From: Synergistota bacterium
GTDB lineage: Bacteria; Synergistota; GBS-1
DNA: 64,000 nt
Direction of reading: 5' to 3'
Assembly: GCA_025060595.1 (NCBI GenBank)
Contig: JANXBX010000009.1
Coordinates: 4,757-68,756, forward strand
Within the stretch, counting starts at the first letter, position 1. Each line of letters opens with the position of its first letter. Of the stretch, positions 1 to 64,000 are shown one piece after another. The notes under the pieces were generated by a model, which saw only the letters and a list, made by a program, of their open reading frames with translations, was not told where the DNA came from and did no database searches. The translations under genes and the position numbers were made by a program.

Positions 1-467
1 TTAAGTATAGACACCCACGGATTGTTTGTCTCGGCAAGGGAAAGCAAACAATTCCTTATATCACCTATAGCTACACCTCCCCAATCTTTCCTTATTCTTC
101 CGCTTGAACCTCCTTCATCACTTACAGTAACCACTGCTGTTATGTTAACTGTATACTTCCTGAGGCCCTTTAACAGAGTAGAGAGTCCTGTTCCTCCACC
201 TATAGCAACTATTTTAGGACCTCTTCTTTGTTCTATCTCTTGATAAATTTCATCTACAGAAAGCCCCCTTTTTCGGAGCTCTAAGTCAATAGAGAAAAAT
301 AGCTTAAAGAAGCTGATAACGACTAAAAATATACCTAATAGAATAAATAGAACATCTATATAAAAACCATCAGGTTTACCTATGCTCAAACCGCATAGAA
401 AACCACCTATAATTAGGATACCTATCCATCTTTTGAGCCCAAGGCCAGGTAAAAACCAACTTTTCAT
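1..467 (-). CDS. yvcK: YvcK/GlmR (CofD-like) family protein, partial (runs off left edge)
   Basis: The first 155 codons are visible and the gene continues past base 1. The N-terminus has two hydrophobic segments (about residues 14-30 and 38-57), then a short linker, then a glycine-rich nucleotide-sugar binding start ([11 protein letters not shown] near residue 90) followed by [10 protein letters not shown] and GDIRNCL. These motifs are typical of the YvcK/GlmR subfamily of CofD-like proteins, which bind UDP-GlcNAc and influence cell-envelope precursor supply and growth on gluconeogenic carbon in Bacillus. The N-terminal membrane anchor is an addition relative to the Bacillus protein. The ATG at 467 overlaps the rapZ stop (ATGA), so the two are translationally coupled, matching the widespread rapZ-yvcK pairing. 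Confidence 0.88.
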
Positions 468-1327
468 TCTTTATTTATGTCTCTATGCACCACCTTGAGG
501 TTAGGATACCCTTCCCTACGTAAGTATCCTGCTACTTCTTCTGCAACAACAACTGAACGATGTTTTCCGCCTGTACAACCAAACGCTATATTTACATAGC
601 TTTTTCCTTCCTCAAAATATTTTGGCATTAGGAAATTAAGTAAATCATAAAGTTTATTAAGGAATGCTTGGGTTACTTCGCTTGAAAGAATGAAAGATTG
701 TACTTTTTTATCTAAACCACTTAAGTTTCTAAGTTCTTCAGAGTAATAAGGATTAGGTAAAAACCTTAGGTCAAAGACAAGATCTGCTTCTAGCGGAATT
801 CCATACTTGAATCCAAAAGAATATATAGATATTAGTAATACAAATGGTCCTAGTTTTTCTTTAACCACTATTCCCTTAATTGTATTTTTAAGAGCCGCAG
901 GAGGCATATTTGAGGTATCAATAATTAAGTCAGCTACATCTCTTAGTGGTTTCAGTATGGTTTTTTCTTCTTCTATCGCTTCTCTTAAGCTTATTAGCCC
1001 ATTTTGCAAAGGGTGAGGCCTTCGAGTTTCCTCAAACCGTCTTATAATGACTTCGTCACTAGCCTCAAGAAATATTACTTTGAAAGCTATGCCTCTTTCT
1101 CTGAGAAAAGATAAGCTTGCTTTTAAATCAGGAAGTAAATCCCTTCCCCTTATATCTATAACTAAGGCTATTTTCTCAAGACCACGGGAGAGAAGTGAAA
1201 GTTCCACAAGCTTTGGTATTAAAAGGGGTGGAAGATTATCTATACAGAAATAACCTATATCTTCCAGACTCCTTAATGCTAATGATTTTCCAGCTCCTGA
1301 AAAACCAGTTATTACAATAAGTTGCAT
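464..1327 (-). CDS. rapZ: RapZ/YvcJ family RNase adapter / nucleotide-binding protein
   Basis: A 287-residue protein of normal family length. A Walker A motif GFSGAGKS lies at residues 8-15, followed by the family signature around [12 protein letters not shown], and the C-terminal domain has the conserved [11 protein letters not shown] segment that binds an amino-sugar phosphate in E. coli RapZ. In Enterobacteria RapZ directs RNase E to GlmZ; outside that group the role is linked to cell-wall amino-sugar control together with YvcK. The start is supported by GAGGTGA just upstream. It lies 3 bp after the Cof phosphatase gene and overlaps yvcK, so all three are likely on one transcript. Confidence 0.93.
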
Positions 1328-1330
1328 TTC

Positions 1331-2140
1331 TCACCTCAAGAAAAACCTTAATGCCTCAACAACACCGTCTCCAAGAGGAGCTTTTGTGATATAGTGAGCA
1401 TATTTTTTTAGGTTGGGGTCCGCATTTGAAACAGCTATAGCCAATCCAACTCTCTTAAAGACTTCGATATCGTTTTCACTATCGCCAAAAGCCATAACTT
1501 CACTTAAATCATACTCAAGTCTTTCAAGAAGTTTTTCCAAAGCTACTCCTTTATTGGCTTTGGGGTTAACTACTTCTATATAGGTTGGGAAAGATCTTGC
1601 TACATAAGCTTTTCCATTCAAATAATTTTTAAAGAATGCTAGATATCTATCTACTAATTTTGAAGTTTCAGCAAGCAGCAATATCTTAAGAATTAGTTTT
1701 TCTTTGAAAATCTCACTTAAGTTTTTTGCTACCATAACTTCTTCTTTTACATAGTTCATATAAAACTTTAAAACTTCAGACATTCTAAGAGCTAGCATTC
1801 TGTGAGGGGTAAAAAAATGTGGAGAAAATCCAGGGATAAGATGTAATAACCTTAGCACTTCTAATATAGCTTTCTTATCAAGAGGTATTGTAAAAATTAT
1901 ATCTCCGTTCAGGCTTTCTATTAGTGCTCCGTTGCAAGATATAATAGGAAGGTCGCTCCCGATCTTTTTTGCAAAATCTCGAGCAGCCATTGTCAGTCTT
2001 CCTGTAGCAACAACAATTCTTATACCAAGATTTCTTACTCTCCTAAATTCCTCTACAACATGTGGTTCTATGTCACCTTCTCTAGAAAGAAGGGTACCAT
2101 CTAAGTCCACAACTATAAGTTTTATTTTATTTTTCCACAT
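1331..2140 (-). CDS. Cof-type HAD-superfamily phosphatase
   Basis: 269 residues. HAD motif I DLDGTLL starts near residue 12, a motif II region VVATGR lies near 44, a Lys is present in the VNPKANKG segment near 194, and motif IV GDSENDIE lies at 219-226. The large cap between motifs II and III marks the Cof/type IIB subfamily, which hydrolyses small phosphorylated metabolites (sugar phosphates, FMN, PLP) in the cytosol. The exact substrate cannot be read from sequence. The start codon overlaps the end of the molybdopterin fusion gene by 19 bp; an AAGGAA ribosome site lies upstream. Confidence 0.88.
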   Translation of the reverse strand: MWKNKIKLIVVDLDGTLLSREGDIEPHVVEEFRRVRNLGIRIVVATGRLTMAARDFAKKIGSDLPIISCNGALIESLNGDIIFTIPLDKKAILEVLRLLHLIPGFSPHFFTPHRMLALRMSEVLKFYMNYVKEEVMVAKNLSEIFKEKLILKILLLAETSKLVDRYLAFFKNYLNGKAYVARSFPTYIEVVNPKANKGVALEKLLERLEYDLSEVMAFGDSENDIEVFKRVGLAIAVSNADPNLKKYAHYITKAPLGDGVVEALRFFLR

Positions 2141-2991
2141 TCCTTATCCCTTCCTTTTAATACTCTAATGCCATGTAAAAGAAGAGGCATTATAATATCT
2201 AAACTTTCAGCAACTCCTTTCGGACTGCCAGGTAAATTAATGATTAGGGTTTCTCCAACTATACCGGCAATAGCTCTGGACAACGCTGCAAAAGGTGTAG
2301 ATTTATAACCTTCTATCCTCATAATCTCTGGTATACCCGGAACTTCTCTCTCTATCACTCTACGTGTAGCTTCAGGCGTTACATCTCTCTTGCTCCATCC
2401 GGTTCCCCCACTTGTTAAAATTAGGTCACATTTAGCTTCCACAAACTCCTTTATTTTTTCAGTTATAGTCTCGAGCTCATCTGGAACTATAGCATAGTGA
2501 GTAACTTCTCCTCCAATTTCTAGTATTTTCTCTTCTAAAATTTTTCCACTTACATCTTTTCTTTCCCCTCTTGAACCCTTGTCACTCGCAACAATAACTC
2601 CCACATTAAGGCGCTCTAATATAAACACTTCATCTCCTATTTTTACCCTTCCCTCTTTCAGAACCTCAGCCCATAAGCCATACTTTTTAACAATACCGTA
2701 GCGTCCTCGGGTATTAATAATACTTTCACTACCAATAGATCTAATTTTAACCACAAGCTCACCGATTTTGAGAAAGTCACCTACGTTGGGAAACAAATCT
2801 CCTTTGATTGTTATATCTTCAACGAAACCCTTGAGGTCAGCAGGATGCAAGTTTTCTTCTTTTAGATAATTTATAGAAAAAATAACTATTTTTTCTCCTT
2901 TGAAAAATCCAAGCTCGAAAGTTGGTAGCTTTTTCCCAGAAACAGAACTTACATTGAGAGATAAAACTTTACCTTTCTCTAAAGAAGTCAC
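2122..2991 (-). CDS. MOSC-like domain fused to MogA/MoaB molybdopterin adenylyltransferase
   Basis: 289 residues in two parts. Residues about 5-125 resemble a MOSC beta-barrel (ending in GLWAEVLKEG and VKIGDEV). Residues 128-289 are a MogA/MoaB domain with VGVIVASDKG, TSGGTG (193-198), TPEATR and LPGSPKG (253-259), which binds molybdopterin and adenylates it before metal insertion. The MOSC half contains no cysteine at all, although MOSC sulfurases use a conserved one, so it is probably a binding or partner domain. It overlaps moaC by 23 bp. MogA function is well supported; the role of the first half is inference. Confidence 0.85.
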   Translation of the reverse strand: MTSLEKGKVLSLNVSSVSGKKLPTFELGFFKGEKIVIFSINYLKEENLHPADLKGFVEDITIKGDLFPNVGDFLKIGELVVKIRSIGSESIINTRGRYGIVKKYGLWAEVLKEGRVKIGDEVFILERLNVGVIVASDKGSRGERKDVSGKILEEKILEIGGEVTHYAIVPDELETITEKIKEFVEAKCDLILTSGGTGWSKRDVTPEATRRVIEREVPGIPEIMRIEGYKSTPFAALSRAIAGIVGETLIINLPGSPKGVAESLDIIMPLLLHGIRVLKGRDKECGKIK

Positions 2992-3424
2992 CGCTTTTTC
3001 CTCCTCTTTTGCTTACAAGATGTACATCCTTTATAACTATTCCCTTATCTAAACTTTTACACATATCATAAATGGTTAAAGCAGCTAAAGTCACAGCTGT
3101 TAAAGCCTCCATTTCAACACCAGTTCTTTCCCTAGCTTTTACCTTTGCTATTATTTCTATAGAAAATTCTTCTGGAAGAAGCTCAAAATCAATGGAAATA
3201 TGATCCAAAATTATAGGGTGACATAAAGGTATAAGTTCGTGCGCTTTTTTGGCTCCTATTATTCCAGCTATGCGGGCAGCTTCTCTGGGATCTCCTTTAG
3301 GTAAATTTCCTTCTAATAAAGAGGTATAGACCTTTTCTCCCAAAACAATTTTTCCACAAGCTACAGCTTCTCTTTCTGTAAGATCTTTATCAGAAACATC
3401 TATCATTTTGGCCAAAAGCATCAC
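2969..3424 (-). CDS. moaC: Cyclic pyranopterin monophosphate synthase MoaC
   Basis: Up to 151 residues. It carries the family segments MIDVSDK, GDPREAARIAGI, AKKAHELIPLCHPI and RTGVEMEALTAV, which form the active site converting the MoaA product to cyclic pyranopterin monophosphate, the first dedicated step of molybdopterin synthesis. The start is ambiguous: GTG at 3424 and ATG at 3421 touch the moaA stop directly after AGGAGG, and ATG at 3406 would give the more usual short N-terminus. It sits between moaA and the MogA fusion in pathway order. Confidence 0.93.
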   Translation of the reverse strand: MMLLAKMIDVSDKDLTEREAVACGKIVLGEKVYTSLLEGNLPKGDPREAARIAGIIGAKKAHELIPLCHPIILDHISIDFELLPEEFSIEIIAKVKARERTGVEMEALTAVTLAALTIYDMCKSLDKGIVIKDVHLVSKRGGKSGDFFRER

Positions 3425-4398
3425 CCTCCTATTTTTGACATTGGACCTAATTTTCTGTCTTTCAAATCAAACCATCCTCTTGGTTTAAGTTCGATCGCCC
3501 TTTTTATTAGTAAAAGAATGTTTTCCTCATCAGATCCCTCTCTTATTGCTTTTTTAAGATCGACTTCAGGTCCTCCAAACAAACATGTTTTAATTCTTCC
3601 ATCGGCTGTTAATCTTATTCTATTACAGCTTCCACAAAAATGATGGCTGATAGAACCGATAAAACCTATTACTCCTCCCCAAGGTAATTTAAAATACTTA
3701 GCTGGTCCAGACCCACTCTCAAAATCAAATTTCTCAAGGGAATATTTTTTTTCTATAATTTCTTTTATCTCATCTATGGAGATAAAGTTCTCTTTCTTCC
3801 AAATAGAACTGCTTACTGGCATAAACTCAATAAATCTAACCACAAGATTAGTATGTTTTGTTATGTTTACAAATTCCATAATTTCATCATCATTAAAGCC
3901 TCTTATAGTTACCACGTTAAGTTTCACTTTAAAGCTGTTTTCAAGAAAGATCTCTATACCACTCCAAACATCTCTTATGTCTCCAAAGCGCGTAATATAC
4001 TGATACTTACTAGGGTCAAGAGTGTCCAAACTAACGTTCAAAGAATCTAAGTTTACATTTAAAAGGTCTTTACAGAAGTTTTTAAGGAGAATACCGTTGG
4101 TAGTTAAAGAGACTCTAACTGATGGAAACGTTTCTTTCACTTTTTTAAGGAAAGGTACAAAATCTTCTCTTACTAAAGGTTCTCCTCCTGTGAATCTCAC
4201 CCTTCTAAGGCCAAGCAGGACGAAACAATTAATAATTTTTAATAACTCCTCATATCTTAATATTTCTGAATTAGGAATTAATTCAACCCCACTAGAAGGC
4301 ATACAGTATCTACATCTTAGATTACACCTGTCTGTTACAGAAATTCTAAGGTAACTTATAGTTCTACCAAAGCTGTCGACCAAATCTATCTTGCCCAT
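3421..4398 (-). CDS. moaA: GTP 3',8-cyclase MoaA (radical SAM)
   Basis: 325 residues. The radical-SAM cluster motif CNLRCRYC lies at residues 25-32. The second [4Fe-4S] site is in the C-terminal part (FCGSCNRIRL, then a third Cys in IKTCLFGG). The protein ends in Gly-Gly, as expected for MoaA, where the C-terminal GG reaches the active site. It converts GTP to 3',8-cyclo-dihydro-GTP, feeding MoaC encoded next. It overlaps the moeA-PBP gene by 13 bp upstream and moaC downstream, so the pathway genes are translationally linked. Confidence 0.96.
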   Translation of the reverse strand: MGKIDLVDSFGRTISYLRISVTDRCNLRCRYCMPSSGVELIPNSEILRYEELLKIINCFVLLGLRRVRFTGGEPLVREDFVPFLKKVKETFPSVRVSLTTNGILLKNFCKDLLNVNLDSLNVSLDTLDPSKYQYITRFGDIRDVWSGIEIFLENSFKVKLNVVTIRGFNDDEIMEFVNITKHTNLVVRFIEFMPVSSSIWKKENFISIDEIKEIIEKKYSLEKFDFESGSGPAKYFKLPWGGVIGFIGSISHHFCGSCNRIRLTADGRIKTCLFGGPEVDLKKAIREGSDEENILLLIKRAIELKPRGWFDLKDRKLGPMSKIGG

Positions 4399-6254
4399 CT
4401 ATATCCTCCTAAAGATAAGACCCTATTTTTAAAAGATGGGCTGTCTAAGATATCAAGAAGGATCCTAACTTGCGGCAGAACTAAGTGCTCTTTAAGCGTT
4501 ATTAAATCGTATTCCTCCTCGAATAAAGGTATGAAATCTAACCCCAGAATTTTGGCTGCGGAGTATATTCCTATTCCCACATCGGCATTTCCCGAAGCTA
4601 CTCTAATAGCTACGCCAAGGTGGGTAAATTCTTCATCATCATATCCTTTTATAGATGATGAGGATATGCCTTCTTTCTTAAGTAAATAATCAAATAGAAT
4701 TCTTGTGCCTGAACCTCTCTGTCTATTAACAAAAACTATATCCTCTCTCGTAAGATCTAATAGACTTTTTATTCTTTTAGGATTACCAGGTTTAACCATT
4801 AATCCCTGTTCTCGGTAGAGAAATTTAATTATTTCCACAGCTTCTCCAGTTAAATGCTTTTCTATATAAGGAATATTATACTTTTCGGCTTTATCATCAA
4901 AAAGGTGAATTCCAGAAATATGAGCCTCTCTGTTTTTAAGAGCAAACAATCCTCCTAAACTACCTATATGCACAGAAACAAAGCGAAAGCCTGGATAGAG
5001 CTTGCTAATTTCGTCAGAGATTATATCAAGACTAAGGTCATGACTACCTATAAAAAGAATGGTTCCTTCTAATTCTTCCCTTTTTCTTAGAAGATTAACC
5101 TCAATCTTAGAGCCTCTTTCCAATTCAATGACATTTCTTGGGATTAAAGCATAACCATCCGCTTTTCCTAGAGATGAAATATTACCAGCTCCTCTAGGCA
5201 AAGTAACAGCTACCCATCTACCTGAAACTTTACCTAACCTTACTCTTATAACTTCCTCTATTCCTTCTGTGGAAACCAATCCTTTAGAAAGATAGGCTTC
5301 TATTTTATCTGGACGAAAAGGAGGTACCCCTAAATAAGCCGAGATTAAAGGGTTAACAAAGAAGTTTAACCCCACCCACGCAGAAACAGGATACCCTGGT
5401 AGACCAACAACTGGTTTTTCTTTCACCTTTCCAAGAATGAGGGGTTTGCCAGGTTTACAAGCGATTCCCTCAACTACGATCTCTCCCAAAGCAGCTATAA
5501 CTTCAGCTGTAAAATCCTTCTCTCCCTTAGATGAACCAGCTCCTATTATAACTATATCGTAGCTATCTATCTCCCTCCGTAAAGAGTTAAGGATTTCTTC
5601 ATAATCATCATGCAATATATCTTTAACTACTACATCTCCTCCCCATTCTTTAATAAGAGCTTCTAACATTAAGGAGTTACTTTCATAAGCTAGTCTATTT
5701 TTAAGTTCTTCTCCTATTGGAGCAAGTTCATTTCCTACAGGAATGAAACAAACTTTAGGTTTTTTCCAAACCCAAAGTTCATTTATACCAGAAGCAGCAA
5801 TCAATTGAAGTTCTTGAAAACCTATACGTCTACAGGACTCTAAGAGTAGCTCCCCCTGAGAAAAGCTTTCACCAGGAAATCTTATATTTTCACCTGTTCT
5901 AAGACTTCTTAAAATCTTCAAGCTGGTGCCTTCAAAAAGTGCTTCTTCTTTGGGAAGAACTGCATCGTATTCCTGAGTTATTGGAAAACCTGTATTTACG
6001 GGAATATAATCATCTATAATTACAGGGTTGTTTTCAGTAGCTTTTACCGTTTGACAGGACCTTAGAGCAAACCCATCCATTCCAGAAAGCTTAAGAGGGG
6101 GAGAGGATATAGTTGCAAATACAGCTCTTGAGGTTACACGACCTAGCGCTTCTTTTAGTGATATTTTTTCTTCACCTATAGGAGATGGATTTAAACTTGA
6201 TAACCAGCACTTTAAAGCTTCTTCTCTTGGTAAAACTCTTTTCAGATATTCCAA
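4386..6254 (-). CDS. moeA: MoeA molybdenumtransferase fused to periplasmic-binding-like domain
   Basis: 622 residues. Residues 1 to about 395 are MoeA: SGMDGFAL near 58, GAGSSKGEKD, GKPLILG, GLPGYPVSAW, then the C-terminal beta domain. Residues about 398-622 are a PBP-like domain (PF12727 type) with GSHDLSLD, RQRGSGTR and ASGNADVGIGI, related to ligand-binding domains of ModE/LysR-like regulators and probably sensing molybdate, tungstate or cofactor. MoeA inserts the metal into adenylylated molybdopterin. This is the second of two adjacent moeA paralogues; it overlaps both neighbours by 13 bp. The ligand of the extra domain is inferred. Confidence 0.92.
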   Translation of the reverse strand: MEYLKRVLPREEALKCWLSSLNPSPIGEEKISLKEALGRVTSRAVFATISSPPLKLSGMDGFALRSCQTVKATENNPVIIDDYIPVNTGFPITQEYDAVLPKEEALFEGTSLKILRSLRTGENIRFPGESFSQGELLLESCRRIGFQELQLIAASGINELWVWKKPKVCFIPVGNELAPIGEELKNRLAYESNSLMLEALIKEWGGDVVVKDILHDDYEEILNSLRREIDSYDIVIIGAGSSKGEKDFTAEVIAALGEIVVEGIACKPGKPLILGKVKEKPVVGLPGYPVSAWVGLNFFVNPLISAYLGVPPFRPDKIEAYLSKGLVSTEGIEEVIRVRLGKVSGRWVAVTLPRGAGNISSLGKADGYALIPRNVIELERGSKIEVNLLRKREELEGTILFIGSHDLSLDIISDEISKLYPGFRFVSVHIGSLGGLFALKNREAHISGIHLFDDKAEKYNIPYIEKHLTGEAVEIIKFLYREQGLMVKPGNPKRIKSLLDLTREDIVFVNRQRGSGTRILFDYLLKKEGISSSSIKGYDDEEFTHLGVAIRVASGNADVGIGIYSAAKILGLDFIPLFEEEYDLITLKEHLVLPQVRILLDILDSPSFKNRVLSLGGYRWAR

Positions 6255-7435
6255 ACTTCTACCACCTCTCCTTTATTATATCCCTCGACATGCTCAGGTA
6301 TTCTTATTAGAAAACCTCCTTTTGCTATTCTACCTATTGCCCCAGATTTCCCTAAAACTGGTACAACTCCATTACTACTTAAGGAAGCTATTACAAATTC
6401 CTCAACACCAAGTTTAGAAGGGAGATTTGTAAGAAGTGGCAAAAATAAAGGCTTATCCTCTTCTATTCCTAACATTCTTTCAATTATCGGAATTAAGAAA
6501 ACTCTTGCTGCAACTATGCTGGAAACAGGATGACCAGGTAAACCAAAAACAGGTTTGTTTCTTATCCATCCTGCGATTGTGGGTTTTCCTGGCGATATAT
6601 TTATACCTTCTATTACTAAATTTCCGTTAAACTTCTTAAATAACTCTTTGGTGTAATCTCTAGCTCCTATAGAACTACCACCTGAAAATACAACTACATC
6701 ACTTTTTTCTAATGTTTCCTCAAGTGCTTGAAGAAGCATATTTAAATCATCAGGAACCACACCATATATCCATGGATCAGCGCCCCAGCTTCTAAGAAGA
6801 GCATATAAAGTAAATGAGTTTATATCATAGATTTTTCCCAGAGAAGGTTTAGCTCCAGGAGAAACAATTTCGTCTCCTGTAGAAACAATGCCCACTTTAA
6901 GCTCAAGGATTTCAACTTTATTAAAACCATAAGCAGCTAATAAACCCACTTTGCCAATGCTTATTCTTTCACCAAAATCTAATATAGTGGTTCCCCCTAA
7001 CCAGTCCTCACCCTTTCTAAAGATATTTTCCCCAGGTGCTACCGATTTATAAACTTGGACTGTTCCTTGAGACTCCTCTACGAATTCATTCATTACTACT
7101 GCATCAGCACCTTCAGGAAGATAAGAACCAGTAAAGACTCTCACTGCTTCTCCCGGAGAAATAAAAATGTTAGGAACTTCTCCGACCTTAATCTCTCCTA
7201 TAAGAGTTAGGTAAGCAGGCATTGACTCGGAAACACCTTTCAAGTCTAAATGATTTACAGCATATCCATCACGAGTGGAACGAGACAACTCTGGAAGATC
7301 AAAAGGAGCCGTGATTCGAAGAGCAGACCTCCTGCCTATTGTATCAACTAAAGATACACTCTTAGATCTAAAACCTATACTTCCTTCCTTACTTAAGAGA
7401 TCTATCGCTTCCTCACGAGATATGACCCTGCGCAT
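6242..7435 (-). CDS. moeA: MoeA-type molybdopterin molybdenumtransferase (stand-alone paralogue)
   Basis: 397 residues, the normal size for MoeA. It shows STRDGYAV near residue 52, GEAVRVFTGSYLPEGADAVV, FSGGSSIGARD, GKPTIAG and GLPGHPVSS, then the C-terminal domain. It catalyses metal insertion into molybdopterin-AMP. Two moeA genes side by side are common in organisms that use tungsten or both tungsten and molybdenum, and the paralogues may divide by metal; that assignment is inference. The start overlaps the end of the sirtuin gene by 23 bp. Confidence 0.94.
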   Translation of the reverse strand: MRRVISREEAIDLLSKEGSIGFRSKSVSLVDTIGRRSALRITAPFDLPELSRSTRDGYAVNHLDLKGVSESMPAYLTLIGEIKVGEVPNIFISPGEAVRVFTGSYLPEGADAVVMNEFVEESQGTVQVYKSVAPGENIFRKGEDWLGGTTILDFGERISIGKVGLLAAYGFNKVEILELKVGIVSTGDEIVSPGAKPSLGKIYDINSFTLYALLRSWGADPWIYGVVPDDLNMLLQALEETLEKSDVVVFSGGSSIGARDYTKELFKKFNGNLVIEGINISPGKPTIAGWIRNKPVFGLPGHPVSSIVAARVFLIPIIERMLGIEEDKPLFLPLLTNLPSKLGVEEFVIASLSSNGVVPVLGKSGAIGRIAKGGFLIRIPEHVEGYNKGEVVEVWNI

Positions 7436-8180
7436 GAAGTTCCTCCTCTAATGCTATTAAAACATCAACTATGTTGTCGTGAAACAGAATGGTCGCATAT
7501 TCATCAAGATAAGTGGGCTCTTTATTAACTATAACAAGTTGGCTGCCATGAAGTAATGCTTGACGTGGAAAATCTGCAGCCGGCATAACTACCAGCGAAG
7601 ATCCAAGAACTATCCAGGGATAACCACCATAGGTAAGTTTTGTAGCTTCTAAAATAGCTTTTTCCGGAAGAATTTCACCAAATAAAACTACATCTACTTT
7701 GTAAACACCACCACAGTTACAGTAGGGGACCTCACTTTCTTCTAGCAAAGCTAAAAGTTCTGTTGAGGAAATTCCATGTCCACATTTCATACAATGTGCT
7801 TCTTTTATGTTACCATGAAGCTCTATTACTTTTAGAGAACCTCCCTTTTGATGAAGTCCATCAATATTCTGGGTTATAACTGCTTGAATAAATCCAAATT
7901 TTTCAAGTTTGCCTAATATTCTGTGTCCTTCATTTGGTTGAGCTTTTAGGAGAGTAGAAAGTCTTTCTTTGTAAAATTTATAGAAAACTTTTGGATTTTC
8001 TCTTAAAGCATCTATAGAGGCTACCTTAAAGGGATCAACTTTACTCCAAAGACCATTAGGACTTCTGAAGTCAGGAATACCTGAGGCTGTTGACATACCG
8101 GCTCCTGTAAATATAACAGCAGGCTTTTTTTCAACTAACAATTTAGCTAAGCGCTTTATTTTCTGCCTAAACTCTTGCAT
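7413..8180 (-). CDS. cobB: Sir2-family NAD-dependent protein deacylase (sirtuin)
   Basis: 255 residues. NAD-binding motif GAGMSTASGIPDFRS near residue 26, TQNIDGLHQKGG, the catalytic His in ELHGN, a four-cysteine zinc site (CMKC and CNC), FGEILPE, and GSSLVVMPA. These are complete for a class III/U bacterial sirtuin that removes acyl groups from lysine while consuming NAD, for example on acetyl-CoA synthetase. It lies between mtnP and moeA with short overlaps, apparently carried along in the long transcript. The acyl preference cannot be read from sequence. Confidence 0.94.
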   Translation of the reverse strand: MQEFRQKIKRLAKLLVEKKPAVIFTGAGMSTASGIPDFRSPNGLWSKVDPFKVASIDALRENPKVFYKFYKERLSTLLKAQPNEGHRILGKLEKFGFIQAVITQNIDGLHQKGGSLKVIELHGNIKEAHCMKCGHGISSTELLALLEESEVPYCNCGGVYKVDVVLFGEILPEKAILEATKLTYGGYPWIVLGSSLVVMPAADFPRQALLHGSQLVIVNKEPTYLDEYATILFHDNIVDVLIALEEELHAQGHIS

Positions 8181-8961
8181 ATTTTAAGGCCTCACCACAT
8201 TTACAATTTCTCTCAATAGGAATACGTTCTATCATTTTTAAAACTACTTTTCTAGCTTTATCTATATTTTCTTTAAATATCTTTATAACATCTTCAGCAG
8301 TAACAGGGCCAGCCTCTCCCTCAATGCCTACATCGTAATCAGTTATAAGAGATATGTTTACATAGCACATCTCAAGCTCTCTCGCTAATACAGCCTCGGG
8401 ATACTGTGTCATATTTATAACTTCCCAACCCATCTGAGAATACCATTTACTCTCAGCTCTGGTTGAAAATCTTGGCCCTTCTATTACAACAACAGTTCCT
8501 TTCTCGTGAAGATAAATACCTATTTCTTTTATAACTTCAATAGCTATCCTTCTAAGTTCGGGACAATAGGGATCTGCAAAACTTACATGCGTTACAATAG
8601 GTCCATCATAAAAAGTATCTATTCTTCTAAAAGTTCTATTAACAAGTTGATCACAAACAACAAAATCACCAGGCTTAACATGCCTTTGAAGGCTTCCTGC
8701 AGCACATGGGGCTATAATTCTCTTTACACCAAGTTTTTTAAATGCATAAAGGTTAGCTCTATAGGGAATCATGTGAGGAGGATAACGGTGATCTTTACCA
8801 TGCCTTGGGAGAAAAGCAACTTTCTTTCCAGCTACTTCTCCAATCGCAATTTTGTCGCTTGGTGCGCCATAAGGAGTTTCAATTTTTATTTCTTCGTAAT
8901 CTTTCATTAGTTCGTAAAATCCTGTCCCCCCAAAAACTCCTATTTCTACTTTAGTACTCAC
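8167..8961 (-). CDS. mtnP: S-methyl-5'-thioadenosine phosphorylase (MtnP/MTAP)
   Basis: 264 residues from a GTG at 8961, chosen because AAGGAGG lies 8 bp upstream and the protein then begins STKVEIGVFGGTG. Family motifs: phosphate-binding GGTGFYE, LPRHGKDHRYPPH, PCAAGSLQ, EGPRFSTRAES, NMTQYPEA and TDYDVG, the last favouring 6-aminopurine substrates such as methylthioadenosine. It cleaves methylthioadenosine to adenine and methylthioribose-1-phosphate, the substrate of MtnA encoded at 30.7-31.7 kb, so methionine salvage is at least partly present. The C-terminus carries an extra CKCG motif. Confidence 0.93.
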   Translation of the reverse strand: MSTKVEIGVFGGTGFYELMKDYEEIKIETPYGAPSDKIAIGEVAGKKVAFLPRHGKDHRYPPHMIPYRANLYAFKKLGVKRIIAPCAAGSLQRHVKPGDFVVCDQLVNRTFRRIDTFYDGPIVTHVSFADPYCPELRRIAIEVIKEIGIYLHEKGTVVVIEGPRFSTRAESKWYSQMGWEVINMTQYPEAVLARELEMCYVNISLITDYDVGIEGEAGPVTAEDVIKIFKENIDKARKVVLKMIERIPIERNCKCGEALKYARV

Positions 8962-8974
8962 ATTCAACACCTCC

Positions 8975-9388
8975 TTATATGTCAAATATAATGGTAGCTT
9001 CATAAGAGCCATCATTAGATCTATGTAAGCTTAGATTATAATAGGTAGCTGCTTTTACATAACAAACCACTTCTTCCTTTAGCACTTTAAAGCATTCGAT
9101 CTTGGCTTTTAAACTCGATCCTTTTAGTTCAACAATTTCCACATTTCTAAAAGCATATTCCCTACTTTCAAAAAGATATATAAGTTCGTTAAGCCACATC
9201 ACAATAAGCTCTTCTACATCTCCAGCTTCCAGTTCTATTAAAAACTCCTCTTCAAGGGGAAAATTATTTCTTTTAAAGGAAAACATTATATTTAATAGCC
9301 CAAAAGCTGCTTCTTTAAACAATCCTTCTAAAGATTCCGATCTAACCTTTATGCCTACGTCTGCTGTGTGTTCAATAAACTCTATCAT
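8975..9388 (-). CDS. Archease
   Basis: 137 residues from the ATG at 9388, which has AAGGAG 9 bp upstream and overlaps the surE stop (ATGA). The N-terminus IEFIEHTADVGIKV is the archease signature, and the C-terminal metal-binding end is also present. Archease activates the RNA ligase RtcB by promoting its guanylylation, in RNA repair or tRNA splicing. No rtcB lies in this window; the gene sits between surE and mtnP, so any RtcB partner must be elsewhere. The family call is firm; the biological role here is inferred. Confidence 0.92.
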   Translation of the reverse strand: MIEFIEHTADVGIKVRSESLEGLFKEAAFGLLNIMFSFKRNNFPLEEEFLIELEAGDVEELIVMWLNELIYLFESREYAFRNVEIVELKGSSLKAKIECFKVLKEEVVCYVKAATYYNLSLHRSNDGSYEATIIFDI

Positions 9389-10137
9389 ACAAACCACTCC
9401 TTGAGGGATCGTAAACAATCATGATTAGTTAATTCTATGTGAAGAGGTGTTATAGAAATGTATCCATTAGATACAGCCCATATATCACTTTCATACTCAA
9501 GTTTTTCTATAACATCCCCACTTATCCAATAACAATGCTTTCCCCAAGGATCATTATACTTTAATACTTTACCAGAATAAATTCGATAACCCTGTTTTGT
9601 AAATCTCACACCTCTTGGATTTCGAGGATAATTTATGCTTAAAAAAGTATGCTCCGGAAGTCCTTTTTCTATAATTCGAGGGAGAAACTCTTTGACAAAA
9701 AGTGCAGCTTCAATAAAAACATTGGGATCTGTTGAATCAGCAGAAACTGCTATCGACGTTATACCAAGCAAAGCTCCTTCCATTGCAGCACCTACAGTTC
9801 CAGAATAAATTATATCTATACCTAAGTTTAAACCTCTGTTTATTCCAGAGATAATAGCATTTATCTTTTTCCCCTTAAGAACCTCACTCACTCCTAGTAT
9901 AACACAATCAACAGGAGTACCATCACAAGCATAAACTTCTTCACAACCATCTATGGATATTAAATCGCTAACACGCTGGATCCTTAAGGGCCTACGCAAA
10001 GTTATAGCGTGAGCTATAGAACTTCTTTCAGAATCAGGAGCAACTATTACAAGTTCATCAAGATCTTTAAGAGATTTTGCTAAAGCAATAAGCCCTTCTG
10101 AATATATACCATCGTCATTTGTTAAAAGAATGGCCAT
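9385..10137 (-). CDS. surE: 5'/3'-nucleotidase SurE
   Basis: 250 residues. The metal site LLTNDDGI (Asn7, Asp8, Asp9) opens the protein; APDSERSSIAHAIT, DGTPVDC, SGINRGLNLG and YSGTVGAAMEG follow. SurE dephosphorylates nucleoside monophosphates and is often associated with stress survival. It is the first of a short coupled run (surE, archease, mtnP, sirtuin), all possibly touching nucleotide turnover. A 24-bp gap separates it from the acylphosphatase gene upstream. Confidence 0.96.
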   Translation of the reverse strand: MAILLTNDDGIYSEGLIALAKSLKDLDELVIVAPDSERSSIAHAITLRRPLRIQRVSDLISIDGCEEVYACDGTPVDCVILGVSEVLKGKKINAIISGINRGLNLGIDIIYSGTVGAAMEGALLGITSIAVSADSTDPNVFIEAALFVKEFLPRIIEKGLPEHTFLSINYPRNPRGVRFTKQGYRIYSGKVLKYNDPWGKHCYWISGDVIEKLEYESDIWAVSNGYISITPLHIELTNHDCLRSLKEWFV

Positions 10138-10161
10138 ATTTTTACCTCCCTACTTTAATAA

Positions 10162-10440
10162 TTAATAAGTTATCTCAAAATCAAAAAACTCTCCCTTAAA
10201 TTCTTCCCAAGTATAGTCAACTCTTTTAACGCTTGCAAAAGCTGGACCTCTATAAAGGTAAGAAAGAAGTTCCTCTAAAGCCTTTTTTTCTCCCTCTGCA
10301 AGAACTTCAACGCTTCCATCAGCATTATTTTTAACCCAACCTTTAAGTCCAAGCCTTTTTGCTTCCCGCTTAACAAAATATCTAAATCCAACTCCCTGAA
10401 CAATTCCATATACTCTTGCCTTCAAGCGAGCTTTACTCAA
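10162..10440 (-). CDS. acyP: Acylphosphatase
   Basis: 92 residues, the usual size. The catalytic Arg is at position 20 ([10 protein letters not shown]) and the catalytic Asn at 38 ([13 protein letters not shown]). It hydrolyses carboxyl-phosphate bonds such as acetyl phosphate or 1,3-bisphosphoglycerate; an acetate kinase that makes acetyl phosphate is encoded at 49-51 kb. It sits 16 bp after the M50 protease gene. Confidence 0.96.
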
Positions 10441-10456
10441 CTTTATTAAACACCTC

Positions 10457-11047
10457 TCAGATTAGAAAATATAATATAGAAAAAATAATAGGCAACATGA
10501 TTTTTCTCATTATTCCAAGACCTATAAGAAGCAAAAGTATAATCATACCATACTTTTCTACCTCCCTGTAATATCTCTCAAGTTTGTATGGTAAGAAGTA
10601 ACTTATGATTCTTGAACCGTCAAGAGGAGGAAGGGGTATTAAATTAAAGACCATAAGAGACAAATTTATAATAAGCGCATTAAAGAAAAACCTCTCTGTA
10701 GCCCAACCTAAATGGAATCCAAACTTAAAGGGAAGAGCAAAAAACAAAGCGAGGATGAAATTTATACCCGGACCAGATAAAGCTACTAAGGCCATGTCTC
10801 TTCGTGGCTTTTTAAAATTAGCAGGATTTATCATTACAGGCTTAGCCCATCCAAACCTAAAAAACAGTAACATTATCGTTCCTAAAACATCAAGATGAGC
10901 AAGAGGATTTATAGTTAATCTCCCGGTAAATCTTGGAGTAGGATCTCCAAGCTTATCAGCTAGCCATGCATGGGCATATTCATGAAAGCTTAAGGCTATA
11001 ACAACTGCCGGAAAACTTAATATCAAATCAGAAAAAGACGTTAACAC
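10457..11047 (-). CDS. M50-family site-2 protease, minimal membrane form
   Basis: 196 residues with several hydrophobic helices. The zinc motif HEYAHAW lies in the first membrane segment near residue 22, and the second metal ligand is in [13 protein letters not shown] near residue 140. There is no PDZ or CBS domain, which matches the small FpsA/Rip-like group of site-2 proteases often annotated YwhC. It is expected to cut membrane-embedded substrates, perhaps an anti-sigma factor, but none is identifiable nearby. It lies 2 bp downstream of the tRNA nucleotidyltransferase gene. Confidence 0.9.
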
Positions 11048-11049
11048 AC

Positions 11050-12438
11050 CTACGCACTCTCCTTCCTTAATCTTTCTAATATATCTTTTTGGGATCTTAG
11101 ACCTTCCTCAATTTGAAGTTTTAGAATCTCCATTTTTATCCTATCATATGTACTTCCCATATTGGAAGCTATTTCTTTTATTTCCTCTTCGGAAAAAATA
11201 GGCTTAGCTTCTATAAATTTTTCCCATAGGGGGACCACATTCTCATCAAAACATAAAGACCAAAATTTAACAACACCTTTTCTTACCTTTTTCATAAGCT
11301 TATATTTTTCAGTAAAACTCAGGTACTTCAACGACTTCCAAGATGGGATAAGTGAGAGAGATTCTCTAATATCTTTAGAGAGTTGGAATCTGAGACCCCA
11401 TTCTTTAGACTTATTTATATCCTGCAAACCAAAGATGGTGTATAATAGAAACTCTTTTTGCTCCTCAGATGAGAGACACTCCCGGGCTATTTTATTTAGG
11501 ACCTTCCTTTCCAAATCTCCTAGACTGATATCAACGCTTTGCCAAATACCAAACTCATCCATAAGAAATATAATATCTACTGCCTTTTCCTCTTTAAAAA
11601 CTTCTTCAATCTCTTTCCAAAATCTTACCCACCCTATGGAAAAGAGCGCTCCCTTATTTATGGCTAATGTAATTAATTTTCGAGTTTCTTCATCAAAATC
11701 AAAGGAAAATCTTACCTTTAGTCTTATTCCTCGAATTATACGGGTCGGATCCTCTATAAAAGAATAAGGCTTTATAACGCGAATAAAACCCCTTTCTAGA
11801 TCTTCTAAACCATAAAACGGATCATAAAGTAGTCCAGCCTCTTCGCAAGACAAACCAAAAGCCATAGCATTTATAGTGAAATCTCTCCTATATAAGTCCT
11901 CAATCAAAAAAGCTGGCAAAACCTTTGGTAACGAACCAGGTTTTTCATATAACTCTTTTCTACAAAGAGTTATATCAAAAGTGTGATAACCCATTTGAAG
12001 CTTCATTGTTAAGAAAGGAGTTTGCTCCTTTATAGAAAATCCCTCTTTTTCTACTTCTTTCATAAAAGAAACAAGGTCTCCTTCTACTAGAAGATCTGGC
12101 TCCTTATAAATAAAATTCTTTAATATTAAATCTCTTACAGCACCTCCAACAATATAAAGTTTCATATTCAATTTAGAAGCTATCTCGGCAAGTTTTACTA
12201 AATAAGGATAAGAAGGAATTTTTTTTAATCTTTCAAGAAGTTCTTTTCTATAAAGAGCATAACACCTTTTTCTTGTGGGTAGGGAATAAATGTAATCTGA
12301 TATTTCTCTCACTAAACCATATTTTCTATATATATCTGTATCGCTTTCTCTAAACCAGCCTACTTTCTCTTTTTTCAGAAAAATTCTAAAGTACTTTTTC
12401 ATATATAAGCTTTCTTCCACTAATGGGCTTATCTTCAA
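11050..12438 (-). CDS. tRNA nucleotidyltransferase / poly(A) polymerase family protein
   Basis: Up to 462 residues. The head domain shows VGGAVRDLIL (97-106), EPDLLVEGD (113-121), RRDFTINAMAFG, DPFYGLEDLE and EDPTRIIRGIRL, i.e. the class II CCA-adding/poly(A) polymerase fold. About 85 residues precede the usual start of the family. The first catalytic aspartate of the D-x-D pair is a glutamate here (E113-P-D115). All three tRNAs seen in the window already encode CCA, so the enzyme may act mainly in end repair. Start choice is open: ATG at 12438, or ATG at 12402 with GGAAG upstream and a shorter overlap with the phosphorylase gene. Confidence 0.88.
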   Translation of the reverse strand: MKISPLVEESLYMKKYFRIFLKKEKVGWFRESDTDIYRKYGLVREISDYIYSLPTRKRCYALYRKELLERLKKIPSYPYLVKLAEIASKLNMKLYIVGGAVRDLILKNFIYKEPDLLVEGDLVSFMKEVEKEGFSIKEQTPFLTMKLQMGYHTFDITLCRKELYEKPGSLPKVLPAFLIEDLYRRDFTINAMAFGLSCEEAGLLYDPFYGLEDLERGFIRVIKPYSFIEDPTRIIRGIRLKVRFSFDFDEETRKLITLAINKGALFSIGWVRFWKEIEEVFKEEKAVDIIFLMDEFGIWQSVDISLGDLERKVLNKIARECLSSEEQKEFLLYTIFGLQDINKSKEWGLRFQLSKDIRESLSLIPSWKSLKYLSFTEKYKLMKKVRKGVVKFWSLCFDENVVPLWEKFIEAKPIFSEEEIKEIASNMGSTYDRIKMEILKLQIEEGLRSQKDILERLRKESA

Positions 12439-13681
12439 TATTATAAGCCTCTTTAACTAATTTAATAGCAGTTTCTAAAGAGGCTGCTGACCGATAAAAA
12501 ATTTCTGCCAAAGGTTCCTCTTTGCTAACCATATCCCCCTCTTTTTTCAATAATTTTATCCCTACTCCTCTATCTATGTCATCTTCCATTCTTAATCTTC
12601 CTCCACCTAAAACAAGAATTGCTAAACCTATTTTTTCAGCATCAAGAGAAGTAATAAAACCCTCTCTGTTTGATTCGACTACAAAACTATAAGGAGCAAA
12701 GGGCATGACTTTCGGATTTTCTATTACCTGAGAGTTTCCACCTTGGGCTTCTATCATTTCTAAAAATTTTACAAGAGCCTCTCCCTGTTTTAATTTCTTA
12801 CACAGAAATTCTCGGCTTAATGGTCTTCCTGCGAGTTCGCTTAGCGCTACTCCCAAAGATAAAACAACTTCCTCGAGATCAGGAGGACCATTCCCTTTTA
12901 AAGTAGCTATTGCTTCTTCAACTTCGAGAGAGTTGCCAACCATATAACCAAGAGGTTGATTCATATCAGTTATAATAGCACAGGATTTCTTACCAAATTC
13001 CTTCGAAATAGAAACCAAGAGCTCAGCGAGTTCTTTAGCTTTATCAAAGTTTTTTAGGAAAGCTCCTTTTCCCAGTTTTACGTCAAACACCCAGATATCC
13101 GTTCCTGAAGCAAGTTTCTTTCCAAGAATACTGGAAACTATAAAGGGGATTGACTCTGCTGTGGCTGTGACGTCTCTCAAAGCATATATTCTCTTATCAG
13201 CAGGGGCAAGCTCTTCAGTTTGCCCAGCTATTACTAGACCTATACTTCCTAAAATATTTTTTATTTCCCTTAAGGAAAGATTCGTTTTAAAACCCGGAAT
13301 AGACTCTATCTTATCAAGAGTACCCCCAGTGAAGCCTAGTCCTCTACCAGATAGCTTAGGGAATAAAAAACCACATGAAGCCATTAGAGGAATTAAGACT
13401 AGGCTAACTTTGTCTCCGACTCCACCAGTACTGTGTTTATCAAGCTTAGGTCCATAAAAATCACTTAGATCTAAAAGCTTTCCAGAGTATGCTATAGCTT
13501 CAGTTAAGGCTTTGGTTTCCTCCTTAGACATACCTTTAAAGTATACTGCCATACAAAACGCAGAAACTTGATAGTCAGTTACCTTTCCTTCCATATATCC
13601 TCTTATAAAATTCTCTATATCTTTTTTGCTAAGTTCAAAACCATCTCTCTTTTTCTTTATTATTTCAGAAAAAATAATCAT
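12386..13681 (-). CDS. pdp: Pyrimidine-nucleoside / thymidine phosphorylase
   Basis: 431 residues. The signature KHSTGGVGDKVSLVLIPL starts near residue 81, with SGRGLGFTGGTLDK, ALRDVTATAES and a C-terminal domain ending in YNIEDKPISGRKL. It phosphorolyses thymidine, uridine or deoxyuridine to base and (deoxy)ribose-1-phosphate. It overlaps the purine nucleoside phosphorylase gene by 4 bp, giving a salvage pair; the order xer, punA, pdp mirrors a conserved Firmicutes arrangement. Thymidine versus broader pyrimidine specificity cannot be separated by eye. Confidence 0.95.
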   Translation of the reverse strand: MIIFSEIIKKKRDGFELSKKDIENFIRGYMEGKVTDYQVSAFCMAVYFKGMSKEETKALTEAIAYSGKLLDLSDFYGPKLDKHSTGGVGDKVSLVLIPLMASCGFLFPKLSGRGLGFTGGTLDKIESIPGFKTNLSLREIKNILGSIGLVIAGQTEELAPADKRIYALRDVTATAESIPFIVSSILGKKLASGTDIWVFDVKLGKGAFLKNFDKAKELAELLVSISKEFGKKSCAIITDMNQPLGYMVGNSLEVEEAIATLKGNGPPDLEEVVLSLGVALSELAGRPLSREFLCKKLKQGEALVKFLEMIEAQGGNSQVIENPKVMPFAPYSFVVESNREGFITSLDAEKIGLAILVLGGGRLRMEDDIDRGVGIKLLKKEGDMVSKEEPLAEIFYRSAASLETAIKLVKEAYNIEDKPISGRKLIYEKVL

Positions 13682-14490
13682 AGTTCTTCAAGACAAAAAG
13701 AAAGGATTTCTTTTAAACGGTTTTTACAAGTTTTCATAGTTTCAAGGACTTTCTCATGAGTAATAGGAGATACACCTTCAGTGCCTATAGCTTTATTTGC
13801 TACCCCTACTATACCTAAAACTTTGAGTTTCATTTGTTTTGCTACAATGACCTCTGGAACAACGGACATTCCAACTACATCTGCTCCTAAAAATTTCAAA
13901 GCTTTAACTTCTGCTGGAGTTTCATAGGATGGACCACTGAGACCAGCATAAACAGCTTCTTTTAAATTAAACCTGGATTTAAGAAGTTCCCTAATCTCAG
14001 AATCATAAGCTTCGGACATATCAACGAATCTTTCTCCGAATCTGGTGTCGTTAATCCCTATTAACGGATTTGTGCCTATAAAATTTACATGATCTTTTAT
14101 GAGTAATAAGTCTCCCGGATTTAAATCTTCAGATATTCCTCCTACAGAAGCCGTAACTATAAGAATTTTGACTCCCCATAAAGCTAAAACTCTTATAGGG
14201 AAGGTGACTTCCTCCATCTTATATCCTTCATAGAAATGCACCCTCCCTTGAAGAACAACGAAAGATTTGTCTTTCTTCTCCCCCCACCATAATTTTCCGT
14301 CATGTCCGGGAACTGTTGGGATAGGAAAGTAAGGTATATCTTTATAAAAAATAAACCCTAAAGCTTCTAATTCTTCTGCTAAGCTGCCAAAACCAGATCC
14401 TAATAATATTGCTATATGTGGAATTTTATTTTTAAACCTTTTTTTAAGGAAAATACAACTTTCTTCAACTTTTTCAAACAGTGATTTCAA
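13678..14490 (-). CDS. punA: Purine nucleoside phosphorylase I
   Basis: 270 residues beginning with TTG at 14490, supported by a strong AAGGAGGGGAGGGGA purine run directly upstream. Motifs of the trimeric PNP family: ILLGSGFGSL near residue 29, VLQGRVHFYEGY, TASVGGI, GDLLLIKDHVNF, SYETPAEVK, VGMSVVPEV and NKA. It phosphorolyses inosine and guanosine nucleosides, feeding ribose-1-phosphate to central metabolism together with the adjacent pyrimidine phosphorylase. Confidence 0.95.
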   Translation of the reverse strand: MKSLFEKVEESCIFLKKRFKNKIPHIAILLGSGFGSLAEELEALGFIFYKDIPYFPIPTVPGHDGKLWWGEKKDKSFVVLQGRVHFYEGYKMEEVTFPIRVLALWGVKILIVTASVGGISEDLNPGDLLLIKDHVNFIGTNPLIGINDTRFGERFVDMSEAYDSEIRELLKSRFNLKEAVYAGLSGPSYETPAEVKALKFLGADVVGMSVVPEVIVAKQMKLKVLGIVGVANKAIGTEGVSPITHEKVLETMKTCKNRLKEILSFCLEEL

Positions 14491-14508
14491 TCCCCTCCCC
14501 TCCTTTCA

Positions 14509-15387
14509 TCATGCTCTAGGATGGGATTTTTTATAAACCTCCTTTAAATGTTTTATATTTACATGAGTATATATCTGAGTAGTAGTAAGGCTTGCATGTC
14601 CGAGTATTTCTTGTAAAGTCCTTAAGTCAACCCCGCCTTCAAGTAGATGAGTAGCAAATGCATGTCTTAAAGAATGCAGAGTATATTTTTCACTCAATCC
14701 AGCCTTTAAAAGGTAATTTTTAAAACGGTACCATAATGCTTCTCTTGAAATTTTTGCTCCATAGGAGTTTAAAAACAAAAAACCAAAATCCTTCCTTTCA
14801 CCAAGAAGTTTTGGTCTAACTTCTTTTAAATATTTTTTAATCCAATCAAGAGCCTTTCTACCTATAGGAATTAATCTTTCCTTATTACCCTTACCTTTGC
14901 ATTTTAAAAACTTTTCTTCAAAATTAATATCATCAAGTTTTAAATCAACAAGCTCAGAAACTCTTAAACCAGAAGCATAAAGTAGCTCTAGTGCAGCCCT
15001 ATCCCTAATTCCTAAAGGGCTTTCTATATCTATAACGTTAAAAAGGTGTTCCACTTCTTCCCTGGAAGGGAAAAGCGGAAGGCGTTTCTTTAAAGGTAAA
15101 GAGGGTATCCTGGATCCTCCTAGATCAAACTGAGGATCCAGGATACTCAAGAACTCAAAAAAAGCTTTTAAAGAAGATAATTTTCGACCTAGTGTAGAAT
15201 TTTTAAAACCACAAGCTCGAAGATACTCTATGTAACTCTTTATTTTTTCTTCCCAAGCTTCTATATAGGTTGTTTCAACGTATTCAAGAAAACCAACCAC
15301 ATCCCTTAAGTAAGCGTTCAGTGTCCTTTGAGATACCCCTCTTTCAGTTTTAAGAAACCCTTTAAACTTATCAAGAAGTTCTCTCAT
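14509..15387 (-). CDS. xerD: Tyrosine recombinase XerC/XerD type
   Basis: 292 residues. N-terminal SAM-like core-binding domain (1 to about 80) and C-terminal catalytic domain with the full set Arg142 (SGLRVSEL), Lys near 166 (CKGKGNKE), His238/Arg241 (HSLRHAFATHLL), His264 (LGHAS) and Tyr273 (IYTHV). It most likely resolves chromosome dimers at dif. The linker between the domains lacks the usual NP segment and is encoded by a 15-bp perfect inverted repeat. The gene overlaps the NUDIX gene by 17 bp and precedes punA. It is the only Xer protein in the window. Confidence 0.93.
   Translation of the reverse strand: MRELLDKFKGFLKTERGVSQRTLNAYLRDVVGFLEYVETTYIEAWEEKIKSYIEYLRACGFKNSTLGRKLSSLKAFFEFLSILDPQFDLGGSRIPSLPLKKRLPLFPSREEVEHLFNVIDIESPLGIRDRAALELLYASGLRVSELVDLKLDDINFEEKFLKCKGKGNKERLIPIGRKALDWIKKYLKEVRPKLLGERKDFGFLFLNSYGAKISREALWYRFKNYLLKAGLSEKYTLHSLRHAFATHLLEGGVDLRTLQEILGHASLTTTQIYTHVNIKHLKEVYKKSHPRA
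15105..15146. repeat. 15-bp perfect inverted repeat inside xer coding sequence
   Basis: Left arm 15105-15119 (GTATCCTGGATCCTC) and right arm 15132-15146 are exact reverse complements, separated by a 12-nt loop. Each arm contains the six-base palindrome GGATCC. The structure encodes the interdomain linker of the recombinase and would fold into a stable hairpin in the mRNA. Its biological role is unknown. Confidence 0.85.
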
Positions 15388-15910
15388 TACTACAAAAGAG
15401 GATATAGTAAAGAATACCAGCTACGCTTTTCGCATCTCTTAAGTTCCCTGTTTTTATTTTCTCTTTCAGATCTTCAACGGAGTGTATTTCTACTTTAATT
15501 CGTTCATCACTATCGAGCTTTTGCTCCTTTTTTTCAAGTCCTGTTGCTAAAAATAAATAGATCTTCTCTGTACAAAAGCCAGGGCTAGAATAAAAGCTTG
15601 TGAGTTCTTCTACCTTTTGAGCTCTGTATCCTGTCTCTTCAAGAAGCTCCCTTTTAGCACATTCAATAGGAGTTTCTCCTTTTTCCAGGGTTCCAGCAGG
15701 GAGTTCTAATAACTCCTCCCCCACAGCGTATCTGTACTGTTTAACCATAACTATCTTTTTGTCATCTAATACAGGTACCACTACTATGGCTTCATTATGT
15801 TCAATTATTTCTCTTGTAGCAGTCCTATCATCATCAAATATTACTTCATCTACTCTAAGATTTAATATCTTTCCCTTATACAAAATTTTTTTGTTAAGCG
15901 CTTTTTCCAT
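15371..15910 (-). CDS. nudF: NUDIX hydrolase, ADP-ribose pyrophosphatase type
   Basis: 179 residues. The Nudix box begins at GTLEKGETPIECAKRELLEE near residue 93 and continues into the ETGY segment, matching GX5EX7REUXEEXGU. The preceding VVPVLDDKKIVMVKQYRYAVG and LLELPAG segment and the following SFYSSPGFCTEK are typical of ADP-sugar pyrophosphatases. It would cleave ADP-ribose to AMP and ribose-5-phosphate, limiting damage from free ADP-ribose made during NAD turnover (a sirtuin is encoded nearby). The substrate is inferred from family resemblance. Confidence 0.93.
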   Translation of the reverse strand: MEKALNKKILYKGKILNLRVDEVIFDDDRTATREIIEHNEAIVVVPVLDDKKIVMVKQYRYAVGEELLELPAGTLEKGETPIECAKRELLEETGYRAQKVEELTSFYSSPGFCTEKIYLFLATGLEKKEQKLDSDERIKVEIHSVEDLKEKIKTGNLRDAKSVAGILYYILFCSNERTS

Positions 15911-16436
15911 ACTCTAGCCCCTTCCTAAAGGCTTTTTCATTAATTTCAAACATAGATGCTTTTCTATCTCCCAAAACCTCTTTCAAAGCAGACAAAAAGG
16001 CGCCTTCACTCGGAAAACCTCTTTTAGAAATATACGCTCCAAGCATTATGAGGTTAGCAACTCTTTGATCTCCTAGTTCAACTGAAAGTTGAGTGGCAGG
16101 AATAGCTATAACATCTATATCTTTCCTCCTATCGTCATAATAAACTAAAGAATTATCATAAATTAAAAGCCCTTTTGACAGAAGTTTTGGAAGAAATTTT
16201 TCTAAAGAAGGCTGATTAAATACGAAAAGCACATTGGGAAAACTTATGATTGGGGAACCTATCAAGTCATCTGATATGGTTACAGCGCAGTTTGCCGTTC
16301 CCCCTCTCATTTCAGGGCCGTAAGAAGGAATCCAAGTAACATATTTTCCCTCCTTCATAGCAGCTAAAGCAAGTAGCCTTCCCGCTAGAAGAATTCCCTG
16401 GCCGCCAAACCCCGCTAAGATTATTTTTTCGTTCAT
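15894..16436 (-). CDS. korC: 2-oxoacid:ferredoxin oxidoreductase, gamma subunit
   Basis: 180 residues from the ATG at 16436, which has GGGGAG about 10 bp upstream; a GTG at 16445 is possible but sits too close to that site. The N-terminus KIILAGFGGQGILLAGRLLA is the gamma-domain signature, followed by PSYGPEMRGGTANC. This subunit completes the four-part enzyme encoded by the genes from 18479 downward. Together they oxidatively decarboxylate a 2-oxoacid to its acyl-CoA while reducing ferredoxin. Confidence 0.94.
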   Translation of the reverse strand: MNEKIILAGFGGQGILLAGRLLALAAMKEGKYVTWIPSYGPEMRGGTANCAVTISDDLIGSPIISFPNVLFVFNQPSLEKFLPKLLSKGLLIYDNSLVYYDDRRKDIDVIAIPATQLSVELGDQRVANLIMLGAYISKRGFPSEGAFLSALKEVLGDRKASMFEINEKAFRKGLEYGKSA

Positions 16437-16441
16437 TTTTG

Positions 16442-17185
16442 TCACTCTCCCCTAGGAAGTTTGAACTCTCCTAAAGGATACAAATTTTCCATCATTTCTG
16501 CAACCCATTCTTGAGCCTTAGTTGGTGACATCCCCCAATTAGTCGGACACATAGATAGAATCTCAACTAGAGAGAAACCCAGACCTTTCATCTGCGTTTC
16601 AAATGCTTTCTTGATGTATTTTTTAACTTGTATTATTTTTTGAGGAGATGAAAGAGAACCTCTAACTATATATGCAGAACCGTCGAGAACAGAAAGAAGT
16701 TCACATACTTTTATAGGATGCCCTTCTCTCTCGGGAGCCCTTCCAAAAGGGGAAGTTGTTGTTTTCTGACCTAAAAGAGTTGTAGGAGCCATTTGTCCAC
16801 CCGTCATGCCATAAATGGCATTGTTCACAAATATGGTTGTAATTTTTTCTCCTCTATTAGCAGCATGAATTATCTCAGACATGCCAATGGAAGCCAGATC
16901 TCCATCTCCTTGATAAGTGAAAACTATCAAATCGGGATGAACTCTTTTACAACCTGTAGCCACAGCTGGGGCTCTCCCGTGAGCAGCTTCATACATATCA
17001 CAATTTATATAGTCGTATATCAGCACAGAACATCCTACAGGAGCAACTCCAACTACCCTCTCTCTTATATTAAGCTCATCTATAACTTCAGCAAGAATAC
17101 GGTGGATTATACCATGGCCGCATCCTGGACAGTAATGCATTTGCTTATCAAACATACTCTCTGGACGGGAAAATACTAGTTTCAC
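16442..17185 (-). CDS. korB: 2-oxoacid:ferredoxin oxidoreductase, beta subunit (TPP-binding)
   Basis: About 247 residues from a GTG at 17185, with AAGGGGG 8 bp upstream and directly after the alpha-subunit stop. It carries [14 protein letters not shown] and the thiamine diphosphate/Mg site [13 protein letters not shown] with [16 protein letters not shown]. This subunit holds TPP and part of the Fe-S path. The sequence fits KorB/VorA-type enzymes (2-oxoglutarate or branched-chain 2-oxoacids); the substrate cannot be assigned by inspection. Confidence 0.95.
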
Positions 17186-17186
17186 T

Positions 17187-18254
17187 TTAATTTCCCCCTT
17201 TCCCAAATTTCTCCATTATGCAAGAAACTATTTCTTCATAGGTTGGAGCTATACCCCCTGCATGAGACAAAAGATCCACTGGTACCTTTCTTTTAAGCCC
17301 GTAATCTACATCATAAACAAATTGTCCCATACTCATTTCAACTACAAGAACGTATTTAAGTTTGTCGGAAAAACTTTCATAAACATTATAGGGAAAGGGG
17401 AAGAGAGTAATAGGTCTTATAATTCCAATTTTGATACCTTTCTCTCTCAGTATTTTCACTGCCGTTTTAGATATCCTTGCACTTATTCCATATGCAGAGA
17501 TGGCTATTTCTGCATCTTCCATCATATAGAGCTCATATCTAACTTCATTTTGGGCTATTTCCTCATATTTCTTTTTAAGTTTAAAATTATGAGCTTCTAA
17601 CATTTCTCCCTCTAAGTATAAAGTTTTTATAAGGTTTCTTTTTCTACCTTTTGCTCCAGTTATAGCCCAAGGCTTTGGAGGAATATTAGATAGATCCACA
17701 GGATCTCTTATTTCTACAGGTTCCATCATCTGTCCTAAAAAACCATCAACGTATATCATAACAGGATTTCTATATTTATCAGCAAGCTCGAAAGCAAGTA
17801 CTGTTAAATCAAAAGCTTCTTGAAGATCATGAGGTGCTAGAACAATAAGATGATAATCCCCATGTCCTCCACCTTTGGTTGCCTGAAAATAATCCGATTG
17901 AGCTGGTAAAATTCCTCCTAGTCCAGGACCTCCCCTAGCTACATTAATAATTACGCAAGGAAGTTCTGCTGCAGCTATATAGGATATTCCTTCTTGCATC
18001 AAGCTTATTCCGGGACCTGAGGAAGAAGTTAAAACCCTTGCTCCTGCTCCAGCAGCACCAAATACCATGTTAATCGCTGCAACTTCGCTTTCCGCTTGAA
18101 GATAAACCCCGCCTACCTCTGGTAGACGCCAAGACATGTACTCTGGTATTTCATTTTGTGGTGTTATTGGATACCCAAAAAAGAATCTACAACCTGCCCT
18201 TACAGCAGCTTCTGCTAAGACTTCATTGCCTTTCATAAGAAGCTTTTCTGCCAT
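17187..18254 (-). CDS. korA: 2-oxoacid:ferredoxin oxidoreductase, alpha subunit
   Basis: 355 residues. The N-terminal pyrimidine-binding domain reads [20 protein letters not shown] and [11 protein letters not shown], with [23 protein letters not shown] and KGGGHGDY, and the C-terminal transketolase-like domain follows. Such roughly 350-residue alpha subunits are annotated either VorB (2-oxoisovalerate) or KorA (2-oxoglutarate). It is the second gene of the delta-alpha-beta-gamma operon, with 15 bp between it and the ferredoxin subunit gene. Confidence 0.94.
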
Positions 18255-18269
18255 AGCAAATTCCCTCCC

Positions 18270-18479
18270 TTATCTGTAAACCTCTATGGCCACATCAGGA
18301 CATGAAACAGCACAAAAAGCACATCCTATACATTTACCACTTGCATCTATGAAGATAGCATACCTATAACCTTTACTATTAAGCTTATCTGATATAGCAA
18401 TTAACTGCCGCGGACAGGCTTTAACGCATAAACCACAACTCTTACATCTCTCCCCATTGATTATAATACTTGCCACCAC
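18270..18479 (-). CDS. korD: 2-oxoacid:ferredoxin oxidoreductase, delta subunit (2x[4Fe-4S] ferredoxin)
   Basis: 69 residues with two complete CxxCxxCxxxCP motifs (CKSCGLCVKACP near residue 13 and CIGCAFCAVSCP near 50). It is the electron-relay subunit of the four-subunit oxidoreductase. The start is a GTG pair at 18479/18476 preceded by GGGGGTGAGAG. It is the first gene of the kor operon and follows a 62-bp gap holding an inverted repeat, one of the few places in the long minus-strand run where a separate regulatory signal could sit. Confidence 0.93.
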   Translation of the reverse strand: MVASIIINGERCKSCGLCVKACPRQLIAISDKLNSKGYRYAIFIDASGKCIGCAFCAVSCPDVAIEVYR

Positions 18480-18541
18480 CTCTCACCCCCGTAAACTTAA
18501 AGCGAAAATAATTAACTCTTAAGTTTACCTTGTAATAAAAG
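18480..18541 (-). promoter_or_regulatory. Intergenic inverted repeat upstream of the kor operon
   Basis: GTAAACTTAA at 18491-18500 and its exact reverse complement at 18519-18528 flank an 18-nt AT-rich spacer. The repeat is placed between cheX and korD, just before the korD ribosome site. It could be an operator for a dimeric repressor or an mRNA hairpin. There is no U-run, so it is not an obvious terminator. No convincing -35/-10 pair was found. Confidence 0.45.
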
Positions 18542-19006
18542 CTAGGTTTTTTCTCTAATGGCCACATCTATTTCCATATCCCCAAGGGGGGTTGAAATCG
18601 GTATGCTAAGCATAGGAATCTCGAAAGTGATTTCTATATCTCTACCTTTAACTAGTGTAGGAGGAGAAATATTAATCTTCAAACCTTTAGATCCAAGAAG
18701 AATAACAGCATTCCCCGTAACCATATTAGCAAATTCACTTATTGCACTTCTAGCTAAATCATTTAACTCTTCAACCGGAAAACCCATCATCATAGCTGAG
18801 GCCAGATTTTTAGCCACTTCTTCCTTCATTGTATATACTATTTGTCCTTCTAAATCCCCAATAAGACTTACAAAAACTGCAATCTCATAAGAAGAAAGCA
18901 TATCAGTTCTTAGACTAAGTTGACCTCTTTTCCCGTCAACTTGTGTCGTTTGTTTTAAAACATTAAAAAAAGCGCTTACAAATGGATTTATGTACTCTGC
19001 TTTCAT
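18542..19006 (-). CDS. cheX: CheX-like chemotaxis phosphatase domain protein
   Basis: 154 residues. The MKAEYINPFVSAFFNVL start and the ExxN active-site segment (SEFANMVTGNA near residue 90), followed by the second half-repeat ending in PLGDMEIDVA, match CheX/CheC family proteins, which dephosphorylate CheY-P. No other chemotaxis gene is in the window. The pilus locus lies 17 kb upstream in the same run, so it might act on a response regulator for twitching motility; that link is speculative. The start overlaps the fmt stop. Confidence 0.88.
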   Translation of the reverse strand: MKAEYINPFVSAFFNVLKQTTQVDGKRGQLSLRTDMLSSYEIAVFVSLIGDLEGQIVYTMKEEVAKNLASAMMMGFPVEELNDLARSAISEFANMVTGNAVILLGSKGLKINISPPTLVKGRDIEITFEIPMLSIPISTPLGDMEIDVAIREKT

Positions 19007-19920
19007 TTCCCCAATATCTCACCCCTTAAAGGATTATATCCACAACAGAACTCGATAGCACTCATTTCTCTTTTCCCCTCTAGTTGAAGTCTTTTAATTA
19101 ATAAAGAATTTTCTCCTGTGCAAACTAAAATTCCTTCTCTACTCACACTCAAAACTTCACCAGGATAGCATTTATAATGTTCTTTTATAAATTCTACTTC
19201 TAAAATCTTAAGAAGTTTTCCCCTAAAGTTTGTTATAGCGCCTGGCTCAGGGCTTAAAGCTCTAACAAGCTTATCAATATACTCCGCAGATAAAGACCAG
19301 TTTATAATCCGTTCTTCCTTGCTGAATTTAGGAGCATAAGTAGCTTCCTCCTCGGATTGGGGTGTCCTAGGTGCTTTGCCTAAACCTATTAAAGTTATAG
19401 TCTCTTCAACTAAATTAGCTCCCTCTTCTGCAAGTTTCCTAAAGAGCTCACCATAATAAGTTTTCTCACCTATAATAATTCTTTTTTGCAAAATTATATC
19501 CCCTGCATCGACTCTTTCGTTAACAAAAAATGTTGTTAAACCAGTTTCTTTCTCTCCTGCTAATAAAGCTCGTCTTATAGGTTCCGGACCTCGGTACTTT
19601 GGAAGCAAAGATGGGTGAAGGGCTATAACTCCCAGTGGGTAACTCTCTATGATGTTACGAGGAATTATAAAACCACAGTCTATAATTACCATAAGGTCAC
19701 CTAGCGGGGAAAAATCTTTAATAGAGGAAAGCTTCCAAACGTTTATACCCTTATGTTCTGCCCAAATCGCAACAGGTGTGGGAGAAAGCTTATATCCTCT
19801 CCCCTTAGGTTTATCTATCTGCGTTATTACTCCTATAACATCAAATTTTTCAGAAATTCTCTCAAAAGATGGGATTCCAAATATTCCACTTCCAGCTAAG
19901 ACTATCCTCACTTTTCCCAC
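19003..19920 (-). CDS. fmt: Methionyl-tRNA formyltransferase (catalytic Asn replaced)
   Basis: 305 residues, normal length. It has the formyltransferase core with LHPSLLPKYRG (101-111), the catalytic Asp at 138 (RVDAGD), a GlyAla-rich middle, ATYAPKFSKEE, and the C-terminal OB-like domain (RALSPEPGAI). It formylates initiator Met-tRNA. The catalytic Asn-x-His triad member is missing: residue 100 is Ala (IALHPS) where the family has Asn. His102 and Asp138 are spaced 36 residues apart, as in PurN, so the alignment is secure. It overlaps def by 13 bp, the usual def-fmt pairing. Confidence 0.9.
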   Translation of the reverse strand: MGKVRIVLAGSGIFGIPSFERISEKFDVIGVITQIDKPKGRGYKLSPTPVAIWAEHKGINVWKLSSIKDFSPLGDLMVIIDCGFIIPRNIIESYPLGVIALHPSLLPKYRGPEPIRRALLAGEKETGLTTFFVNERVDAGDIILQKRIIIGEKTYYGELFRKLAEEGANLVEETITLIGLGKAPRTPQSEEEATYAPKFSKEERIINWSLSAEYIDKLVRALSPEPGAITNFRGKLLKILEVEFIKEHYKCYPGEVLSVSREGILVCTGENSLLIKRLQLEGKREMSAIEFCCGYNPLRGEILGK

Positions 19921-20399
19921 AACTTCCTCATTTTAGATTTTATAATAGCTCTCCGAGCGGGTGAAAGATAATCTATAAGAAGTTTTCCGTCTAAATGATC
20001 TATTTCATGTAAAATTGCCCTTGCTAAAAGTCCATCTCCTTCTACTATATAATCTTTCCCCTCAGTATTAAAAGCTTTAATCCTAACCCATTTAGGCCTT
20101 TTAATAACTTCATAGATATTAGGAAAACTCAAACATCCTTCCTTTTCGTCAACCAATTCAGTACTGGTCTCTAATATCGTTGGATTTACCATAACAAGTG
20201 GTTCATTTTCTTTTAATACCACAGCTACTCTTTTGGAAATTCCTATTTGAGGAGCAGCTAAACCTAAACCATCATTTTCAAACATAATTTTCACCATTTC
20301 TTCAACAAGTGAAATTAAAGCAGCATCGTAGATATTTACTTCTTCACTTCTTTTTCGAAGTATGGGATCACCATATATCCTTATTTTACTTCTATCCAT
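19908..20399 (-). CDS. def: Peptide deformylase
   Basis: 163 residues with all three motifs: GLGLAAPQIG near residue 44, EGCLSFP near 89, and HEIDHLDG near 131, which supply the Cys and two His metal ligands and the catalytic Glu. It removes the formyl group from nascent proteins and is paired with fmt. It starts 15 bp after the S1-protein gene. Confidence 0.97.
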   Translation of the reverse strand: MDRSKIRIYGDPILRKRSEEVNIYDAALISLVEEMVKIMFENDGLGLAAPQIGISKRVAVVLKENEPLVMVNPTILETSTELVDEKEGCLSFPNIYEVIKRPKWVRIKAFNTEGKDYIVEGDGLLARAILHEIDHLDGKLLIDYLSPARRAIIKSKMRKLWEK

Positions 20400-20414
20400 A
20401 TCCGCTTCTCTTAT

Positions 20415-21887
20415 TTATTTTTTAAAAAGCTTCTTCCAATTCATAATATCTCCCATAGTAACACTGGGTTCCTCACCAAGGATTTCTTTCATACTTTCCT
20501 TAAGCTTTTCTTCTTGTTCTCTCTTTTCTTCTTCTTTTTTCCTTCTTTCTTCTCTTTCCCTTTCAAGAATAAGCTCCTTAACACTTAACCTTATTCTTCT
20601 TTCTTCCGGTTTAACCTCAAGAACCTTAACCTCTAACTCTTCTCCCTCTTTAACACACTCACTCGGATGTCTAATTCTGCCTTTGGTAAGATGAGAAACA
20701 TGTATTAATCCTTCAACACCAGGTCTAAGTTCAACAAAAGCACCGAAGTCCGCAAGCTTTGTAACTTTAACTTTAAGAATATCCCCAACCTTAAACACAT
20801 CAGCAATACCTTCCCAAGGATCTAAAAGCTGTTTCCTTCCTAATCTCATTTTCTTCTCAGCTGCATTAATATTCAGGATTTTTACTTTAATTTTTTGCCC
20901 TTCCCTTACTATCTTTTTGGGATTTTCTACATCAACCCAATCTAAATCTCTTAAAAATATAAGCCCTTCTACACCTGGTTCAAGCTCAACAAAAACTCCA
21001 AAATTAGTAATTCTTGTAACTTTACCTTCACAAATATCTCCTACTTTATATTTTTCCTCTATACTATCCCAAGGGTTAGGCTGAAGTTGCTTTAAACTTA
21101 AAGACACTTTTTCTTCATCTGGTTTAACTTCTATAACCTTAGCTTTGATTTTTTGTCCCTTTCTTACTACATCTCTTGGTTGAACATCCCTGCTCCAAGA
21201 AAGCTCACTTAAATGTATCAAACCTTCGACTGGTCCAAGATCAACAAAAACGCCGAAATTAGTTATTCCGCTAACCTTACCTTCAACAATGTCACCTTCT
21301 TTAAGAGTTGAAAGCAACTTTTCTTTCTCCTTTTGAAATTCTTCCTCGAGAACTGCTCTTCTTGAAAGTATAATTCTCCTTTTTTTCTTATCAGCTTCAA
21401 CAATTTTCACTTCTATGTCTTTACCTTTAAACTTCCAGGGAGAAACAGGTTTTTCAGGAAGAGAAAGATGTGACTGAGGGATGAATCCTTCTAATCCAAA
21501 AACATCTACCATTAACCCCCCTTTAACCTTTTTAATTCCCTTCACCTTTAACACTTTGTCCTCGCTCTGAAAACTCCTTATACGATCCCAAGCTTCTTCA
21601 AATACAGCACGCCATCTTGAAAGACGTATTAAGCCATCGTCTCCCTTACCAATATCTAAAACATAAACTTTAACTTTATCACCAATTTCTGGCTTTCTAT
21701 CCTTTTCAACTATAAAGGGAGCCGCCCATTCTCCCTTTGGTATTACCCCCTCTGTTTTAGTTCCTATATCTACTATTATCTCCTCAGGCTTAACCTGAAC
21801 AATTCTCCCCTCTAAGATATCTCCTTTTTGAGGTTGACAAATTTCAACAGGATAAGTCGCATTTCCCTGGGCTTGAACTACGTTCAT
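20415..21887 (-). CDS. rpsA: S1-domain RNA-binding protein, five S1 repeats (RpsA-like)
   Basis: About 490 residues from an ATG at 21887 (GGGGGTG about 10 bp upstream). Five S1 OB-fold repeats can be read, each starting with a G-D-(I/V)-x-(E/K)-x-(K/R)-V pattern: starts are near residues 22, 95, 190, 270 and 355. A charged coiled-coil tail (EREREERRKKEEEKREQEE) follows. It is either ribosomal protein S1 or the S1 partner often fused to IspH in Clostridia; here the two are separate but overlapping genes. It likely helps mRNA binding on the 30S subunit. Confidence 0.92.
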   Translation of the reverse strand: MNVVQAQGNATYPVEICQPQKGDILEGRIVQVKPEEIIVDIGTKTEGVIPKGEWAAPFIVEKDRKPEIGDKVKVYVLDIGKGDDGLIRLSRWRAVFEEAWDRIRSFQSEDKVLKVKGIKKVKGGLMVDVFGLEGFIPQSHLSLPEKPVSPWKFKGKDIEVKIVEADKKKRRIILSRRAVLEEEFQKEKEKLLSTLKEGDIVEGKVSGITNFGVFVDLGPVEGLIHLSELSWSRDVQPRDVVRKGQKIKAKVIEVKPDEEKVSLSLKQLQPNPWDSIEEKYKVGDICEGKVTRITNFGVFVELEPGVEGLIFLRDLDWVDVENPKKIVREGQKIKVKILNINAAEKKMRLGRKQLLDPWEGIADVFKVGDILKVKVTKLADFGAFVELRPGVEGLIHVSHLTKGRIRHPSECVKEGEELEVKVLEVKPEERRIRLSVKELILEREREERRKKEEEKREQEEKLKESMKEILGEEPSVTMGDIMNWKKLFKK

Positions 21888-22734
21888 TCCAAACTTCACC
21901 CCCATATTTTCTTAAAATCGCCAAAACTGCTTTTATTTGCCAATCTGGGGTTGAAGCCCCGCTGGCCAATCCAATATTCTCTAACCCTTTAAACCACCCC
22001 CCAGAAATCTCCTTCGGAGATTCTATATGATAAACATTCTTTAAGTAACCTTGACACAATCCCACAAGTCTTTTCGTATTAGCACTGTTTTTACCTCCAA
22101 CAACTAAGATCGCATCGCTTCTTAAAACTAAATCTTTCACAGCTTTTTCTCTTCTAATAGTAGCATCACATATTGTGTTAACCAATTTTAATTCTTTTAC
22201 TCTTTGAGAGAGGTCTATAGCCAATTTTATAAAGACACTTAACTCTTGAGTAGTCTGAGAAACCAAACCTATTTTATCAGATATAGAAATAAAATCCAAG
22301 TCCCTTTCCTTTTCAATTACAAAAACTCTTTCCTTAATATAACTTATAACTCCCTGAACTTCAGGATGATTCAAGTCACCATAAAGTAAAATACTATAGC
22401 CCTTATCAACTAGCGATTGGACAACCTTTCTAATTCTTTTAACAAAAGGACATGTAGCATCTACTAACTTGCTATCTTTTTTTAAAAGAACTTCTATCTC
22501 TTCTTGTCTCAAGCCATGAGATCTTATAACAACATAAGATCCTATAGGTATATCCTCCACACTTTCTACGCTTATTAAACCCTTCGTTTTTAATCGATTC
22601 ATTTCTAAGGGGTTATGAATCAGGTTTCCAATCACATATACCCTATTAACTTCAGTAAGAAGTTTTTCCACTATATTGACAGCTCTTTTAACTCCAAAAC
22701 AAAAACCTATTTCAGAGGATAATAAAACTTTCAT
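21844..22734 (-). CDS. ispH: 4-hydroxy-3-methylbut-2-enyl diphosphate reductase IspH
   Basis: 296 residues from the ATG at 22734 (MKVLLSSEIGFCFGVKRAV), with AGGTG about 9 bp upstream. The three Fe-S cysteines are at the first GFCFGV, the DATCPFV segment and the NTICDATIRR segment; IRSHG and SGASTPDW are also present. It makes IPP and DMAPP in the last step of the MEP pathway. Its 3' end overlaps the S1 gene by 44 bp, recalling the IspH-S1 fusions of Clostridia. Confidence 0.96.
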   Translation of the reverse strand: MKVLLSSEIGFCFGVKRAVNIVEKLLTEVNRVYVIGNLIHNPLEMNRLKTKGLISVESVEDIPIGSYVVIRSHGLRQEEIEVLLKKDSKLVDATCPFVKRIRKVVQSLVDKGYSILLYGDLNHPEVQGVISYIKERVFVIEKERDLDFISISDKIGLVSQTTQELSVFIKLAIDLSQRVKELKLVNTICDATIRREKAVKDLVLRSDAILVVGGKNSANTKRLVGLCQGYLKNVYHIESPKEISGGWFKGLENIGLASGASTPDWQIKAVLAILRKYGGEVWNERSSSPGKCDLSC

Positions 22735-22785
22735 AACAGAGACACCTATATTATATTTTAATTTAAACAAAATTGGCTATTATTA

Positions 22786-23703
22786 TTAAAGGCTGGTATT
22801 TAGCCATCTTTCCACCCTTTCCAATATTTCCTTGAGGTTGTCAGGATGAAACCACTCTACGTCCTTCCATTTACCAAACCATGTCATCTGTCTTTTCGCA
22901 TAGTGTCTTGTATCTTTTTTTATAGCATTTATTGCTTCCTTTAATGAATACTTTCCCCTGAAATAATCACATATTTCTCTATATCCATGTCCTTTCATTG
23001 CTGGAAGATCAGGAGAGTACCCTGCCTCAAGCAAACTTTTAACTTCTTCTACAAGTCCTTGAGAAATCATCTTTTCTACTCTTTTATCTATACGATCATA
23101 AAGTTCGCTTCTCTCTCTATTCAAACCTATCCAAAGTATTTTATAATCATTTTTGTCCTTTCTCTTGCAAGAATGCCAATAACTTAAAGGTTTACCTGTA
23201 ATATAGTAAACTTCCAAAGCCCGCACCATTCTGTGAAGGTCGTTAGAGTGAATTCTTTTAGCACTTATAGGATCAACCTTTGATAACTCTTCATAAAGTC
23301 TATCTTTCCCGAGTTGAGTAAGACTCTTACGTAAATTTTCATCAGCCTTAGGCAAGTAAGATATGGGGTTTCTAAGAAAAAGCCAGTAGTAAAGAGCGCT
23401 TCCTCCAACCATAAGAGGAATCTTTCCGCGTTCAAGAATACCATTAATTATTTTACTAGCATCAATACAGAAGTCTCCTGCTGTGTAAACCTCATTTGGG
23501 AAAACTATATCTATAAGGTAGTGAGGGATTTTATTCCTTATCTCCAAGGGAGGCTTAGCTGTACCAATATCCATAAGTTTGTATATCTGCTTAGAATCTA
23601 CTGAAACTATTTCACAATTAAACCTTTTAGCGATTTCGATCGAGGTTTCTGTTTTCCCCACAGCTGTAGGTCCGAGTAAAACTATTACTATTTTCTTAAC
23701 CAT
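22786..23703 (-). CDS. miaA: tRNA dimethylallyltransferase MiaA
   Basis: 305 residues. LLGPTAVGKTETSIEIAKR (P-loop near residue 9), VDSKQIYKLMDIGTAKP, GGSALYYWLF, and the C-terminal QMTWFGK. It transfers a dimethylallyl group to A37 of tRNAs reading UNN codons. Its position after mutS-mutL is a conserved arrangement. It overlaps mutL by 16 bp. A 51-bp AT-rich gap follows before ispH. Confidence 0.96.
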   Translation of the reverse strand: MVKKIVIVLLGPTAVGKTETSIEIAKRFNCEIVSVDSKQIYKLMDIGTAKPPLEIRNKIPHYLIDIVFPNEVYTAGDFCIDASKIINGILERGKIPLMVGGSALYYWLFLRNPISYLPKADENLRKSLTQLGKDRLYEELSKVDPISAKRIHSNDLHRMVRALEVYYITGKPLSYWHSCKRKDKNDYKILWIGLNRERSELYDRIDKRVEKMISQGLVEEVKSLLEAGYSPDLPAMKGHGYREICDYFRGKYSLKEAINAIKKDTRHYAKRQMTWFGKWKDVEWFHPDNLKEILERVERWLNTSL

Positions 23704-25322
23704 TTTTCTATTTCTTCATAAGTCAAAAGATATTTTATCGGCCTACCATGCGGGCAGAGATCAAAGTTTCCACACTGAGCAAGCTCATCCAATAGAAGTT
23801 GCAATTCTTCTAAAGTTTTAATATCACCAAGTTTAGGAGCCGCATGACAAGCAAGATCAGCCCATGCTTTTATTAGATCTATACTTCCCTCATTAAGTAG
23901 CGACTTTATCGCCTCTCCCCAATTTATTTTCAAATCTGACAAGGGGGAAGGCACACCTCGCAATAAAAAAGCATTTTTACCAAATTCTTCTATTTCAAAG
24001 CCCAGTTCTTTAAATAAAGCAATTCTATCACGTAAAGTAGAGGAGGTATAAGAATCGAACTGTAAAACAAAAGGAACAAGAAGTTGAACCGTAACTTTAG
24101 AACTTTTAAGTCTTTCAAAAATGAGCCTTTCTAATAAGGCATGAGGATCTATTATTGCTATCCCTATAGGCGTTTCAGCTATAAAATACCCCCTTTCAGT
24201 ACGAGCGATGACTTTTATTGAACTTGAGAACTCTTTTTCCTTACATTCATATTCAAATAAGCTCTCTCTCAAGGTCATAGAATTTTCTGTTTTTTCTTCT
24301 ACATAAAGAGGGGTTCTAGGAATAGAGGCTCTAAAATCCATTGCAGAAAGCTTTTTTATGGAAAAGGCTTTTCTAATGGCATTGTACACAAACGTATAAA
24401 CCTCACTTGCTTCTAAAAACCTTATTTCAAGTTTGGTGGGATGAACGTTTGGGTCAATAAGAAAGGGTTTTGCACCAAGTTTAATAAATCCCATAACCGG
24501 AAATTTCCCTGGAGGAAAGGATAGAGAATCTGTAATAGCCCTCCTAATTAAATCGTTTTTAACAGGTCTGTTATTTATAAAAATAAACAACTCTCCGCTG
24601 CTCTTGCCAGAAAATGATAAAAAACCTTCAAGTTCGTATTTGTTATTGCTGAATTTTAATTCTTTCATCTCTTTTAAAAATTCAATTCCAAATATATTTT
24701 TTATATTATCCTCTAAGGTGTTACCACTGCTTAAAAACAAGTCTTCATTCTTATATAAATAAAACTTAACATTAGAAAAAGCTAGAATATAAGATAATAC
24801 TATTTTAAGTATTTTATTCCATTCTATCGATGAGCTTCTTAAAAGTTTTCTTCTTAAAGGTAAGTTATAAAACAGAGAACGAACTATTACAGTTGTCCCT
24901 TCGCCAAAAAACCCTAACTCTTTGTGAACTTTTTTACCCCCATTTATAATTATCCTTGTTCCTAAGTTTTCACCTTTAGCATGAGTTATAAGTTCTACTA
25001 TTGCAACTTCGGCGATGCTCGGTAAAGCTTCTCCTCGAAAGCCTAATGTATTAAGATTATATAGATCATCCAAGGAAGAAATTTTACTTGTAGCGTATCT
25101 CTCAAAAGCAAGCTCCACATCATCCATTGGTATTCCAATTCCATCGTCAGATACTTTTATTAATTCTCTTCCTCCATCCTCAATATAAATTCTTATTTCC
25201 TTAGAAAAAGCGTCTAAAGAGTTTTCAATAAGCTCTTTAACTACAGAAGCAGGTCTTTCAACAACCTCTCCTGCTGCTATTTTCGAAACGATTTCTTGAG
25301 GAAGTCTTTTTATTTTTCCCAA
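23688..25322 (-). CDS. mutL: DNA mismatch repair protein MutL
   Basis: 544 residues. The GHKL ATPase N-terminus shows IAAGEVVERPASVVKEL, ENSLDAFSK, DDGIGI and GFRGEALPSIAE. The C-terminal dimerisation domain keeps the endonuclease pattern in altered form: DPHALLER near 387 instead of DQHA, ACHA in place of ACR, and an intact CPHGRP near the end. It couples MutS recognition to nicking. It lies 12 bp after mutS. Confidence 0.95.
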   Translation of the reverse strand: MGKIKRLPQEIVSKIAAGEVVERPASVVKELIENSLDAFSKEIRIYIEDGGRELIKVSDDGIGIPMDDVELAFERYATSKISSLDDLYNLNTLGFRGEALPSIAEVAIVELITHAKGENLGTRIIINGGKKVHKELGFFGEGTTVIVRSLFYNLPLRRKLLRSSSIEWNKILKIVLSYILAFSNVKFYLYKNEDLFLSSGNTLEDNIKNIFGIEFLKEMKELKFSNNKYELEGFLSFSGKSSGELFIFINNRPVKNDLIRRAITDSLSFPPGKFPVMGFIKLGAKPFLIDPNVHPTKLEIRFLEASEVYTFVYNAIRKAFSIKKLSAMDFRASIPRTPLYVEEKTENSMTLRESLFEYECKEKEFSSSIKVIARTERGYFIAETPIGIAIIDPHALLERLIFERLKSSKVTVQLLVPFVLQFDSYTSSTLRDRIALFKELGFEIEEFGKNAFLLRGVPSPLSDLKINWGEAIKSLLNEGSIDLIKAWADLACHAAPKLGDIKTLEELQLLLDELAQCGNFDLCPHGRPIKYLLTYEEIEKWLRK

Positions 25323-25334
25323 AAAACCGCCTCC

Positions 25335-27752
25335 TTAACTAACAAATAAACTCAGCTGTTTAGGAGGATAAAAAGTCTCTTCTTTCTTTTCTAGCTTTCT
25401 TAAAATTTCGTTAGCCCTTCTTACGACCTCTGAAGGAAGACCTGCTATTTTTGCAACTTCTATACCGTAGCTTTTGTTCATCTTGCCACTTCTAACTTTA
25501 TATAAGAAGGTAAGCCCTTCACCCTTGTCATCAACTGCCATATGGTAATTCTTAAGAGCAGGTAAGTACCTCTCGAGTTCTGTTAGTTCATGATAATGAG
25601 TTGCAAAAAGAACCTTTGCTCCTACAAAGTTATATAAATACTCTATAACAGCCCAAGCAATACTCAATCCATCATAAGTACTCGTTCCTCTCCCTACCTC
25701 ATCCAAAATAACCAGGCTTTTAGGGGTAGCATTTCTAAGAATATTTGCAGTTTCTGACATTTCTATCATAAAAGTACTTTCTCCTCTAGAAATATCATCC
25801 ATAGCACCTATGCGAGTAAATATCCTATCTACCAAGCCTATTTTAGCTAGTTTAGCCGGGACAAAGCTTCCCATTTGAGCCATTATAACTATATGAGCTA
25901 CTTGTCTCAAATAAGTTGATTTTCCAGCCATATTAGGCCCAGTTAAAATTATAATTCTACATTTGGACTGATCCAAATAAACATCGTTCGGGATAAACCT
26001 TTCTCTACCTACAAAGCACTCTACAACAGGATGTCTACCATCTTTTATAGTAATTACATTAGAGTCTATAATTTCCGGTTTAACATAACCATTTTTAAGA
26101 GCTACAAAGGCCAAGGATGAAAGAACATCTATTTCTGCAATAGCATCAGAAAGTTTTTTTAAAGAATCAGCTCTTCTCAAAATCTTCTCCCTTAACTCTT
26201 CTTTTATCTTTGAAGTTATCTCCATTATTCTTTCTTCTGCCGTTAATATTCTCTCCTCATATTCCTTTAATTCTCTGGTTATAAATCTTTCCGCCTGAAC
26301 TAGAGTTTGCTTTCTTTCATAGTCAGAAGGAACCATGTTTACGTTTGCTTTAGTAACTTCTATGTAATAGCCAAAAACCTTGTTATAACCAACTTTTAGA
26401 GATTTTATACCCGTTCTTTTTCTCTCTCTCTCCTCAAATGAAACTATCCATTGTCTTCCTTCCATTAAGAGATTTTTAAGCTCATCGAGTTCTTCGTCAT
26501 AACCTATCCTGATAAAATCTTCATCATTTATAGAATGAGGAGGAAGATCAACTAAAACTTCGTCCAAAATTTCAAACACATCCAGGCTCTCAAAGATTGG
26601 TTCTAGTAGTTTTTCAAAAAGAGGAATGTTTTCTAGCAGCTTTAATATCTCAGGAAGCCTACTTAAGGAATCTCTAAGCATAGCTAAATCTTTAGCACTG
26701 AAAGTCTTTAAACCTAACCTTCCTAAGATTCTATCTATATCGTATATACCGCTTAAGTTTTCCCTGATCTTACGAAGAGAATTAAAATCATTATAAAAAT
26801 ATTCCACTCTATTAAGGCGCTCTTTTATTTTCTCTTTAGATCTAAGAGGCCTTAAAATCCACAATTTGAGCATCCTTCGACCCATTGGAGTTACCGTTTT
26901 ATTGAGGACACCAAAAAGAGTAGCTTCCTCATCTCCATGAAGTCCTTGAATAAGTTCAAGGTTCTTCTGTGTTGTATAATCTAATACCACAAAGTCCTTA
27001 GGATGCTGAACCTTTATTTGCGTTATATGTTTAAGATCTACAAGTTGAGTCCGTTGAAGATAAGAAAGCAAAGCACCCGCTGCTGCTATACCACTATGTT
27101 TATCTTTACAACCAAAAACTTCAAGACTCTTTACTCCAAAGTGCTTTTTTAAAACATTTTCAGCACTTCTCCAATCAAAGTCCGACTTAGGTAAAAAAGT
27201 CCTAGGAATATTTCCAGAAACAGCCTCAATATCAAAATTCTCTGGCAAAAGAAGTTCGCTGGGAGATAATCGTTCTATCTCTGAAAGAAAGTCTTTTTCA
27301 TCAACTTCCATTAGATAAAAGTCTCCATCAATTAGATCAGCGTAACTTAAACCAAATATATTACTACAAGGAAACACAGCAGCTATATAATTAGCCTCTC
27401 CCTCCTCACTTTCTATTGTTCCAGGTGTAACTATACGAACTACTTCTCGCTTTACTATTTTTTTATTCTCCGATTCTCCTACCTGCTCACATATAACAAC
27501 CTTATAGCCTTTTTTGACAAGCTTTCGAAGATAGATACTAGCTGAGTGATAAGGAACCCCAGCAAGCGGAACCTTCTTTTCTCTATCTCTCGAAGTCAAA
27601 GTAAGACCAAGCTCTCGAGCTGCTATGTAAGCATCTTCATAAAACATTTCATAAAAATCCCCCATCCTAAAAAAAACAATAGCATCGCGATATTTTTCTT
27701 TAATTTCCATATATTGTTTTAAAGCTGGAGTTAGTTCTTCTTTATCAATCAT
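25335..27752 (-). CDS. mutS: DNA mismatch repair protein MutS
   Basis: 805 residues. The mismatch-reading FYEMF motif is near residue 31 (RMGDFYEMFYEDA), the connector and lever domains follow, and the ATPase has TGPNMAGKSTYLRQ (about 593), the ST(F)MIEMSE loop, DEVGRGTSTYDG and ATHYHEL. This is a full MutS1. The start overlaps the ruvX stop by 4 bp. The order is ruvX-mutS-mutL. Confidence 0.97.
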   Translation of the reverse strand: MIDKEELTPALKQYMEIKEKYRDAIVFFRMGDFYEMFYEDAYIAARELGLTLTSRDREKKVPLAGVPYHSASIYLRKLVKKGYKVVICEQVGESENKKIVKREVVRIVTPGTIESEEGEANYIAAVFPCSNIFGLSYADLIDGDFYLMEVDEKDFLSEIERLSPSELLLPENFDIEAVSGNIPRTFLPKSDFDWRSAENVLKKHFGVKSLEVFGCKDKHSGIAAAGALLSYLQRTQLVDLKHITQIKVQHPKDFVVLDYTTQKNLELIQGLHGDEEATLFGVLNKTVTPMGRRMLKLWILRPLRSKEKIKERLNRVEYFYNDFNSLRKIRENLSGIYDIDRILGRLGLKTFSAKDLAMLRDSLSRLPEILKLLENIPLFEKLLEPIFESLDVFEILDEVLVDLPPHSINDEDFIRIGYDEELDELKNLLMEGRQWIVSFEERERKRTGIKSLKVGYNKVFGYYIEVTKANVNMVPSDYERKQTLVQAERFITRELKEYEERILTAEERIMEITSKIKEELREKILRRADSLKKLSDAIAEIDVLSSLAFVALKNGYVKPEIIDSNVITIKDGRHPVVECFVGRERFIPNDVYLDQSKCRIIILTGPNMAGKSTYLRQVAHIVIMAQMGSFVPAKLAKIGLVDRIFTRIGAMDDISRGESTFMIEMSETANILRNATPKSLVILDEVGRGTSTYDGLSIAWAVIEYLYNFVGAKVLFATHYHELTELERYLPALKNYHMAVDDKGEGLTFLYKVRSGKMNKSYGIEVAKIAGLPSEVVRRANEILRKLEKKEETFYPPKQLSLFVS

Positions 27753-28153
27753 TTATTTCTGGTGCTCCTTAAAAAAGCTTCGAGTACTAAAGATGCTGCA
27801 ATCTTATCCACAAGATTTTTCTTTTTCCTAAGTTTTATTTTGTGAAACTTCATAGTTTTCTCCGCCTCTGTTGAAGAAAACCACTCCTTCCAAAGATTAA
27901 CCTTAAATCCAAGATTCTCCAATTCAAGTTTAAATTTCAAAACCTCTTCTTCCGAAGATCCCGAAACTCCATCGGTTCTTGCAGGAAAACCAAGAACAAT
28001 TTCAAATTCTCCTAGCATTTGCTTTAGGTTAGCAAGTTCACCACCTAAAGCTTCCTTTTTAACGATCTTAAATGGAATAGAAATTTTACCATCTGGATCA
28101 CTAATAGCTATACCTATTCTTTTACTTCCCCAATCTAAACCTACATACCTCAT
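27749..28153 (-). CDS. ruvX: RuvX/YqgF Holliday-junction-resolvase-like protein
   Basis: 134 residues with the RNase H-like N-terminus RYVGLDWGSKRIGIAISDP, the EIVLGFPARTDG strand, and the C-terminal DKIAASLVLEAFL. YqgF proteins process pre-16S rRNA and may act on branched DNA. It lies between alaS and mutS with 4-bp overlaps on both sides; alaS-ruvX adjacency is widespread. Confidence 0.93.
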   Translation of the reverse strand: MRYVGLDWGSKRIGIAISDPDGKISIPFKIVKKEALGGELANLKQMLGEFEIVLGFPARTDGVSGSSEEEVLKFKLELENLGFKVNLWKEWFSSTEAEKTMKFHKIKLRKKKNLVDKIAASLVLEAFLRSTRNK

Positions 28154-30696
28154 AAATAGGCCTCAATATTAGCTAAGATTTCTTTTAATTTATTTAAATT
28201 CTTGCCACCGGCTTGAGCGTATCCTGGCTTACCACCGCCTCCCCCTCCAATTAAAACTCCTATGTTCCTAACAATTTTAGAGGCATCCCAACCGAGTTCC
28301 ACTAAATCTGGTGTAACCATAACTATTAAAATAGTCCTATCCTCATTCCCACTACCTAGAACAATTACACAGCTTTTAAATCGAGACTTAATCTCATCTC
28401 CAAGAATCCTAAGCTCAGAGACTTCTAAATCGTCAACAAAAGAGGAAAATACATTAACACCCTTTATTAATTTAGGAGAAATATTATCGATATAGAGTCT
28501 TCCTAATTCTATTCTCTTTTCTTTCAGAACCTTACTAAGCTCCTCTAATTCTTTTTCAAGAGAAATCACTTTGGATTTTTGCTCTTTTTCAAGAGATTTG
28601 ATATATTCGAAAGCAGCTTTTCCGCAAACAGCTTCTATCCTACGCAAATTAGCTCCTATACCTGTTTCAGAAATTATTTTAAAAATCCCTATTATACCTG
28701 TTCTGTCAAGATGGGTTCCTCCACAAAGCTCAAGACTATAATTCCCTATCTTTAAAACCCTGACCTTTTCTCCATATTTGCCTTCAAAAAGAGCCTTAGC
28801 ACCCATTCTTTTAGCTTCCTCAAGGTCCAGCCTGAGAACTTCTACCTTAATGTCTTCCCATATCTTTTCATTAACTATTCTTTCCACTTTCTCTAGCTCT
28901 TCATCTGTAAGGGGAGAAAAGTGAGAAAAATCGAAACGAAGTTTATCTGGAGCAACTAAAGATCCTGATTGTTTCACATGAGGACCTAAGACATCATGTA
29001 AAGCTTGATGAAGAAGATGAGTTGCTGTATGATGTTTCGCAGTTTCCCTTCTTAAGAGAGCATCCACTTCCACATTAATAATATCTCCTTCCCTTATGCT
29101 CCCTTTGATCGGAAAGACCTTATGTACTATTAATCCTTCTATAGGAGAATAAGTATCCTCTATTTTCCCCTCAAAGTTTAAAGAGAAAATTCGTCCTTTA
29201 TCCCCAACTTGTCCACCCTTTTCAGGATAACATGGGGTTCTATCTAATATAATTTCAAAAAACTCTTTCGATTCAATTACTCTTAAGACTTTTGCTTGGG
29301 ATTCAAGCTTATCATATCCAAGGAAAAAGGTTTCTCCAATTTCATCTTTAAACCCTCTATATACTTCTTCAGCCATCTTTTTCTTAATACTGCGTCTTGC
29401 TCTCTCCTTTTGCTCTTCCATAGCCTTCAGGAACCCTTCTTCATCTACATCAAGTTCATATTCACGAGCCATTTCTTTTGTGAGCTCATAAGGGAAGCCG
29501 TAAGTGTCATAAAGCTTAAAAACATCTTCACCTGCTAATATACCAGTATTATTAGACTTAGCTTTTGAGACCATCTCTTCAAACAAGCTAAGCCCATAAG
29601 ATAGCGTGTTTCTAAATCTTTCCTCTTCTAACAAAATAACTTCTGAGACCAAGCGATGGTTTTCAGTTATTTCTGGATAATCCTTACCCATCATTTCTAC
29701 AACTTTAGAAACAAGTTCGTGAAGAAAAGGTTTTTCAAAGCCAAGTTTCAAACCACTTACAACAGCTCTGCGTAGTATTCTTCTTAACACATAACCTCTT
29801 CCTTCATTAGAAGGCATTATTCCATCAGATATCATAAAGGTAAGTGCCCTAATATGATCGGCTATGATTTTCATGGCTCTATCAGTTTCGATACTATCTC
29901 CATATTTAATTCCACATAGGCTTTCTGTCCTCTTTATGATAGGAAAAAGAAGATCTGTTTCAAAATCATTTTTAACACCCTGCATTACAGAAGCAAGCCT
30001 TTCTAATCCCATACCTGTATCTATATTTTTTTTAGGTAATGGTTCTAAAGTACCATCTTCCCTCCTGTTATACTGCATAAAGACAAGATTCCAGAGCTCA
30101 AGATATCTATCACAATTACACCCAACACCGCAAGTATCTTTACCACAACCAAATTCTTCTCCCTGATCTATTATGATTTCAGAACACGGTCCACACGGCC
30201 CCACAGGCCCAACTTTCCAAAAGTTATCTTCCTCTCCCATTCTTATTATTCTTTCTTCTGAAAGACCTACATGCCTATGCCAGATGTCGAAGGCTTCTTC
30301 GTCATCTTTATAAATAGTAACCCAAAGTCTTTCTTTAGGTAATTCCAAAACCTCTGTGACGAATTTCCATGCCCAATCTATAGCTTCTTTTTTAAAATAA
30401 TCTCCAAAAGAGAAATTCCCCAACATTTCAAAAAAAGTGTGATGTCTTGCTGTATATCCTACATTCTCTATATCGTTTGTCCTAACACACTTCTGACATG
30501 TAACAGCTCTATTAACAGGAGGAGCCTTTTCTCCAAGAAAGTAAGGCTTAAAGGGAACCATCCCAGCTATTGTAAGGAGTATTGTTGGATCATCAGGAAT
30601 TAAAGAAAAACTAGGATAAACTTTATGCCCCCGTTCTTCAAAAAAACTAAGAAATATCTTTCTTAGTTCTTGCCCACTATACTTCTTATTTCTCAA
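28150..30696 (-). CDS. alaS: Alanine--tRNA ligase
   Basis: 848 residues. The class II core begins after ELRKIFLSFFEERGH; later features are the editing-domain zinc motif HHTATHLLHQAL (about residue 555) with CGGTHL (about 655), and the C-Ala domain ending in GGGGGGKPGYAQAGG. It charges tRNA-Ala, one copy of which is encoded at the right end. The gene overlaps mtnA and ruvX by 4 bp each. Confidence 0.97.
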   Translation of the reverse strand: MRNKKYSGQELRKIFLSFFEERGHKVYPSFSLIPDDPTILLTIAGMVPFKPYFLGEKAPPVNRAVTCQKCVRTNDIENVGYTARHHTFFEMLGNFSFGDYFKKEAIDWAWKFVTEVLELPKERLWVTIYKDDEEAFDIWHRHVGLSEERIIRMGEEDNFWKVGPVGPCGPCSEIIIDQGEEFGCGKDTCGVGCNCDRYLELWNLVFMQYNRREDGTLEPLPKKNIDTGMGLERLASVMQGVKNDFETDLLFPIIKRTESLCGIKYGDSIETDRAMKIIADHIRALTFMISDGIMPSNEGRGYVLRRILRRAVVSGLKLGFEKPFLHELVSKVVEMMGKDYPEITENHRLVSEVILLEEERFRNTLSYGLSLFEEMVSKAKSNNTGILAGEDVFKLYDTYGFPYELTKEMAREYELDVDEEGFLKAMEEQKERARRSIKKKMAEEVYRGFKDEIGETFFLGYDKLESQAKVLRVIESKEFFEIILDRTPCYPEKGGQVGDKGRIFSLNFEGKIEDTYSPIEGLIVHKVFPIKGSIREGDIINVEVDALLRRETAKHHTATHLLHQALHDVLGPHVKQSGSLVAPDKLRFDFSHFSPLTDEELEKVERIVNEKIWEDIKVEVLRLDLEEAKRMGAKALFEGKYGEKVRVLKIGNYSLELCGGTHLDRTGIIGIFKIISETGIGANLRRIEAVCGKAAFEYIKSLEKEQKSKVISLEKELEELSKVLKEKRIELGRLYIDNISPKLIKGVNVFSSFVDDLEVSELRILGDEIKSRFKSCVIVLGSGNEDRTILIVMVTPDLVELGWDASKIVRNIGVLIGGGGGGKPGYAQAGGKNLNKLKEILANIEAYL

Positions 30697-31706
30697 AAAA
30701 TTCTCCCTCCCTTAACAACTTCATAAAGTTTTCCTTCAAATGGAGGTTTTATAATTCCTTTTTCAGTTATTATAGCGCTTATGAGATTTGCTGGTGTGAT
30801 ATCAAAAGCAGGATTATAAGCTTTGATCTCAACAGGAGCAATTTTAACGCCATTTATTTCTTTAACTTCCCTTGGATCTCTTTCTTCTATAGGAATATAC
30901 TTTCCACAACAAACCTTCATATCTATTGTGGAAGTAGGAGCAGCAACGTAAAAAGGAATACCATGAAATTTTGCTAAAACTGCTAAGGAATATGTACCTA
31001 TTTTATTAGCTACATCCCCATTAGAAGCTATTCTATCAGCTCCAACTATGATTAAGTCTATCTCTTCTCTAGACATAAGGTATCCAGCCATATTGTCAGT
31101 TATAAGAGTCACATCTATACCATCCATCATTAGTTCCCAAGTAGTCAGTCTAGCTCCTTGAAGAACTGGTCTTGTTTCGCTAACAAAGACTTTAACCTTT
31201 TTCCCTTGACGATAGGCCATTCTTATAACTCCAAGCGCTGTTCCTAATCCCCCTGTAGCAAGAGCACCGGCATTACAATGTGTTAAAATTCTCGCACTGT
31301 CTGGTACAAGCGTAGCTCCATGATTTCCCATAATTTCATTAGCTTTTACATCTTCGTCGTGAATGGCTTTTGCTTCTTCAAGAATTTCCTCCCAGGAAGA
31401 AGCTTGTAACGCTTTTCTCTTAATTCTTTCAAGAGCCCAGAAAAGATTGACAGCAGTTGGTCGAGTTTCAGAAAGAACTCTCACTATGTTATCCAAATCT
31501 TTGAGGGAATGCTTTTTCAACCCTAAAGCAACACCATAAGCTGCAGCTATACCTATTGCAGGAGCTCCTCTTACTACCATCTCTTTTATAGCTTTAGCAA
31601 CATCTTCATAATCCTCACACTTTATATATTCTATTACATGAGGAAGCAACTTTTGATTAAGTATATATAAGGAATTATTCTCCCACTTTAAAGCAGGTGG
31701 AACCAA
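30693..31706 (-). CDS. mtnA: S-methyl-5-thioribose-1-phosphate isomerase MtnA
   Basis: 337 residues. RGAPAIGIAAAYG, the catalytic Cys in THCNAGALATGG near residue 159, and the catalytic Asp in VGADRIASNGDVANKIGT near 240 are all present, and ITPANLISAIITEKGI closes the protein. It converts methylthioribose-1-phosphate, made by MtnP at 8.2-9.0 kb, to methylthioribulose-1-phosphate. Later salvage enzymes are not in the window. eIF2B-alpha-like homologues are excluded by the MtnA signature. Confidence 0.96.
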   Translation of the reverse strand: MVPPALKWENNSLYILNQKLLPHVIEYIKCEDYEDVAKAIKEMVVRGAPAIGIAAAYGVALGLKKHSLKDLDNIVRVLSETRPTAVNLFWALERIKRKALQASSWEEILEEAKAIHDEDVKANEIMGNHGATLVPDSARILTHCNAGALATGGLGTALGVIRMAYRQGKKVKVFVSETRPVLQGARLTTWELMMDGIDVTLITDNMAGYLMSREEIDLIIVGADRIASNGDVANKIGTYSLAVLAKFHGIPFYVAAPTSTIDMKVCCGKYIPIEERDPREVKEINGVKIAPVEIKAYNPAFDITPANLISAIITEKGIIKPPFEGKLYEVVKGGRIF

Positions 31707-31711
31707 AGTTT

Positions 31712-32662
31712 TTACACCTCCTTTAGTGCGTCAACCACATGAAATGTTAAAAGCCTCCTATTACCAGAAAGAAGCCAATCCACATTAATTTCGCAAGAAA
31801 TTTCCTTTTTAAATTTACCTTGTTCTAAATCTCTTTTTGAGCTATCAACAAGATAAATAGACGGATTAGCCTTTACCCTTAAAATATATTTACCTTCTAA
31901 GAAGATAACTTCATCTATTTCCTTTATAGACAATAATTCTTTCCTTAAAGCTTCCTTAGCTTCCTTCGGCAAAGAAGGACTTACATTAACAAGTGCTATG
32001 TTTTTACTTAAAGGTCCTATTATTTTAACATTAGCAAAATCAAATTGGATATTCCTATCTCTTAAAAAGCTTAGAAGGAGATCATTGGTTAAGCAAACTG
32101 CTACTCCGTGGTAATTTGGAACAACAAGAGGCTTCCATAAGTGTTTCACTTTACACCCTTCTCTTAAAACTCCTTCTCCTATTCTATAATACCTTACACC
32201 AAGCTCTTCTGCAAAGCCTTTTATTTCAGATTTGCTTAAGTTCAAAAGCGGTGCGTATATATCCTTAAAGCGTTTAACTCCTATTCTACTCCAGCTATCT
32301 GTCAGATTCGCTCCAGTAACTATTATACTGCCAGGAAACCTTTCTCTTATTATAGCGAGCTTTGTCCTAACACACCGATTGCAAGCTTGTCCTCTTTTAT
32401 GAACACTTTCGAAGATCTCTTTAGCATTTATAAAAAAATGTTTAACTCCTGTATCATCTGCCACCATTTTTGCAGATACTTTTGAAATATCATAAGTATA
32501 GATGCCGTAATCTAAAGTAACAGCCTTTATCTTATCTTTAGGAAGAGCTTTTGAAACTAAATGGAGAGCTAATGAACTGTCCATCCCTCCAGAAAGAGCA
32601 ACAACAACTTCACATCCATTTAAGGTTTCCTTTACCTCATGAATTAACCTCTCTACGCTCAA
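31712..32662 (-). CDS. PP-loop ATP pyrophosphatase protein of unknown substrate
   Basis: 316 residues starting at TTG 32662. The PP-loop SGGMDSSLAL lies at residues 24-33, so an adenylation reaction is expected. A CxxC pair (Cys94, Cys97 in QACNRCVRTKL) could bind zinc or carry sulfur, and the N-type ATPase domain ends near 190. The last 120 residues form a separate domain with no motif I recognise. It resembles LarE/TtuA/ExsB-type proteins without matching any clearly. It overlaps ttcA by 26 bp, so a tRNA or cofactor thiolation role is a reasonable guess only. Confidence 0.75.
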   Translation of the reverse strand: MSVERLIHEVKETLNGCEVVVALSGGMDSSLALHLVSKALPKDKIKAVTLDYGIYTYDISKVSAKMVADDTGVKHFFINAKEIFESVHKRGQACNRCVRTKLAIIRERFPGSIIVTGANLTDSWSRIGVKRFKDIYAPLLNLSKSEIKGFAEELGVRYYRIGEGVLREGCKVKHLWKPLVVPNYHGVAVCLTNDLLLSFLRDRNIQFDFANVKIIGPLSKNIALVNVSPSLPKEAKEALRKELLSIKEIDEVIFLEGKYILRVKANPSIYLVDSSKRDLEQGKFKKEISCEINVDWLLSGNRRLLTFHVVDALKEV

Positions 32663-33404
32663 GCGGCTCTAACAATCCTCCCTTCCTCAAAGCATTGAGT
32701 ATACAACTCTTAACATTAGGATTTAGTTTTTCAAGCTCTTCGAGAACCTTTTTCATTTTAACTCTATAGTTTAAGTTAGCATAAGGACACCCACTTTCAA
32801 CTAAGGGGAGTTTCATTTCTTTGTGGTACAAAGCTATTACATCCTCTCTTATATAAGAAAGAGGCCTTATTATAATGAACTTTCCGCATTCAGATCTGAC
32901 CCACGGTCTACTGGTTTCAAGAGAACCTGCAAAAAATAAGCTTAACATAAAAGCTGTAACAAGGTCATCAAGATGGTGCCCCAAAGCTATCTTATTACAA
33001 CCTGCTTTTTCAGCAAGTTCATATAGGATCTTCCTGCGCATAGAACTACACAAAGAGCAAGGATCTTTTTCCTTTTTAATTTCAAGAATTTTTGCTATCT
33101 CCGTTTCTACATAGAAAAAAGGTATCTCCCTTTCTTTACAAAATTTTTCTATTAGTTCTGGATTAAACCCCTCCCAACCTATGTTCACTGTAAGACAACA
33201 AAGTTCAAATTTTATCGGAGCAAATTTAAGAAGTTTCCAAAGAAGATCTAAAAGAACAAAGCTATCTTTTCCGCCAGAAACAGCAACTCCCACTCTTTCA
33301 CCATCAAGAATCATTTTATAATCATCCATAGCTTGTCCTAACGGTCTCCAAAGATCATACCTATATCTTAGTCTACCTAAGCATTCTTTTTTATATCTGT
33401 TCAT
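32637..33404 (-). CDS. ttcA: TtcA-family tRNA 2-thiocytidine biosynthesis protein
   Basis: 255 residues. The PP-loop [10 protein letters not shown] starts at 43, the CxxC of the Fe-S site is at 116-119 ([10 protein letters not shown]), followed by [12 protein letters not shown] and a third cysteine in ESGCPYAN. This is the TtcA layout: a [4Fe-4S] enzyme that thiolates C32 of several tRNAs. The archaeal-type Ncs6/TtuA group is a possible alternative, but it would normally show extra zinc-finger cysteines at both ends. It overlaps nusB by 4 bp and the second PP-loop gene by 26 bp. Confidence 0.88.
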
Positions 33405-33811
33405 TCTAAACCCTCTTCACGAACTATTTTAGCCAAAACTCCATTTATAAACTTACCTGATTCTTCGGTTCCATATTTTTTAGCAAGCTCTACAGCTTCA
33501 TTTATAGCAACAGAAAGTGGAACATCCTCCCTTCGTCTAAGAATTTCATAAATGGCTATCCTCAATATGTTTCTATCAACGGAAGCCATCCTATCTATTT
33601 TCCATCCAACAGTATGCTTTTCTATAAGCTGATCTATCTCCGCTTTCAAATCAAGGACTCCTTTAACTATCTCTTCTGTAAAAGTTTTTACCTCTGGAAG
33701 CTCCAAATCTAAAGGAAGTCCTTTTAGCGCCTTATCATAGGTTAAATTAGACCTAAAGTCGAACTGAAAGAGTATTTGTAGGGCCAATTCTCTCCCTCTT
33801 CTTCTTTTCAA
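33401..33811 (-). CDS. nusB: Transcription antitermination factor NusB
   Basis: 136 residues, all helical. [16 protein letters not shown] at the N-terminus, then [19 protein letters not shown] and [27 protein letters not shown], which are the classic NusB segments. It binds boxA RNA with S10 in rRNA antitermination. The neighbours Asp23 and the CD1247-like gene repeat a Firmicutes order. Confidence 0.96.
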
Positions 33812-33820
33812 TGTTCTTTT

Positions 33821-34210
33821 TTATACCTCCCCTTCTCTTTCCTCCTCTTTCTTACCAAGGTGAATACCCTGAACAGTAACATTCACTTCCCTAACCTTAT
33901 AACCTGTCATTTCCTCAATGGTATTTTTGATTTTTTCCTGAACTTCTAAAACTAGATTAGGTATTCTCATACCATATTCAACAGTTAATGATAAATCAAC
34001 ACTCACCTCTCCTTCTTCCACTTCCACTTTAACGCCACGTGGCGCTGGTCTTTTGCCAAACTTCTCAGCAAGCTCTTCTATAAAGCTACCACCCGTAGCC
34101 GGTTTTATCCCTCTTACTTCTGCTAATGCCATAGCAACGATAGTAGCTATAACATCCTCATTTATCTTAATCTCTCCTCTGATCTCATGGGGTTTGTTTT
34201 CCATTTCCAC
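33821..34210 (-). CDS. Asp23/Gls24 family protein
   Basis: About 129 residues. EIRGEIKINEDVIATIVAMALAEV at the start and VDLSLTVEYGMRIPNLV with VREVNVTVQGI at the end match the Asp23 (YqhY/YloU) fold. These proteins are cytosolic or membrane-associated and linked to envelope or lipid homeostasis in Firmicutes. The start is uncertain: GTG at 34219, GTG at 34210 (9 bp from AGAGAGG, chosen here) or ATG at 34204. It overlaps the upstream zinc-ribbon gene by about 26 bp. Confidence 0.9.
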   Translation of the reverse strand: MEMENKPHEIRGEIKINEDVIATIVAMALAEVRGIKPATGGSFIEELAEKFGKRPAPRGVKVEVEEGEVSVDLSLTVEYGMRIPNLVLEVQEKIKNTIEEMTGYKVREVNVTVQGIHLGKKEEEREGEV

Positions 34211-34577
34211 TTTCTTCACCCTCTCTAAAAATTACCACCTTACCGCAAACAGGACATCTTACTTCTTCTTCGGAGTAAAGCTCCTCTGCAGGAACAAAAA
34301 ACATCTCTCCACAATTAGAACACTCTAACTCCTCAAATTCCTCCTCTAAAGTTTCTTCTTTTCCTAAAACTTCCCTCTCTAAATTTGCTAAATCATCATC
34401 AATAGATTCCACATACTCCTCAAGATCAAGTTGGTTTTTCTCAAGTTCCTCAACTGTGAAAGCCATCTCATCCAAGGCATCTACTATCAATTCTATAACT
34501 TCTGCAAAATTTTTCTCATTTACTCCTCCTCCTTTAATAAAACCCTTAATATAAGCTACCTTTTCTTTTAAAGACAT
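34185..34577 (-). CDS. CD1247-like N-terminal domain, zinc-ribbon protein
   Basis: 130 residues. The N-terminal helix set KVAYIKGFIKG and the acidic coiled coil (about residues 40-85) are followed by a zinc ribbon with CSNCG and CPVCG (about 90-115). This layout matches the CD1247-type proteins found between pepQ/efp and Asp23 genes in Clostridia. No function is known to me. The gene overlaps pepQ by 10 bp and Asp23 by about 26 bp. Confidence 0.8.
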   Translation of the reverse strand: MSLKEKVAYIKGFIKGGGVNEKNFAEVIELIVDALDEMAFTVEELEKNQLDLEEYVESIDDDLANLEREVLGKEETLEEEFEELECSNCGEMFFVPAEELYSEEEVRCPVCGKVVIFREGEESGNGKQTP

Positions 34578-35629
34578 AAAACTCCCTCCTTTGATATTGG
34601 CGTTAAAATTTCTACTGCTCCTTTTCTAATCACTATAGTATCTTCTATACGGATCCCAAACTCACCTCTCAAGTATACACCAGGTTCTATAGTTATTACC
34701 ATTCCTTCCTCTAAAACTTCTTCACTATTTAATGAAAGTTTCGGCATTTCATGAATCTCAAGCCCAACCCCATGCCCCAAAGAATGTTTGAAAAACTCCT
34801 TCCAGCTTCCAAGTAGTTTCAGAGAAAGCTCATATAATTTCTTAGCCTCCATGCCAACTTTAATACTTCTAAGAACCTCTTCCTGAACTTCTTTAACAAG
34901 TTTATAGATTTCCATAAGTTTAGTAGGGACTTTTCCTAACAAAAGCGTCCTTGTTACATCTACATTATAGCCATCGTATGTAACACCGTAGTCGCAAATA
35001 ATACAATCTCCCACATTTAAGGTTTTTAGTGAAGGACGAGAATGAGGCTTAGCGGCATTTTCATTAGCAGCTATGATAAATGGAAAAGCTCTATCTTCAC
35101 CACCTATACTTTTAAGGAAAGCTTCTAGTTGAATCTCTATCTCTCTTTCTGAAATACCTGGTTTTAACTTCTCCAATAGCCATTCATATCCTCTTGAAAC
35201 TATTTCTCCAGCCTTGCGAATTTTTTCTATCTCCTCATCACTTTTAATTTTTCTTAATTCTTCTATTCCGCTTGGAATAGGACAAACCCCGAAACTTGAA
35301 CTAATTTTTTCAAAGAATTCATAACTAACAAATCTTGACTCGATTGCAACTTTTTTGACAGCCCTTTTCTTAAGCCTATCTATAACGAAATCTAAAAGGG
35401 AAAAGCTGTTAGGGACTTCATAAACTTTACAATCTCTTATAGATTCTTTTTCTGCATCTTCTAAACATCTAAAGTCTGTAAAAAGTTCTATAGAATCCTC
35501 CATCAATAGTACTAAAGCTGCTTCTCCTCTATAACCAGTTAGATACCTTATATTTACCGGTTTAGATATAATATATGCCTCGCAACCTTTTAAGGCAGCT
35601 ATATTAAAAGCCTTTTGCCATCTCTTCAC
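34568..35629 (-). CDS. pepQ: Xaa-Pro aminopeptidase/dipeptidase (M24 family, PepQ-like)
   Basis: 353 residues. Creatinase-like N-terminal domain, then the pita-bread catalytic domain with the five metal ligands: two Asp in CDYGVTYDGYNVDVTRT, His in HSLGHGVGLEIHE, Glu in ITIEPGVYL and Glu in GIRIEDT. It trims peptides with proline in position two. It overlaps pilC by 4 bp at the end of the pilus block, so the pilus genes and the housekeeping genes downstream probably share a transcript. Confidence 0.94.
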   Translation of the reverse strand: MKRWQKAFNIAALKGCEAYIISKPVNIRYLTGYRGEAALVLLMEDSIELFTDFRCLEDAEKESIRDCKVYEVPNSFSLLDFVIDRLKKRAVKKVAIESRFVSYEFFEKISSSFGVCPIPSGIEELRKIKSDEEIEKIRKAGEIVSRGYEWLLEKLKPGISEREIEIQLEAFLKSIGGEDRAFPFIIAANENAAKPHSRPSLKTLNVGDCIICDYGVTYDGYNVDVTRTLLLGKVPTKLMEIYKLVKEVQEEVLRSIKVGMEAKKLYELSLKLLGSWKEFFKHSLGHGVGLEIHEMPKLSLNSEEVLEEGMVITIEPGVYLRGEFGIRIEDTIVIRKGAVEILTPISKEGVLCL

Positions 35630-36846
35630 CTTGAGAGTCCCCCAATAAGCTGAAATAATGGCATAAATACAGAAATAGCTATAAAACCAACAACTAAACC
35701 AATAAAAACTACGAGAACCGGTTCTATCAAAGAGGATATTCCCTTTATATCGTTGTCTATTTCCTCATCATAGAAGTCAGCTACTTTATGGAGCATTTCG
35801 TCGAGGTTACCTGTTTCCTCCCCCACTGCCATCATATGAGTTAGCATTGGAGGGAAAATACCAGTTACTAATATAGATTCGGCCAAGCTCTGTCCCTCTT
35901 GGACTCTATCTTTAGCTGAAGCCACAGCTTTACTTATAACTTTATTTCCAACAACCTTAGAAACCATTTCAATAGAATCAAGCACTGGAACCGCTGCTGC
36001 ACTTAAAACAGCTAGGGTTCTTGAAAACCTAACCATTGCAACTTTGTAAGTTAATTTACCAATTATGGGTAACTTAAGTTTAATATTATCAATAAAAAAA
36101 GAGGTTTTTTCATGTCTCTTAAGAAGTTTTACCAATATCCACAAAAAAAGCGGAATAAGTAAAAGCTTATAGTAATTGAACTCTAACCAATGAGTAAAAG
36201 ACATAAGAATTCTAGTAGGAGCAGGAAGTGGAACACCAATGCTTTCGAGTATAGATACAAACCTAGGTACTATAAAAGTTACAAGCATAAAGATTATGAT
36301 TATAGCTAATGACAGAACAAAAACAGGATATCGCATTGCAGTTTTAATACGCATGGTTAAAGCACTTTCTCTTTCCAAGTGAGAAGCTAATCTTTCTAAA
36401 ACTTCATCTAGCACACCACCCGCTTCTCCAGCTTTAATTAAATTAACATAAAGTTCATCAAAAAGCTCTTCGTGTTTAGACATCGCTTCAGCAAGAAAGC
36501 TGCCTTCTTCCACATCTCTTTTTATGAACCGCAAAGCCATTCTTAGATTTCGATTAGCTGTTTGTTGAGATAATATATCCAACGCTGCTACCACGGTCAT
36601 GCCAGCTTTTATCATCGTTGAAAGTTGTCTACTTAAGATAGCAATGTCTCTTATAGATACACGCCTTGAAACAAAAGTCTTTCTCTTCGTAACATCAGAA
36701 GAAGCCCTCTTTTCTTCTTTTATATATATTGGAAATAAACCTTCTTCCCTTAACTTATAATAAAGAGTTTTTTCATCTTCTGTTTCTCTTCTTCCCTCAA
36801 CTATTTCTCCTTTAAAACTTTTAGCTCTATAAAAATAAAGAGGCAC
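35626..36846 (-). CDS. pilC: Type IV pilus inner-membrane platform protein PilC
   Basis: 406 residues. The N-terminal PLYFYRAKSFKGEIVEG and two T2SF domains (about 65-190 and 270-395) are typical, with membrane helices near 170-195, 220-240 and 375-400. PilC is the platform on which PilB and PilT drive pilus assembly and retraction. It ends the pilus block, immediately after pilT. Confidence 0.95.
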   Translation of the reverse strand: MPLYFYRAKSFKGEIVEGRRETEDEKTLYYKLREEGLFPIYIKEEKRASSDVTKRKTFVSRRVSIRDIAILSRQLSTMIKAGMTVVAALDILSQQTANRNLRMALRFIKRDVEEGSFLAEAMSKHEELFDELYVNLIKAGEAGGVLDEVLERLASHLERESALTMRIKTAMRYPVFVLSLAIIIIFMLVTFIVPRFVSILESIGVPLPAPTRILMSFTHWLEFNYYKLLLIPLFLWILVKLLKRHEKTSFFIDNIKLKLPIIGKLTYKVAMVRFSRTLAVLSAAAVPVLDSIEMVSKVVGNKVISKAVASAKDRVQEGQSLAESILVTGIFPPMLTHMMAVGEETGNLDEMLHKVADFYDEEIDNDIKGISSLIEPVLVVFIGLVVGFIAISVFMPLFQLIGGLSR

Positions 36847-36858
36847 TTTTAATCACCT

Positions 36859-37917
36859 TTATATGCTTATTAATTTTTCAAGGATATCTGGATTATGAGC
36901 AAATTCCATAGCTATCTCTTTTTCTATTAAACCGCTTTTATAGAGCTTTGCTATAGCTTGATCCATAGTTTGCATTCCAAACTTAGCTCCTGTTTGAATA
37001 ACAGAATATATCTGAGCAATTTTCCCTTCTCTTATTAGATTTCTTACAGCTGGAGTTGCTATCATAACTTCGGCAGCTACTATCCGACCTCCTCCTTTTT
37101 TAGGAAGAAGTTGTTGTGAGATGATTCCTTGAATGACATTAGCAAGTTGCACTCTTACCTGATTCTGCTGATGAGCCGGAAAAACATCTATTATCCTATC
37201 TATAGTTTGAGGAGTATCAGGAGTATGAAGAGTAGTCATAACAAGATGACCCGTTTCCGCAGCTGTTATAGCTATGGAAATCGTCTCAAGATCTCTCATT
37301 TCGCCAATTAGTATAACATCAGGATCTTGTCTCAAAGCATGTCTAAGAGCAGAAGCAAAACTTTGACTATCTACTCCTACCTCTCTTTGAACTATAAGGC
37401 TTTTTTTGTGCTTATGAACATATTCTATAGGGTCTTCTATGGTTATTATTTTACGAGAAGTATTCTCGTTTATATAATCTATCATAGCAGCTAAAGTGGT
37501 GTTTTTCCCACTACCAGTAGGACCGGTCACGAGTACTAATCCCCTAAGCTTCATAGCTAAATCTTTAAGTATTAGAGGAAGCTTTAACTCTTCTATGGTT
37601 CTTATTCTATTAGGAATCAACCTTATAGATGCGCCTGGTGCTCCTCTATGGTAAAATAAGTTTACACGGTAACGAGCCTTATCCTTTATTTCATAAGCAA
37701 AATCAAGTTCTTTGTTTTCTTCAAATAGTTTCCTTTTAAAAGGATCTAATATTTCAGTTATAAGTCTTTCGATTTCCTCTGAGGAAAGCTTATTCCATTC
37801 CCTAACCGGCTGAAGTCTACCATGTATTCTATAAACAGGCTCTATACCTAAAGCTAGATGCAGATCAGAAGCATCAAGTTCTATCATCTTCAACATGAGA
37901 TCTACAAGACTACTCAT
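36859..37917 (-). CDS. pilT: Type IV pilus retraction ATPase PilT (Walker A with Asn)
   Basis: 352 residues. PAS-like N-terminal domain and RecA-type core with Walker A GPTGSGKNTT (132-141), the Asp box IEDPIEYVH, Walker B QDPDVILIGEMRD, the His box ETGHLVMTTLHT, and the retraction motif AVRNLIREGK. The residue after the Walker lysine is Asn139, where Ser or Thr is required for Mg binding in nearly all P-loop ATPases. All other motifs are intact. It starts on the pilB stop (TGATG). Confidence 0.94.
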   Translation of the reverse strand: MSSLVDLMLKMIELDASDLHLALGIEPVYRIHGRLQPVREWNKLSSEEIERLITEILDPFKRKLFEENKELDFAYEIKDKARYRVNLFYHRGAPGASIRLIPNRIRTIEELKLPLILKDLAMKLRGLVLVTGPTGSGKNTTLAAMIDYINENTSRKIITIEDPIEYVHKHKKSLIVQREVGVDSQSFASALRHALRQDPDVILIGEMRDLETISIAITAAETGHLVMTTLHTPDTPQTIDRIIDVFPAHQQNQVRVQLANVIQGIISQQLLPKKGGGRIVAAEVMIATPAVRNLIREGKIAQIYSVIQTGAKFGMQTMDQAIAKLYKSGLIEKEIAMEFAHNPDILEKLISI

Positions 37918-39578
37918 CAGGACGTCACCCTCAAAACTTCCTCAGGAGTAGTGATACCAGCCTTTACCTTTCTTATACCATCTTCTCTAATAGTTATCAT
38001 TCCCTCCTTAATAGCCTGAATCCTTATCTTAGAAGCAGGAGCTCTTTCTATAGTCAAACGTTGAGTTTCTTCGCTTACTAACATTATTTCAAATATTCCA
38101 GTTCTACCTTTATAACCGGTATTTCCACATTCTTCGCATCCCTTACCTAAATAATAGGATACCAAAGATTCAAACTTCTCAGCTATTATAATATTTTTTT
38201 CTCCAACTGCATGAATCTCTTTGCAGCTAGGGCATATTTTTCTAACAAGACGTTGAGCTATAACACCAATTAAGGAAGAAGCAACAAGGTATGGCTCAAT
38301 TCCCATATCTACAAGTCTTGTAATGCTACTTGGAGCATCATTAGTATGGAGTGTAGAAAGAACAAGATGACCAGTCAATGCAGATCTTATAGCTATCTCT
38401 GCTGTTTCTTTATCCCTTATCTCTCCTATCATTATTACATCTGGGTCTTGCCTCAAAACATGCCTAAGTATATTGGAAAAAGTCAATCCTATCTTTTCAT
38501 TAACTTGAACCTGATTTATACCCTCAAGCTGATACTCTACGGGTTCTTCTACAGTAATGATGTTCTTTTCCACAGTGTTCAGTTCCTTTAGCATAGAATA
38601 CAATGTAGTAGTCTTACCACTCCCTGTAGGACCAGTTACAAGTATCATTCCATAAGGTTTAGAAAGCAAACTTTTCACCTTTTCAAGCGCATCTTCCCAA
38701 AAACCCAGTTTTTCCAAACCAATTAAAACATCATCTCGATTAAGGATTCTCATTACTATCTTTTCACCAAAAATGGTGGGAAGGCTTGAAACCCTTAAAT
38801 CTATATCTCTTCCATTATTTGATATGAGCACCCTACCGTCTTGAGGTAACCTTTTTTCAGCTATATTCATGCCAGCCATAACTTTTATTCTAGTAGTTAT
38901 TAAAGGATGAATACCTTTATGAAGGACCATGACTTTCCGCAAAACACCATCAATTCTAAACCTAATAACTATATTATCTTCTTGAGGTTCTATATGAATA
39001 TCACTTGCTCTTTCAAGCAAAGCTTGGGATATAATTCCATTAACTACCTGAATTATAGGAGCAAGCTCATCTTCAGTAACTGTTATATCTGTAGAGGGTT
39101 CTTCTTTAGTTTCTATTTTTTCACGTATCAAAGCATCAACTTTACCCTTCATTCCGTAAAGCTCTTCTATAAGCTGTTTAATCTCACTCCCTGATGCTAC
39201 AGCTACTTCTATATCATATCCAGTTAAAAGGGATAACTCATCTTTAGCTACTACATTCAAAGGATCAGACATAGCGACAAAGAGTTTATTGTTTTTTATC
39301 TCAATAGGGATTAAAACATGTCTTCTTGCAAAGCTTTCAGGAACTAAACTCAAAACTTTAGGGTCTATCTTCTCTTTCCTAATGGAAACAAATGGTATAT
39401 TAAGTTGCTTAGCAATAACAGAAGCAATTTCCTTTTCAGTTAAAATACCCTGCTTCGCTAAAACAACACCAAGCCTCTCTCCTGTCTTTTTCTGCTCTTC
39501 AAGAGCTTTATCTAATTGAGAACGCGTTATAGCTCCTGCTTCTAAAAGCAACTCTCCTAGTCTTTTTCTTTCCTTCAA
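37917..39578 (-). CDS. pilB: Type IV pilus assembly ATPase PilB
   Basis: 553 residues. An MshEN-type N-terminal domain (RLGELLLEAGAITRSQLDKA, and a second half around 55-140) precedes the ATPase with Walker A GPTGSGKTTTLY near residue 315, VEEPVEYQLEG, QDPDVIMIGEIRD and TGHLVLSTLHTND. A zinc motif (CPSCKE with CEECGNTGYKGRTGIFE) closes it. MshEN domains can bind c-di-GMP. It powers pilus extension. Confidence 0.95.
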   Translation of the reverse strand: MKERKRLGELLLEAGAITRSQLDKALEEQKKTGERLGVVLAKQGILTEKEIASVIAKQLNIPFVSIRKEKIDPKVLSLVPESFARRHVLIPIEIKNNKLFVAMSDPLNVVAKDELSLLTGYDIEVAVASGSEIKQLIEELYGMKGKVDALIREKIETKEEPSTDITVTEDELAPIIQVVNGIISQALLERASDIHIEPQEDNIVIRFRIDGVLRKVMVLHKGIHPLITTRIKVMAGMNIAEKRLPQDGRVLISNNGRDIDLRVSSLPTIFGEKIVMRILNRDDVLIGLEKLGFWEDALEKVKSLLSKPYGMILVTGPTGSGKTTTLYSMLKELNTVEKNIITVEEPVEYQLEGINQVQVNEKIGLTFSNILRHVLRQDPDVIMIGEIRDKETAEIAIRSALTGHLVLSTLHTNDAPSSITRLVDMGIEPYLVASSLIGVIAQRLVRKICPSCKEIHAVGEKNIIIAEKFESLVSYYLGKGCEECGNTGYKGRTGIFEIMLVSEETQRLTIERAPASKIRIQAIKEGMITIREDGIRKVKAGITTPEEVLRVTS

Positions 39579-39588
39579 GGATAAACAC

Positions 39589-41541
39589 CTAATCCTTTAA
39601 TATTCTCGGGGTTACAATAAGAACAACTTCCTCTCTTGTGCGAGAATGTGTTTCGCTTCTGAAGAACATACCTATAAATGGTATATCCCCAAGCAAGGGA
39701 ACTTTAAAGAGATTCTTTATATCCTCTTCTGTTATTAAACCTCCAATTATGATAGGCTGTCCATCTTTGACCCTCAGTTTTGTCGTAACTTTCCTATGTC
39801 CGATTTCTGGGATTCTTTGACCAGCATATTCTACCCACCTTGTTATTATACTCACATCTATATCTATATCAAGGGTTATTTTATCATCTTCACCAATGTA
39901 AGGCGTAATAATAAGCTGTGGTCCATAAGTTATTGTTTCCCACTTTTGAGTTATCGTTCTCTCTCCATTCTGTATCTCCTCCACTCTGCTATAGTATTTA
40001 TAATCTCTCGTTAAGTTAATTACTGCCTTTAAACCACTTAAAGTGGCCACACTTGGGCTTGCTAAAACCTTCGCCTTACCAGAAGAAATCCAGGCATTTA
40101 TAGTAGCATCAAAAGCAGCAGACGCTGCCATATCGCTACTGTAGCTTATAGTTATCTGAGAAGAAGGATCCACACTTATGTTATAAAACTTTCCTTTAGA
40201 AATATTAGACAGAACAACGCCAAGGCTTTTACCGCTTTCTAGGGAAACTCCCACAAGTTTTGCCTCAACCATTACCTGAGGGACTTCCCTGTCTAATAGC
40301 TTAATCGTATCCTCAACCTTTTTAATGTCTGCTTGGGATCCTTGAACTATAAGTGCGTTCATTCTTGAGTCAATTACAATATTTTCTACACCAGTTATAG
40401 AAGAAACAGTTTTTGCTATATCTGAAGCTATAGCGTTCGAGAGTAAAAAAACTTTTGTATCTTTTTTATCAAATAATTCTCGAAGTCTCTCTTCTTTTGC
40501 AACAATAAGCGTATTACCAAGATTTCTATAACTTAATCCTGAGATTTTAAGCACCCAATCGAAAGCTTGCGCAAAAGGAATATCTTTAAAGCTAACCGTA
40601 ATTTTTCCTGATACTTCCTGATCAAGAATTATATTTATTTCCACAGCTTTAGCAAGCGCTCTAAAAATATCTCTTATATCTGCATCTCTAAACTCTAAAC
40701 TTACCTTCCTTGAAGCCCATCCTTCGGTTGAATAAGATTCAGTTTTCCTTTCTTTAGGTACAACTTCTTCTTTAGCTTTCGGGAAAAAGTTAATTACAAG
40801 TTCCCTTCCTGAAAAGAAGTTTTCAAGTTTGTAGTTAACTTTCTCAGCTTCAAGACTGACTATTAGCCTAGCTATATGAGGAGTAAATTGCTCTAGGCTA
40901 AAACCTGAGACACCAAAAGCATTTAAAGTCTGACTAAAGCTAGCATCTCTAAAGACAAAACCTTGAAAATCTAATATCATTCGATCTTCTCCTCTATCTC
41001 CTTTTATCCAGTTAATTCTTGGATTCAAGGGTGCCTCACCCTTAACCACAATTTTCAAACCATTTTCCATTATGCTAGCTTTTACGTCTTCTATACTAAA
41101 AATCTTGGCATCTATGGACGTAATTCTTTCTCTGGGTGTGGAAGGATAAAAGTAATATACCAATACTTTTCCATTTTCACTTTCGCTAGCCCGATAAGGA
41201 AGCCTTGTTGAAGAAAACTCAACTACTATACGTGCTTCCCTTTTAGTGTATTGTCCACCTCTAACCTCCCAAACATCGCTTCTCCTTAACGGGAGCTTAC
41301 GTAAGGTAGCCCTATAGTTAAAACTTTCGAAGGATATTACCATTCTCTCTCTATCGCCAGGAAGCCAAATTATATCTGGTTTGGCGGGGTGACTTAAATA
41401 TATAACAAGCTTTACCCACTCTACTGTTGGGTATACTTCTACCTTTTCTATCCTTTTAGTAGCAGCGATAGCTTCTCTTGAGAAAATAAACAATAAAAAT
41501 AAAGCCATACCCACACTACTCATAACTTTAAATAGTTTCAT
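39589..41541 (-). CDS. pilQ: Type IV pilus secretin PilQ
   Basis: About 650 residues from the ATG at 41541 (GAGGAG 5 bp upstream). A signal peptide occupies the first 26 residues (ending near REAIAAT). Two AMIN-like segments follow (about 30-130 and 150-250), then a secretin N-terminal domain (FRDADIRDIFRALAKA near 290), an N1 domain with VQGSQADIKKVEDTI, and the secretin barrel ending in GGLITEEDIKNLFKVP and VPLLGDIPFIGMFFR. A secretin implies an outer membrane. Confidence 0.94.
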   Translation of the reverse strand: MKLFKVMSSVGMALFLLFIFSREAIAATKRIEKVEVYPTVEWVKLVIYLSHPAKPDIIWLPGDRERMVISFESFNYRATLRKLPLRRSDVWEVRGGQYTKREARIVVEFSSTRLPYRASESENGKVLVYYFYPSTPRERITSIDAKIFSIEDVKASIMENGLKIVVKGEAPLNPRINWIKGDRGEDRMILDFQGFVFRDASFSQTLNAFGVSGFSLEQFTPHIARLIVSLEAEKVNYKLENFFSGRELVINFFPKAKEEVVPKERKTESYSTEGWASRKVSLEFRDADIRDIFRALAKAVEINIILDQEVSGKITVSFKDIPFAQAFDWVLKISGLSYRNLGNTLIVAKEERLRELFDKKDTKVFLLSNAIASDIAKTVSSITGVENIVIDSRMNALIVQGSQADIKKVEDTIKLLDREVPQVMVEAKLVGVSLESGKSLGVVLSNISKGKFYNISVDPSSQITISYSSDMAASAAFDATINAWISSGKAKVLASPSVATLSGLKAVINLTRDYKYYSRVEEIQNGERTITQKWETITYGPQLIITPYIGEDDKITLDIDIDVSIITRWVEYAGQRIPEIGHRKVTTKLRVKDGQPIIIGGLITEEDIKNLFKVPLLGDIPFIGMFFRSETHSRTREEVVLIVTPRILKD

Positions 41542-41549
41542 ATTACTCC

Positions 41550-42077
41550 TCACCTCGATTCTTCAAACTCAAGAAACTTCAGCTGATTCTTCCAACTTAT
41601 AACGACTTTACCCTTCTCTATTTTAATTACTTTAACATCACCCCTTTTCTCTCCTTGAGCGAGCACTACTCCTTTTTCGTCTCCTATTTGCAAGACAGCT
41701 ATTTTTTTCGATCCTACATCTACTATTCCTTCGAGCCTAATAGGAGGAGGAATTTCAACAACTAATCCAGACTGAGGATTAACCTTAACTTCTAACTTAT
41801 TTGTTGAAAAGTCCGTTACTAAAAGAAAAGGATCTTTAAGCTCCAAACTTTCAGGTTTGATACTCTTTAAATAATCTTCGCTTTTAGGAAACTCACGAAG
41901 CGTCTCAATCAAAGCATCTATATCCTTTTCAGCTAAAACAGTGACTCTTTCCGCACTAATACTAGCATGAGGCATAGAAGAAGGAGAAAATATATCCTCT
42001 AAGAATCCAGAATAGTAAAGATATGCACTTCCAAAAGCAAGGGATGCAATAAAAGCCCACAAAAACCCTTTTCTCAT
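41550..42077 (-). CDS. pilP: PilP-like type IV pilus protein
   Basis: 175 residues with one N-terminal membrane helix (about 5-22), a disordered stretch, and a C-terminal beta domain with RLEGIVDVGSKKIAVLQIGDE and VVLAQGEKRG, the PilP/GspC homology region. PilP links the PilN/PilO complex to the PilQ secretin. It is encoded directly before pilQ, as usual. Confidence 0.85.
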   Translation of the reverse strand: MRKGFLWAFIASLAFGSAYLYYSGFLEDIFSPSSMPHASISAERVTVLAEKDIDALIETLREFPKSEDYLKSIKPESLELKDPFLLVTDFSTNKLEVKVNPQSGLVVEIPPPIRLEGIVDVGSKKIAVLQIGDEKGVVLAQGEKRGDVKVIKIEKGKVVISWKNQLKFLEFEESR

Positions 42078-42081
42078 ACTT

Positions 42082-42624
42082 TTATCTCTCCAATACTAGA
42101 AAATCTATGTCCATTTTTAAGGTAAGACTATCCTGAGCAACGCTAAGATTAAAGCCCTTGACTCCTATTAGAAAAGGAGAAACCAAAACTTTATTAAGAA
42201 AATCCATTATTGATAAAAAATTTCCACTAAGTTTAATATTAAAAGCAGATATCTTTTCCTTTTCTCTTCTAAAAGTTAACTTTTCCAATTCTAAACCGCT
42301 GTTTCTTGCTGAACTTCCCAAAAGTATAGCTACATTATTTACATCTTCAGATTTTGGCAGGAAAGCTTTATAGGTTTCTACAATTCCTATCAACTGATAG
42401 AGCTTTTCCTTAACATCCTTGGATTTTATAACCTGGCTCTCGAGAATACTTATTTCCTTTGAAAGTTTTTGATCCTTTTCCATCAAATCTGTTAACATAC
42501 TATTGAATTTTACAGTTACAGTTAAATGAAAAATAATAAGGAGAATAAGACCTAATCCCCAAAAAAACCAAAAGTCTTTTTTCTTAAATCTCTCACTTAG
42601 AACATTTCTTAAGTAGACAAACAT
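42082..42624 (-). CDS. pilO: PilO-like type IV pilus assembly protein
   Basis: 180 residues: a short cytosolic N-terminus, one membrane helix at about 18-38, a coiled coil (about 45-75) and a ferredoxin-like C-terminal domain. FLPKSEDVNNVAILLGSSARNSGLELEKL is interrupted here as FLPKSEDVNNVAILLG near 95, a typical PilO segment. It pairs with PilN in the periplasmic alignment complex. Identification rests on architecture and position. Confidence 0.85.
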   Translation of the reverse strand: MFVYLRNVLSERFKKKDFWFFWGLGLILLIIFHLTVTVKFNSMLTDLMEKDQKLSKEISILESQVIKSKDVKEKLYQLIGIVETYKAFLPKSEDVNNVAILLGSSARNSGLELEKLTFRREKEKISAFNIKLSGNFLSIMDFLNKVLVSPFLIGVKGFNLSVAQDSLTLKMDIDFLVLER

Positions 42625-42625
42625 C

Positions 42626-43174
42626 CTACCACCAGCTCTTTAATTTGCATATAAAATTAAAGGGCAACTCACCGCCCTTTTCCCCCTCAAAGCTAGGAAG
42701 AGAAACCTCTTGAATTATTTTCATATTTTTAATAACATTTAAAAGCTCAGCTATAGCCTTTGGAGATGTTGCAAGACCATAGATCCTTAACTCCCTCTCC
42801 TTAAAACTTTCGATCTTATCCAATTTAACCCCATCAGGAAAGTTAGAAGAAAGAGATAATAAAAATTCATAAATAGGTAAAAGTTCAGAAGTAAATGATT
42901 TTAATTGCTTAACAAAACTTTCAGCCTCTTTATATGCGTTGAGGGGATTTTCTCGTTGAAGTTGACTAACTAAGGCATTAAATGTCTTTTCTTTATCTTT
43001 AACAAGCTCACTAAAATAATTATATTGGTAGTAAAGCCATAAAGCAAAAAAAACAGACATAACCCACGCAAGAACAAGGGATATACGCATTAGCGAAAAA
43101 AATAGCTTCTTTCGTCTAAGATTCTTAACCTCTTTGGGCAATAGATTAGGTTTAAATTTTAAAAACTCTTTCAT
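42626..43174 (-). CDS. pilN: PilN-like type IV pilus assembly protein
   Basis: 182 residues. The PilN cytosolic tail KFKPNLLPKEVKNLRR (NLLP motif that binds PilM) is near the start, then one membrane helix (about 28-50), a coiled coil and a C-terminal domain with VKLDKIESFKERELRIYG and ATSPKAIAELLNVIK. It connects cytosolic PilM to PilO. Identification is firm from the NLLP tail and context. Confidence 0.9.
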   Translation of the reverse strand: MKEFLKFKPNLLPKEVKNLRRKKLFFSLMRISLVLAWVMSVFFALWLYYQYNYFSELVKDKEKTFNALVSQLQRENPLNAYKEAESFVKQLKSFTSELLPIYEFLLSLSSNFPDGVKLDKIESFKERELRIYGLATSPKAIAELLNVIKNMKIIQEVSLPSFEGEKGGELPFNFICKLKSWW

Positions 43175-43177
43175 TAA

Positions 43178-44176
43178 TTAATATACCCCCCTTAAAGCTA
43201 AACCTATAGCAAGTCCAAGCCTGTTCCTGAAAACATGAATTTCTTCTGTTTCTTTTTTTAAGTGAATACCCTTTAAAGGATTAATTTTTTTAACTGGAAT
43301 ACCTAATTGGTCTTCTAAAAAAGTTTCCAACCCTTTTAGGGAGCTAACACCTCCAGTTATATAAACACTGCGTACCACATTCTCCTTAAATTGTCCTATT
43401 ATATAGTCGAAGCAATGCATAATTTCACCAATAAGATCGGCTAATATATCTTCAATATAAGGCTTAAGATCTATAATACTCTTGCCTTTCTTTAACTCCT
43501 CGGCTTTATTAAAATCAAGGTTGAGCGAAGCTGAAAGCGCAGATGTAATAGCATTACCCCCTGTTGGTAAAGATCTAAATAGAATAGGACGCATTTCATG
43601 TAATACAGCAATATCTACTGTGCCAGCACCAATATCAATCAACATAAAGCTTTCTTTCTCTTCAACAAGTTCATCAACTCTGAGGATAGGCAAAAGGCTC
43701 GCTTCAATAGCCTCAATTTCAATCCCTATATTCTTGAAAACATTGTATATTCCCTCTACAATAGACTGCTTTGTAGCAACTACTAATATTTCTAACTTTT
43801 CTCCTTCTTCATCAAAAACACTACGCAAAACATAAGAATCATAAACTGCTTCATCTAGGCTAAAGGGTAAATTTCTCCCTATTTCCCAGTCCAAAAATTT
43901 TTTAAGTTCCCTATTTTCAACTTTGGGTATATTTATTAACCTTATTATAACATCCCTGCCACCTATACAAGTCACTACTTTTCCTCTCTTAAAATCAAGT
44001 CTTTCAAACATACTACTTAAAGCCTTTGAAACTGCACCATAGTCCTTTATAAGACCAGCAGCAATAACCCCTAATGGAATAGATTTAAAACCCCATTCCT
44101 CCAGGACCCTCCCCTTCAACTTAACAAATTTGATTCCACTCGTTCCTATATCGATACCTATCCAGGCTCTACTCAT
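43178..44176 (-). CDS. pilM: Type IV pilus actin-like protein PilM
   Basis: 332 residues from the ATG at 44176; a TTG at 44200 would add eight residues. The actin-like ATPase fold shows WIGIDIGTSGIKFVKL, LIDIGAGTVDIAVL near 190 and ITGGVSSLKGLE near 275. PilM forms a cytosolic ring that binds the PilN tail. It follows the ComFB gene by 17 bp. Confidence 0.92.
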   Translation of the reverse strand: MSRAWIGIDIGTSGIKFVKLKGRVLEEWGFKSIPLGVIAAGLIKDYGAVSKALSSMFERLDFKRGKVVTCIGGRDVIIRLINIPKVENRELKKFLDWEIGRNLPFSLDEAVYDSYVLRSVFDEEGEKLEILVVATKQSIVEGIYNVFKNIGIEIEAIEASLLPILRVDELVEEKESFMLIDIGAGTVDIAVLHEMRPILFRSLPTGGNAITSALSASLNLDFNKAEELKKGKSIIDLKPYIEDILADLIGEIMHCFDYIIGQFKENVVRSVYITGGVSSLKGLETFLEDQLGIPVKKINPLKGIHLKKETEEIHVFRNRLGLAIGLALRGVY

Positions 44177-44193
44177 TAACTTATATGCCCCCA

Positions 44194-44478
44194 CTAACAA
44201 GAGTGATCCGGTCTCCTTGAAACAACTTGAATAGCATCCAAAACGGCTTCTAAAACATCAACCTGGAACTGAGCCTCTATTTCCCTGAGCTTCAAAAAGA
44301 TATAGCCTCTGTCTGTAACCATATACTTGGGAGGAAGTCTATTTAAAGCATAGGCCATCATATCTGCGATACATTTATCACACTTACACACATCTTCTCT
44401 ATCCTTTAAAAGTTTAACTAGCGTTTCTCTAACAACTTTCTCCATATAATTTCTTGGCATTTTTTCTTCTGGTATCAT
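44194..44478 (-). CDS. ComFB-family protein
   Basis: 94 residues. A CKCDKC motif followed by IADMMAYALNRLPPKYMVTDRG and a C-terminal helix match the late-competence ComFB family. Members have been described as cyclic-dinucleotide receptors that affect type IV pilus function and competence in cyanobacteria. Here it sits inside the pilus operon between the large pilin and pilM, which supports a regulatory role in pilus function. The start has GGGGTGA 7 bp upstream. Confidence 0.86.
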   Translation of the reverse strand: MIPEEKMPRNYMEKVVRETLVKLLKDREDVCKCDKCIADMMAYALNRLPPKYMVTDRGYIFLKLREIEAQFQVDVLEAVLDAIQVVSRRPDHSC

Positions 44479-44491
44479 TTAAAAATCACCC

Positions 44492-47400
44492 CTACCTTGG
44501 GCTAATTGGGAGATTAGCCCAGTCTATGCCTCTATAAGAACCAGTATTAGCATTTCCCACGTTATTCCACCAATAACAAGGCGAATCATGAGGAAAGCAA
44601 ACCCAGCCATGATTATTACCAGGATTGGAGCTTATATTGCTCGAATCTACATTACTAGGATCGTAATTTAAGCTACCTGAAAGATAAGAGTTACATCCGT
44701 AGAGTCGCCCTGCCCATTTTATACCTGTAATCCTATGCCTTAAGCTACTAACATGGTCAATCACAGTCCCCCCTGCAGGTATATAAAGACCGAAATTTCC
44801 CTTAGCCAACCAATTACTTCCCTCTAAATAGCTACCATTAATATGGATATTTTTTACAAGTCCGCTTCCAGAACTTACATAAACACCATATTCCCAAGAA
44901 CTGTTATTACTCTTCAACCTTAAAAACAAGTCTTTAAAGACAAAATCTCCTTTAGATAGGGAAATTACAGCCTTTTCGGAAAAGATTCCGCTAACCTCAA
45001 GACCTAAACCATATAAGAGAAAGCCTCTTTCTGATATAGAGATCTGAAAAGGTATATCAACTTTTGTATAGTAAGGTCCCCACATTCCTAAAATTCCTAA
45101 TCCAATTTTCGATACCGATAAATTGGAACTAAGAGAGTAAGAACCCTTTCCTAAAATCAGTGTCTCCCCTTCAAGAAGGTTAATCAAGACAAAATTCAAA
45201 TCACTTCCACTAATTCTTTCAATTTGGTTCTCAAGCCTTAACGAGATATTGTTTTCTCCATAAAATACCCTAATATAAGGATATAAATCCATCCTTAAAC
45301 CCATATCACCCCCATCAAAGTTTCCCTCAAGGTAGCTATTAGAACCAGAGAAGACAAGTCTATAAGAAAGAGGGTTAAATAAAGCCTTTATAACCTTTCC
45401 GTTTCCATCGGGGAAAAAGTTTTCCTCTTCGTAAGAGGAAACACTATCATTATGAGCACCAGAGAAATTTTCTCCCCAAAAGAGGTTCCCTTTTATGTTA
45501 ATATTTCCACTATATTGAAGCCCAGATGTATTAAGAAAGCTTCTATCGTAAAAATTGGGAACACCAGAAAGGTCAGCTACTACTCTCCTGTACTCATGAT
45601 CAAATACATTATTGCAAATATTAACAGCTAAACAGTTTTCGATCTTTATATCTATAAGTCTTCCCATACCTCCGTAAATCCTCTTAAAAATACAATCTGC
45701 TATATCTAAAGATGAAACACCAGATAATTTCATAAATACTTTCTCTCCTTGGTCACTTTTACCTCCGCTTAAACCAAAGTAAAAACCATATATGCTAATT
45801 TCGGAAGCGTTATTAAAACTTAAGACTCCCTTTGTTGAAGAAACTGCTTGCCAAACTTCAGGTAAAAAGGTAAATAAAGGTGTAAAAAGCGGTCCCCATG
45901 CAGAAATCATTATGAAACTACCTATGTTATTAAACTCATACCCCTGAGTTATATACCAGAAACCTCTGCCAAAAAGGAGAAGAGCAGAACCAAAGGATGT
46001 AGAGGAATAGTAACTTTTGAGAGCCATAAAGGCACTATCAGCACTGTAAAATTTTTCATACCTATAGGTGTCTCCCATCTTATAAACCAAGATTATCTCT
46101 CCTCCTTTAGGAACAGGCAACATCCTTTTCCAGTAGTATGATGTTAGGCCTATGTTTCTACTTTCAAGTACAGAATCTTTTTGAGGAATATAACCATCCC
46201 AATGCCTGAACCACTCTATATTTTTATAGAAACCTGCGGAAAAACTATAAAACTCCTTAAACTTGGGATCTTCCTCTACCGTATTCACTAATGTAACAAG
46301 TCCTGAAGTTTTATGCATATTTCTCCAAAAAAGTGAATTTTCAACAATAAGAAAACCGTTGGAAACTCCGTTAACTATAGCAGTATTATGATTAAGAAAA
46401 ACACTACTGTTGATCCTCCCATTAAAGGCAGCATCTTTATCAGAAACTTTCAAGATACTTACAGCATAACTTGTAGAACCGGTTTTATAATCAAGAAAAT
46501 TCCCAGCATCAAATATTGAATTTGAAATCTCAAGTTCTGATAACCCCTTGCTTCTTAGGATAACCTTAACGCTAGAAAGAGAGCTTCCCATATAAGCTAC
46601 AAGATCCCTATTTTTAACGATACAATTTTGCAAAACTAAGCGCGTATTGATATCATCAACTAAAACTGCAGAAATATCCTTATTCCGATGAACTTCCTTT
46701 TCAAGGTTTATTCTTTCTAAAGGAGGAGAAAGCCATATATCTCTGATAGTAAGCTCTGCACCGTTTCTGATTCGTATAGTAGACCAATAGTTAGCATCGG
46801 TAATTTGCGAAGAAGCTTTGTAAGGAATTATCCCTACCACTTTAACCCATTGAGGTCCCCATCCTTTAGCAGACCTTAAAATTATGCTTTTATTTCCTTC
46901 AACGTCAATACCATAACAATAATCCCCAGCCCTCTTCATTGGGACCACATAGACGCCAGGACCAAGAACTATTTCATAATCCTTTCCTCCTCCAACAAGT
47001 GTAAAAGCACGTTCTAAAGCTTGTCCACCACGATATCCATCATCAGAAAGCCTTTTCCAGATTTCTCCCCTCTTTATTATTAAAACCTCTCCAATACCTA
47101 CGCTAGCCTCTACACCAATTCCCTCGCCCTGAGGGATAGATGTTTTAGTAAGCTTCAGAGCAAGTGGAAAACGAGAAGCAACTTTCTCCCCTTCCTTTAA
47201 TACCCCCTCTACGTAAAAATAAACTTCGTTTCCTTGCTCACAAATTTTAAAGTTTTCTACACGGAATGCCAACAATCCATCTAAAAAAAGATTATGATCT
47301 GGAAGATATGGCTGAGTCCATGAAACAAGGAGAGATCTCGCTTCACTCCCGTAAAACCACTTCGGGTTAGAAAGGGAAAAAGAAGGATTTTCTAACCTAT

Positions 47401-47578
47401 ATTTAGAGACGGCCTCATTTATACCTGCCTCAGCAGCAAAAAAACTCTGACTTCCTCTTACCTCAGCTCTCGAAACAGCTTGCTGAGAGGAATACAAAAA
47501 AGCAAACCCTCCACCTATAACAGCTAAAACAGTTAGTATAACTAACGACAAAGCTATAGAACTAACCCCTTTTCTCAT
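44492..47578 (-). CDS. Giant PilX-like minor pilin with triplicated beta-helix domain
   Basis: 1028 residues. The N-terminus MRKGVSSIALSLVILTVLAV is a prepilin-like leader (cleavage after Gly4 expected) and hydrophobic helix; SFFAAEAGINEAV (46-58) is the PilX-type motif, and the Glu5 of major pilins is absent. The rest is beta-rich and asparagine/serine-rich, with right-handed beta-helix character. Three modules (about 165-480, 495-765, 765-985) each have a glycine-rich G-x-G-x-Y/F-W-Y strand followed by a WGP motif at 240-242, 561-563 and 833-835. It may sit at the pilus tip as an adhesin; the ligand is unknown. Confidence 0.85.
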   Translation of the reverse strand: MRKGVSSIALSLVILTVLAVIGGGFAFLYSSQQAVSRAEVRGSQSFFAAEAGINEAVSKYRLENPSFSLSNPKWFYGSEARSLLVSWTQPYLPDHNLFLDGLLAFRVENFKICEQGNEVYFYVEGVLKEGEKVASRFPLALKLTKTSIPQGEGIGVEASVGIGEVLIIKRGEIWKRLSDDGYRGGQALERAFTLVGGGKDYEIVLGPGVYVVPMKRAGDYCYGIDVEGNKSIILRSAKGWGPQWVKVVGIIPYKASSQITDANYWSTIRIRNGAELTIRDIWLSPPLERINLEKEVHRNKDISAVLVDDINTRLVLQNCIVKNRDLVAYMGSSLSSVKVILRSKGLSELEISNSIFDAGNFLDYKTGSTSYAVSILKVSDKDAAFNGRINSSVFLNHNTAIVNGVSNGFLIVENSLFWRNMHKTSGLVTLVNTVEEDPKFKEFYSFSAGFYKNIEWFRHWDGYIPQKDSVLESRNIGLTSYYWKRMLPVPKGGEIILVYKMGDTYRYEKFYSADSAFMALKSYYSSTSFGSALLLFGRGFWYITQGYEFNNIGSFIMISAWGPLFTPLFTFLPEVWQAVSSTKGVLSFNNASEISIYGFYFGLSGGKSDQGEKVFMKLSGVSSLDIADCIFKRIYGGMGRLIDIKIENCLAVNICNNVFDHEYRRVVADLSGVPNFYDRSFLNTSGLQYSGNINIKGNLFWGENFSGAHNDSVSSYEEENFFPDGNGKVIKALFNPLSYRLVFSGSNSYLEGNFDGGDMGLRMDLYPYIRVFYGENNISLRLENQIERISGSDLNFVLINLLEGETLILGKGSYSLSSNLSVSKIGLGILGMWGPYYTKVDIPFQISISERGFLLYGLGLEVSGIFSEKAVISLSKGDFVFKDLFLRLKSNNSSWEYGVYVSSGSGLVKNIHINGSYLEGSNWLAKGNFGLYIPAGGTVIDHVSSLRHRITGIKWAGRLYGCNSYLSGSLNYDPSNVDSSNISSNPGNNHGWVCFPHDSPCYWWNNVGNANTGSYRGIDWANLPISPR

Positions 47579-48180
47579 CTTCTTAAATAAACTATCGTTG
47601 AAACTTCCAGGTACTTGCTTTTTTTAAATTTTCTAGTTTCTAGTCCTCCTGGACCAGCTACTTTAATATAAATAAAAGCCCCATTATTAATAAAAGAATT
47701 AGATCCATAAATAAAAGTATTTTTTCCAGGAAGCAATTCTACTTTAAACTCCTCTACGCTTATCCAATAGCTATCTTTCCCTCCATCATAACCATCTGTT
47801 AAAGGTTGAAGAGTACTTACACCTCTAAGCATGCCTAATATATAAGTACTCTCTCCATTTGGTAAATTGCGTCCCCTGTAACAACCTATTAGCATTGGAT
47901 CCACATCTTCAAAGTAAATTTTAAGCACTTTATGATTATCATCAATTACGAAACGAGGATCGTTCGTTATCAATTCTAATCCTATAGCCCCCTTCACTAT
48001 TTCAAGCCTTATTCTATCCAGAGCGTTACGAACATTCTGAAGCATATCTTCACGAACTACGCCATGTCTATAGACTCTCAAGCTACCCAATAAAGATTCC
48101 ATAAGAACCAGGAAAACAATGGCTAATATTGCTATAACAACAAGAGCTTCTACTAAAGTTAATCCTCTTCTAAGATTCAT
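47575..48180 (-). CDS. PilW-like minor pilin
   Basis: 201 residues. MNLRRG followed by LTLVEALVVIAILAIVFLVLM is a class III prepilin leader with Glu5 (cleavage after Gly6) and hydrophobic helix. VREDMLQNVRNALDRIRLEI is typical of PilW/GspJ-type proteins. It is one of three minor pilins encoded in a row after pilD and would help prime pilus assembly. Confidence 0.87.
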   Translation of the reverse strand: MNLRRGLTLVEALVVIAILAIVFLVLMESLLGSLRVYRHGVVREDMLQNVRNALDRIRLEIVKGAIGLELITNDPRFVIDDNHKVLKIYFEDVDPMLIGCYRGRNLPNGESTYILGMLRGVSTLQPLTDGYDGGKDSYWISVEEFKVELLPGKNTFIYGSNSFINNGAFIYIKVAGPGGLETRKFKKSKYLEVSTIVYLRR

Positions 48181-48620
48181 TTTTGTCTTGCTCCAACAAT
48201 TTCAACAAATCTAGAAGGACGGTCACGCTCCCAAACTTTAACCTTTATAAGAACAGTATTATTCACAGAGGATGTAATGAATTCTATTAGACAACAATAG
48301 AAAATTCCATTATAGACACTATCCTCTTTAATAGAGTTTGGATAATAAGAAGGAAGTCGGGCAAAATTATTTTCTGTCCCGGTGAAAGTAAATCGAGTTG
48401 GTAAAGATCCAGGAATATCAGTATCAGCTAAACCGTACATTACTTCTTCAAGTTTACCTTCAGCCAATTTTAACATTACGAATCTTGATTTCTCTTTTTG
48501 TCCACTAAACTCAATAGCATAAAAAAGTGAATAAAGAGCAAGAATACCAATTACAACCATTGCAACAGCTATTAAAGCTTCAACTAAAGAAAACCCCCTT
48601 TTCAACTTATAACCCTCCAA
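48177..48620 (-). CDS. PilV-like minor pilin
   Basis: 147 residues. Prepilin leader KLKRG with cleavage expected after Gly, then FSLVEALIAVAMVVIGILAL (Glu5 present). The following AIEFSGQKEKSRFVMLKLAEGKLEEVMYG resembles PilV/GspI pilins. It overlaps pilD by 19 bp and pilW by 4 bp. The likely start is the ATG at 48620; MKRG-type shorter forms are also possible. Confidence 0.87.
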   Translation of the reverse strand: MEGYKLKRGFSLVEALIAVAMVVIGILALYSLFYAIEFSGQKEKSRFVMLKLAEGKLEEVMYGLADTDIPGSLPTRFTFTGTENNFARLPSYYPNSIKEDSVYNGIFYCCLIEFITSSVNNTVLIKVKVWERDRPSRFVEIVGARQK

Positions 48621-49360
48621 TATAATTCTATCAAAAGTTCCCCTTTAAAAAAAGCTATTGTACTACCTATAGCTAAAAACGGACCAAATGGGACTTTTTC
48701 TCCCATTTTCTTAAAACCAAGAGCAAGTAAAAGAACAGCAAAAATCCCACCTATAATGAAAGCAACTACTAATGCAACTATAGTATTAACACTTCCAAGC
48801 CAAGCACCAACAAAAGCAGCTATACCTATATCCCCCTCTCCCATACCTCCATTAGCAACAAAAAATATTAAAGCCATTATCCCAGCACCATATATGATCC
48901 CTTTAAGAGAAAAGAAAAAACCCTCTGCACCAGACTTAAGTGTAAAAAAAATGATTCCCATAATAATACCCAGGTAAATCGTTGAATCCATGACCTCATA
49001 GCTTCTTAAATCAACAATGGCAACAAACTCGAGTAGAGATAGAAAAAAGCTTGAAAAAATAAAATCATAAGAAAGACCAAACTTATAATAGGATACAAGA
49101 AAAAGAAAGCCTGTTAATAATTCAATAAGAGGGTAACGCAAGGGAATCTTAACACCACAATACCTGCATTTTCCTTTCAAAGCTAAATAACTAAATATCG
49201 GAACAAGATCGCTCCAGCAAAGTTTATGTCCGCAAGAAGGGCAAAAAGAAGGGGGGTAAATAATAGATACCCCCCGTGGCAATCTGTAGATACAAGAGTT
49301 CAAAAAACTACCAATAATCAAACCTAAGAGGAAAACTATAGCTTCCATAGAATTTTTCAA
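48602..49360 (-). CDS. pilD: Prepilin peptidase / N-methyltransferase PilD
   Basis: 252 residues, polytopic. The N-terminal methyltransferase-associated zinc site has CPSCGHKL and CRYCGVKIP; the two catalytic aspartates lie in VDLRSYEVMD and the GMGEGDIG motif near 175. It cleaves and N-methylates the prepilins encoded next to it. It overlaps the ackA stop by 4 bp. Confidence 0.95.
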   Translation of the reverse strand: MKNSMEAIVFLLGLIIGSFLNSCIYRLPRGVSIIYPPSFCPSCGHKLCWSDLVPIFSYLALKGKCRYCGVKIPLRYPLIELLTGFLFLVSYYKFGLSYDFIFSSFFLSLLEFVAIVDLRSYEVMDSTIYLGIIMGIIFFTLKSGAEGFFFSLKGIIYGAGIMALIFFVANGGMGEGDIGIAAFVGAWLGSVNTIVALVVAFIIGGIFAVLLLALGFKKMGEKVPFGPFLAIGSTIAFFKGELLIELYWRVIS

Positions 49361-50718
49361 ATCCCGACAATGGACTTTCCTCCAGGTGGAATAGCGATAA
49401 TTCCTCTAAGTTCCGGCTTTTTCTGAAGTTCTTTCTTGAACTCTTCTGCTCTTAACGGATTAACAAAATTGGGATCCTCAAAAGAGTACTTAAAATTAGT
49501 ATGAATGTCATACCTTCCCTCAAGAATAGCAACTACATCTTCAACGAAAACAAGTTCTTCATCAGTAGGAATAACAAATATTTTTACCCTTGAAGTATCC
49601 TCATGAATAAAGGTTTCAGCATTTCTGGTTTTAGCTATAGCATTTCTTTTACAGTCTAACTTTATTCCCCAAAAATCAAGATTCTCTAAAACTTTTTCTC
49701 TCACCTCAGGAGACATTTCCCCAACACCAGCTGTAAACACTATAGCATCAATATTTCCAAGAGCAAAAGAGTATGCTCCTACATATTTTCTTAATCTATA
49801 ACACTCTATTTCGAAAGCTAGCTTTGCTCTTTCATCACCAGCTTCCAAAGCAGTCATTACATCTCTTCTATCTATATATTTGCCAGTTATTCCCAAAATA
49901 CCACTCTTTTTATTTAATATATCGTTCATAACCTTAGGTGATATTCCCTCTTTCTCCATAACATATAAGTCTATAGCTGCATCGTGATCTCCTGCTCTTG
50001 TTCCCATCACCAACCCTTCAAGCGGAGTGAACCCCATGCTTGTATCGAAAGAAAGGCCTTTTTTAACAGCATTAGCACTTACTCCATTACCTATATGCAA
50101 CGAAACAAGATTGACATCAAAGGGATCTTTTCCTAAGAGAACTGCAGCCCTTTTAGCTACATAAAGAAGCGACGTTCCATGAAAGCCATATCTTCTTATT
50201 TTATATTTCTGATACCACTCATACGGCAGAGCATATATATAAGAGCTTGGCGGCATAGTTTGATGCCACGCAGTATCCATAACTGCAACATGAGGAACAT
50301 TAGGTAAAAGCTCTTTTGCCGCTTCAATCCCCATTACATTAGGAGGATTATGAAGAGGAGCAAGATCAGAAAGCTTTCTAAAAGTTTCTAAAGCTTTATC
50401 ATCAATTAAAACAGACTTCGCAAACTCTTCTCCTCCATGAACTACTCTGTGACCAACTGCATTTATTTCCTTAACGTTATTAATAACACCATATTGGGGG
50501 TGAACAAGCAATTCGATAATGAGCTTAATAGCTTCTTTATGGGTAGGACAATCATGCTCAACTCTGGTACTCTCTTTACCATGGGGAGAGTGAATACAAA
50601 AAGAACCCCCTACCGTTACTCGCTCAACCGTACCCTTCACTAAAGGCAGTTTTTTTTCCCAATCATAAAGCATATATTTAACGGAAGAACTACCACAGTT
50701 TAAAGTTAATATATACAT
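49357..50718 (-). CDS. ackA: Acetate kinase with C-terminal extension
   Basis: 453 residues from the ATG at 50718 (GGGAGGTG upstream), about 50 longer than typical enzymes. Motifs: LTLNCGSSSVKYML, GHRVVHGGE, MDTAWHQTMPPSSYIYALPYEWY (given in parts: MDTAWHQTMPP), RRYGFHGTS, HIGNGVS and FTAGVGEMSPEVR. The standard C-terminus at IPTDEEL is followed by about 57 extra residues with an aromatic-rich segment. It makes ATP from acetyl phosphate. No phosphotransacetylase gene is visible here. It is followed directly by pilD. Confidence 0.94.
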   Translation of the reverse strand: MYILTLNCGSSSVKYMLYDWEKKLPLVKGTVERVTVGGSFCIHSPHGKESTRVEHDCPTHKEAIKLIIELLVHPQYGVINNVKEINAVGHRVVHGGEEFAKSVLIDDKALETFRKLSDLAPLHNPPNVMGIEAAKELLPNVPHVAVMDTAWHQTMPPSSYIYALPYEWYQKYKIRRYGFHGTSLLYVAKRAAVLLGKDPFDVNLVSLHIGNGVSANAVKKGLSFDTSMGFTPLEGLVMGTRAGDHDAAIDLYVMEKEGISPKVMNDILNKKSGILGITGKYIDRRDVMTALEAGDERAKLAFEIECYRLRKYVGAYSFALGNIDAIVFTAGVGEMSPEVREKVLENLDFWGIKLDCKRNAIAKTRNAETFIHEDTSRVKIFVIPTDEELVFVEDVVAILEGRYDIHTNFKYSFEDPNFVNPLRAEEFKKELQKKPELRGIIAIPPGGKSIVGI

Positions 50719-50825
50719 TTTAAAATACACCTCCCATAAAACTTTCAACATTCTTTTTTAAGGTAATTTTAAACTCACCTTTAGGTCCTTTCCTATTTTA
50801 ACACAATTAGATTAAAACTATTTGT
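50719..50825. other. Intergenic gap between ppx/gppA and ackA
   Basis: This 107-bp AT-rich gap is the largest in the minus-strand run. It holds the ackA ribosome site (GGGAGGTG) and a small AAGGT/ACCTT inverted match, but I see no convincing -35/-10 pair, terminator or small gene. Confidence 0.5.
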
Positions 50826-51740
50826 TTAAAAAACGAAGCTTTTAACCCCCCATTTCTTAACAAGTCCTCCCCAAAGAAGATTAGTTTCAGAAACTATTAT
50901 TTCCGAAATAGCAAAAAAACTCATCAGGGAAAAAAGTATAAGGCTACCCTCAAGAATTATATAAGACCGTCCAGGGTCAAAGATAAAAAGAGAGTCTATT
51001 TCCCTTGATGGAAGTTTACTCAGAGAGACTAGAATACTATACAACCAGTTCATATCTAGTTTCTTTCCATGAACAAGTTTCATATCATAGAAAGCGGCCT
51101 TTTCCTTAAGCAGAGCTAAAGCAGAAATAGTTCCTCCGACCCCCACAAAAGTTTTTGCCCTACAAGAATTTAACTTAATAGAAAAAGCCTCTTCTTGCCA
51201 ATAGTTTTCTAAAAAGGAAATTATCTCTCCTACAGAATTAAAAGAAATATCCTTTAATTTAAGGGCTCCTATAGGAAACGTCCTAAAGAGCTTATACCCA
51301 CCTGCTTTTAAAACTATTTCAGTACTACCCCCACCTATATCAAACAAAAGATAGTCATCTCTAATTCCAAGGCCCACCTCGACACCGAGGAGGTTTTGAA
51401 AAGCTTCTTCTTCACCTGTTAATATTTCAACACTTAAACCGACTCTTTCTTGAATCAAATCTAAAAAGTGGTCCCGGTCAGAAGCTTCCCTAACTGCACT
51501 TGTTGCAAAAGCATAAATTTCATTAATACTGTTATCTTTAAGCTCATTATAAATTTTTTTAAGACCAACCAAAGTTCTATCTATGGCTTCTTCTTTTAGT
51601 TTCTTGGAAAGATATATCCCTTCTCCTAATCGAGTTGTAATTAACCTCTCTCCCATTTTCCTGAAAATCAGGTTTTCATCGATATCACCCCAAAGACCCC
51701 TTAAGCTATTACTACCTATATCCAAGACTCCAACTTTCAA
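50826..51740 (-). CDS. ppx: Ppx/GppA family exopolyphosphatase / pppGpp phosphatase
   Basis: 304 residues from a TTG at 51740 preceded by AGGAGG 9 bp away. The ASKHA fold is clear: VGVLDIGSNSLRGLW, FATSAVREASDRD, EILTGEEEA, LLFDIGGGSTEIVL and FVGVGGTISALA. It is the short form (no C-terminal HD domain), acting on polyphosphate or pppGpp. It is the first gene of the 51.7-kb minus-strand run, divergent from rlmN with 35 bp between start codons. Confidence 0.92.
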   Translation of the reverse strand: MKVGVLDIGSNSLRGLWGDIDENLIFRKMGERLITTRLGEGIYLSKKLKEEAIDRTLVGLKKIYNELKDNSINEIYAFATSAVREASDRDHFLDLIQERVGLSVEILTGEEEAFQNLLGVEVGLGIRDDYLLFDIGGGSTEIVLKAGGYKLFRTFPIGALKLKDISFNSVGEIISFLENYWQEEAFSIKLNSCRAKTFVGVGGTISALALLKEKAAFYDMKLVHGKKLDMNWLYSILVSLSKLPSREIDSLFIFDPGRSYIILEGSLILFSLMSFFAISEIIVSETNLLWGGLVKKWGVKSFVF

Positions 51741-51756
51741 TCTTCCCTACCTCCTG

Positions 51757-51765
51757 TGATATAAT
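51757..51765 (+). promoter_or_regulatory. Extended -10 promoter for rlmN (near-leaderless)
   Basis: TGATATAAT (extended -10, perfect TATAAT at 51760-51765) lies 10 bp before the rlmN ATG. Transcription would start around 51772, leaving a leader of about four bases and no ribosome site on the plus strand. The -35 region is weak (TCAATC). Confidence 0.6.
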
Positions 51766-51775
51766 CTTAATTGCA

Positions 51776-52828
51776 ATGAAGGACATTTTAAACTTAACAT
51801 ATGTGGAACTATTAAAAATACTAACTGAAAATGGAGAAAAAAGCTATAGGGCTTCCCAAATTTTCTCATGGATATATAAAAAAGAAGTTTTCGATTTTGA
51901 AAGCATGACAAACTTGAGTAAAACTTTAAGAACGTACTTGAAAGAAAACTTCCTTTTACAACCTCTCGAGGTCTCAGAAAAAAGAATTTCAAAAGATGGA
52001 ACAACAAAATATCTACTAAAGCTTAGAGATGGAATGTATATAGAAAGTGTAATAATTCCTCACCCTAATAGAACTACATACTGCATATCTACCCAGGTAG
52101 GCTGTCCTATAGGGTGTAAATTCTGCGCTACTGGTATGGTTGGATTTCAAAGAAATCTTGAATCAGGAGAAATAGTAAATCAAATATTAACACTAAGGAA
52201 GGACTCTGGTATTAATCCAAACAGGATAGTTTACATGGGAATGGGAGAACCCTTCTTAAACTATGAAGAGGTAATTAAAAGCCTAAAGATTATCACTCAT
52301 CCTGCAGGTTTGAATATGAGTACAAGAAATGTAACAATATCAACAGTAGGTATAATACCTAAAATTTACGATTTCGTCAAAGTGTCTGGAGCTTTCAGAC
52401 TGGCAATTTCTCTGCACTCCGCTCAGCAAAGTAAAAGAGAAAAAATAATTCCTATAGCTAAAAGTTATAGACTAACAGATCTTAAAAAAGCATTGCTAGA
52501 TTTTCAAGAAAAAAAGGGGAAAAGAATCACAATAGAGTATATCCTTCTTAAGGAATATAACACTTTTAAAGAAGACGCTCTTTCTTTGAGAAACTTCCTT
52601 GAGGGGCTTAAAACTTTTGTAAATCTTATACCTTATAACCCAATTTCCAATGGAGTTTTTAAAAAACCAAGTGAAGATGAAGTTAAGAAGTTTCATGAGA
52701 TGCTACTCAAATTAGGAATAAAGGCTGAGGTAAGAAAAGAAAAAGGAAGCGATATAGAAGCTGCCTGCGGCCAATTAAGAGGAATAAGACCTTCTTTGGA
52801 AAATTGTGGTGTCGGAGACGGGATTTGA
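51776..52828 (+). CDS. rlmN: Dual-specificity RNA methyltransferase RlmN
   Basis: 350 residues. Radical-SAM motif GCPIGCKFCATG near residue 108, YMGMGEP, STVGI, and the C-terminal catalytic Cys in AACGQL. It methylates C2 of A2503 in 23S rRNA and A37 in tRNAs. The last seven codons run into the 3' end of the tRNA-Leu gene on the other strand. It has no Shine-Dalgarno site and a promoter only 10 bp upstream. It is the only plus-strand gene left of 54.4 kb. Confidence 0.95.
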   Translation: MKDILNLTYVELLKILTENGEKSYRASQIFSWIYKKEVFDFESMTNLSKTLRTYLKENFLLQPLEVSEKRISKDGTTKYLLKLRDGMYIESVIIPHPNRTTYCISTQVGCPIGCKFCATGMVGFQRNLESGEIVNQILTLRKDSGINPNRIVYMGMGEPFLNYEEVIKSLKIITHPAGLNMSTRNVTISTVGIIPKIYDFVKVSGAFRLAISLHSAQQSKREKIIPIAKSYRLTDLKKALLDFQEKKGKRITIEYILLKEYNTFKEDALSLRNFLEGLKTFVNLIPYNPISNGVFKKPSEDEVKKFHEMLLKLGIKAEVRKEKGSDIEAACGQLRGIRPSLENCGVGDGI

Positions 52829-52894
52829 ACCCGTATGGGCAAAAACCCACTGGATCCTGAGTCCAGCGCGTCTGCCAGATTCCGCCACTCCGAC
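52807..52894 (-). tRNA. tRNA-Leu (anticodon CAG), CCA encoded
   Basis: An 88-nt class II tRNA. The acceptor stem GTCGGAG pairs with CTCCGAC, the anticodon arm CTGGA-CTCAGGA-TCCAG gives anticodon CAG, the long variable arm TGGG-TTTTT-GCCCA is the leucine hallmark, and the T arm carries GGTTCAAATCC. The CCA end is encoded (52807-52809). Its last 22 bases overlap the 3' end of rlmN on the opposite strand. Confidence 0.96.
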
Positions 52895-52904
52895 ACCTTA
52901 TATA

Positions 52905-52932
52905 ATTATACAAAACCTCTTAAGAAGATCAA
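52905..52932 (-). promoter_or_regulatory. Promoter for tRNA-Leu
   Basis: Perfect -10 TATAAT (52910-52905) and -35-like TTGATC (52932-52927) with a 16-bp spacer on the minus strand. The predicted start is near 52898, four bases before the mature tRNA 5' end. The tRNA is therefore probably transcribed separately from the kinase gene that ends at 52984. Confidence 0.7.
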
Positions 52933-52983
52933 TTACTCTCTCAAACTTTTCTTAAAAGTTTTCATATAACACGTTAATGCTTT

Positions 52984-53958
52984 TTATTTAAATACTTCTT
53001 CATCAACTCTCAACTTAGATAGCAATATTTTATTAATATCACCTATCTTTGTACAAGGAGTCTTAATCAAAAGTTTTCTCTCATCTATCTCTAAGACTAA
53101 TCCAACATCTAAAAGTCCCTCGTTTCCCTCGAGCCCTAGAAGTGTATGTTTTAGACTCCCTATATGTATCCACTCTAATTCAGCGTCAATCCCACGTTCT
53201 GGATAAGAAACGGTAAGAATTTTTAACTTCCCATTGCACTTTTCAGCCCACAAGATCCCTGTACCAATCTTAAAGGAAAGTTCTTGAACAGCAGTTTTAC
53301 TTAAAGGTATTCCTACACCAAAGTGAGGAAATCCTCCCACTTTAACATCATTCCACGCAAGCTCAACTTCAATAGCGTTTTTAAAGTAAGCTTTCCACAT
53401 TTTAATGCGATTAGAGCGTCTTTCCTCTAAAGTTTTTATCCTAACCCCAGAAGGTGATGGTAAAACTACCACACGAGTGTACCTCGAAAACTCATCTATA
53501 AGATGAAGATAATCTCTCTCATTTCCCAAAAAAATAACAACATCTGGTTTAACAACGGAAATTTTACTTTTTACAAGGGTATACCCATCCTTTCCCATTA
53601 TTAGACCAGAAGAGTCTATAATTACTATATCTCTATCCCTGCAAGCAAAACTAACAAGATCCCCTAATCCCCACAACGTAGGCCAAATAAAAGGCCCTCC
53701 TGGAGATGTAGAGCCTATAAAGGCAAGCTTAACTGGAGAAACTTCCGAAAGCTTTTCAACCTTACCATCCAGAAAGCCTAAACCCAATGTTCCGGGTGGA
53801 CCTATATCTGATTGCCCCGGGTCAGCATCAACAACTGCAACTTTCTTTCCCTCAGAAATTAACTTGTTAGCTAAAAGGAGAGCAAGTGTAGTTTTCCCTG
53901 TATCCACCTTCCCAAGCAAAATAATTATTCTCTCTTGATCACTCAAATCTAGAACCAA
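52984..53958 (-). CDS. Clp1-type polynucleotide 5'-hydroxyl-kinase-like P-loop protein
   Basis: 324 residues starting at TTG 53958, with AAGGAG about 10 bp upstream. Walker A GKVDTGKTTLALLLANKL near residue 16 and VVDADPGQSDIGPPGTLGLGF match the Clp1_P/Grc3 kinase fold; DSSGLI follows, then a separate C-terminal domain (about 200-324). In archaea and eukaryotes such proteins phosphorylate RNA 5'-OH ends; bacterial members are poorly studied. It is paired with a small coiled-coil gene upstream. Archease is encoded elsewhere in the window, so an RNA-repair link is possible. Confidence 0.82.
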   Translation of the reverse strand: MVLDLSDQERIIILLGKVDTGKTTLALLLANKLISEGKKVAVVDADPGQSDIGPPGTLGLGFLDGKVEKLSEVSPVKLAFIGSTSPGGPFIWPTLWGLGDLVSFACRDRDIVIIDSSGLIMGKDGYTLVKSKISVVKPDVVIFLGNERDYLHLIDEFSRYTRVVVLPSPSGVRIKTLEERRSNRIKMWKAYFKNAIEVELAWNDVKVGGFPHFGVGIPLSKTAVQELSFKIGTGILWAEKCNGKLKILTVSYPERGIDAELEWIHIGSLKHTLLGLEGNEGLLDVGLVLEIDERKLLIKTPCTKIGDINKILLSKLRVDEEVFK

Positions 53959-54058
53959 GCCATCTTCACTCCTTTATTTCTTCATCTAAATCTTTTCTAA
54001 TAACATCTACACAGGATCGGGTTTTTGTGCTATCCTTAGTTTCAAGAATACGTATAAA

Positions 54059-54382
54059 TTATTCTTTGCGAGGGTTAGGCTTCTTAAACAAACCAGCAAG
54101 GGGAATTTTATCCGGGTTTTCCATCAAAAAAGAAATATATTCTTCCATTTGTTGAGAACGTGTTTTATCTTTTCCCAAGAGAGAGGATATTTTCGTAGCG
54201 AAAGAAGATGTTCTAGAAACTCTGGCGCTCTTGGTATCCAACAAAAGCTCAAGGAGGGAGCGAATGCGTAGTTGTTCCTCTTCCATTTTTTCTATTTTCC
54301 TATTTATAGCAGAAAGTTCGGATACAAGAATCTCAAGAAGTTCTTTTATAATACTGAGTAATTCACTGTTTTCTACTGCCAT
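54059..54382 (-). CDS. Small coiled-coil protein of unknown function
   Basis: 107 residues; I recognise no family. Residues 5 to about 50 form an amphipathic coiled coil rich in Leu/Ile/Glu, the middle is Ser/Arg-rich, and the C-terminal part (ISFLMENPDKIPLAGLF) could be a short binding motif. The start has AAGGAGGGG upstream. The TAA stop is followed in the same frame by 30 further sense codons up to a TGA at 53966-53968. It is probably co-transcribed with the Clp1-like gene. Confidence 0.72.
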   Translation of the reverse strand: MAVENSELLSIIKELLEILVSELSAINRKIEKMEEEQLRIRSLLELLLDTKSARVSRTSSFATKISSLLGKDKTRSQQMEEYISFLMENPDKIPLAGLFKKPNPRKE

Positions 54383-54404
54383 TCATTTTATCCCCTCCTT
54401 GAAA

Positions 54405-54413
54405 ATTATACCA
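54405..54413 (-). promoter_or_regulatory. Extended -10 promoter for the coiled-coil/Clp1-like pair
   Basis: TGGTATAAT on the minus strand (perfect TATAAT, TG at -15/-14) lies 22 bp upstream of the ATG at 54382, giving a leader of about 16 nt that contains the AAGGAGG site. There is no recognisable -35. The divergent DUF4097 genes begin 30 bp away on the other side. Confidence 0.5.
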
Positions 54414-54442
54414 TCTTTATTTTTATGGAGGGAGAGCTAAAA

Positions 54443-55390
54443 ATGAAAGAACCTTTCAGACAAGTGGAAGAAAGAATAATACTTATAACAGAAGGAACTA
54501 AACTAATAATAAAAAACATCTATGGAAGTACTAAATTAAAAACATGGGATCATCCAGAATTAAAGGTTAAGCTAACCAAAAGCATATTGGGGGAAATTGA
54601 AGAAAATGAGGCAGAGCAAAAGCTAAAACACATAGAACTAAAAGAGAAAAAAGGAAGTAAAGAAGTAACTATGGAAACGATGATCCCTAATTTCATTATA
54701 AGGCCAGGCCTTAAATTTACTATAGATTTAGACATTCTTGCTCCCCCACATATTAACTTAGAAATAGATACAGGTCTTCAAAAGCTAAATGGAAGTAAGA
54801 AAGAAGGAAATATAGAAATATCTTATAGGGAAAACTTTACTACGTTAATATCTAATATAAAAGGAAATATAGACATATCCTGTGGATCTGCAGACATAGA
54901 AATTAAAAACTCTGAAGGGAAAATAATAGTAAATAGTTTAAGCGGAACAGTTCAAATTAAAAATTGTTCGGGAGAGATGTATATTAATAACGAAAGCGGT
55001 AATAATTATTTAGATGGATGTAGTGGATCTATAACATTAAAAACCAAAAGCGGAAATGTATTTCTGAAAAATGTAGAAAGCCTGTACTTAAACATTAAAA
55101 CATCTAGTGGAAATATAAAAGCAGATATCAACATTTTAGCTGATGGAACCTATCAACTCGAGACCCATTCTGGATGGATAAAGTTAAAAATACCGTATTA
55201 TTCCTCTTGCCATATAGAATTTGACACAATATGTGGTAAAATCTTTAGTGAGTATTCCTTCGAAACAAAGGAAAATAAATTGAAACTTGGAGAAGCCAAA
55301 GGAAGCCTTATAGTAAAATCTTCAAGTGGCGACATATATTTAATTCATGGCTTCATGGAGGAAGAAAAAGATGTTTATCTTAGCCAATGA
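54443..55390 (+). CDS. DUF4097-family beta-repeat protein (first of tandem pair)
   Basis: 315 residues from the ATG at 54443, which follows GGAGGGAGAG. There is no signal peptide or membrane helix. From about residue 100 the sequence is a run of short beta strands with S-G-x-(I/V) turns (for example SGTVQIKNCSGEMYI, SGNVFLKN, SGDIYLIHG), the left-handed or solenoid repeat of DUF4097/YvlB-like proteins. The N-terminal 90 residues are a separate domain shared with the next gene. The function of the family is unclear. Confidence 0.82.
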   Translation: MKEPFRQVEERIILITEGTKLIIKNIYGSTKLKTWDHPELKVKLTKSILGEIEENEAEQKLKHIELKEKKGSKEVTMETMIPNFIIRPGLKFTIDLDILAPPHINLEIDTGLQKLNGSKKEGNIEISYRENFTTLISNIKGNIDISCGSADIEIKNSEGKIIVNSLSGTVQIKNCSGEMYINNESGNNYLDGCSGSITLKTKSGNVFLKNVESLYLNIKTSSGNIKADINILADGTYQLETHSGWIKLKIPYYSSCHIEFDTICGKIFSEYSFETKENKLKLGEAKGSLIVKSSSGDIYLIHGFMEEEKDVYLSQ

Positions 55391-56612
55391 AATTTTTAGG
55401 TTTTTTAAACAAAAGCCAAAAACTCCCAATAAGGTTGCCCCCACAGGCAACTTTATAGATAGATCTCTAAAGAGAGAAGAAACCACCTCTAAGGGAGGAA
55501 TGCTTATGGTAGCAGAGAGTGTGGTAAAGGGTGAAGTATTTATAGAGTATACTGAACCTTTTGAAAAATTATTACTTGTTCCAGAAAATGCATTACTCTC
55601 TTGTACAAACAAAGCAGGAGATATAGTAATCAAATCATGGGACCAGATGCTTCTTAAAATCGCAGCAGTAAAGCACACGTGGGGGAAAAATAAAAAAGAA
55701 GCTCAAGAGTTATCTAAGGAAATAGAAGTTAGAATAATACAAAGAGATGAAAGCATATCTTTAGAAACTTTCCTTCCACAAAGCAACGGAAAAAAGACAA
55801 GTTACGTTAGCTATAAGATATTTATACCTAAAAACCTTAATGTAGCTATAGAAGCAGAAGAAAGTAACGTTTTCATTAGTGATCTTAATAAAAATTTAAG
55901 AGTTAAGACCACTTCTGGTAACGTCTTTATAAGAAATATTTCTGGAAACGTCCACGCTCAAACATCTTCAGGAAATATCTTGATAAATAACATTGGCGGA
56001 AACACGACAATAATAACGGAAAGAGGCGAGGTTCATACAGAAAACATAGCAGGTAACCTTGATGTAGAAAGCTCTGAAGGAAATGTTAAAGTATTTCACT
56101 CCAGGCAAAATGTTGTAATAAGTATGAGTAAAGGAAACATATCTTTCTTTGATATAGAAGGAAGCATTGAAGTAAAAGCTACTAAAGCCAAAATAATAGG
56201 AGAGTATGTGCAAAAGAATCTAAACATAGTGTTAGAAGAGGGTGACATGTTCCTTGATGACGTGGAAGGAAACATAACTATACATTTTAAACAAGGATCC
56301 TTAACTTTAGGAAATAAACATTCTTACCGCATAGAACTTTCCTCAAATAGTGGAGATATAAATTTAGATACAGTGGTAAAAGAAAATGGAAGGTATATAA
56401 TTGAGACATCAGAAGGAACTATAAATTTGAAAATTCCATCTGATGCATCTACAGCTATAGTAGCAAAGACCATAAAAGGAATTATCTCGTGCGAACTACC
56501 ATTGATAATTACACAAAGTAGCAAAGATGAATTAACAGGGGTACTTAATCAATATAAAGCTCTAATTAAGCTCACTACATCAGAAGGAGATATAAACATA
56601 AGGAAGAAGTAA
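55371..56612 (+). CDS. DUF4097-family beta-repeat protein (second of tandem pair)
   Basis: 413 residues from the ATG at 55371 (GGAGG 9 bp upstream), overlapping the previous gene by 20 bp. It repeats the same layout: a shared N-terminal domain (around IVIKSWDQM versus LKTWDHPEL in the first copy), then a long S/T-S-G-N-V/I solenoid (TTSGNVFIRNISGNV, TSSGNILINNIGGN). A 50-residue cytosolic N-terminal extension is unique to this copy. The stop codon lies inside the palindromic terminator. It is a tandem paralogue of the preceding gene. Confidence 0.83.
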   Translation: MFILANEIFRFFKQKPKTPNKVAPTGNFIDRSLKREETTSKGGMLMVAESVVKGEVFIEYTEPFEKLLLVPENALLSCTNKAGDIVIKSWDQMLLKIAAVKHTWGKNKKEAQELSKEIEVRIIQRDESISLETFLPQSNGKKTSYVSYKIFIPKNLNVAIEAEESNVFISDLNKNLRVKTTSGNVFIRNISGNVHAQTSSGNILINNIGGNTTIITERGEVHTENIAGNLDVESSEGNVKVFHSRQNVVISMSKGNISFFDIEGSIEVKATKAKIIGEYVQKNLNIVLEEGDMFLDDVEGNITIHFKQGSLTLGNKHSYRIELSSNSGDINLDTVVKENGRYIIETSEGTINLKIPSDASTAIVAKTIKGIISCELPLIITQSSKDELTGVLNQYKALIKLTTSEGDINIRKK

Positions 56613-56657
56613 GAATTAAGGGACCCCTGAAGTTTCAGGGGTCCCTTAATTCTTACT
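56608..56657. terminator. Perfect 24-bp palindromic bidirectional terminator
   Basis: Left arm 56608-56631 and right arm 56634-56657 are exact reverse complements around a two-base centre. The GC-rich core (GGGACCCCTGAA) is followed on either strand by TTAATTCTT. The TAA stops of the DUF4097 gene (+) and the FBP aldolase/phosphatase gene (-) both lie inside the arms, so it should end transcription in both directions. Confidence 0.92.
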
Positions 56658-57741
56658 CTATAGGAGCAAAACGTGGACCCAATTTTTCTAGAACATGAGG
56701 GAGTGTAGTATACTCCATCTGCTCTTCAGAAAGTCTATGAGGTTGGAATGGACCATGCATTCTTATGTAATCAGCAATCTCATTAGCTAAAGCTCTTACT
56801 CTATCAAAAGCTACATCAGCAAATAAATCTACAGGTCCTAGAAGCTTACCATGCCTTAGTTGGAAACCAAGAGCAATAACACGAGGTGGACCATCAAACC
56901 TACTTGGATTAGCATCTTTTTCAGAAACAGGCATTAATGGCCCCCAGTGAGATCCCCTCATCCATCCTGCAACAAGTTGAGGAAAAGCAAAAGGCTCCAA
57001 GACCTCACCCACTGCTGGAAGCCCCCCCTGACACCTGACTAAAGCAACAGGATCATCTTTCCCTACATATTCTCCAGCTATAAGACTAAGCTTTTCGGTA
57101 CTTACAACAGCAGCAAGTAAACCATCTTTCCTATAAATCCTTTTTATCGCATAACGATCCCTATTACCTATAAGCGCGAGAAGTTCATACATCTCCTCAG
57201 GAGTCTTTAAGGATATTTTCTTACCTGCCAAAAGATCGTGAACCTCAAAAACAAAACCTTGTGTGAGCTTTTTATCTATCACTAAGCCTGGAGTATTAAA
57301 GGGATCAGCAAAAGTTTTAAAAAGAGGAAGATTAAAAGCAGCAGGATCGGTCTTATCACACATGAAAGCAACTATTGACTCGGCCTCCCTCTCCTCAAAT
57401 TCCATTTCAGCACAACCAGGTCCAAGTCCCCTTATATTTCCAGAAAAAGCATCGGCAAGCAAATCCTGTCCTGCACCATACAGTTTATCCTCTATAGCTA
57501 TGTTAGCAACTCTCTCAAATACAGACCAAGCCAGGGCATGAATCTCCTCATTATCCACCCCTTTAGTATGAGTCATAAGAAGTTGAATATCATCACCGCA
57601 TCTGGTAACATAATAATCTACTATTAATTGACCTTTTACTTCTTCCAGATACTCTTTACATTTGTCAATAAGCTTTTTAGGAGCCTGGGTATGACCAGGA
57701 AAGCTACCAATATCAGCTTTAATTAAGGAAACAGTAATCAT
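56653..57741 (-). CDS. fbp: Fructose-1,6-bisphosphate aldolase/phosphatase (archaeal type V)
   Basis: 362 residues. SLIKADIGSFPGHTQAP at the start, the metal-binding GDDIQLLMTHTKG, GLGPGCAEMEFEERE, MCDKTDPAAFNLPLF, and CQGGLPAVGE with RFDGPPRV. This bifunctional enzyme condenses triose phosphates and dephosphorylates FBP, making gluconeogenesis one-directional. It is found in archaea and in deep-branching, often thermophilic or autotrophic bacteria. A ribosome site (GGAAGGGGG) precedes the start. Confidence 0.95.
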   Translation of the reverse strand: MITVSLIKADIGSFPGHTQAPKKLIDKCKEYLEEVKGQLIVDYYVTRCGDDIQLLMTHTKGVDNEEIHALAWSVFERVANIAIEDKLYGAGQDLLADAFSGNIRGLGPGCAEMEFEEREAESIVAFMCDKTDPAAFNLPLFKTFADPFNTPGLVIDKKLTQGFVFEVHDLLAGKKISLKTPEEMYELLALIGNRDRYAIKRIYRKDGLLAAVVSTEKLSLIAGEYVGKDDPVALVRCQGGLPAVGEVLEPFAFPQLVAGWMRGSHWGPLMPVSEKDANPSRFDGPPRVIALGFQLRHGKLLGPVDLFADVAFDRVRALANEIADYIRMHGPFQPHRLSEEQMEYTTLPHVLEKLGPRFAPIE

Positions 57742-57760
57742 GTGTATTAACCCCCTTCCA

Positions 57761-57789
57761 TTTACTTTTTACCGTATCTATTTTACAAT
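57761..57789 (+). promoter_or_regulatory. Promoter for polA
   Basis: TTTACT (-35) and TACAAT (-10) with a 17-bp spacer on the plus strand in the divergent region between the FBP aldolase/phosphatase gene and polA. The predicted start near 57796 leaves a 38-nt leader holding the GAGGTG ribosome site of polA. Confidence 0.6.
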
Positions 57790-57833
57790 AAAGGAAAAGA
57801 TGGAGCAACAAAAAATCAAGAGAGGTGTTCTTC

Positions 57834-60425
57834 ATGAAAAGGCTAATCTTAATAGATGGACACAGCTTGCTGTACCGTGCTTTCTATGCTTTACCTCCTT
57901 TAAGTACCAAAGATGGCTTTCCAACAAATGCTACTTATGGATTCATAAGGATGTTAATAAAGTTAATTAAGCAATACAAACCTACACATTGTGGGGTAGC
58001 TTTTGACACTCCTAAGCCTACTTTCAGACATTTAGAGTTCAAAGAGTACAAGATAAAACGCCCTGAAATGCCAGATAAATTAAAACCCCAGGTAAAATTA
58101 ACAAAGGATATAATAAATGCCATGGGAATAAAAACTATTGAATTTGAAGGTTATGAAGCCGATGATATAATCGGAACAATTTCAGCTAAAGCTGAAAGCG
58201 AAGGTTTCGAAACCTATATAGTTAGTGCAGATAAAGATTCCTTACAACTTGTTAGTAATAAGACAAAACTTCTTAGAACAGTAAAAGGTATATCAAGCGT
58301 AGAGCTTTACGATTATAAAAGAGTAATTGAAGAATACGGAATAGAACCCGAAAAAATCCCTCATCTTATAGCATTAAAAGGGGACCAATCTGATAACATC
58401 CCGGGTATACCATCAATAGGACCACAAAAAGCTCTTGAGCTTCTTAGAAAATATGGAGATATAAACAATATCATCCTTAACTCTAACCTTAGAAGTATAA
58501 AGGAAAATGAGGAATCCTTAAAGACTTATCTGTGTTTAGCTACTATAAAAAGGGATTTACCTATTAGTTTTGACATCGAAGAGCTTAAAATATCCGAACC
58601 AGACAAAAACAAACTCTTTAATATACTTAGAACATTTGAGTTTCAAACAATTATAAACGAGCTTAATTTACAAAGTGAGCATATCACAAATATAAAAACG
58701 AATATCGCTTGCATAATTGTCCAAACGATTTCAGAACTTAAGAACGCTTTAAAAGAACTCACCGATGCTAAAGAAATTTACTTAAAAGTTATTACAAGCG
58801 AACATTTACCTATGTGGGCAAGCATAGAAGGAATTTGTCTTTCTACTCCTCAAAAGGCTTTTCTTTTTCTGACCAAAAACATCTCTCTTTTCGAAATACT
58901 AAGCTACCTCCACCACATTTTATGTTCTAACATACCCAAAATAGGCTGCGATCTAAAAAGAAGTCTTGTTACTTTAAAAAGAGAAGGTTTTAATATAAAT
59001 AAAATAAACTTTGATCTAGCAATTGCCTCTTACCTTCTTGATCCTAATAAGGGCTCCCATACTTTAGAAAACATTGCCTTGTCTTATTTAGGCGAGTCTC
59101 CACCACCTGAGGCAGAACAAATAAAGAGAACTATTAAAGAAGCTGAAATATGCTTTCAATTAAAAGAACAGTTTCTGAAAGAACTTAGAGATCAAGAACT
59201 ATATGATCTATTTGAAAAGGTAGAGTTACCTATGATAGAAGTTCTAGCAAGCATGGAAGTAGAAGGAATAAAGATAGACAAAATAACTTTATATAATTTA
59301 GAGCTAGAAATAGAAAAGGAATTAAAGAGAATTGAAAACGATATCTTTTCGAGTATAAATTTAAAATTTAATCTAAATTCGCCCAAGCAGCTTTCTGAAG
59401 TTCTATTTAACTATCTTAAGTTAACCCCTCCGCGTAAGAAAAAAACATCAACAGATGCACAAACTCTATTAGAACTTATGAGAATGGGAAATCCATACAA
59501 CGATGTCATAGAAAAAATTTTGGTATATAGACAACTATCTAAGTTTAAAAGTACTTACATCTCAAATTTACCCAAATTAATACATCCAAGAACAAATTGT
59601 ATACATACAACTTTTAACCAAACAGTAACAGCCACAGGCAGATTATCCTCAAGTAACCCTAATTTACAAAACATCCCTATAAGAACTCCTGTAGGCAAAG
59701 CTATAAGAAAAGCCTTTAAAGTGAAAGATAAGGAAAACATTTTTATTTCCGCAGACTATTCTCAAATTGAATTAAGAATCCTTGCTCACTTTTCAAAAGA
59801 TCCTGCATTAATAGAAGCTTTCGAAAAAGACCTTGATATACATACAAAAACCGCGGCTGAGATATTTGGAATCCCGGAAAAGCAAGTTACAGAAGAAGAA
59901 AGAAGAATAGCCAAAGTTATAAACTTTGGTATAATATATGGCATGAGTCCTCATGGTTTAGCCCAAGAGCTTAAAATTTCTCAGGTGGAAGCCCAAGCAT
60001 ATATAGATAAATACTTCTCTAAATACACCAAAGTAAAAGAATTCATTGAAAACATAATTAAAGAAGCAAGAGAAAAAGGGTATGTCAAAACGCTTCTAGG
60101 AAGGAAAAGGAAAATAGAAGACCTTAACAGCAAATATAAAAAACTAAGAGAACAAAGCGAGAGATACGCTATCAATACTCCAGTGCAGGGAAGCGCAGCG
60201 GATATAATAAAACTAGCTATGATAGAACTTCATAGGAAATTAAGATACTTTAAGATTGTTTTACAAATACACGATGAGCTCCTCTTCGAAGGCCCCGAAA
60301 ATAAACTCGAAGATGAAATAGAAATCATAAAAGACACTATGACGAAAGTAATAAATCTTTCGGTTCCATTAAAAGTAAGCTTAAAAAAAGGAAAGGATTG
60401 GGGAGAAATGGAAAAAATTACTTAA
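57834..60425 (+). CDS. polA: DNA polymerase I (proofreading domain degenerate)
   Basis: 863 residues from the ATG at 57834 (GAGGTG 8 bp upstream). The 5'-3' exonuclease domain is intact (IDGHSLLYRAFYALPPL, EADDIIGTI, GDQSDNIPGIPSIG). The 3'-5' exonuclease region (about 310-455) has lost the DxE of Exo I (YLKVITSE) and the Exo II NxxxD/D pattern (GCDLKRS), so proofreading is probably absent. The polymerase domain has motif A DYSQIELRI (about 639), motif B RRIAKVINFGIIYG (about 690) and motif C QIHDELLFE (about 812). Confidence 0.96.
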   Translation: MKRLILIDGHSLLYRAFYALPPLSTKDGFPTNATYGFIRMLIKLIKQYKPTHCGVAFDTPKPTFRHLEFKEYKIKRPEMPDKLKPQVKLTKDIINAMGIKTIEFEGYEADDIIGTISAKAESEGFETYIVSADKDSLQLVSNKTKLLRTVKGISSVELYDYKRVIEEYGIEPEKIPHLIALKGDQSDNIPGIPSIGPQKALELLRKYGDINNIILNSNLRSIKENEESLKTYLCLATIKRDLPISFDIEELKISEPDKNKLFNILRTFEFQTIINELNLQSEHITNIKTNIACIIVQTISELKNALKELTDAKEIYLKVITSEHLPMWASIEGICLSTPQKAFLFLTKNISLFEILSYLHHILCSNIPKIGCDLKRSLVTLKREGFNINKINFDLAIASYLLDPNKGSHTLENIALSYLGESPPPEAEQIKRTIKEAEICFQLKEQFLKELRDQELYDLFEKVELPMIEVLASMEVEGIKIDKITLYNLELEIEKELKRIENDIFSSINLKFNLNSPKQLSEVLFNYLKLTPPRKKKTSTDAQTLLELMRMGNPYNDVIEKILVYRQLSKFKSTYISNLPKLIHPRTNCIHTTFNQTVTATGRLSSSNPNLQNIPIRTPVGKAIRKAFKVKDKENIFISADYSQIELRILAHFSKDPALIEAFEKDLDIHTKTAAEIFGIPEKQVTEEERRIAKVINFGIIYGMSPHGLAQELKISQVEAQAYIDKYFSKYTKVKEFIENIIKEAREKGYVKTLLGRKRKIEDLNSKYKKLREQSERYAINTPVQGSAADIIKLAMIELHRKLRYFKIVLQIHDELLFEGPENKLEDEIEIIKDTMTKVINLSVPLKVSLKKGKDWGEMEKIT

Positions 60426-60446
60426 ACAAAAGAGAGGGTAAAAGAG

Positions 60447-61958
60447 ATGAAAGAGTTCCTGTTCTTAAAGAAGGGTAGAAGTGAAAAAGAAAAGGGGAAT
60501 TATGAAGAAGCAATTAAACTCCTTAAAAAGGCTATAAAAGAAGACCCCTCATATATTGAGGCACATTTAGAACTCGGAAGGACATACACAATTATAAGGG
60601 ACCTTTATAAAGCTGAGCTCCAGTTTAGACAAGTTTTATTAATGGATAAAAAGAATTTAGCAGCTAAACATAATCTTGGTCTTGTTTATTACCTTCAAGG
60701 TAAAAGTAATAATGCACTTAAGGAATGGATGGAAGTATTACATGAAAATCCAGACTATGTACCGACTCTTTTGATTTTGGCAGATTATCATTTAGAAAGA
60801 AATGAACCCAATCAAGCTAAACAATATTATGAAAGGGTCTTAAAAGCTGATCCCTATAATTGGGAAGCTAAAATCAACTTAGGTAAGATTTTTTATGAAG
60901 AAGGGAGGGAAAAAGAAGCTCTCCATCTTTGGGAAGAAACTAAAGAGGAGAACTCTCACGATATAACAGTAATTTACCGTCTTGCTGAAATCTACATAAA
61001 TATATTCAAATCAAAAGAAGCTATTTCTCTCCTACTCCATCTTATAAAGAACGAAAATGACATTGAAAAAAGAGACGAAGTCAAAAACCTCCTATTAAAC
61101 CTACTTGAATACGTAAAAGAAGACCTTCTTGTTATAAATACCCTTAAAGAACTTTACTTAATTTTCCCAGAAGATAAAGATGTACTTATAAGTACCATCA
61201 AGCACTTAATTAATAAAGGTAACCTAAAAGAAGCATCTTTAATTATGAACAAACTTCTTCAAGAGAACCCAGATAATCCTAGGCTTAGATACCTAAATGG
61301 GTTGCTTTACTATAAAAAAGGACAGAACAAAGAAGCAATAGAAATTTGGGAAACTTTGCTTAAGGAACAGGGAGAAACACCCTTACTTTTAGAAAGACTA
61401 GGGGAAGTTTATATCGAACAAAAAGATTATGAAAAGGCTCTATATTATTTCCAAAGACTACGTGAGTACAAAATCCATAATAAAGAAGTTACTTTCACAT
61501 TAGCATCTTTATATCAGCAAACAGGTAATTTAGATAAAGCTATAGAACTATGGGAAGAAGCTATTGATTTAGATCCAAATGATAAAAATGCATATGCTAA
61601 TCTTGCCATTTGTTATATATACCAAGGGGATGTTGAAACTGCATTCGACATAACTCAATACGCTCTTTTAATTCCTAAGGAAAACGCTTTCCTCTATTTT
61701 ACTGCTGGTTTAATAAGTCTTCTTCAAGGTAACATGTCAAAAACTCTAAGTTATTGGAAAAAATGCTGGACAACTCATCCTTTAGTTCTCGGTACGTACT
61801 GGAACCTCGCTGTAAATGTTACTCCTATAACCTTTTTTGAGGAATTAAACAAAACTCTTCTTAAGAGTAGATACAAAAAGGAATTTAAAGATACATTAGC
61901 ACGATATATAGGCTTTACTATTTCTTCGAATTTAAACGATGATAGTAACACTAAATAA
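60447..61958 (+). CDS. TPR-repeat protein
   Basis: 503 residues made almost entirely of tetratricopeptide repeats, about ten, each with the W/L-x-x-L-G-x-x-Y/L-x-x-x-G-x-x-x-x-A pattern (for example AHLELGRTYTIIRDLYKAE and INLGKIFYEEGREKEALHLW). No signal peptide and no catalytic domain, so it is probably a cytosolic scaffold. It follows polA by 21 bp and probably shares its promoter. Its stop is only 3 bp from the enolase stop on the other strand. Confidence 0.88.
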   Translation: MKEFLFLKKGRSEKEKGNYEEAIKLLKKAIKEDPSYIEAHLELGRTYTIIRDLYKAELQFRQVLLMDKKNLAAKHNLGLVYYLQGKSNNALKEWMEVLHENPDYVPTLLILADYHLERNEPNQAKQYYERVLKADPYNWEAKINLGKIFYEEGREKEALHLWEETKEENSHDITVIYRLAEIYINIFKSKEAISLLLHLIKNENDIEKRDEVKNLLLNLLEYVKEDLLVINTLKELYLIFPEDKDVLISTIKHLINKGNLKEASLIMNKLLQENPDNPRLRYLNGLLYYKKGQNKEAIEIWETLLKEQGETPLLLERLGEVYIEQKDYEKALYYFQRLREYKIHNKEVTFTLASLYQQTGNLDKAIELWEEAIDLDPNDKNAYANLAICYIYQGDVETAFDITQYALLIPKENAFLYFTAGLISLLQGNMSKTLSYWKKCWTTHPLVLGTYWNLAVNVTPITFFEELNKTLLKSRYKKEFKDTLARYIGFTISSNLNDDSNTK

Positions 61959-61961
61959 ATA

Positions 61962-63266
<1,305 letters not shown>

Positions 63267-63309
63267 TTAAGATGTACTTGGACCTTTTAGCTAAACTTAA
63301 TAAAAATCA

Positions 63310-63540
63310 TTATTCTTTTAGCTCTAGGATTTCTATTTCACTCTTACTTCTAAAAACTTTTACTTCAAAATTTTTAACTTTATAAGGAAAGAAAATACGA
63401 ATTCTATCCCCTTCTTTAACCGAAGAAGATGGCTTTACCTCCTTTTCGTTAAGCAAAACTAACCCTTTTTCTATCATTTCTCGCGCTAAGGTTCTTCTTT
63501 TTATTATACCACTTTCCTTTAAAAACTTATCTAAACGCAT
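63310..63540 (-). CDS. rqcP: S4-domain RNA-binding protein, RqcP/YabO-like
   Basis: 76 residues from the ATG at 63540, where the canonical start MRLDKFLKESGIIKRRTLA begins; an upstream in-frame start would translate through a terminator hairpin. The S4 domain carries KGLVLLNEKEVKPSSSVKEGD. RqcP proteins work with RqcH in ribosome quality control, helping alanine tailing; an Hsp15-like role is the alternative. No Shine-Dalgarno site is visible. It sits directly after the rRNA/tRNA terminator. Confidence 0.86.
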   Translation of the reverse strand: MRLDKFLKESGIIKRRTLAREMIEKGLVLLNEKEVKPSSSVKEGDRIRIFFPYKVKNFEVKVFRSKSEIEILELKE

Positions 63541-63576
63541 AGTAAATATAAAAGCCGGGCATTCTATTCCCGGCTT
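63541..63576 (-). terminator. Rho-independent terminator after tRNA-Ala
   Basis: On the minus strand an AAGCCGGG/CCCGGCTT 8-bp stem with a 9-nt loop (63552-63576) is followed by TTATATTTA. It ends the 16S-tRNA-Ile-tRNA-Ala transcript, and the next base is the A of the RqcP-like start codon. Confidence 0.85.
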
Positions 63577-63597
63577 CTCTTTCTGCACACTTTACCA

Positions 63598-63672
63598 TGG
63601 TGGAGCGGAGGGGACTCGAACCCCCAACCTTCTGGTTGCAAACCAGACGCTCTCCCATTGAGCTACCGCCCC
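63598..63672 (-). tRNA. tRNA-Ala (anticodon TGC), CCA encoded
   Basis: Acceptor GGGGCGG/CCGCTCC (one G-U pair), D arm TAGCTCAATGGGAGAGC, anticodon loop TTTGCAA giving TGC, T arm GGGGGTTCGAGTCCCC, and encoded CCA. It lies downstream of tRNA-Ile in the 16S spacer. Confidence 0.97.
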
Positions 63673-63681
63673 ATTTAAAAT

Positions 63682-63759
63682 TGGTGGGCCTAGGAGGATT
63701 CGAACCTCCGACCTCACGCTTATCAGGCGTGCGCTCTTACCGATCTGAGCTATAGGCCC
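63682..63759 (-). tRNA. tRNA-Ile (anticodon GAT), CCA encoded
   Basis: Acceptor GGGCCTA/TAGGCCC, anticodon loop CTGATAA giving GAT, T arm GGAGGTTCGAATCCTCC, and encoded CCA. It lies 9 bp upstream of tRNA-Ala and about 55 bp downstream of the 16S 3' end. Confidence 0.97.
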
Positions 63760-63806
63760 ACCATTTACTCCTTGAGAGAGAATAGTGTGTTTTCTTGCAA
63801 TCCTTC

Positions 63807-64000
<194 letters not shown>

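Follow-up and report, generated by a model that had tools for sequence, protein, structure and literature searches.

Why should a type IV pilus (T4P) operon encode a PilX-like minor pilin of 1028 amino acids, and what could such a pilin do for the cell? The question is raised by a gene cluster in a window of 64,000 nucleotides from a Synergistota bacterium (GenBank JANXBX010000009.1, positions 4,757 to 68,756). The original prediction for this gene, made from the DNA letters, had described a giant minor pilin with three beta-helix modules that arose by internal triplication, possibly an adhesin at the pilus tip.

A giant PilX-type prepilin in a type IV pilus operon

The gene is intact, starts with ATG and is present in a single copy in its genome, where no second giant pilin was found in the three other pilin clusters that were read. 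Its product opens with MRKG, a class III prepilin leader, and residues 4-53 match PilX_N (PF14341, E 8.4e-6), the sole Pfam family recognised in the protein, with a score of 26.1 bits that barely exceeds the cut-off of 25.5. The prepilin helix and the AAEAG motif expected at the start both lie within residues 1-63. A Pfam match to Smg4_UPF3 (E 0.044) was judged to be a chance hit. The protein is divided as follows:

44492-47578, minus strand: giant PilX/GspK-type prepilin, 1028 aa (open reading frame, PilX_N, orthologues)
47390-47578, minus strand: residues 1-63, class III leader MRKG, N-terminal helix without Glu5 (VSSIA) and AAEAG motif (PilX_N; residue 5 is A; helices in model)
47141-47389, minus strand: residues 64-146, predicted pilin beta-sheet domain (low-confidence model strands at residues 103-144; orthologue identity)
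46127-47140, minus strand: module 1, residues 147-484, predicted right-handed beta-helix (model match; low pLDDT)
45254-46126, minus strand: module 2, residues 485-775, predicted right-handed beta-helix (stand-alone model, fold match)
44495-45253, minus strand: module 3, residues 776-1028, predicted right-handed beta-helix (model match; low pLDDT)

The surrounding genes form a complete T4P operon on the minus strand, in the order prepilin peptidase, PilV-like, PilW-like, giant PilX, ComFB, PilM, PilN, PilO, PilP-like, PilQ, PilB, PilT and PilC. The giant pilX gene overlaps pilW by 4 bases (47575-47578) and is separated from comFB by 13 bases; since the reading frames of the cluster either overlap or are separated by only a few bases, transcription as one operon is probable. 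Together with the PilX_N match, these genes bear out the description of a PilX-like minor pilin of 1028 residues inside a T4P locus. The neighbours are:

48602-49360, minus strand: prepilin peptidase PilD (Peptidase_A24 and A24_N)
48177-48620, minus strand: PilV/GspI-type minor prepilin, Glu5 present (N_methyl; PilV profile below cut-off; Glu5)
47575-48180, minus strand: PilW/GspJ-type minor prepilin, Glu5 present (N_methyl; Glu5)
44194-44478, minus strand: ComFB, between pilX and pilM (Pfam ComFB, E 2.6e-28)
39589-44200, minus strand: pilM, pilN, pilO, pilP-like gene and pilQ (profiles; pilP by position only)
35626-39578, minus strand: pilB with MshEN, pilT and pilC (profiles; two MshEN motifs in PilB)

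A homologue search next to the pilM-Q genes, proposed as a check of the original prediction, returned full-length orthologues from two further genera of the family, a small group of hot-spring-type bacteria, where they occupy the corresponding place. They are 1040 and 1048 aa long, with 55% and 49% identity, and their flanking genes match those of the giant pilX to the extent of their contigs. One of them belongs to 'bacterium GBS-1' (LEKQ01000001.1), a name that suggests Great Boiling Spring; we assume that GBS-1 may be a class of its own within Synergistota in GTDB. Identity runs from 38 to 65% per segment, spread over all parts and modules (58-59% for residues 41-146), and is comparable to the identity seen for PilV, PilW and PilM. 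Because the orthologues occupy the same place in two further genera, giant PilX is no assembly accident; a frameshift or assembly artefact was likewise rejected, the frame being open in all three genera. Judged by these comparisons, giant PilX is real and old. A profile of the giant proteins detected no such form outside the family among 185 phylum genomes, and a search of genome contigs with one giant sequence as query gave no relative. One genome of the same genus is without giant PilX, and its completeness is only 77%. With just three giant sequences available for profiles and alignments, profile and structure methods are weak here.

Three predicted beta-helices

A full-length AlphaFold2 model, built from a two-sequence alignment, had a mean pLDDT of 40. 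Three of its stretches nevertheless matched different right-handed parallel beta-helices of known structure: residues 212-435 matched pectate lyase Pel3 (Z 11.9, rmsd 3.2 Å over 171 residues), residues 495-737 matched 4mxn (Z 11.6, 3.7 Å over 169) and residues 786-1028 matched the PL6 lyase 5z9t (Z 9.7, rmsd 3.8 Å over 203). When module 2 was modelled alone, its first ~175 residues, to which good model confidence is restricted, were well predicted, most ten-residue blocks having pLDDT 70-95. The best fold matches of this stand-alone model were all beta-helices, led again by 4mxn (Z 13.6, rmsd 3.1 Å over 170), and Foldseek with module 2 gave a weak match (E 0.0099), with nothing below E 0.001. 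In sequence searches, Beta_helix (PF13229) matched weakly in one of the three orthologues (E 0.95), and PDB searches with giant PilX returned nothing meaningful.

A right-handed parallel beta-helix of the pectin-lyase/tailspike type is thus likely in module 2, whose stand-alone model has this fold, and probable in modules 1 and 3, where the low-confidence full-length model is the source. Structure prediction, the other check that had been proposed, therefore yielded the repeated beta-helix stretches and, at the level of models, upheld the three modules, with module 2 locally confident. Acquisition of a whole phage tailspike was rejected: phage, plasmid and viral contig collections gave no hits, and only a weak PHROG match was obtained.

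WGP motifs and the question of triplication

The three WGP motifs from which triplication had been proposed are present at the expected residues:

46853-46861, minus strand: WGP of module 1, residues 240-242 (sequence)
45890-45898, minus strand: WGP of module 2, residues 561-563 (sequence)
45074-45082, minus strand: WGP of module 3, residues 833-835 (sequence)

Three occurrences compare with 0.074 expected from the composition of the protein, and a G-x-G-x-Y/W strand precedes every one of them (LGPGVYVV, FGRGFWYI and LGKGSYSL), as had been noticed. The start element of a module consists of a predicted helix, G-x-G-x-Y/W and, 20-30 residues later, WGP. The WGP itself varies in the orthologues: GBS-1 has LGP in its module 1, and the other orthologue (G002) has WGA in its module 2.

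In self-alignment, the start element is common to modules 2 and 3 (z 5.7, p 4e-4; 0.0007 and 0.004 in the orthologues), whereas the start of module 1 is only marginally similar to those of modules 2 and 3 (p ~0.01-0.05) and fails in some orthologues. The best off-diagonal matches of the self-scan paired residue 531 with 801 (modules 2 and 3) and residue 331 with 601 (modules 1 and 2). Comparison of whole modules by hhalign, profile against profile with three sequences each, gave nothing significant. Strict internal triplication is thus partly supported by the sequences: the relation between the starts of modules 2 and 3 stands, but the pairs that involve module 1 are marginal and inconsistent, and homology does not extend detectably to whole-module profiles. 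In our view the start element is similar to the one with which pectin-lyase-like beta-helices generally begin, so the modules were possibly recruited separately. The sequence evidence favours a description as three beta-helix modules over one as a single module copied three times.

Predicted position at the pilus tip

Minor pilins form a tip complex that is capped by a subunit without Glu5 (reviewed in PMC10191384). In Myxococcus xanthus PilX lacks Glu5, is placed atop the complex and is important in holding PilY1 (PMC7541494). In the three giant proteins, A, G or S stands at position 5 of the mature chain, numbered from the cleavage site that follows the leader glycine, while the PilV and PilW proteins of the family have E; in the short PilX of another Synergistota family (G005, described below) it is W. 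The giant pilX gene also follows pilV and pilW in the operon, the place of a PilX/GspK-type cap. The missing Glu5 and the gene order together predict that giant PilX caps the pilus tip, in agreement with the tip location that had been suggested for it (PMC10191384, PMC7541494).

Short PilX and PilY1 in other families

The comparison with G005 indicates how the giant form is built. Its matching gene run comprises a DUF4097-like pair, a small coiled-coil gene, PilV, PilW, PilX, ComFB, PilM, PilN, PilO and PilP, and its PilX has only 189 aa. The profile of the giant proteins matches this short PilX over its first 52 residues, so that the giant form can be described as a normal PilX start followed by ~880 residues.

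Four other families (L036, L037, L038 and L039) have PilV, PilW, a PilX of 193-247 aa and then a PilY1 of ~1,000-1,250 aa; in L036 and L039, PilY1 is followed by PilM and other machine genes, whereas in the giant-PilX family comFB and pilM directly follow giant pilX. The PilY1 propeller (PF05567), searched with the Pfam profile in six frames, is present in 66 of 183 phylum genomes, which serves as a positive control. The same single-profile, six-frame search detected it in none of the four genomes of the giant-PilX family, three of which are at least 96% complete. It was also undetected in G005 (82% complete) and in most other genomes of the phylum. Since G005 combines a short PilX with undetected PilY1, loss of PilY1 need not go with the giant form. 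Giant PilX without PilY1 represents one evolutionary event and not a statistical association.

Giant PilX itself has no PF05567 match. A fusion of PilX with PilY1 was rejected as far as tested, there being neither PF05567 nor significant BLAST or profile similarity to the PilY1 proteins of sister families. In two further families (L042:1034-4065 and L043:4079-7208), a short PilX is followed by a secreted-looking protein of 802 or 855 aa with no Pfam hit; by reading, its C-terminal part is PilY1-propeller-like, and it may be a divergent PilY1.

A modular pilin novel in form

Giant PilX had been thought to be an undescribed pilus component, a view that did not hold, because the kind is known. 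Modular pilins, of which more than 1,200 in 264 architectures have been catalogued (PMC8179133), consist of a pilin part and an extra module, which in giant PilX are indicated by the comparison with the 189-aa orthologue and by the predicted beta-helix matches. The PilB and PilC proteins of Streptococcus sanguinis likewise have a binding module grafted on a pilin part at the tip, there a single vWA or lectin domain (PMC8179133, PMC9934059); giant PilX differs in having three predicted beta-helices on a K-type cap, within a diderm-type operon with PilQ. The large minor pilin GspK of type II secretion also lies at the tip without Glu5, but carries an alpha-helical insertion in place of predicted beta-helices. 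The PilX-PilY1 pair has the same operon position, a Glu5-less PilX on top and a tip protein of ~1,000 residues (PMC7541494), whereas in giant PilX the large part belongs to the pilin polypeptide itself and is predicted to be beta-helical, with no PilY1 detected; the PilY1 of the pair is a vWA and beta-propeller protein. ComZ of Thermus thermophilus is likewise a pilin of a thermophile, with a large DNA-binding beta-solenoid and an argued tip location (PMC6561018). In ComZ a single solenoid is inserted into the pilin sheet, between its final two strands (PMC6561018), while in giant PilX three predicted beta-helices follow the pilin part with no evident return to its sheet. With ComZ and modular pilins known, giant PilX is novel in form and not in kind; what is new is its size, the three modules per protein, their attachment to a Glu5-less cap and the missing PilY1.

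What giant PilX may do

Giant PilX is probably a modular pilin in the PilX/GspK position, a tip cap with predicted beta-helices that stand in for PilY1 in binding a ligand. The neighbouring prepilin peptidase PilD would cleave the MRKG leader, and the mature protein would cap the PilV-PilW minor-pilin complex that initiates the pilus. It would leave the cell first, with its ~880 C-terminal residues (three predicted beta-helices) projecting from the tip and meeting the outside first. The beta-helices might then bind a putative ligand, most likely a surface, a glycan or a neighbouring cell, on which pilus extension and PilT retraction would pull. The binding part would thus sit on the pilin itself in the giant-PilX family and on a separate PilY1 in sister families.

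The prevailing view of PilY1 is that it serves as the tip adhesin of type IVa pili and, in diderm pili, belongs to the priming complex. A bolder and more tentative proposal is that one gene replaced the PilX-PilY1 pair, a Glu5-less cap with three beta-helices priming the pilus without PilY1 and being itself the tip adhesin. Tip display, ligand binding and replacement of PilY1 by giant PilX are all steps that we infer. If they are true, a cap pilin can take over both jobs of PilY1 in a diderm-type machine that keeps PilV, PilW and PilX, and one phylum offers a before-and-after comparison, short PilX with PilY1 against giant PilX alone.

The main rival to a ligand-binding tip cap is a ComZ-like DNA receptor for natural transformation, whose beta-helices would bind DNA that retraction imports. 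ComZ provides the precedent of a tip pilin with a DNA-binding beta-solenoid (PMC6561018), the competence-named comFB is the next gene, and ComEC, ComEA and DprA were found in all family genomes examined; they also match in most control genomes, however, which makes them weak evidence. The modules have no net positive charge, although ComZ has no obvious positive patch either, and PDB searches gave no sequence link to ComZ, whose absence from the sequence and fold matches listed for giant PilX excludes nothing. We regard a DNA receptor as rather unlikely. Considerably less likely still are polysaccharide lyase or hydrolase domains that cut matrix polysaccharide at the tip: the nearest folds come mainly from polysaccharide lyases, glycoside hydrolases and tailspikes, but fold alone is no proof of function, identity to these matches is 8-14% and no enzyme family profile matches giant PilX. 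Least credible is a GspK-like tip of a secretion pseudopilus that handles secreted substrates, since the operon holds pilM-N-O, a PilQ-type secretin and PilT and the genome has a separate T2SS-like cluster (L028), even though PilX, GspK and giant PilX have position and missing Glu5 in common (PMC7541494).

Nucleotide-binding domains and neighbouring genes

In the pilus that would carry the tip cap, the extension ATPase PilB (37917-39578, minus strand) contains an MshEN domain in which the c-di-GMP motif occurs twice, at residues 6-29 and 35-58. Such motifs are of the kind that binds c-di-GMP (PMC11731258), and a passage of PMC13249358 cites ComFB as described as a c-di-NMP receptor family. The gene order pilX-comFB-pilM is also kept in GBS-1 and G005. 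The MshEN motifs of PilB and the presence of ComFB suggest that pilus extension may be under nucleotide control.

Several other genes were noticed near the operon and elsewhere in the genome. An acetate kinase gene (49357-50751, minus strand), oriented like the pilus operon, lies upstream of the prepilin peptidase gene, with a 4-base overlap. Also on the minus strand, 52984-53958 encodes a P-loop protein similar by eye to polynucleotide kinases of the Clp1/Grc3 type, which are unusual in bacteria. The T2SS-like cluster of the same genome (contig C2:28000-36000) comprises a secretin, an ATPase, a platform protein and two pseudopilins, and adjoins two SLH-domain porin-like genes. Near the pilus operon, an adjacent gene pair at 54425-56612 (plus strand), the first with DUF4097 (Toastrack) and the second alike by eye, lies close to a small coiled-coil gene at 54059-54382; in G005 (L032) such a DUF4097-like pair, together with a small coiled-coil gene, directly adjoins the pilus operon.
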